A stretch of DNA of 21,186 nt from a virus: the IMG/VR virus record IMGVR_UViG_3300017750_000147, positions 1 to 21,186 of that record. One strand, given 5' to 3'. Below are positions 1 to 21,186 of the stretch, in pieces; within the stretch, counting starts at the first letter, position 1, and every line of letters starts with the position of its first letter. The translations under genes were made by a program, and so were the position numbers. The notes under the pieces were generated by a model. That model did no database searches. It was not told the DNA's origin and was given only the letters and a program-made list of their open reading frames with translations.

Positions 1-1
1 A

Positions 2-55
2 ACCAAATCCAAGGTAGATGACATACTCAAGTCACTACCAACACTGGACATGTAA
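2..55 (+). CDS. Possible 3' tail of an upstream gene (partial)
   Basis: The frame starting at base 2 is open from the window edge and reads TKSKVDDILKSLPTLDM before a TAA stop at 53-55. The hydrophilic, helix-like composition and tight spacing to the next possible start (ATG 58) fit the end of a gene entering from the left. Only 17 residues are visible, so no family can be named and chance openness cannot be excluded. Confidence 0.25.
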   Translation, partial: TKSKVDDILKSLPTLDM

Positions 56-57
56 CT

Positions 58-216
58 ATGCAGACTAACACTAGGTGCATGGATATGTGGCGTGGTAACA
101 AGCTGTACCACGTTAACGAGAATGCGAACGTGCGCAGGGTAATACTCAAGCGCACCAAGCATCTACCTAAAAATGTTCTACAGTGTAGAACTTCTAACCG
201 AGGAACGAAGCTATGA
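58..216 (+). CDS. Possible small basic protein (52 aa)
   Basis: ATG 58 opens a 52-codon frame that begins 2 nt after an upstream stop and ends at TGA 214-216, overlapping the ATG of the AAA+ gene by 4 nt (ATGA). That coupling is typical of this genome. The product is basic (RRVILKRTKHLPKN in the middle) with no recognised domain, signal peptide or membrane segment. An alternative start is ATG 79. Against it, its last third contains the 17-bp palindrome at 175-191 and the ribosome-binding leader of the next gene, so that part is probably constrained as regulatory DNA or RNA. The ribosome-binding site is weak. It may be real or may be chance openness in a leader. Confidence 0.33.
   Translation: MQTNTRCMDMWRGNKLYHVNENANVRRVILKRTKHLPKNVLQCRTSNRGTKL
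175..191. promoter_or_regulatory. 17-bp palindrome, copy 1 (GTTCTACAGTGTAGAAC)
   Basis: This is a perfect inverted repeat with 8-bp arms around a central G, ending 21 bp before the ATG of the AAA+ gene. The same element recurs at 2746-2762 and, in reverse-complement form, at 4762-4778. Eight-bp arms with an odd centre suit a dimeric DNA-binding protein. As RNA it could form a 7-bp hairpin just upstream of the ribosome-binding site. The recurrence and symmetry are visible; the function is inferred. Confidence 0.75.
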
Positions 217-1304
217 ATAACGTATATGTAAGCAGTATTGAAGAGATTGTCCAACTACTATTACACGTAGGTGGTAAACGCACTGTACTAATCGAGGGTG
301 ACATGGGTATTGGTAAGTCTAGCCTACTCAAAACACTCAAGCGATTGTTACCCGATCACATTGCATGTCTGTTTGATTGTACCACTAAGGATCTTGGTGA
401 CTTGTTTATACCTGATCTCAATCGTAAACTAGGTTGTGTATCATTCCTACCCAACGAACAGTTTGGTATACACCTTGATAAGCCCTTGATACTCATGCTT
501 GACGAACTGGGCAAAGCTAACCCATCAGTCAAGAACGCGTTACTTGTTGTCATGCTCGAGCACATGATTGGCAACCAACAACTACCCGAGGGTAGCATTG
601 TGTTTGCAACTACCAATCTGGGTGCAGAGGGTGTCGGTGATATGTTACCACCACATGCACGCAATCGTATCATCACAGTACGTATGCGCAAGCCGTCATC
701 TGATGAGTGGATCAACAACTACGCTATCAACAACGACGTACACCCATCAGTCATGGGTTTCGTACGTGAGTTTCCACAAGTCATGCAGTCATTCACTGAG
801 GTTAACAGCCCCGATGACAACCCATACATCTATCACCCCAAGCGACAAGCTAAATCATTCTGTACACCACGTTCACTCGAGTGTGCATCTGACATACTAC
901 ACCAACGTGAGCACCTATCCGATGACACGTTAACAGGCGCATTGATTGGTACTATCGGTGAGCGTGGTGCACTCGACATGATGGCGTTCGTCAAACTAGC
1001 CGACAAGCTACCAACGCTCGAGTCCATCAAGACTGACCCAATGAATGCAATCGTACCCGACAGTGCCAGTGCTGTATGTATGGTCGTGTATCGTGCACTT
1101 GCATCACTCGACAAAGCGTGGATTGATGCTTGGTTCAAGTACATGGGTAGGTTGAGTAAGGAAGCGCAAGGTCTGTTCGCGCTCGGTATCAAACCTGACA
1201 CATACAAGAACAAGTCACTCGTTACCACCAACAAGAGTTTCACTGCTTGGTGTCGTGAGAATAACTACATGTTCGGTGCAGACAAATCTGAGTCGCTAAT
1301 CTGA
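213..1304 (+). CDS. MoxR/CobS-like AAA+ ATPase
   Basis: The 363-aa protein is an AAA+ ATPase of the MoxR/CobS type, which remodels partner proteins using ATP, usually together with a VWA-domain partner encoded next to it. Visible motifs are Walker A GDMGIGKSS (residues 29-37), Walker B LILMLDE with D97 and E98, sensor-1 N135 in FATTN, and an arginine-containing ARNR segment near residue 150 that may be the arginine finger. The C-terminal third has no recognised domain. ATG 213 is preceded by GAGGAAC with 8-nt spacing after AGGA. The next gene is a DUF2201 metallopeptidase/VWA protein, the expected partner. A 17-bp palindrome lies just upstream and may control the unit. The phage role and substrate are unknown. 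ATPase class is secure; the MoxR assignment rests partly on the neighbour. Confidence 0.88.
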   Translation: MNNVYVSSIEEIVQLLLHVGGKRTVLIEGDMGIGKSSLLKTLKRLLPDHIACLFDCTTKDLGDLFIPDLNRKLGCVSFLPNEQFGIHLDKPLILMLDELGKANPSVKNALLVVMLEHMIGNQQLPEGSIVFATTNLGAEGVGDMLPPHARNRIITVRMRKPSSDEWINNYAINNDVHPSVMGFVREFPQVMQSFTEVNSPDDNPYIYHPKRQAKSFCTPRSLECASDILHQREHLSDDTLTGALIGTIGERGALDMMAFVKLADKLPTLESIKTDPMNAIVPDSASAVCMVVYRALASLDKAWIDAWFKYMGRLSKEAQGLFALGIKPDTYKNKSLVTTNKSFTAWCRENNYMFGADKSESLI

Positions 1305-1381
1305 CAGCAGAACAACGCATACACAAAGCGGTTGTATCTATCGTCAATCACCCACTGTACTTTGCACTAGCAGGTGTACTG

Positions 1382-2521
1382 ATGGTGGGCAAGCGTGAGG
1401 TACGTGACGATATACCGACAGCGTGTACCAATGGTCGTGACGAGTTCTATGGTCGTGCGTTTGTTGACAGTCTGACTGATGCCCAACTACGTTTTGTAAT
1501 ACTGCATGAGTGTTACCACAAAATGTACAAGCATCTTACAACGTGGCATCACCTATGGCTACGCTGTGCTATGACAGCCAACAGAGCGATGGACTATGTC
1601 ATCAACATACAGATACTCGACGCACACAAAGACGACGGGTTCGTCGATGGCATTGATGGTATGTGTTACGACACCAAGTATCGTGGTTGGGCTACACCCA
1701 AAGTGTTCAACGACATCTACCAGCAACAGCAACAAGACAATGGTTCTGGTGGTAACGAGTCAACAGGTGATGGGCAACAGTCGTCCAGTTCGTCGCAACA
1801 GTCTAGCCAACAGCCGTTCGATGAGCATGACTGGGAAGGTGCGCAAGAGATGACCGACGAGGAGCAGAAAGAGTTATCCAAAGAGATTGACGATGCGATA
1901 CGTCAGGGTGCTATCAGTGCAGGTAAGATGGGCAGTGGTGGTGAGCGTACAGTAGCCGACCTACTCGAACCACAGGTTGATTGGCGTGAGGTGTTACGTG
2001 AATACATCACCACACACTGTAGTGGCTCTGACTATGCTACATACAACCGACCCAACCGCAGACGATTGCACACAGGTATGTATTTACCTAGCGGTATATC
2101 CGAGCAGGTTGACGAGTTAGTGGTTGCTATTGATACGTCAGGCTCTATCGGTCAGCGTGAGTTATCGGTGTTCCTATCCGAGATCAAGTCTATCTGTGAG
2201 ACAGTACACCCCAAGTGTCTACGTGTACTGTATTGGGACACTGAGGTATGTCGTGACGAGAAGTATGAGATGCACGAACTACATGACATGGTCGAGTCTA
2301 CCAAGCCCGAGGGTGGTGGGGGTACAGATGTTAACTGTGTAACAAGTTACATGGCAGAGAACAACATCAGCCCGCAAGCATCAATCGTACTGACTGATGG
2401 TTATTTGTATGGCGGTTGGGGTTCTTGGTCAAATCCAGTGTTGTGGTGCATACTAGACAACCGCAGTGCAACACCTAACTGTGGTTCAACAGTACATGTT
2501 AAATCAGGAGATATGATATGA
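1382..2521 (+). CDS. DUF2201-type putative metallopeptidase with VWA-like domain
   Basis: The 379-aa product has two parts. The N-terminal part carries HExxH (HECYH, residues 42-46 from ATG 1382), the zinc-site signature of putative metallopeptidases of the DUF2201_N family. After a Gln/Ser/Gly-rich linker (about residues 117-150) comes a VWA-like domain with the MIDAS motif DTSGS (251-255), a GGGGTD loop and an LTDGY strand. Such proteins pair with MoxR-like AAA+ ATPases, and the gene directly follows one. The family-like sequence LTAEQRIHKAVVSI continues in frame upstream of ATG 1382 to about 1301, so the true start is probably earlier, possibly CTG 1301 overlapping the ATPase stop. No ATG, GTG or TTG exists between the in-frame stop at 1289 and 1382. 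Whether it is an active protease or a chaperone partner is not known. Confidence 0.85.
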   Translation: MVGKREVRDDIPTACTNGRDEFYGRAFVDSLTDAQLRFVILHECYHKMYKHLTTWHHLWLRCAMTANRAMDYVINIQILDAHKDDGFVDGIDGMCYDTKYRGWATPKVFNDIYQQQQQDNGSGGNESTGDGQQSSSSSQQSSQQPFDEHDWEGAQEMTDEEQKELSKEIDDAIRQGAISAGKMGSGGERTVADLLEPQVDWREVLREYITTHCSGSDYATYNRPNRRRLHTGMYLPSGISEQVDELVVAIDTSGSIGQRELSVFLSEIKSICETVHPKCLRVLYWDTEVCRDEKYEMHELHDMVESTKPEGGGGTDVNCVTSYMAENNISPQASIVLTDGYLYGGWGSWSNPVLWCILDNRSATPNCGSTVHVKSGDMI

Positions 2522-2703
2522 GTGAATCATTTGGTATGGGCATGGAAGCCGTACACCGACGCATGGAGTGGGACAGGGCAGTGGCAGAAGTACAGGAAGC
2601 AGTAGAGTTTAGGCTACAAGCTATGACAATGCGCTACTCTCATTGCACTGAAGAAGAAAGAGAACGGCTTGCCCAAGCATGGGCAAGAATATTACAGGGA
2701 TAA
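2518..2703 (+). CDS. Hypothetical helical protein (61 aa)
   Basis: The ATG overlaps the TGA of the metallopeptidase gene by 4 nt (ATGA), and AGGAG lies just upstream, so it is translationally coupled. The product is almost entirely predicted helix, rich in Glu, Arg and Ala, with one Cys and no recognised motif. It is the last gene of the AAA+ unit. A partner role to the ATPase/VWA pair is only a guess from position. A 7-bp inverted repeat (CTTGCCC/GGGCAAG) lies inside its 3' end. Confidence 0.7.
   Translation: MSESFGMGMEAVHRRMEWDRAVAEVQEAVEFRLQAMTMRYSHCTEEERERLAQAWARILQG
2668..2687 (+). other. Perfect 7-bp hairpin in the 3' end of the 61-aa gene
   Basis: CTTGCCC (2668-2674) and GGGCAAG (2681-2687) form a perfect stem with a 6-nt AAGCAT loop. 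No T tract follows, so it is not a standard intrinsic terminator. It sits about 60 bp before palindrome copy 2, where one transcription unit may end and another begin. It could limit read-through or protect an mRNA 3' end, or it may only reflect coding for AQAWAR. Confidence 0.35.
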
Positions 2704-2745
2704 GGTACATCTTACCCCCTAACGTAAGTAAACAACTGATAACAA

Positions 2746-2762
2746 GTTCTACAGTGTAGAAC
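2746..2762. promoter_or_regulatory. 17-bp palindrome, copy 2 (19 bp with flanks)
   Basis: The sequence is identical to copy 1, and flanking A (2745) and T (2763) extend the symmetry to 19 bp. It ends 19 bp before ATG 2782. The leader after it, GAGGAACTAAACTATG, matches the copy 1 leader GAGGAACGAAGCTATG at 14 of 16 positions, so palindrome and leader look like one duplicated unit. It lies in a 78-bp gene-free gap, so coding constraint does not explain it. Confidence 0.8.
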
Positions 2763-2781
2763 TTTATTGAGGAACTAAACT

Positions 2782-3753
2782 ATGGCTATGTTTCATTTTA
2801 ATCTAAATACTTTCGCAGAAGTAGAACGACGCTACGACAGCGTCAAACCAATACGTACTACAGGTCAAGTACCACTCGGTGATCGTGCGCGTAAGTGGGA
2901 GCACATCATCAAGGTCAACAAGAACAAGTACGTACTCATGGACAAGATACCCGACGATGAGGGTAACAGGTTCTGGTGTGGTAGCACCAAAGAAGAGATA
3001 GCACGTGCGCCTGTTACGTGGACAAGATGTGCGCATACTGGTATCGAAAAAATCCGAGTGCGCAACGACTATGGTGACACGTGTCACAATCAACGCTATT
3101 CATTCTTAGCACGTGCGCTACCGAGGTGTATGGATTTTCTGGTTCAACATGGTAAGCAATACGTCATACATGGTGATACTAATCATTACCTACCCAAGTC
3201 TACGTGGGTCAACAGTCACATGTATAAGTCGCTAATTGATATGCGTACAAGTCATGGCGAGACTAGATGGAATACACAGACTATGACAAAGACTGATGAT
3301 GGTAAGTACCTAGACTTTGAGCGTGATTCATTCAAGTCACGTGAACAGTGGACATGTACAACCGCACGTCACAAACAACCTGTAACACGTATCAAGATAA
3401 GCGCAGACAAGCGTGAGTATTACGAAGCTATACGTGAGTATGCCGAATGGGCTTGGGTGATGCAAAGCATATTGATGAACCGCGATCACTACGACTGGGA
3501 ACACCAACGACTTATACGACAACAGTGTGGTGATGCGGTAACCGACAGTGATGTGTTTCGTGATATGTTGATAGACCCTACCGATGAGCGACGTTCGCCT
3601 GTAGCCATAGCTATACTGGGTGAAATATCCGAGTACGATTGGCAGACCCAAACGTCATCACCACCCGAAGACGAGAAGAAGTTTATGAGTAGGTTCAAGT
3701 CACAGGTTGACAAGTTAGCCAACTTCAAAATCAAGTACCAAGACTACAAATAG
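2782..3753 (+). CDS. Hypothetical phage protein (323 aa)
   Basis: A long open frame with a good ribosome-binding site (GAGGAA, 8-nt spacing after GGA) starts directly after palindrome copy 2. The N-terminus (NTFAEVERRYDSVKPIR) resembles the start of uncharacterised proteins I recall from other tailed phages; I cannot name a domain. The protein is hydrophilic, rich in Arg, Tyr, Trp and His, with no signal peptide or membrane segment. Cysteines are scattered without a clear zinc motif. It is followed 10 nt later by another unrecognised gene of similar length, and the two probably form one unit. It is a real gene by length, ribosome-binding site and context; its function is unknown. Confidence 0.75.
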   Translation: MAMFHFNLNTFAEVERRYDSVKPIRTTGQVPLGDRARKWEHIIKVNKNKYVLMDKIPDDEGNRFWCGSTKEEIARAPVTWTRCAHTGIEKIRVRNDYGDTCHNQRYSFLARALPRCMDFLVQHGKQYVIHGDTNHYLPKSTWVNSHMYKSLIDMRTSHGETRWNTQTMTKTDDGKYLDFERDSFKSREQWTCTTARHKQPVTRIKISADKREYYEAIREYAEWAWVMQSILMNRDHYDWEHQRLIRQQCGDAVTDSDVFRDMLIDPTDERRSPVAIAILGEISEYDWQTQTSSPPEDEKKFMSRFKSQVDKLANFKIKYQDYK

Positions 3754-3763
3754 GAGATATGAA

Positions 3764-4756
3764 ATGTTTTTAACCGCCATACCAAGAAGGATAAATTACC
3801 ACAAAAAGGGTGATACTGGACGACCAATAAGTGCAGTGAAAGACTTGAGAGAAGCTACGAAGAACGACAAACGCCACGAGTACGAGTGGGGTAAGTTCTG
3901 TCAGTTCTTTGATGACTTTGTATACAAAGCTACGATGCACCTACCCAACGTAGAATTTGTTATGACTACAGTGTCAACAACTAAATATGAGGTAGTGGTG
4001 TTTTACAACGATGATTTGTGTGAGATGGGTAGACTGAGTACCACGTACTACGATGGTAACTTACAATACCACGTGCAGAGTCAAGCCATACAGAACCAAC
4101 GATACTGCCCACACAATTCACCCGATGACCACCACACGTTATCGAGCAAGAATATATCGAAAGCCGTAGCCAATGCGCGTAAATACTTGCGTCCCAATAC
4201 AATGTCCGATATTGCTAGGTCAACACATGATATCGTGGAACAAAGAGTTATGAAGCATCGTGGTGACGTAACTAGTGAACGTACAAATCGAGCACGCGAG
4301 GTGGGATTCGAGGTAAGTCCTGCAGGTCAATTGCCTGACATAGCACAAACAGTTATGGATATGCACCGAATGGGGTTGATGACTGTAGATGAGGAGTTAG
4401 ATAGAAAGCTAGGCACGCTGTACGATGCCATTGACGAGTACGATAAACTACTTGGTGAAGATGACGAGTACATGACATGTGTGTGGATAAAGAATGATGA
4501 GATACAGATGCACCCATTCGATGTACACTACAGACATGCCAGTCAAGCCACGAGAGTAAGTCGTGGTCAAGCACCTTGGGACGCGAGCTTTGGACGACAC
4601 CCCTGCGCAATACCACGTAACGAGTTACCAGATAGTGTGGCGGATAGGGTAGCTGTGTTAGATGTCTTAGGTGTTAATGATTTTGTATATGATGTTGGCG
4701 TTAAGTTATCAGATAGTGTATATTACGTTAGGTACGACTGGGGATACCCAGAATAA
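3764..4756 (+). CDS. Hypothetical phage protein (330 aa)
   Basis: The gene starts 10 nt after the previous stop with AGGAG upstream and ends just before palindrome copy 3. The soluble product carries an acidic region near residues 220-240 (DEYDKLLGEDDEY) and no motif I recognise. The neighbouring 323-aa protein is similar in length and composition, but I see no clear sequence similarity between them by eye. Likely co-transcribed with that gene under palindrome copy 2. No function is proposed. Confidence 0.75.
   Translation: MFLTAIPRRINYHKKGDTGRPISAVKDLREATKNDKRHEYEWGKFCQFFDDFVYKATMHLPNVEFVMTTVSTTKYEVVVFYNDDLCEMGRLSTTYYDGNLQYHVQSQAIQNQRYCPHNSPDDHHTLSSKNISKAVANARKYLRPNTMSDIARSTHDIVEQRVMKHRGDVTSERTNRAREVGFEVSPAGQLPDIAQTVMDMHRMGLMTVDEELDRKLGTLYDAIDEYDKLLGEDDEYMTCVWIKNDEIQMHPFDVHYRHASQATRVSRGQAPWDASFGRHPCAIPRNELPDSVADRVAVLDVLGVNDFVYDVGVKLSDSVYYVRYDWGYPE
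4695..4724 (+). promoter_or_regulatory. Candidate sigma70-like promoter before the nuclease operon
   Basis: TTGGCG (4695-4700) and TATATT (4719-4724) are separated by 18 bp and match the bacterial -35/-10 consensus at 4 and 5 of 6 positions. Transcription would start near 4731, placing palindrome copy 3 about 30-45 nt into the 5' leader. The boxes lie inside the end of the preceding gene, and such matches arise easily by chance in AT-rich DNA. Confidence 0.25.
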
Positions 4757-4761
4757 TAAAA

Positions 4762-4778
4762 GTTCTACACTGTAGAAC
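4762..4778. promoter_or_regulatory. 17-bp palindrome, copy 3 (central base inverted)
   Basis: GTTCTACACTGTAGAAC has the same 8-bp arms as copies 1 and 2 but a central C, so it is their exact reverse complement. With one flanking base on each side, its reverse complement equals copy 1 over 19 bp. It lies in a 45-bp gap and ends 23 bp before ATG 4802, the first gene of the DNA metabolism module. An orientation-independent operator is the simplest reading. Confidence 0.8.
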
Positions 4779-4801
4779 AAAAATAATGTAAGGAGTGACG
4801 T

Positions 4802-5128
4802 ATGGCTATGACCCCTGAAAGAAAGGTCAAGAAAAAAGTAGCCGACTATCTAAGAAGTATAGGTGCATACTTTTTCTATCCCGCAACTGGTGGGTATGGT
4901 AGAAGTGGTGTGCCTGACATAGTCGGTTGTTATAAAGGAAGATTCTTTGGTATAGAGTGCAAGGCGGGTACAAACAAGCCTACTGAGTTACAGAAGAATG
5001 AGTTAAAGCAAATCGCCCAAGCAGGTGGTATTGCTACTGTAACCAATGAGGATACAATACACACCCTTCAATATATATTGAATGGTTTACCCGAACCTGA
5101 CCCTAACCAACTGGAATTAGACCTGTGA
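4802..5128 (+). CDS. VRR-NUC domain nuclease
   Basis: The 108-aa protein is a stand-alone VRR-NUC domain, a compact PD-(D/E)XK nuclease found in phages and in FAN1-type repair enzymes. It cuts DNA structures such as flaps or junctions, depending on the member. The catalytic pattern is visible: D39 in SGVPDIVG, E52 and K54 in GIECKAG, and Q64 in TELQK. Length is normal for single-domain phage members. ATG 4802 has AAGGAG upstream. It opens the replication module right after palindrome copy 3 and overlaps the next gene by 4 nt (GTGA), so it probably acts in phage replication or recombination intermediate processing. Its exact substrate is not shown. Confidence 0.9.
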   Translation: MAMTPERKVKKKVADYLRSIGAYFFYPATGGYGRSGVPDIVGCYKGRFFGIECKAGTNKPTELQKNELKQIAQAGGIATVTNEDTIHTLQYILNGLPEPDPNQLELDL

Positions 5129-5313
5129 CCGAATTAGTATCAAACCCTGTAGTAAAAGCTGAACTTGAACCCATTGACATTGCAATACGCAAAGAGCGTA
5201 AGCGTGTATGGGATTTAGAAGATGAGACTGGTGACGAGGTAAACTCTCACTGGTTAGAGTATCTGTGTCGTGCTAAGGCGCGTGGCGTACAGCACATTGT
5301 ATTAAACTTTTAG
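5125..5313 (+). CDS. Hypothetical protein (62 aa, GTG start)
   Basis: The GTG at 5125 overlaps the nuclease stop codon (GTGA), indicating coupled translation. The product is charged, with a helical segment of alternating acidic and basic residues around residues 20-35 and a C-terminal ARGVQHIVLNF strand. No domain is recognised. An AGGAG site for the next gene overlaps its stop. Confidence 0.62.
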   Translation: MTELVSNPVVKAELEPIDIAIRKERKRVWDLEDETGDEVNSHWLEYLCRAKARGVQHIVLNF

Positions 5314-5322
5314 GAGAATGAT

Positions 5323-5559
5323 ATGGAAGATTTTAAAATAGATAAAGAAAACACTTTTACCAAGCGCGATGTGGAAGCAGTGCATAGGTTAGCAGAAAAA
5401 ATATACGTGGCAAGTTTTGCAAACTCCGATGAAAATGGCTACGTTACAACAAGCGATGCGTGGGATTACGCTGTTGGCTTTCACTCACACGCCCTAGCAA
5501 TGTGGGAGTTATCTGATTTGCCTACAGATGAACAAGGAAACTTTTTGGAGGAGAAATAA
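5323..5559 (+). CDS. Hypothetical acidic protein (78 aa)
   Basis: ATG 5323 has an AGGAG ribosome-binding site 9 nt after the previous stop. The acidic protein contains a helix-rich centre (RDVEAVHRLAEKIYVASF, then YAVGFHSHALAMWEL). No catalytic motif is evident. It sits between the VRR-NUC and DUF3310 genes in a compact operon. Small proteins here are often accessory and unassigned. Confidence 0.68.
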   Translation: MEDFKIDKENTFTKRDVEAVHRLAEKIYVASFANSDENGYVTTSDAWDYAVGFHSHALAMWELSDLPTDEQGNFLEEK

Positions 5560-5560
5560 G

Positions 5561-5866
5561 ATGGTTGATGCAAGCCCTAAAGAATGGGACGAACTAAGAG
5601 AGAAGCACCCTGAACTTATCGAGAAGTATGAAAACTTTTTGAACGAGGTGGGTGACGATCCAGTCAATAACCCGAACCATTACAATACAGGTGGAGTAGA
5701 ATGTATTGAGGGTATCGAGTCTAGTATGAGTCCTAACGCGTTTCTAGGTTATCTCAAGGGTAACTGTATGAAATATATGTGGCGTTATGAGTACAAGGGT
5801 AAGCCCCTTGAGGATTTAGAAAAGGCTCAATGGTATCTCAATCTGCTTATAGAACGGAATAAGTAA
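5561..5866 (+). CDS. DUF3310 family protein
   Basis: The 101-aa product ends in a DUF3310 domain, seen as DPVNNPNHY (residues 33-41), then YLKGNCMKYMWRYEYKG and a DLEKAQWYLNLLI helix. DUF3310 is common in phages and often annotated as nucleotide kinase-like, but its biochemical role is not established. ATG 5561 is preferred because GGAGGAGAAAT lies just upstream and overlaps the end of the previous gene; a longer frame from ATG 5528 would add 11 residues without a good ribosome-binding site. The stop overlaps the polymerase start (TAATG). Confidence 0.88.
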   Translation: MVDASPKEWDELREKHPELIEKYENFLNEVGDDPVNNPNHYNTGGVECIEGIESSMSPNAFLGYLKGNCMKYMWRYEYKGKPLEDLEKAQWYLNLLIERNK

Positions 5867-7686
5867 TGGATCTTATTACGTTAGACTTTGAGACGTATTA
5901 CGACAAAGATTTCTCACTACGTAAGATGACAATGGAAGCCTACATTCGTGACCCTCGCTTTGAGGTGATCGGTGTAGGTGTTAAACTGAATAGTGGTGAG
6001 ACTGAATGGGCAAGTGGTACGCATGAGCAGATTAGTAGTTATCTACATTCTTTTGATTGGAGCAACGCTATGCTCCTTTGCCATAACACTTTGTTCGACG
6101 GTGCTATTATTTCTTGGCTCTTTGATATACAACCTCGCGTCTATGCTGATACTCTTTGCATTGCTCGCGCACTACACGGTGTCGAGGTTGGTGGATCTCT
6201 TCATGTGCTTAGTCAAAGGTATAATATTGGAACTAAAGGCACGGAAATTTTAAATGCCGTAGGTAAACGTAGAGAAGACTTTACACCAGAAGAACTTAGT
6301 AGGTATGGTGACTACTGTGTCAACGATGTAGAGTTAACCTATAAGTTGTTTATGCTTATGGGTAAGAACTTTCCTAAACAAGAGATGCGCATCATTGACA
6401 TGACATTGCGTATGTTCACCGAACCAATGCTAGACCTAGACATTGGACTACTTCAAGAACACCTAGAAAATACCATCAAGATAAAAGAAGATTTGATAGA
6501 GTCAAGTGGTGTCACACGTGAACAGCTAATGAGTAACCCCAAATTTGCCGAACTACTGGTATCAATGAATGTCGATCCCCCGATGAAAACAAGTCTCACA
6601 ACAGGCAAAGAAACCTACGCATTCGCAAAAAGTGATGAGGGATTTAAAGCGTTACAAGAACACGAAGACCCACGTGTACAGGCACTTGTTACTGCACGTT
6701 TGGGTACTAAAAGTACGCTAGAAGAATCACGTACTGAGAGGTTTATAGGTATTGCTAAACGCGGATTAATACCTATCCCAGTGAGGTACTATGCCGCGCA
6801 TACAGGTAGATGGGGTGGTGATGACAAAATCAACATACAAAACCTACCCAGTCGCGGTGCTAATGGTAAGAAGTTGAAGTCCAGTATCATCGCGCCAGTA
6901 GGTTACACACTAGTTGATTGTGATTCATCACAAATCGAGGCACGTGTACTTGCATGGTTGGCAGGGCAAGACGATCTAGTCCAAGCCTTTGCTGACAACG
7001 AAGATGTGTATGTCAAAATGGCATCTAAGATATACAACGTCAAAGAGAAAGACGTTACCAAAGAGCAGAGGTTTGTAGGTAAGAGTACGATACTTGGTGC
7101 AGGTTATGGCATGGGTGCGGTTCGGTTTGCTGAGCAGTTGGGAGCGTTTGGTACAAAGATAGAAGTAGATGAGGCACGTAGGATTATATCTATCTACAGA
7201 GATTCAAATTGGAGAATAGCTCAATTCTGGCGTGAGTGTCAGAACATGTTAGTGAGTATGTCTCGAGGAGAGGCAGGTGCAGTGGGTACAAACAACCTAC
7301 TTACCTACAGAGATAACTCGATAAAGTTGCCAAGTGGTCTGCGTATGCGGTATGGTGACTTAAATTATGAACAAGGCGAACGCGGTTTAGAGTTTAGTTA
7401 CATGACAAGGCGTGGTCGCACAAGGATCTACGGTGGTAAGGTTACAGAGAATGTGTGCCAAGCTATCGCTAGGTGCATCATGGGTGAACAGATGTTGGCT
7501 ATTGCCAAGCGGTACAAGCCTGTATTAACAGTGCATGATTCCGTGGTATGCTGTGTACCTGATGATGAGTTAGAAGAGGCTAGACAATACATAGAAGATT
7601 GTATGAGTACGACACCTTCATGGGCAGAAGGTATGCCTATAACGTGTGAGTCTGGCATTGGTAAATCTTATGGAGACTGTGAATAA
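5866..7686 (+). CDS. polA: Family A DNA polymerase with 3'-5' exonuclease
   Basis: The 606-aa replicative polymerase has a DnaQ-like proofreading domain: D7 and E9 in TLDFETYY, HNTLFD as Exo II, and YCVNDVELTYK as Exo III. The polymerase core follows: motif A D353 to E358 (DSSQIE), motif B from QRFVGKSTILGAGYG, and motif C H557-D558 (VHDS). The residue aligned with E. coli Pol I Phe762 is Leu410, a variation known among phage polymerases. There is no 5'-3' exonuclease domain, as usual in phages. It starts in a TAATG overlap with DUF3310 and overlaps the next gene by 1 nt. It would copy the phage genome with the downstream primase-helicase and ssDNA-binding protein. Confidence 0.97.
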   Translation: MDLITLDFETYYDKDFSLRKMTMEAYIRDPRFEVIGVGVKLNSGETEWASGTHEQISSYLHSFDWSNAMLLCHNTLFDGAIISWLFDIQPRVYADTLCIARALHGVEVGGSLHVLSQRYNIGTKGTEILNAVGKRREDFTPEELSRYGDYCVNDVELTYKLFMLMGKNFPKQEMRIIDMTLRMFTEPMLDLDIGLLQEHLENTIKIKEDLIESSGVTREQLMSNPKFAELLVSMNVDPPMKTSLTTGKETYAFAKSDEGFKALQEHEDPRVQALVTARLGTKSTLEESRTERFIGIAKRGLIPIPVRYYAAHTGRWGGDDKINIQNLPSRGANGKKLKSSIIAPVGYTLVDCDSSQIEARVLAWLAGQDDLVQAFADNEDVYVKMASKIYNVKEKDVTKEQRFVGKSTILGAGYGMGAVRFAEQLGAFGTKIEVDEARRIISIYRDSNWRIAQFWRECQNMLVSMSRGEAGAVGTNNLLTYRDNSIKLPSGLRMRYGDLNYEQGERGLEFSYMTRRGRTRIYGGKVTENVCQAIARCIMGEQMLAIAKRYKPVLTVHDSVVCCVPDDELEEARQYIEDCMSTTPSWAEGMPITCESGIGKSYGDCE

Positions 7687-7889
7687 TGGCTAAAGATAAA
7701 ATAGAAAAAGCAATCAAAGAAGCACATGAAGTGGCTGATGAAGCTATTGATGAACTACAAGAGGATATTACAGAGGCACGTAACTCTGTTATGGAATGGC
7801 TACACACGGAACGCACTTTCAAGCAAGCTGAACTTCTTGTAGCAGGTCTAGGTGTACTAGCAATAATCTGGGCTGTAGGTAGCATGTAA
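7686..7889 (+). CDS. Small single-pass membrane protein (67 aa)
   Basis: An N-terminal amphipathic, acid-rich helix (residues 1-48) is followed by a hydrophobic segment, LLVAGLGVLAIIWAVGSM, at the extreme C-terminus. This is a tail-anchor-like layout. It overlaps the polymerase stop and the next start by 1 nt each (TAATG), so it is locked into the replication operon. The layout recalls the small membrane-bound ElaB/YqjD-type proteins, but this is only a resemblance. It could tether replication factors to the membrane or do something unrelated. Confidence 0.75.
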   Translation: MAKDKIEKAIKEAHEVADEAIDELQEDITEARNSVMEWLHTERTFKQAELLVAGLGVLAIIWAVGSM

Positions 7890-8560
7890 TGAGCATAACG
7901 CCTTGGTCATTCAGTAAAATTAAATCCTTTGAACAATGCCCAAAGAAGTTTTATCATCTAAAGGTAGCGAAGGATTATAAAGAGCCTGAGACTGAGGCGA
8001 TGCTTTATGGTACTGCTGTGCACGAAGCGGCAGAGGAGTACATTCGAGATGGAAAGCCGTTACCCCCTGAGTACGATTATATAAAAGCCCCACTAGATTC
8101 ATTGAACATGAAACAGGGGAACAAACTTTGTGAATACGAGATGGGGTTGACGGCTGACCTTGAACCTTGTGGGTTCTGGGACGATAACTGTTGGTACAGG
8201 GGTATAGCTGATTTAGTTATACTTGACGAAGAAAACAAAACTGCTTGGGTAATAGATTACAAGACAAGCAAGAACACACGTTATGCTGACAAGGGACAGT
8301 TAGAACTTATGGCGTTGTGTGTATTTAAACATTTTCCTGAAATTGAGACTGTACGTGGCGGTCTTTTGTTTGTAGTATGTAACGAGTTAATACGTGATAC
8401 TTACAAGTCAAGCTCCGCTGGTAAGTTATGGGAAAAGTGGTTAGCTGATTACAACCGCATGGAACAGGCGTGGAAAAAAGATGTATGGAATGCTCACCAA
8501 AGTGGGTTATGTAAACGACATTGCATTGTTACAGAATGCGTGCATAATGGTAGACACTGA
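7889..8560 (+). CDS. Cas4/RecB-like PD-(D/E)XK nuclease
   Basis: The 223-aa protein has the RecB/Cas4 nuclease pattern: N-terminal SFSKIKSFEQCPKKFYH, GTAVHEAAE (metal-binding His), GIADLVI (Asp), VIDYKTSK (catalytic D-Y-K) and the QLELMAL helix with Gln. One Cys near the N-terminus (C17) and three near the C-terminus (C208, C212, C217) match the iron-sulphur cluster layout of Cas4 and AddB. It probably resects or trims phage DNA ends with the helicase encoded downstream. It is not accompanied by Cas1 or Cas2, so no CRISPR role is implied. Start and stop overlap neighbours by 1 nt. Confidence 0.93.
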   Translation: MSITPWSFSKIKSFEQCPKKFYHLKVAKDYKEPETEAMLYGTAVHEAAEEYIRDGKPLPPEYDYIKAPLDSLNMKQGNKLCEYEMGLTADLEPCGFWDDNCWYRGIADLVILDEENKTAWVIDYKTSKNTRYADKGQLELMALCVFKHFPEIETVRGGLLFVVCNELIRDTYKSSSAGKLWEKWLADYNRMEQAWKKDVWNAHQSGLCKRHCIVTECVHNGRH

Positions 8561-8799
8561 TGAGAAAGAAACGTAAAAAACAAGTTAATGCTCCTGTTGG
8601 CAGTGAAACCTTTGAAAGAAGAATGGAACGCCAACGTGCTAGGCGTGCGTTTGATAAAAAGAATGGTAAAGCCGCACGCAAAGGTAAAGATATAAGTCAC
8701 AACAAGATGTTAAAGAACGGTGGCAGTAATAAAGATGGTTACAAATTAGAAAGTCCTAGTAAGAATAGATCTAGGAATGGGCATAAGCCTAAGAAATAG
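8560..8799 (+). CDS. Small basic HNH-like protein (79 aa)
   Basis: The start overlaps the nuclease stop by 1 nt (TGATG). The product is very basic, with Lys/Arg clusters at both ends. Residues 40-73 (KGKDISHNKMLKNGGSN, then SPSKNRSRNG) resemble the DHxxPLxxGG...N...NR core of small phage HNH nucleases I recall, but the usual Asp before His is Ser here (S46-H47). It may be a small HNH-type nuclease, a degenerate relative, or a DNA-binding accessory protein. Activity is doubtful without the first acidic residue. Confidence 0.7.
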   Translation: MRKKRKKQVNAPVGSETFERRMERQRARRAFDKKNGKAARKGKDISHNKMLKNGGSNKDGYKLESPSKNRSRNGHKPKK

Positions 8800-8901
8800 T
8801 TTTTGCTTGGTGTGTCAGACGCTTAGCTTGATGCGTCGTTAAACAACGTGGTTCGTTCCTCCTCCTTTGCGGTGCTTATAACCACAAAAATCGAGTTAGC
8901 T

Positions 8902-9012
8902 ATGGGTTCGATTAAAGTCCCACATAGCAGACCTAGCCCCATCTGTAGCGACATCGGGGCTAATTTTATCGTAGACGGACACCGTTTTACGAGGTTCACT
9001 GATGGAGAATAA
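8902..9012 (+). CDS. Possible small ORF (36 aa) before the helicase
   Basis: ATG 8902 opens a 36-codon frame (begins MGSIKVPHSRPSP, ends RFTRFTDGE) that stops at TAA 9010-9012, three bases before the helicase TTG. A GTG at 8848 in the same frame would give 54 aa. The tight fit to the next start agrees with gene packing here. The ribosome-binding site is weak, codon use is unremarkable, and a 7-bp stem lies within it, so it may be chance openness. Confidence 0.28.
   Translation: MGSIKVPHSRPSPICSDIGANFIVDGHRFTRFTDGE
8934..8967 (+). terminator. Candidate hairpin terminator or attenuator
   Basis: TAGCCCC (8934-8940) pairs perfectly with GGGGCTA (8956-8962), with a possible inner TGT/ACA stem capped by AGCG. 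AATTTTAT follows, a short and imperfect T tract. It could end or attenuate transcription from the polymerase operon before the helicase gene. No strong promoter is seen between it and the helicase start, so full termination is unlikely. Confidence 0.4.
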
Positions 9013-9015
9013 AAA

Positions 9016-10551
9016 TTGAAGATAGTAGATAACCGCGCACTGTTACTTAACCTAAGATCACCCGGGCGGGTTACGAGTGTTATACCAAAGAGTAAGAAGT
9101 TATCAGAACATGAAGTATTAGTTAATTGGGGAGTTGATGAAGTGCAAGTATTACGTAACATAGGTATCAATGCGCCTTCACCTATTGAAGGTAAGTATGA
9201 GTGGACAGGTAGATACGATCCGTACGAACACCAAAAATCTACAGCAAGTTTCTTTACGCTAAATAAAAAATCATTTTGTTTTAATGAACAAGGTACAGGC
9301 AAGACAGCCAGTGCTATTTGGGCATCAGATTACTTGTTAAATCAGGGCAAGATAAACAGGGTGTTAGTTATATGCCCTCTATCTATTATGGAATCGGCAT
9401 GGCGTAACGACTTATTTAATTTTGCCATGCACCGCAAGGTAGATGTAGCGTATGGTTCAGCCAAGAAGCGCAGAGAGATAATCGAAGGTGACGCTGAGTA
9501 CGTGATAATAAATTACGATGGTGTGGAGATTGTACAAGAATCTGTACAACAAGGTGGCTTTGATTTAATTATTGTAGATGAAGCTACACACTATAAGAAT
9601 GTACAGACCAAGCGGTGGAAGACACTTAACAAGTTAGTGGGTAAGGATACTTGGTTGTGGATGATGACAGGTACACCTGCGGCACAAAGTCCAACCGATG
9701 CGTTTGGCATAGCTAAACTTGTAAACCCAACCGCACTACCTCGGTTTTTTGGATCGTTTCGAGACCAAGTAATGGTCAAGGTAACAAACTTCAAGTGGAT
9801 ACCAAAAGACGATGCTACTGACAGGGTGCACCGAGTCTTACAACCTGCCATACGTTACACCAAAGAAGAGTGCCTAGATTTACCACCTATGGTTTATGTT
9901 AAGCGTGAAGTAGACATGACTGCGCAACAAAATAAATACTACAAAGAATTAAAGAACAAGATGATTATGCAAGCAGCAGGGGAGCAAATCACCGCTGCGA
10001 ATGCGGCAGTAAACATGAACAAGTTACTCCAAATATCATCTGGCGCTGTATATACCGATACTGGTGAGTCATTGGAGTTTGATATAACTAAAAGATATAA
10101 AGTGCTACGTGAGGTCATTGATGAGTCAAGTAAGAAAGTTCTAGTCTTTGTACCTTTCAGACATACCATACAGTTACTCACTGACAAGCTACGCAAAGAT
10201 GGTATATCCACAGAGGTAATCAATGGTGATGTACCTGCACCCAAACGTACTGATATATTTAAACGCTTTCAAGAACAAGACGACCCAAAAGTTTTAGTTA
10301 TCCAACCACAGTCTGCGGCACACGGTGTAACACTTACAGCGGCAAACACTGTGGTGTGGTGGTCGCCCACCAGTTCGTTAGAAACGTACGCGCAAGCGAA
10401 TGCTAGGGTGCACAGATCAGGTCAGGATCAGAAGTGTACGATTGTCCACCTACAAGGATCTTACGTAGAGAAACGTGTTTACACATTATTGGACAATAGA
10501 ATAGACATACACACAAAAATGATTGACTTATATAAAGAAATACTTGACTAG
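9016..10551 (+). CDS. SNF2-like DEAD/DEAH superfamily 2 helicase
   Basis: The 511-aa protein is an SF2 helicase/translocase of the SNF2 type. Motif I is EQGTGKT (91-97), motif II DEATH (188-192), motif III MMTGTPAAQSP, motif V near SAAHGVTLTAANTVVWW, and motif VI QANARVHRSGQ (460-470) with both arginines. These bind ATP and couple hydrolysis to movement on DNA. The start is TTG 9016 with GGAG at 9004-9007 and 8-nt spacing; no ATG in frame fits better. Similar proteins occur in phage replication clusters, probably aiding fork remodelling or recombination. The primase-helicase downstream is the likelier replicative helicase, so this may be a repair or restart factor. Confidence 0.94.
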   Translation: MKIVDNRALLLNLRSPGRVTSVIPKSKKLSEHEVLVNWGVDEVQVLRNIGINAPSPIEGKYEWTGRYDPYEHQKSTASFFTLNKKSFCFNEQGTGKTASAIWASDYLLNQGKINRVLVICPLSIMESAWRNDLFNFAMHRKVDVAYGSAKKRREIIEGDAEYVIINYDGVEIVQESVQQGGFDLIIVDEATHYKNVQTKRWKTLNKLVGKDTWLWMMTGTPAAQSPTDAFGIAKLVNPTALPRFFGSFRDQVMVKVTNFKWIPKDDATDRVHRVLQPAIRYTKEECLDLPPMVYVKREVDMTAQQNKYYKELKNKMIMQAAGEQITAANAAVNMNKLLQISSGAVYTDTGESLEFDITKRYKVLREVIDESSKKVLVFVPFRHTIQLLTDKLRKDGISTEVINGDVPAPKRTDIFKRFQEQDDPKVLVIQPQSAAHGVTLTAANTVVWWSPTSSLETYAQANARVHRSGQDQKCTIVHLQGSYVEKRVYTLLDNRIDIHTKMIDLYKEILD

Positions 10552-10572
10552 TACACAATCATACGCTATTTT
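10544..10572 (+). promoter_or_regulatory. Candidate sigma70-like promoter
   Basis: TTGACT (10544-10549) and TATTTT (10567-10572) are exactly 17 bp apart, matching the consensus at 5 and 4 of 6 positions. They lie across the end of the helicase gene and a 49-bp gap before ATG 10601, which has AAAGGAG upstream. This could drive the genes for the coiled-coil, HTH and ssDNA-binding proteins. The match is good but unproven. Confidence 0.4.
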
Positions 10573-10600
10573 GTCTATCCCTTTTGTAAAGGAGCGTTAA

Positions 10601-10999
10601 ATGAGTGAAGAAAAGTTAACTGCTGAGAAGCTAACTACTGTTTATTTGAAGATAAAAGATAAGCGTAGTGAGTTATCAGCAGAGTTTAAAGAGAAAGATG
10701 CTGAGTTATCCGAGCAGTTAAATAAAGTTAAGAAGGCTTTGTTGGAATACTGTCAGGAAGAAGGTGTCGATAGTGTAAGAACTTCTGCGGGATTGTTTTA
10801 CCGTTCTGCTCGTACACGTTATTGGACTAGTGATTGGTCTTCAATGCACGAGTTTATTCTTGAGCATGAAGCACCTGAACTGTTAGATAAACGTGTGAAT
10901 CAGGGCAACATGAAACAGTTTTTGGAAGAGAACCCCGACCTTGTACCTAAAGGTCTTAACGTAGATTCTGAATACGTTGTATCAGTAAGGAGAAAATGA
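10601..10999 (+). CDS. Conserved phage protein with N-terminal coiled coil (132 aa)
   Basis: ATG 10601 follows AAAGGAG. Residues 10-55 are a charged heptad-like helix (KDKRSELSAEFKEKDAEL), then a compact domain with TRYWTSDWSSMHEFI and KRVNQGNMKQFLEENPDL and a final VSVRRK strand. I recall similar sequences in other phage genomes near recombination or replication genes, without a proven function. The long helix followed by a small domain recalls host-nuclease-inhibitor-like proteins such as Gam only loosely. Its stop overlaps the HTH gene by 4 nt. Confidence 0.72.
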   Translation: MSEEKLTAEKLTTVYLKIKDKRSELSAEFKEKDAELSEQLNKVKKALLEYCQEEGVDSVRTSAGLFYRSARTRYWTSDWSSMHEFILEHEAPELLDKRVNQGNMKQFLEENPDLVPKGLNVDSEYVVSVRRK

Positions 11000-11244
11000 T
11001 GTCAGATAATTTTGTTCCAATCGGTGACGTAGCAGATAAGTTTAGTGTATCTAAACACACAGTCAGGCAGTGGTTGCGTAAAGGCAAGATCCCTGCGGAT
11101 ATGTATGTGAAGATCGGTAACACTTATCGTTACAACCTTCAAGGGATTGAAAACGCCTTTTTGAATACCAATAAAGATTCGGTAGTAGAAGAGGCGGTCA
11201 GTGACTATGAGTTTGGCACTGACATGTTAGACGAGGACTTCTAA
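10996..11244 (+). CDS. MerR/excisionase-like HTH DNA-binding protein
   Basis: The 82-aa product begins with a winged-helix HTH of the MerR/Xis type: PIGDVADKFSVSKHTVRQWL (about residues 8-27), RKGKIPADMYVKIGNTYRYN, then a helix ending in an acidic tail. This fold binds DNA, as in excisionases, terminase small subunits or regulators. ATG 10996 overlaps the previous stop (ATGATG); ATG 10999 is equally possible. It is the only clear small DNA-binding regulator in the window and so a candidate for the 17-bp palindrome, but nothing links them directly. The stop overlaps the next start by 1 nt. Confidence 0.82.
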   Translation: MMSDNFVPIGDVADKFSVSKHTVRQWLRKGKIPADMYVKIGNTYRYNLQGIENAFLNTNKDSVVEEAVSDYEFGTDMLDEDF

Positions 11245-11903
11245 TGAGAAGGTTGAGCATACGTGGTGGTACGTTTACCGACATTGCTGATAGGGAGCAA
11301 ACTCCTTTAGGTGATATGGTAAATGTAATCATCGTGAATGCCGCGCCTGTATCAAGATCATATTTTGGTAATGAGTTTGACCCTAACAAGTCTACTGCGC
11401 CAGTCTGTTGGTCTGATGATACACAACGACCCTCTACCAAGGTATTAGAGGATAACGTGCAATCACGTAGGTGTATGGACTGTACACAGAATGTACGTGG
11501 TTCTGGTGAGCATGGTGGTAGGGCTTGTCGGTTTCAACAACGACTTGCTGTTGTGTTTGAAGGAGATCTCGAAGAGGTGTATCAGTTGCAGATACCTGCC
11601 AGTTCTATATTCGGCAGAGCGCAAGGTGGTAACATGGGTATGCAAGAGTATGCTCGTCACCTATCTTCACATGATACGTCTGTTATTGCTGTCGTTACAA
11701 ACATTACGTTTGATAAAGATAGTGTTGTTCCAAAACTTTATTTTAAACCTATGCGACCTATTGAGAAAGGTGATGGGCTAAAGATAGCAGAGATGGTGGT
11801 ACACGAAGATACAAAACGTGCTATCACATCGTTCGTCCCTGTAACTAGCGAACCCTCACCCTTCGGCAAAGTGGAAGGTGGGTTTGATATAAATGCAAAC
11901 TAA
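11244..11903 (+). CDS. Cys4 phage protein next to ssDNA-binding gene (219 aa)
   Basis: The protein has four cysteines (C55, C77, C80, C95; the last three in RRCMDCTQN and GRACRF) that could bind zinc. It ends with SPFGKVEGGF, and the next gene, a probable ssDNA-binding protein, carries the same PFGKVEGGF. I recall similar proteins with this Cys pattern in other phages, without known function. The adjacency and shared motif suggest a role in DNA binding or partner recruitment. The start overlaps the HTH stop by 1 nt (TAATG). A zinc-containing nucleic-acid-binding role is inferred, not shown. Confidence 0.72.
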   Translation: MRRLSIRGGTFTDIADREQTPLGDMVNVIIVNAAPVSRSYFGNEFDPNKSTAPVCWSDDTQRPSTKVLEDNVQSRRCMDCTQNVRGSGEHGGRACRFQQRLAVVFEGDLEEVYQLQIPASSIFGRAQGGNMGMQEYARHLSSHDTSVIAVVTNITFDKDSVVPKLYFKPMRPIEKGDGLKIAEMVVHEDTKRAITSFVPVTSEPSPFGKVEGGFDINAN

Positions 11904-11915
11904 GGTAAATTAATT

Positions 11916-12617
11916 ATGGCTAATACAAATAGCAGTTATATTATAGAAAACGTTGAGGCTCTCTGGCCTCGTATTAATAAACCATACCGTTTTGATAACG
12001 CAGAAAATCGCACTGTACCGTGTACCGCGTTTGACGATGGTGCTAAATACGAGATTAAATTTCGTATGACAAAAGATCAAGCTAAGGCTTTGTATCTTGA
12101 AATGTGTAAGGCGTATGAAGAACGCAAAGAAAAAGGGTGGCCTGAGAAAGTTGATAACCCATTCACCAAAGATGACGATGGTATGTATGTGTACAAAGCC
12201 ACGTTGAAAGGTGCGTATGGTAAAGAGGCTACACTTAAACCTGTACAAGTGGACTCTAATGGGAGTAAACTACCAGAAGATTTCATGTTAACCACAGGCA
12301 GTACAGTCAATGTGGCTGTAATCTTTGTGCCCTATAACATGCGTGAAGCAGGAATCTCACTACGTTTGAAAGCGGTACAAGTAATTAAATATGTACCTAT
12401 GGAATCTAGCACGCCATTCGGTAAGGTTGAAGGTGGCTTTACATTCCAGAAAGATGATAACCCTTTTGAGGTTGTTGAAGCTAAACCTACTACCAATGTT
12501 ATTGAAGGTGAGTTTGGTGATACACCTGAACCAAAGAAAGTCAGTAAAAAAGCAACACCTAAACCAAAAAAGACTGACGCTGATCTTGCATCAATCGTAG
12601 ACGACTGGGACGACTAG
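11916..12617 (+). CDS. Probable phage ssDNA-binding protein (gp2.5-like)
   Basis: The 233-aa product has a beta-rich core (about residues 1-165) followed by a flexible Lys/Pro linker (PKKVSKKATPKPKK) and an acidic aromatic tail, ADLASIVDDWDD. That layout is typical of phage ssDNA-binding proteins such as T7 gp2.5, whose tail contacts polymerase and helicase. It lies 12 nt after the Cys4 gene, shares PFGKVEGGF with it (positions 12414-12440), and precedes the primase-helicase, all consistent with coating single strands at the fork. The specific family is inferred by layout, not by a catalytic signature. Two hairpins overlap and follow its stop. Confidence 0.75.
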   Translation: MANTNSSYIIENVEALWPRINKPYRFDNAENRTVPCTAFDDGAKYEIKFRMTKDQAKALYLEMCKAYEERKEKGWPEKVDNPFTKDDDGMYVYKATLKGAYGKEATLKPVQVDSNGSKLPEDFMLTTGSTVNVAVIFVPYNMREAGISLRLKAVQVIKYVPMESSTPFGKVEGGFTFQKDDNPFEVVEAKPTTNVIEGEFGDTPEPKKVSKKATPKPKKTDADLASIVDDWDD

Positions 12618-12622
12618 TCCCA
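12606..12622 (+). other. 6-bp hairpin spanning the ssDNA-binding gene stop
   Basis: TGGGAC (12606-12611) and GTCCCA (12617-12622) form a perfect stem around GACTA, with the TAG stop at 12615-12617 in loop and stem. No T tract follows. It may stabilise the abundant mRNA 3' end or be a side effect of the DDWDD tail codons. Confidence 0.35.
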
Positions 12623-12648
12623 CAAACTTAGCTAGGTATAACCGAAAA

Positions 12649-12664
12649 GGGGGCAACCGCCCCC
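12649..12664. terminator. GC-rich hairpin before the primase, minus-strand terminator-like
   Basis: GGGGGC (12649-12654) and GCCCCC (12659-12664) make a strong stem with an AACC loop. On the + strand no T run follows. On the - strand the stem is followed by TTTT (AAAA at 12645-12648 on +), so it resembles an intrinsic terminator for antisense transcription. On + it may instead partly attenuate or process the mRNA between the ssDNA-binding and primase genes. Confidence 0.45.
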
Positions 12665-12698
12665 CTGCTATCTCCACCCTCGGAATTAGGAATGTATT

Positions 12699-15503
12699 AT
12701 GGATGCAGAAGTATTTTTGCGGCACGTCACAGGGGAAGACGGATACTACTGTTTATTTGCTGTTAAGCTAGGACAAAATGACAGGCCACAAACGTTTCAT
12801 ACAGACTATGATTCGTTACTACAAGAAGCACGTAAGCTAGATGCTCGTGGGTATAGCCCATACTTCGCACTGGCTACGTTTGAAGAAAGTGGTACTCGTG
12901 TAGCTGACAACGTAAAACAGTTAAAGTCTTTCTTTATGGACATCGACTGCGGGGAAGGCAGAGATTATCCAACGAAGAAAGAGGGACTACAAGCCCTACA
13001 AAGATTTTGTAAGAAGGTTGAACTACCAAGACCGTTGTTAGTTGATTCAGGTAGGGGGGTACATTGTTACTGGCCTTTGTCTGAACCTGTCAGCAAGGAA
13101 GTGTGGAAGCCTGTAGCCGAGCACCTTAAACAGCTATGTAAAAATCATGGTTTTATTGTTGACCCATCAGTAACTGCCGACGCGGCTCGTGTACTACGTA
13201 TACCTACTACGCACAACTATAAGACTGAACCGCCAACAGAAGTAACGTTCTTTAGTGAGCATGTACCAGAGTATGTGACGCTAGACGAGTTTGCTAAATG
13301 TATTGGTGCGGATAAGGTAGAAACAAAGTCACTTGAGCCTATGCCTAACAGCGCAGTTATGGATGCGTTGATGGGTAACAAGCAATTTAAATTTAAAGAT
13401 ATTATCACTAGAGAATCTAGCTGTGCGCAGTTAGTTGACATAGTAGTAAAGCAAGACGGTTGTAGTGAGCCTATGTGGCGAGCAGGGCTGTCTATAGCTA
13501 AGTTCTGTTCTGATGGGCAGAAAGCCGCACACGTTATGTCTAAGAATCACCCTGAGTATTCACCAGAAGAAACACAGGATAAGTTTGATAAAATTAAAGG
13601 GCCTTATCAATGTGCACACTTTGATGAGTTCAAGCCTGATGTATGTACCAAGTGCCCACACTGGGGCAAGATCAAATCACCTATAACTTTAGGTGGCAGT
13701 ATAAGAGAAGCTACCGAAGAAGATAATATAGTAGAAGTACCTGCACTTGACCTGCCAAACACACCTACTACTACGTATGTAATTCCGACATACCCAAAGC
13801 CATACATACGTGGCGCTAGTGGTGGTGTATATATACGTACCACAGATGAGGAAGGTGATCCTACTGAGGAACTTATATACCACAACGACATTTATATTGT
13901 CAGTCGTATTGTAGATGTCGAACTAGGGGAAGTTGTGGTAATACGTTTACACCTACCACAGGACGGTGTACGTGAATTTACAGTTCCACTTACAGCAGTA
14001 ACTTCAAGAGAAGAATTTAGAAAACAGATGTCCATGCAAGGCGTGGCAATAACAAAGATGGATAAACTTATGACTTATATGACTACTTGGATTAACGAGT
14101 TGCAAGCTACTACAAAAGCTGACTTGGCTCGTACCCAGTTTGGTTGGACTGATGATACACATAGTGCATTCATTTTAGGCAATCAAGAAATATCAAGAAA
14201 TGGTGTAAAGAGTAACCCACCATCTAAAGCTACAGCAGGTTTGATGAGTGCGTTCAAACCAAAAGGTACGCTAGAGCAGTGGAAAGAAATGGCTAACTTC
14301 TATAACCGTGATGGCTTTGAGTTACACCAATATATAGTAGCTAGTGCTTTCGGTTCACCACTTATGTCGTTAATGCCTATCGCATGTTCGAGCTTACACG
14401 TTCATAGTAAGGAGTCTGGACTAGGTAAGACCACTGCTATGTACGTAGGAGCGTCTGTTTGGGGCAATCCAAAGACCTTAGTAGTCGAAGCAAAAGATAC
14501 GCAGAACTCTTTGATGTTGCGTGGTGAGGTATACAAGAACTTACCTTATTACATTGATGAGTTAACAAACGCCAAGGGCGAAGAACTATCTGACTTAATA
14601 TATCAACTATCTAGTGGTAGGCAACGTAACAGGATGGCAGGTAGCGCGAACACAGAGAGACATCGGGGTGAGCCGTGGAGTTTACTATCTATATCTACAG
14701 GTAACACTAGTGTCATTGAACGAATAAGTGCTTTTAAGAATGCTCCGAAGGCCGAAGCGGCTCGTATGCTAGAAACAAAAGCTGTTAAGTTATTTGATGA
14801 GACAAAGACTAAGCACCTGACTGACAAACACCAGTCTAACTCTCAAAACATATATGGGGTTGTAGGTGTACCTTATTTGCAATACCTGATGCAGAACATG
14901 GATAGAGTTATAAACCTACTACAAGAAGTACAGCAGAAGTTAGATGCAGGAGCACAGCTTACTGCACAGGAAAGGCATTGGTCAGCAGGTTCTACTGTTA
15001 CTGTAGCAGGGTTTATGTTGGCTAGTGAACTTGGGTTTTTAGAGTATGACAAAGAAGGCTTTTTTAGATATGCCCTACGCTTATTGCAAGAGAATAAGAC
15101 TATGGCTAGCGATATGATAGCTTCTACGGCTGACACATTGAATGACTTTGTGCATGAGCATTGGGGTAGCATACTAAAAATTAAAAGCACTGATGATATG
15201 CGTAAGAATCAAGGCAATGGTATGGACGACCTAGTAATACCTGAAGCTGATCCTCGTATTCGCTTGGTAGGTCGTTATGAGACTGACGTTAAGAAGTTAT
15301 ACATAATACCTAAAGTATTGAAAGCATGGGCCGCTAAACAACAGATAAATTACAGTTCATTGATAGACGAATTGAAAGCTAAGTTTAAAGGTAAGTATGA
15401 AAAGATAAGGCTTACTAAAGGTACATCAACTAAGATGCCACTAACACATGTATTTTGTGTAGATTGTTCTGAAGTTGACTTAGATGAAGATGCGGAAACT
15501 TGA
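12699..15503 (+). CDS. Primase-helicase (AEP primase plus DUF927-like ATPase)
   Basis: This 934-aa protein combines an archaeo-eukaryotic primase-like domain and a helicase-like ATPase. Primase motifs are D81-I-D83 in SFFMDIDCG, H122 in SGRGVHCYW, and an Arg-rich AARVLRIPTTHNYK. A CAH...CTKC segment near residues 306-320 may bind zinc. The C-terminal half is DUF927-like, with Walker A SGLGKTT (G574 to T579) and Walker B YYIDE (D620, E621). It would make primers and unwind DNA for the polymerase upstream, replacing a DnaG/DnaB pair. ATG 12699 is preceded by TTAGGAATG. The stop overlaps the next gene by 20 nt. Domain calls are firm; whether it synthesises RNA or DNA primers is not visible. Confidence 0.92.
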   Translation: MDAEVFLRHVTGEDGYYCLFAVKLGQNDRPQTFHTDYDSLLQEARKLDARGYSPYFALATFEESGTRVADNVKQLKSFFMDIDCGEGRDYPTKKEGLQALQRFCKKVELPRPLLVDSGRGVHCYWPLSEPVSKEVWKPVAEHLKQLCKNHGFIVDPSVTADAARVLRIPTTHNYKTEPPTEVTFFSEHVPEYVTLDEFAKCIGADKVETKSLEPMPNSAVMDALMGNKQFKFKDIITRESSCAQLVDIVVKQDGCSEPMWRAGLSIAKFCSDGQKAAHVMSKNHPEYSPEETQDKFDKIKGPYQCAHFDEFKPDVCTKCPHWGKIKSPITLGGSIREATEEDNIVEVPALDLPNTPTTTYVIPTYPKPYIRGASGGVYIRTTDEEGDPTEELIYHNDIYIVSRIVDVELGEVVVIRLHLPQDGVREFTVPLTAVTSREEFRKQMSMQGVAITKMDKLMTYMTTWINELQATTKADLARTQFGWTDDTHSAFILGNQEISRNGVKSNPPSKATAGLMSAFKPKGTLEQWKEMANFYNRDGFELHQYIVASAFGSPLMSLMPIACSSLHVHSKESGLGKTTAMYVGASVWGNPKTLVVEAKDTQNSLMLRGEVYKNLPYYIDELTNAKGEELSDLIYQLSSGRQRNRMAGSANTERHRGEPWSLLSISTGNTSVIERISAFKNAPKAEAARMLETKAVKLFDETKTKHLTDKHQSNSQNIYGVVGVPYLQYLMQNMDRVINLLQEVQQKLDAGAQLTAQERHWSAGSTVTVAGFMLASELGFLEYDKEGFFRYALRLLQENKTMASDMIASTADTLNDFVHEHWGSILKIKSTDDMRKNQGNGMDDLVIPEADPRIRLVGRYETDVKKLYIIPKVLKAWAAKQQINYSSLIDELKAKFKGKYEKIRLTKGTSTKMPLTHVFCVDCSEVDLDEDAET

Positions 15504-15705
15504 TGACATAGCACCAGATGGCGTACGTATTATTGTACGTTGGGATAAGATGGGCGTTGGCGCTTCAGTCTTCGTTCCATGTATCAACGCTCGTAAAGCA
15601 CGAGAACAAGTTAACGTAATATTTAAAAGAAGAGGCTGGAAATACAAAGCCCTAACCTCCATAGAGAGTAACAAGTTAGGTGTACGCTTTTGGAGGATCG
15701 TGTGA
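15484..15705 (+). CDS. Hypothetical phage protein (73 aa)
   Basis: ATG 15484 lies 20 nt inside the end of the primase gene; an internal ATG 15490 is equally possible. The small basic protein has alternating strands and a helix: GVRIIVRWDKMGVGASVFVP, then ARKAREQV, and a C-terminal LGVRFWRIV strand. I recall similar proteins at this place in other phages, of unknown function. It is the last + strand gene before the terminator, and no further + gene is visible. Confidence 0.75.
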   Translation: MKMRKLDDIAPDGVRIIVRWDKMGVGASVFVPCINARKAREQVNVIFKRRGWKYKALTSIESNKLGVRFWRIV

Positions 15706-15729
15706 TATTATAGGAAAAGAAGTAACTTC

Positions 15730-15772
15730 CTCCCCTTTGTTGCTTCTGTCACTCCCTTGACTCCCCTTTGTT
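15730..15772 (+). repeat. 12-bp direct repeat at the convergent junction
   Basis: CTCCCCTTTGTT occurs at 15730-15741 and 15761-15772, 31 bp apart, in the 88-bp gap between the convergent genes. The second copy forms the left arm of the terminator stem. The first copy could also pair with GGGG of the right arm, giving an alternative fold. It may have arisen by local duplication. Confidence 0.6.
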
Positions 15773-15795
15773 CCGAGGCATTGGGGAGTTTTTTT
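15760..15795 (+). terminator. Rho-independent terminator of the + strand operon
   Basis: ACTCCCC (15760-15766) pairs with GGGGAGT (15783-15789), a 7-bp stem with a 16-nt loop followed by seven T residues (15789-15795). It lies just after the last + gene and reaches into the stop codon of the minus-strand giant gene. Only the + direction has the T tract, so it ends the replication operon and would shield the convergent gene from read-through. Confidence 0.82.
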
Positions 15796-18700
15796 ATTTA
15801 CTGTATTCTTTCCAACTATTCATTAAGGCTTCTCTATACATAGCAGATACAACAACTCCATTATGTTTAGTAGCCGCAGATCTATGTTGGGCTTTTACCG
15901 AAGCCCTAATATTATCACGAGTTATAACAAATTTTTCGCCTTTGTATTTCCTGTTAAATTCTTTTATGTCTTCCCACGTATCAGCCATTTCTTGGTAGTC
16001 TCTATCTCGTAACGCCTTGTAGTATCTACCAGTAAGTTTCTTACGATCTTTTGCTATAGCACGAGTAACTTTTTGATCTCTCGAACTCTTATCGGAGTTA
16101 AACGCTAGGTCAGTTGGCATAAACCCTAAGAATTTAGAGAAGATCTCGCCAGTCTTAACGTCATCAAGCATAGGCTCACCTGCTCTGGTAGTTATACCTT
16201 CATCATAGTATCGGAATGAAGTCAGTACATTTGATAAGCCCGCAGGAGCAAACGATTCTGTCCCACGAAGGAAGTTACCATCAGCCCAGTCTTTCATACC
16301 CCTTTGGAACCTACCTAAAGTGCTAACAAATGGCCCGCCTAAATAGTGACCAAAGTTAGCTTCTACACTAGGATCTCGCATGTAACGTCTTGACTGGAAT
16401 ATCAAGTCGTTTAACTTAACACGTTCAGATATAGCCATACCCGTAATTGTAGACACAGGGCCTTTGTAGAAATCCTCTTTTATAAACTTGCGTAGTCTTG
16501 TATCCGCGTCATCTTCATCATCGTCTAGGTATAAATCCCAAAGCGTAGATATTATGCCCCATAAAGGCGTACCACCAATACCCGCAAAAAAGGCCGCGCT
16601 TAGATGTACGCCCGCTAGTTGCCGTAGTCCTATCTTTCTTTCTTGAGGCGTAGAAAACACGCGTACTATGCCATGTATAGCGTTCTTTATAAGCAGTGAG
16701 TTCATAAGTACGCCATAACCTTTATACATTAACGCTACCCTACCAATATCTTGCTTAGCAATTGGCATTGTAGTTTCTAGTGTAGAACCACCATTGGTTT
16801 CTTGTGTCAGATATATAGCATCTAACGCGGCTATTTTACGCAGCTCGTTTACATTCTCAGGCACATCAATCTCTTTAGCTAGGCGTGGGCTGTAATACTT
16901 TTTACCTGCCTTACGTTCACTAGCCATCTGCTGACGTATTAAGTTGTAAGAGCCTAGGATTACTGTCTGGGTGTTAAAGCGTTCACCTTGTACAAAGAAG
17001 TATGCAGACGCTCGCATAAGTTTGTCGTATCTACTAGTCTTTTCATCAACGCCCAACTCTCTATTTATGTTTGTACCAAACAATTTACCTTGCAAGTTGG
17101 CTTCTTTTATTACTGGTATCAACGATTCTAGCTGTTCTATTTCTTCTAACGCGGTCTTTTCGTCTATAGCGTGTTCGCGTATCTTTTTCTTATGACTTTC
17201 TTTTAGTGTGTAGGTAGCCGCTTCACCTGTACCTTTTATGTCATAGAACTCTTTTATAGACATTCTAGATCCACCAACCATACGAGCCGCACGCATAAGT
17301 TCATCAGCCGCCGTATCCACACCAAAACGTGCCGCTAGAGACGGGAAAACAACTAATGGTACTTGTGTCATGTTTACAACAGCAGACGATATGTTAAAGC
17401 CTAGGGTGTACAAGAACGCTATTTGGTTTGCATGCTTTATAAAATATTCTTTACCTTTATCTTTAGCTCCCATCAATGCAAAGTTAGCGTGATCTTCTAT
17501 AAGCGAATCTCTAACAGCATTGATCTTGGGGTTAGGAGTTTTGCTAGCCCTGTTCAGTTCTGCCGCTTTATCCATAATAAGTTTCTTCACCATACGAATT
17601 TCTGCGGCTGATCTTATCTTGGCGGCTTGTAGGGCTAAAGACCTACCTCTTGTCTGCGCGGCAGTCATCACATTTTGTTCGTAACCAAAGTCTCCCTTAC
17701 GTGCAATTAACGAACGCACAAAAGAATTTTCTGGAGTTGAAGCTGCATACATACGAATTACTTGGTCTTGTACATCTGGCTTAACACCTTCTTTGTTTAA
17801 CAGGTCTAGTATGTCTGACACGAATGAACCACTAGGAGCTTTTTCAAATATATCTCTAGTAAGTTCTCCATTAAATTCAGTTATAGTGGAGTTATCTACG
17901 TCAGGGTCAGCTTCTAGTTTTTCTACCATAGCATCGCGTTGCGCTACGTGTTCAAAGGTTAGTAGAGAGTTCTCAACACCAAGCGCTTCACCTGTTTTAG
18001 GGTCTCTTTTTGTATAGCTAAACCATATTCTAAACTCACCATCATCTCGTACTAGAGACCAATAGTTTTTTATCTTAGCTTTAGATAGCAGTCTTCTGTT
18101 TATATCACGTAGTAACTTTCTACCCGCCTCGTTGCCTGATTCTCCTATAATTCTATCAGTCTCAACGTCCATAGCTTTTTCAATCTCAGTGAACGAACTA
18201 TTGTTGTACGCTCGTTCTTTGTAAAATTGTTGTTTCATTTTTTCGCGTATAGGTCGTGGGAACTCGTTTAGTTCACGTTGTAACTCATCAAACACTTCTG
18301 CTAGGTCTACAGTTTCGTATGTTTTACCTTCGTAGTCTGAACGCTTGCCGAAAGGATCTACATCATAGATGGTAGCACCATAGTCTGGACTAAATACTAT
18401 ACGGTTAAAAGCATTGAACACTTTTGAGCCTACAGCTTCAAAGAACTCTCTTTGCTGTTTTACAAACTTGTCATTTGCTTCAATAGCAGAGTCGCTACCA
18501 CCACGTTGTTTGTTTATCTCTCTGTGTAGTCTATGCCCTAAATCTCCAAAGCCTGTGGCAGTAGCTATGTCCGCTAGTGTAGAAAGATGTATTATTTTAG
18601 CTAAACCTCTAAGGCCCGCACCTTTGGCTTTCATGTTCTTCCAAAAGTCTATTAATCCCGGTTCATGTTCCTTAACTTCTAGACGCGCCTCTTCTAATCT

Positions 18701-21186
18701 ATCTGTTGTAGACTTAGCCATCTCTCTTATAGAACTTCTATCGGAACGTACATACCTAAAGTTAGGATCTAGGTTAGGTTCTAGTATAGCTTCTGCTAAT
18801 CTATCTATTTCTTGTAAGGCGCTACCTAGTTGTCTAGGTGGATCTCCACGCAACATACGTAAAATATTTTTAATGATATTGATAAATTTATCTAGCGCAG
18901 TGTATTCTTTACCATCTACTTTAATCTTGCCTAATTCTTTTCTAAACAAGCGGTTGTTAAGCCCTTCAGCTAAAAACTCATGTATGTTTTCCATGCCGTA
19001 TGCAGTGCCTAACTTACCTTCAAGGTCATTGAACAGCTTATATAGAGCCTTAACAGCAGGGGAGTTAGGGTTCTTCTCTATAGCTACTTCACTCAATGCG
19101 TGACTAGTTTCATGCAATACAAAGTGCGTAGTTGTGTTGTAACCTTCTTTTAGGGTTATGGTATCTGTTTTGTAGTCATAATATGCAAATGGCACTTCAT
19201 CAGCCTTTCTATAAGACTGAGGATACCTTTTAACACTTTCTTCACCCGTCACAAATTCTACTTTTGTATTATCGCTTATCTTGTTAGCAAAGTTTCTTGC
19301 GTTAGCTCGTAACTCAGAACTCTCCGCAGTTTTCGCTAGTTCTAACAATGCTTCTTTTAACTTGTTTGCACGTAGTAACTTATCTACTTTGTCAGATACC
19401 ATACGTAGTAATACCTTGGCATCTGCTTTGGATATTCTAGCTTCTCTAACTACCTCACTTTCGTACCGCGTACCTACATCAATTATGTCTTCTTTAGTAG
19501 CTTCATTTAGCATGTACTTAGAGCCGTAGTCATCAAGCATGCGTCGCAATGCGCCATAAGATACACCAGTGTCCTCCCACTTTTTGGCTATCTGTTGCAT
19601 CACCTCTACTTTTATTTCGCGCTTGGTCTCTTCTACTTTTCTTTTATCTACAGCCTCTTGGTCTATCTCAACTCCTTTTTTAGCTGGCTCCGCTTTAGGC
19701 TGTGCTTTAGGTTTAGGCTGTGCTTTAGCTTCAGGCTGTGCTTTAGGCTGTGCTTCAGCTTTAGGTGCATCGTCTTTTTTAACTGTCTTTCTAGTTACCT
19801 TAACGCCCGCTTTCTTAGCCTTACGCGTCTTAACAGCTTTTTTAGCTGTGTCCGCAGTCTTTCTCTTAGCCGCAGCTTTTTCAGATTTTTCTTGCGCCTC
19901 TTTAGCATCTGCTTCACGCAACTGTTGTACCTTAGCACGTAGGGCTTTGTTAGTTTCTTGACTTAGATTGTTTTTAGCCCATGCCAAGACCTTAGCGGCT
20001 TTTTTAGTAGTTAACCCTCTAGTGGTTATTCCAGCAGTTTTAATTGGGTTGTTGTTAGGGTTAGCTACTTGATATGTGGCATGTAACAAAGCGCTCATTG
20101 GGCTATCAAATTTCTGCATGTAAATAGCTACTTCTTTAACATCTGCAGGTATAGCACGTTCTAGGGAGTCATCTTGAATTCTTTTTGTGGTTGGTAGGTC
20201 GTATACATTTTTTAATGCTCTACGATCTTGATTTAGTTTTCTGTGTTCAGGAACTAGCGTACTGCTAGTAGGGTACTTTACTAGGTCTACTTTTCTACCA
20301 GAATTTAGAACACGCTCTTTTGTGGTGGGTGTATCAATTAACGGAGCTTCAACAGGCTCCATCGTAGCGGGTCTGACTGGTTTTGTTCGGAGGCGTGGAG
20401 CCCCTAGTTGTAGTTCCTGTTGACTACCTAGTGCAAAGACTGGTTCTCTTTTTCGTCTAGTAGATCTTCTAGTGTTACGCTTACGACCATCCAATCTTCC
20501 TTGGAGAGGCTTTCCAACGCTGGGGGTACCATCAGCACGTCTCTGTCCCATGAATTCTGAACGACTTTGAATGCGGTCTCTAGTTCTTCTCTCGTCAGGT
20601 GTTCTAGCAGTTTGCTTTCCAACATTTCCGATTTGCTCCTTTATCTTAGCTTCTAATTTACTAAGATCTGAGTCAGAAGGCAAGAAAGGTTGTCTACTTT
20701 CCATCTCTTGTAGTTCGGCAGGGAACATATCCATTTGTTCAGTATTGCGGTTTTTCCTAGCGGCTTTTTGCCTATCATCAAATTGTTTTTGTTTCGCCGC
20801 TTCTGTAACACGCTGTGGCTTTTCCGCACGCTGAGTACGTTGGTATGATTCCAAACTAGCCACTTCAGCCTTGGTTGCTTTTGGGTTTCTGTAGCCGTCT
20901 TGTTGCAGGGCTTTTTCAAACTTATTAGTTAACGCTCTAGCATTAGTGGTGGTAGAAGAATCTAACACTCGGTTAAGTATCGTTCTTCTATTTATCATAG
21001 TGCGCTCTTCTCGAGCCCTATCTCTAGCCGTATCTATTTTACGTGTAGAGTCTTTTCTATCTTGCTCCACCATAGATTCTAGTTCGGCAGTCTCTAGTTC
21101 ATCTATCATGTCACGTGTACTAGTATCACGTGTAAGTTCTGGTTCGTCTTTTAGTTCTTCTGGTTCGTCTTTTAGTTCTTCTGGTT
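15794..21186 (-). CDS. Giant polyvalent/internal virion-type protein with zincin domain (5' end outside window)
   Basis: The minus-strand frame is open from the right edge to TAA at 15796-15794, at least 1,796 codons; the Met at 21109 is probably internal because PEELKDE-like repeats continue upstream. From that Met: a basic, disordered N-terminal part; a Lys/Ala/Pro/Gln-rich segment (about 390-475); a zincin-like domain with HETSH (666-670) and a downstream NIHEFLAE; a long helical body; a hydrophobic region LYTLGFNISSAVVNMTQVP; and a C-terminal GGPFVSTLGRFQRG similar to the PLxRFG motif of podovirus internal proteins. Such polyvalent proteins are packed in the virion and injected with DNA. 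The protease may clear host or capsid proteins; substrate and activity are unknown. No frameshift interrupts it. Confidence 0.85.
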   Translation of the reverse strand, partial: PEELKDEPEELKDEPELTRDTSTRDMIDELETAELESMVEQDRKDSTRKIDTARDRAREERTMINRRTILNRVLDSSTTTNARALTNKFEKALQQDGYRNPKATKAEVASLESYQRTQRAEKPQRVTEAAKQKQFDDRQKAARKNRNTEQMDMFPAELQEMESRQPFLPSDSDLSKLEAKIKEQIGNVGKQTARTPDERRTRDRIQSRSEFMGQRRADGTPSVGKPLQGRLDGRKRNTRRSTRRKREPVFALGSQQELQLGAPRLRTKPVRPATMEPVEAPLIDTPTTKERVLNSGRKVDLVKYPTSSTLVPEHRKLNQDRRALKNVYDLPTTKRIQDDSLERAIPADVKEVAIYMQKFDSPMSALLHATYQVANPNNNPIKTAGITTRGLTTKKAAKVLAWAKNNLSQETNKALRAKVQQLREADAKEAQEKSEKAAAKRKTADTAKKAVKTRKAKKAGVKVTRKTVKKDDAPKAEAQPKAQPEAKAQPKPKAQPKAEPAKKGVEIDQEAVDKRKVEETKREIKVEVMQQIAKKWEDTGVSYGALRRMLDDYGSKYMLNEATKEDIIDVGTRYESEVVREARISKADAKVLLRMVSDKVDKLLRANKLKEALLELAKTAESSELRANARNFANKISDNTKVEFVTGEESVKRYPQSYRKADEVPFAYYDYKTDTITLKEGYNTTTHFVLHETSHALSEVAIEKNPNSPAVKALYKLFNDLEGKLGTAYGMENIHEFLAEGLNNRLFRKELGKIKVDGKEYTALDKFINIIKNILRMLRGDPPRQLGSALQEIDRLAEAILEPNLDPNFRYVRSDRSSIREMAKSTTDRLEEARLEVKEHEPGLIDFWKNMKAKGAGLRGLAKIIHLSTLADIATATGFGDLGHRLHREINKQRGGSDSAIEANDKFVKQQREFFEAVGSKVFNAFNRIVFSPDYGATIYDVDPFGKRSDYEGKTYETVDLAEVFDELQRELNEFPRPIREKMKQQFYKERAYNNSSFTEIEKAMDVETDRIIGESGNEAGRKLLRDINRRLLSKAKIKNYWSLVRDDGEFRIWFSYTKRDPKTGEALGVENSLLTFEHVAQRDAMVEKLEADPDVDNSTITEFNGELTRDIFEKAPSGSFVSDILDLLNKEGVKPDVQDQVIRMYAASTPENSFVRSLIARKGDFGYEQNVMTAAQTRGRSLALQAAKIRSAAEIRMVKKLIMDKAAELNRASKTPNPKINAVRDSLIEDHANFALMGAKDKGKEYFIKHANQIAFLYTLGFNISSAVVNMTQVPLVVFPSLAARFGVDTAADELMRAARMVGGSRMSIKEFYDIKGTGEAATYTLKESHKKKIREHAIDEKTALEEIEQLESLIPVIKEANLQGKLFGTNINRELGVDEKTSRYDKLMRASAYFFVQGERFNTQTVILGSYNLIRQQMASERKAGKKYYSPRLAKEIDVPENVNELRKIAALDAIYLTQETNGGSTLETTMPIAKQDIGRVALMYKGYGVLMNSLLIKNAIHGIVRVFSTPQERKIGLRQLAGVHLSAAFFAGIGGTPLWGIISTLWDLYLDDDEDDADTRLRKFIKEDFYKGPVSTITGMAISERVKLNDLIFQSRRYMRDPSVEANFGHYLGGPFVSTLGRFQRGMKDWADGNFLRGTESFAPAGLSNVLTSFRYYDEGITTRAGEPMLDDVKTGEIFSKFLGFMPTDLAFNSDKSSRDQKVTRAIAKDRKKLTGRYYKALRDRDYQEMADTWEDIKEFNRKYKGEKFVITRDNIRASVKAQHRSAATKHNGVVVSAMYREALMNSWKEYSK
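19100..19114 (-). other. HExxH zinc site of the giant protein
   Basis: These codons encode HETSH, followed about 40 residues later by NIHEFLAE, whose glutamates (711, 715) could be the third zinc ligand. The spacing fits zincin-like domains found in phage polyvalent proteins. It shows that the giant protein carries a potentially active metallopeptidase. Confidence 0.75.
19685..19768 (-). repeat. Degenerate AQPK-type repeat inside the giant gene
   Basis: A short unit built around GGCTGTGCTTTA (+ strand) recurs five times with variation and encodes imperfect KAQP/EAQP/KPKAQP repeats on the minus strand. It makes a flexible Lys/Ala/Pro linker between the basic N-terminal half and the zincin domain. 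The length is likely variable between relatives. Confidence 0.8.
21141..21186 (-). repeat. 21-bp tandem repeat at the window edge (EPEELKD units)
   Basis: The unit starting GGTTCGTCTTTTAG occurs as two identical 21-bp copies (21141-21161 and 21162-21182) and begins a third at the edge. In the minus-strand gene it encodes EPEELKD heptads, an acidic spacer. It runs out of the window, so copy number is unknown. Confidence 0.9.

Follow-up and report, generated by a model that had tools for sequence, protein, structure and literature searches.

What is the function of a short perfect palindrome that recurs just ahead of successive gene blocks of a phage, and which factor recognises it? The question is raised by a 21,186-bp metagenomic virus fragment, analysed here over its whole length (the window), in which the palindrome GTTCTACA-N-TGTAGAAC occurs exactly three times, at 175-191, 2746-2762 and 4762-4778. 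Chance would give a mean of 0.11 copies, and three were never reached in 100 shuffles. The first-pass annotation had listed these three 17-bp copies and no other full copy, and both the exact scan and a scan with up to three mismatches, which found no further copy in the window, agree. It had placed the copies 20-24 bp ahead of the first genes of their blocks, the third with an inverted central base and each able to form a 7-bp hairpin; the distances as measured are 21, 19 and 23 bp, the centre bases read G, G and C, and the predicted RNA fold is a 7-bp stem with a 3-nt loop.

The window and its three sites

Sites are numbered S1 to S8 along the early region of the phage group. The window holds S6 to S8; the boundary of the record leaves S1 to S5 outside, together with the gene of the candidate regulator described below. 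The features are as follows.

2..55, plus strand: DUF3150-like neighbour gene, C-terminal 17 codons and stop (read directly against a 292-aa relative, S5_292)
175..191, no strand: site S6, GTTCTACAGTGTAGAAC, ending 21 bp 5' of the AAA+ ATPase ATG (213)
213..1304, plus strand: AAA+ ATPase (PHROG 1297 ATPase, E 4e-52; Pfam AAA below cut-off)
1382..2521, plus strand: VWA/metallopeptidase-like protein, DUF2201 (PF13203, E 5e-24; PF09967, E 3e-16)
2518..2703, plus strand: 61-aa protein, the final gene ahead of S7 (open reading frame)
2746..2762, no strand: site S7, GTTCTACAGTGTAGAAC, ending 19 bp 5' of the hypothetical gene 1 ATG (2782)
2782..3753, plus strand: hypothetical gene 1, the first past S7 (no Pfam or PHROG match)
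3764..4756, plus strand: hypothetical gene 2 (no Pfam or PHROG match)
4762..4778, no strand: site S8, GTTCTACACTGTAGAAC, ending 23 bp 5' of the nuclease ATG (4802)
4802..5128, plus strand: Hjc/VRR-NUC-like nuclease, the first gene past S8 (PF01870, E 2e-4)
5528..15503, plus strand: replication block (Pfam/PHROG matches)

The nuclease behind S8 is the first gene of the replication block, whose further content comprises DUF3310, a family A DNA polymerase, a PD-(D/E)XK nuclease, an SNF2 helicase, an HTH_17 protein (10996-11244), a T7 gp2.5-like SSB and a DUF927 primase-helicase; no further palindrome site was found inside 5528-15503. Orthologues of S6 are present in L053, L055, L052 and L016, and S7 is also intact in the diverged relatives L010, L027 and L023. 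The DUF3150-like gene, which takes its name from a distant relative, served as the control gene in the co-variation comparisons below.

Two observations concern other parts of the window. In the L010/L027 clade the hypothetical pair between S7 and S8 (2782-4756), at 43% and 30%, diverges much faster than its neighbours, at 70-85%. The minus strand of 15794-21184 encodes a very long late protein with an HETSH motif, the homologue of which in a 66-kb relative matches DarB-like antirestriction proteins (PHROG 10089).

A set of eight sites in longer relatives

A scan of IMG/VR for the exact pattern returned 41 stretches, with contigs of the same group holding several copies each. The 66.4-kb relative IMGVR_UViG_3300025759_000085 (hereafter the 66-kb phage) carries eight sites, seven of which have a 1-nt spacer and the eighth a 2-nt spacer. 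They span about 7.5 kb, from 46.5 to 54.0 kb, and a search allowing one or two mismatches found nothing in the rest of the genome; the copies are confined to one region and not scattered. The same eight sites recur in two other relatives (three relatives in all). In relatives, the site with the 2-nt spacer lies just upstream of the window's first site. The proposal of the first-pass annotation that one regulator governs a small regulon thus stands as the best reading, except that the regulon has eight sites and not three, and the regulator of the window's palindromes is best read as encoded outside the window.

In the 66-kb phage S1 lies upstream of a sigma-70-like promoter match of a single gene for a 178-aa protein, and S2 is placed after the terminator of this gene. 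S3 lies in a non-coding stretch rich in GTTAC repeats. Neither S2 nor S3 precedes a gene. S4 is found in the leader downstream of the region's best promoter match (TTGACA-16-TATACT), and S5 to S8 lie just ahead of later genes, S5 even within the preceding open reading frame, with no comparable promoter match of their own. Because the sole strong promoter match ahead of the operon precedes S4, S5 to S8 appear to lie inside one transcription unit.

At orthologous sites the palindrome arms are identical in 128 of 128 bases in each of three genome pairs, as opposed to 70-85% identity in the flanks, while the spacer of 1-2 nt is free to vary in sequence and length. No conserved sequence was found downstream of the palindrome across these pairs. 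Of 218 gene-proximal sites, 178 have their end 10-29 bp ahead of the ATG. Conservation in relatives, on which the first-pass annotation had made its regulon depend, therefore has two aspects: close relatives keep the element at the same genes, whereas the wider group keeps its position and palindromic form but not the 17-mer.

Several stretches outside the window deserve mention in their own right. About 0.7 kb of non-coding DNA around S2-S3 (L049:12300-13400) resembles a replication origin: GTTAC/GTAAC repeats are numerous, GATACCAGT recurs and one block is AT-rich. A conserved non-coding block between S1 and the divergent late operon (L049:14042-14201, CCTTTTTTAAACAAGGTGGGGGG...), common to types that differ in the first early gene, is a possible packaging site. 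L047:9561-20000 together with L048:1-5469 forms a single reading frame of about 5,300 aa with TLQTDLTAA-type repeats, the first 3,479 residues of which gave no PHROG match. Finally, contigs of an unrelated phage group (L006, L007, L012, L013, L018, L019, L025, L031 and L038 among others) have a single exact copy of the 17-mer within a conserved reading frame, which is probably a coincidence.

The product of the first early gene

The 178-aa protein of the 66-kb phage is the product of the first gene of the early region, next to S1, and we refer to it as FGP (first-gene protein). FGP gave no match to Pfam, PHROG or PDB sequences and no relative was found in cultured phages; all phages that carry it are metagenomic contigs. 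A search of three bacterial genomes gave no match either, a result that carries little information. The predicted structure of FGP (mean pLDDT 88) consists of helices throughout, with a linker between a helical domain at the N-terminus and a pair of helices at the C-terminus. Comparison of the model with PDB and viral fold libraries yielded no convincing match, most of the model being barely tested by it, and neither profile nor fold search found a helix-turn-helix (HTH) motif. Profile searches did however retrieve homologues at 27-35% identity, each beside repeated palindromes of its own, among them TGTTAGTG-N3-CACTAACA and GTTATAAC-N2/4-GTTATAAC, and in the large contigs checked these palindromes are likewise confined to the early region. 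FGP is an uncharacterised protein family, represented in dozens of the contigs examined. Integrase, resolvase and ParA (PF00589, PF00239, PF13614) were not found in nine relatives of 58-66 kb, records that may be incomplete, in searches whose controls matched; lysogeny is therefore not an obvious purpose of the system.

Palindromes and FGP change together

Loci of the wider group were collected by means of the DUF3150-like neighbour from at least 590 contigs, the best 80 of which were examined. About 76 of these best 80 carry a multi-copy palindrome, in more than 15 distinct sequences, as compared to 3 of 155 loci negative for FGP. Across types the palindromes are perfect, 16-20 bp long and present in up to about eleven copies; spacer length differs by 1-2 nt within one type, and most sites of the window's type (type A) have a 1-nt spacer. 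L010, L011 and L194 carry TACTGCGA-N-TCGCAGTA at or near the places of S1 to S5 and have a different first gene. L239, which shares 82-88% identity with the 66-kb phage across most of the DNA that can be aligned, carries GTGTAACA-N-TGTTACAC at six positions together with a different FGP.

Palindrome identity is predicted better by FGP than by any other gene tested with enough pairs. The palindrome was the same, that is, shared a 6-mer in the half-site, in 90 of 90 pairs with an FGP identity of at least 0.5, pairs which are not independent of one another. When the comparison is restricted to pairs with at least 80% identity in the neighbour protein, FGP identity distinguishes shared from differing palindromes with an AUC of 0.985, rising to 1.0 at a threshold of 90%, as compared to 0.43-0.71 at the 80% threshold for late1, AAA, VWA, VRR, DNAP, the S4 gene and the neighbour itself. 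Hypothetical gene 1 reaches 0.91-1.0, on only five different-type pairs.

Phages that are nearly identical (95-99% at the DNA level) differ in the FGP gene and in nearly all palindromes. L282 and L285 share 91-99% DNA identity over most of 18.9 kb and an identical neighbour protein, and L282 contains an additional 0.9 kb or so; the two FGPs have 20% identity, and every site reads GTTAGGGAATTCCCTAAC in one genome and GTAGTCC-N2-GGACTAC in the other. L258 and L261 are 95-97.5% identical, the FGP gene being the sole stretch that cannot be aligned, and again the palindromes differ. L261 moreover has five sites of the new type, one intact site of the old type and two hybrids, GTTAGTGCCGCACTACC and GGTAGTGCCGGCACTACC, and is thus caught in the middle of a switch between types. 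The hybrids are hard to explain by assembly chimeras, because the hybrid sequence belongs to neither type.

Several genomes of mixed type retain the old sequence solely at a distance from FGP. This pattern suggests a joint exchange of FGP and the sites close to it by recombination, with the distal sites following later. Between L194 and the 66-kb phage, similarity ends 5-8 bp before S1, skips FGP and then resumes, and in L010 and L194 an S6 of the old type has decayed to one arm, a half-site, after the change of FGP.

A candidate mechanism and its alternatives

The analysis establishes the sites, where they lie and how they are conserved, and shows that they are restricted to the early region and co-vary tightly with FGP. 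On balance we favour the reading that a regulator encoded by the phage, most probably FGP, recognises the palindromes and would control the early operon through binding of double-stranded DNA, regulator and sites forming a matched set. FGP would be made early from its own promoter, bind each site with each arm serving as a half-site, and restrain the early operon at several successive points in the manner of a roadblock or stoperator, in front of every gene block; it would in addition control its own gene via S1. Its specificity and the site sequences would evolve as a matched set, with recombination swapping the FGP cassette and nearby sites and the distal sites then being converted one by one. 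We infer that FGP is itself the binder. The effect of FGP is presumably negative: sites inside an operon would most simply act by blocking early transcription, but they might also activate it or control translation.

That DNA rather than RNA would be the bound form is suggested by three features. S1 lies outside the FGP transcript in several types, including the 66-kb phage and L258, where the promoter of FGP is downstream of the site; S2 and S3 are not placed ahead of any gene; and in imperfect copies the changes affect a single arm and are not compensated (66 one-sided changes, 47 of them pair-breaking, versus 5 compensatory ones). Several points argue against this reading. FGP contains no recognisable DNA-binding domain, and a spacer varying between 1 and 2 nt is unusual for a rigid dimer. 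The tight distance to the ATG, kept even inside the preceding reading frame at S5, is needed by a translational operator but not by a pure elongation roadblock, and the capacity of every type tested to form a hairpin counts against an explanation by DNA only. Moreover, FGP was not found in cultured phages, the co-variation pairs lack independence, and hypothetical gene 1 likewise tells same from different types in the few pairs that it offers.

Some of these points lead directly to the alternative that the first-pass annotation had already raised, that the sites act as RNA. A leader hairpin beside the Shine-Dalgarno sequence would be bound by FGP or another factor and exert translational control, or load an antitermination complex as lambda N does at nut boxB. 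The hairpin itself is borne out, as every type tested folds into a stem of 7-8 bp with a loop of 3-4 nt, and the flexible spacer, the constant distance to the ATG and the position of S1 within the FGP leader in L239 and L261 all fit. We nevertheless consider RNA binding unlikely and less favoured than DNA binding, since in the 66-kb phage, L258 and others the promoter of FGP lies downstream of S1, since S2 and S3 are followed by no gene and since imperfect copies show one-sided changes; in addition, the loop is free and the stem fixed here, the opposite of boxB-type recognition.

But could FGP be merely genetically linked to the sites, and another phage protein bind them? The HTH_17 protein (10996-11244) carries the only clear DNA-binding motif near the sites, and in the few available pairs hypothetical gene 1, too, varies with the type. 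Yet L027 keeps an HTH protein 88% identical while its sister L010 of the same clade has the other palindrome type, and in the pairs L258/L261 and L282/L285 the palindromes differ although the genomes are 91-99% identical outside FGP, which makes a different binder improbable.

Still less probable are hairpin promoters of the kind used by the N4 virion RNA polymerase, with a 7-bp stem, a 3-nt loop, a start about 11 nt downstream and a short leader for each gene. The dimensions of stem and loop would agree with this, as would the distance to the ATG, but perfectly symmetric sites would fire in both directions, nothing is conserved downstream of the palindrome, S1 lies upstream of a separate sigma-70-like promoter, and no RNA polymerase was recognised among the large proteins checked in the 66-kb relative (a PF00940 search, run without a working control, likewise gave no match). 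Recruitment or titration of a host transcription factor, which would be expected to require just such two-fold symmetric sites near early genes, can hardly be upheld, since 84,980 bacterial and archaeal genomes gave 104 stretches, almost all of them scattered single copies near chance level, and the site sequence changes between near-identical phages along with a gene of the phage.

Two further candidates were rejected. A regulon in the host was one, the genome scan yielding scattered single copies with a tandem repeat in Rhodopirellula as the one exception; intrinsic terminators were the other, as some type A copies score terminator-like but other types lack a T-run past the stem.

Implications

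It has long been asked how a regulator can change its specificity in step with many scattered sites, since every intermediate state ought to be non-functional. The phages examined offer at least 15 matched sets, with phage pairs that are 95-99% identical apart from the set and genomes that contain old, new and hybrid sites together. Natural regulatory rewiring can thus be observed, and it can be tested, site sequences and candidate regulators being short. One may hypothesize that FGP not only closes early transcription but also silences superinfecting genomes of the same type, which would favour new types; if it does, this would amount to immunity-like competition in phages without lysogeny genes. 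More tentatively than the mechanism itself, we suggest that FGP could represent a new family and fold of sequence-specific regulator in apparently virulent phages, diversifying as immunity systems do and exchanged with its sites as a set between near-identical phages, perhaps by way of shutdown of same-type superinfection.

Comparison with known systems

The window as a whole has no DNA match in cultured phages, and a literature search on repeated early palindromes in phages and cyanophages found nothing relevant. BlaI/CopY-type operators (TACA-NN-TGTA, core TACANNTGTA) have a fixed 2-nt spacer and thus differ from most type A sites with their 1-nt spacer, and the other palindrome types lack the core TACANNTGTA. 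In lambdoid phages the N regulator is encoded near the start of the early operon and acts with type-specific, hairpin-forming leader sites (nut boxB), which are recognised in the reverse of a free loop and a fixed stem. The FGP phages share with this system the position of the regulator gene and the type-specific sites able to form hairpins. They differ from it in the free loop and fixed stem, in the number of copies (up to about eleven) and in the position of S1: both the 66-kb phage and L258 have it 5' of the promoter match for FGP, outside the FGP transcript.

Among distant relatives without FGP, Rhizobium phage RHph_TM27A (L058) has about 23 copies of a degenerate GTTACCT-N4-AGGTAAC, some of them inside genes. 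The cultured Planktothrix phage Pag-Yong1 (OL906435.1, L235), a distantly related cyanophage with the same DUF3150/AAA/VWA genes, is one of the three FGP-negative loci with a multi-copy palindrome. It carries about 20 copies of CGGTTCAG-N-CTGAACCG, likewise of the form 8-1-8, which mostly end 16-27 bp before the ATGs of early genes, as in the FGP phages. Unlike the sites of these phages, the copies are degenerate and vary mainly at the outer base of the gene-proximal arm. An FGP homologue was not detected in Pag-Yong1, and its first early gene encodes an unrelated-looking protein of 187 aa.

The stoperators of Cluster A mycobacteriophages are many copies of one short site, spread over the genome and mostly away from promoters, at which repressors of the L5 gp71 type block elongation; site consensus and regulator diverge together between relatives (PMC6550527, PMC9283540). 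Each stoperator is an asymmetric site of 13 bp, all share one orientation, and the protein that binds them in these temperate phages is an immunity repressor that acts as a monomer and contains an HTH. The sites described here are in contrast perfect palindromes of 16-20 bp; FGP has no recognised domain, although absence of a match is no proof; and integrase and ParA were not found in the nine large relatives, the records of which may be incomplete. Because of the symmetric sites, the lack of a recognised HTH and the prophage-maintenance genes not found, we do not file the FGP/palindrome set as a stoperator system. Stoperators nonetheless appear to be the known system most like it, with multiple copies of one short site, eight in the 66-kb relative, most of which lie within the operon.
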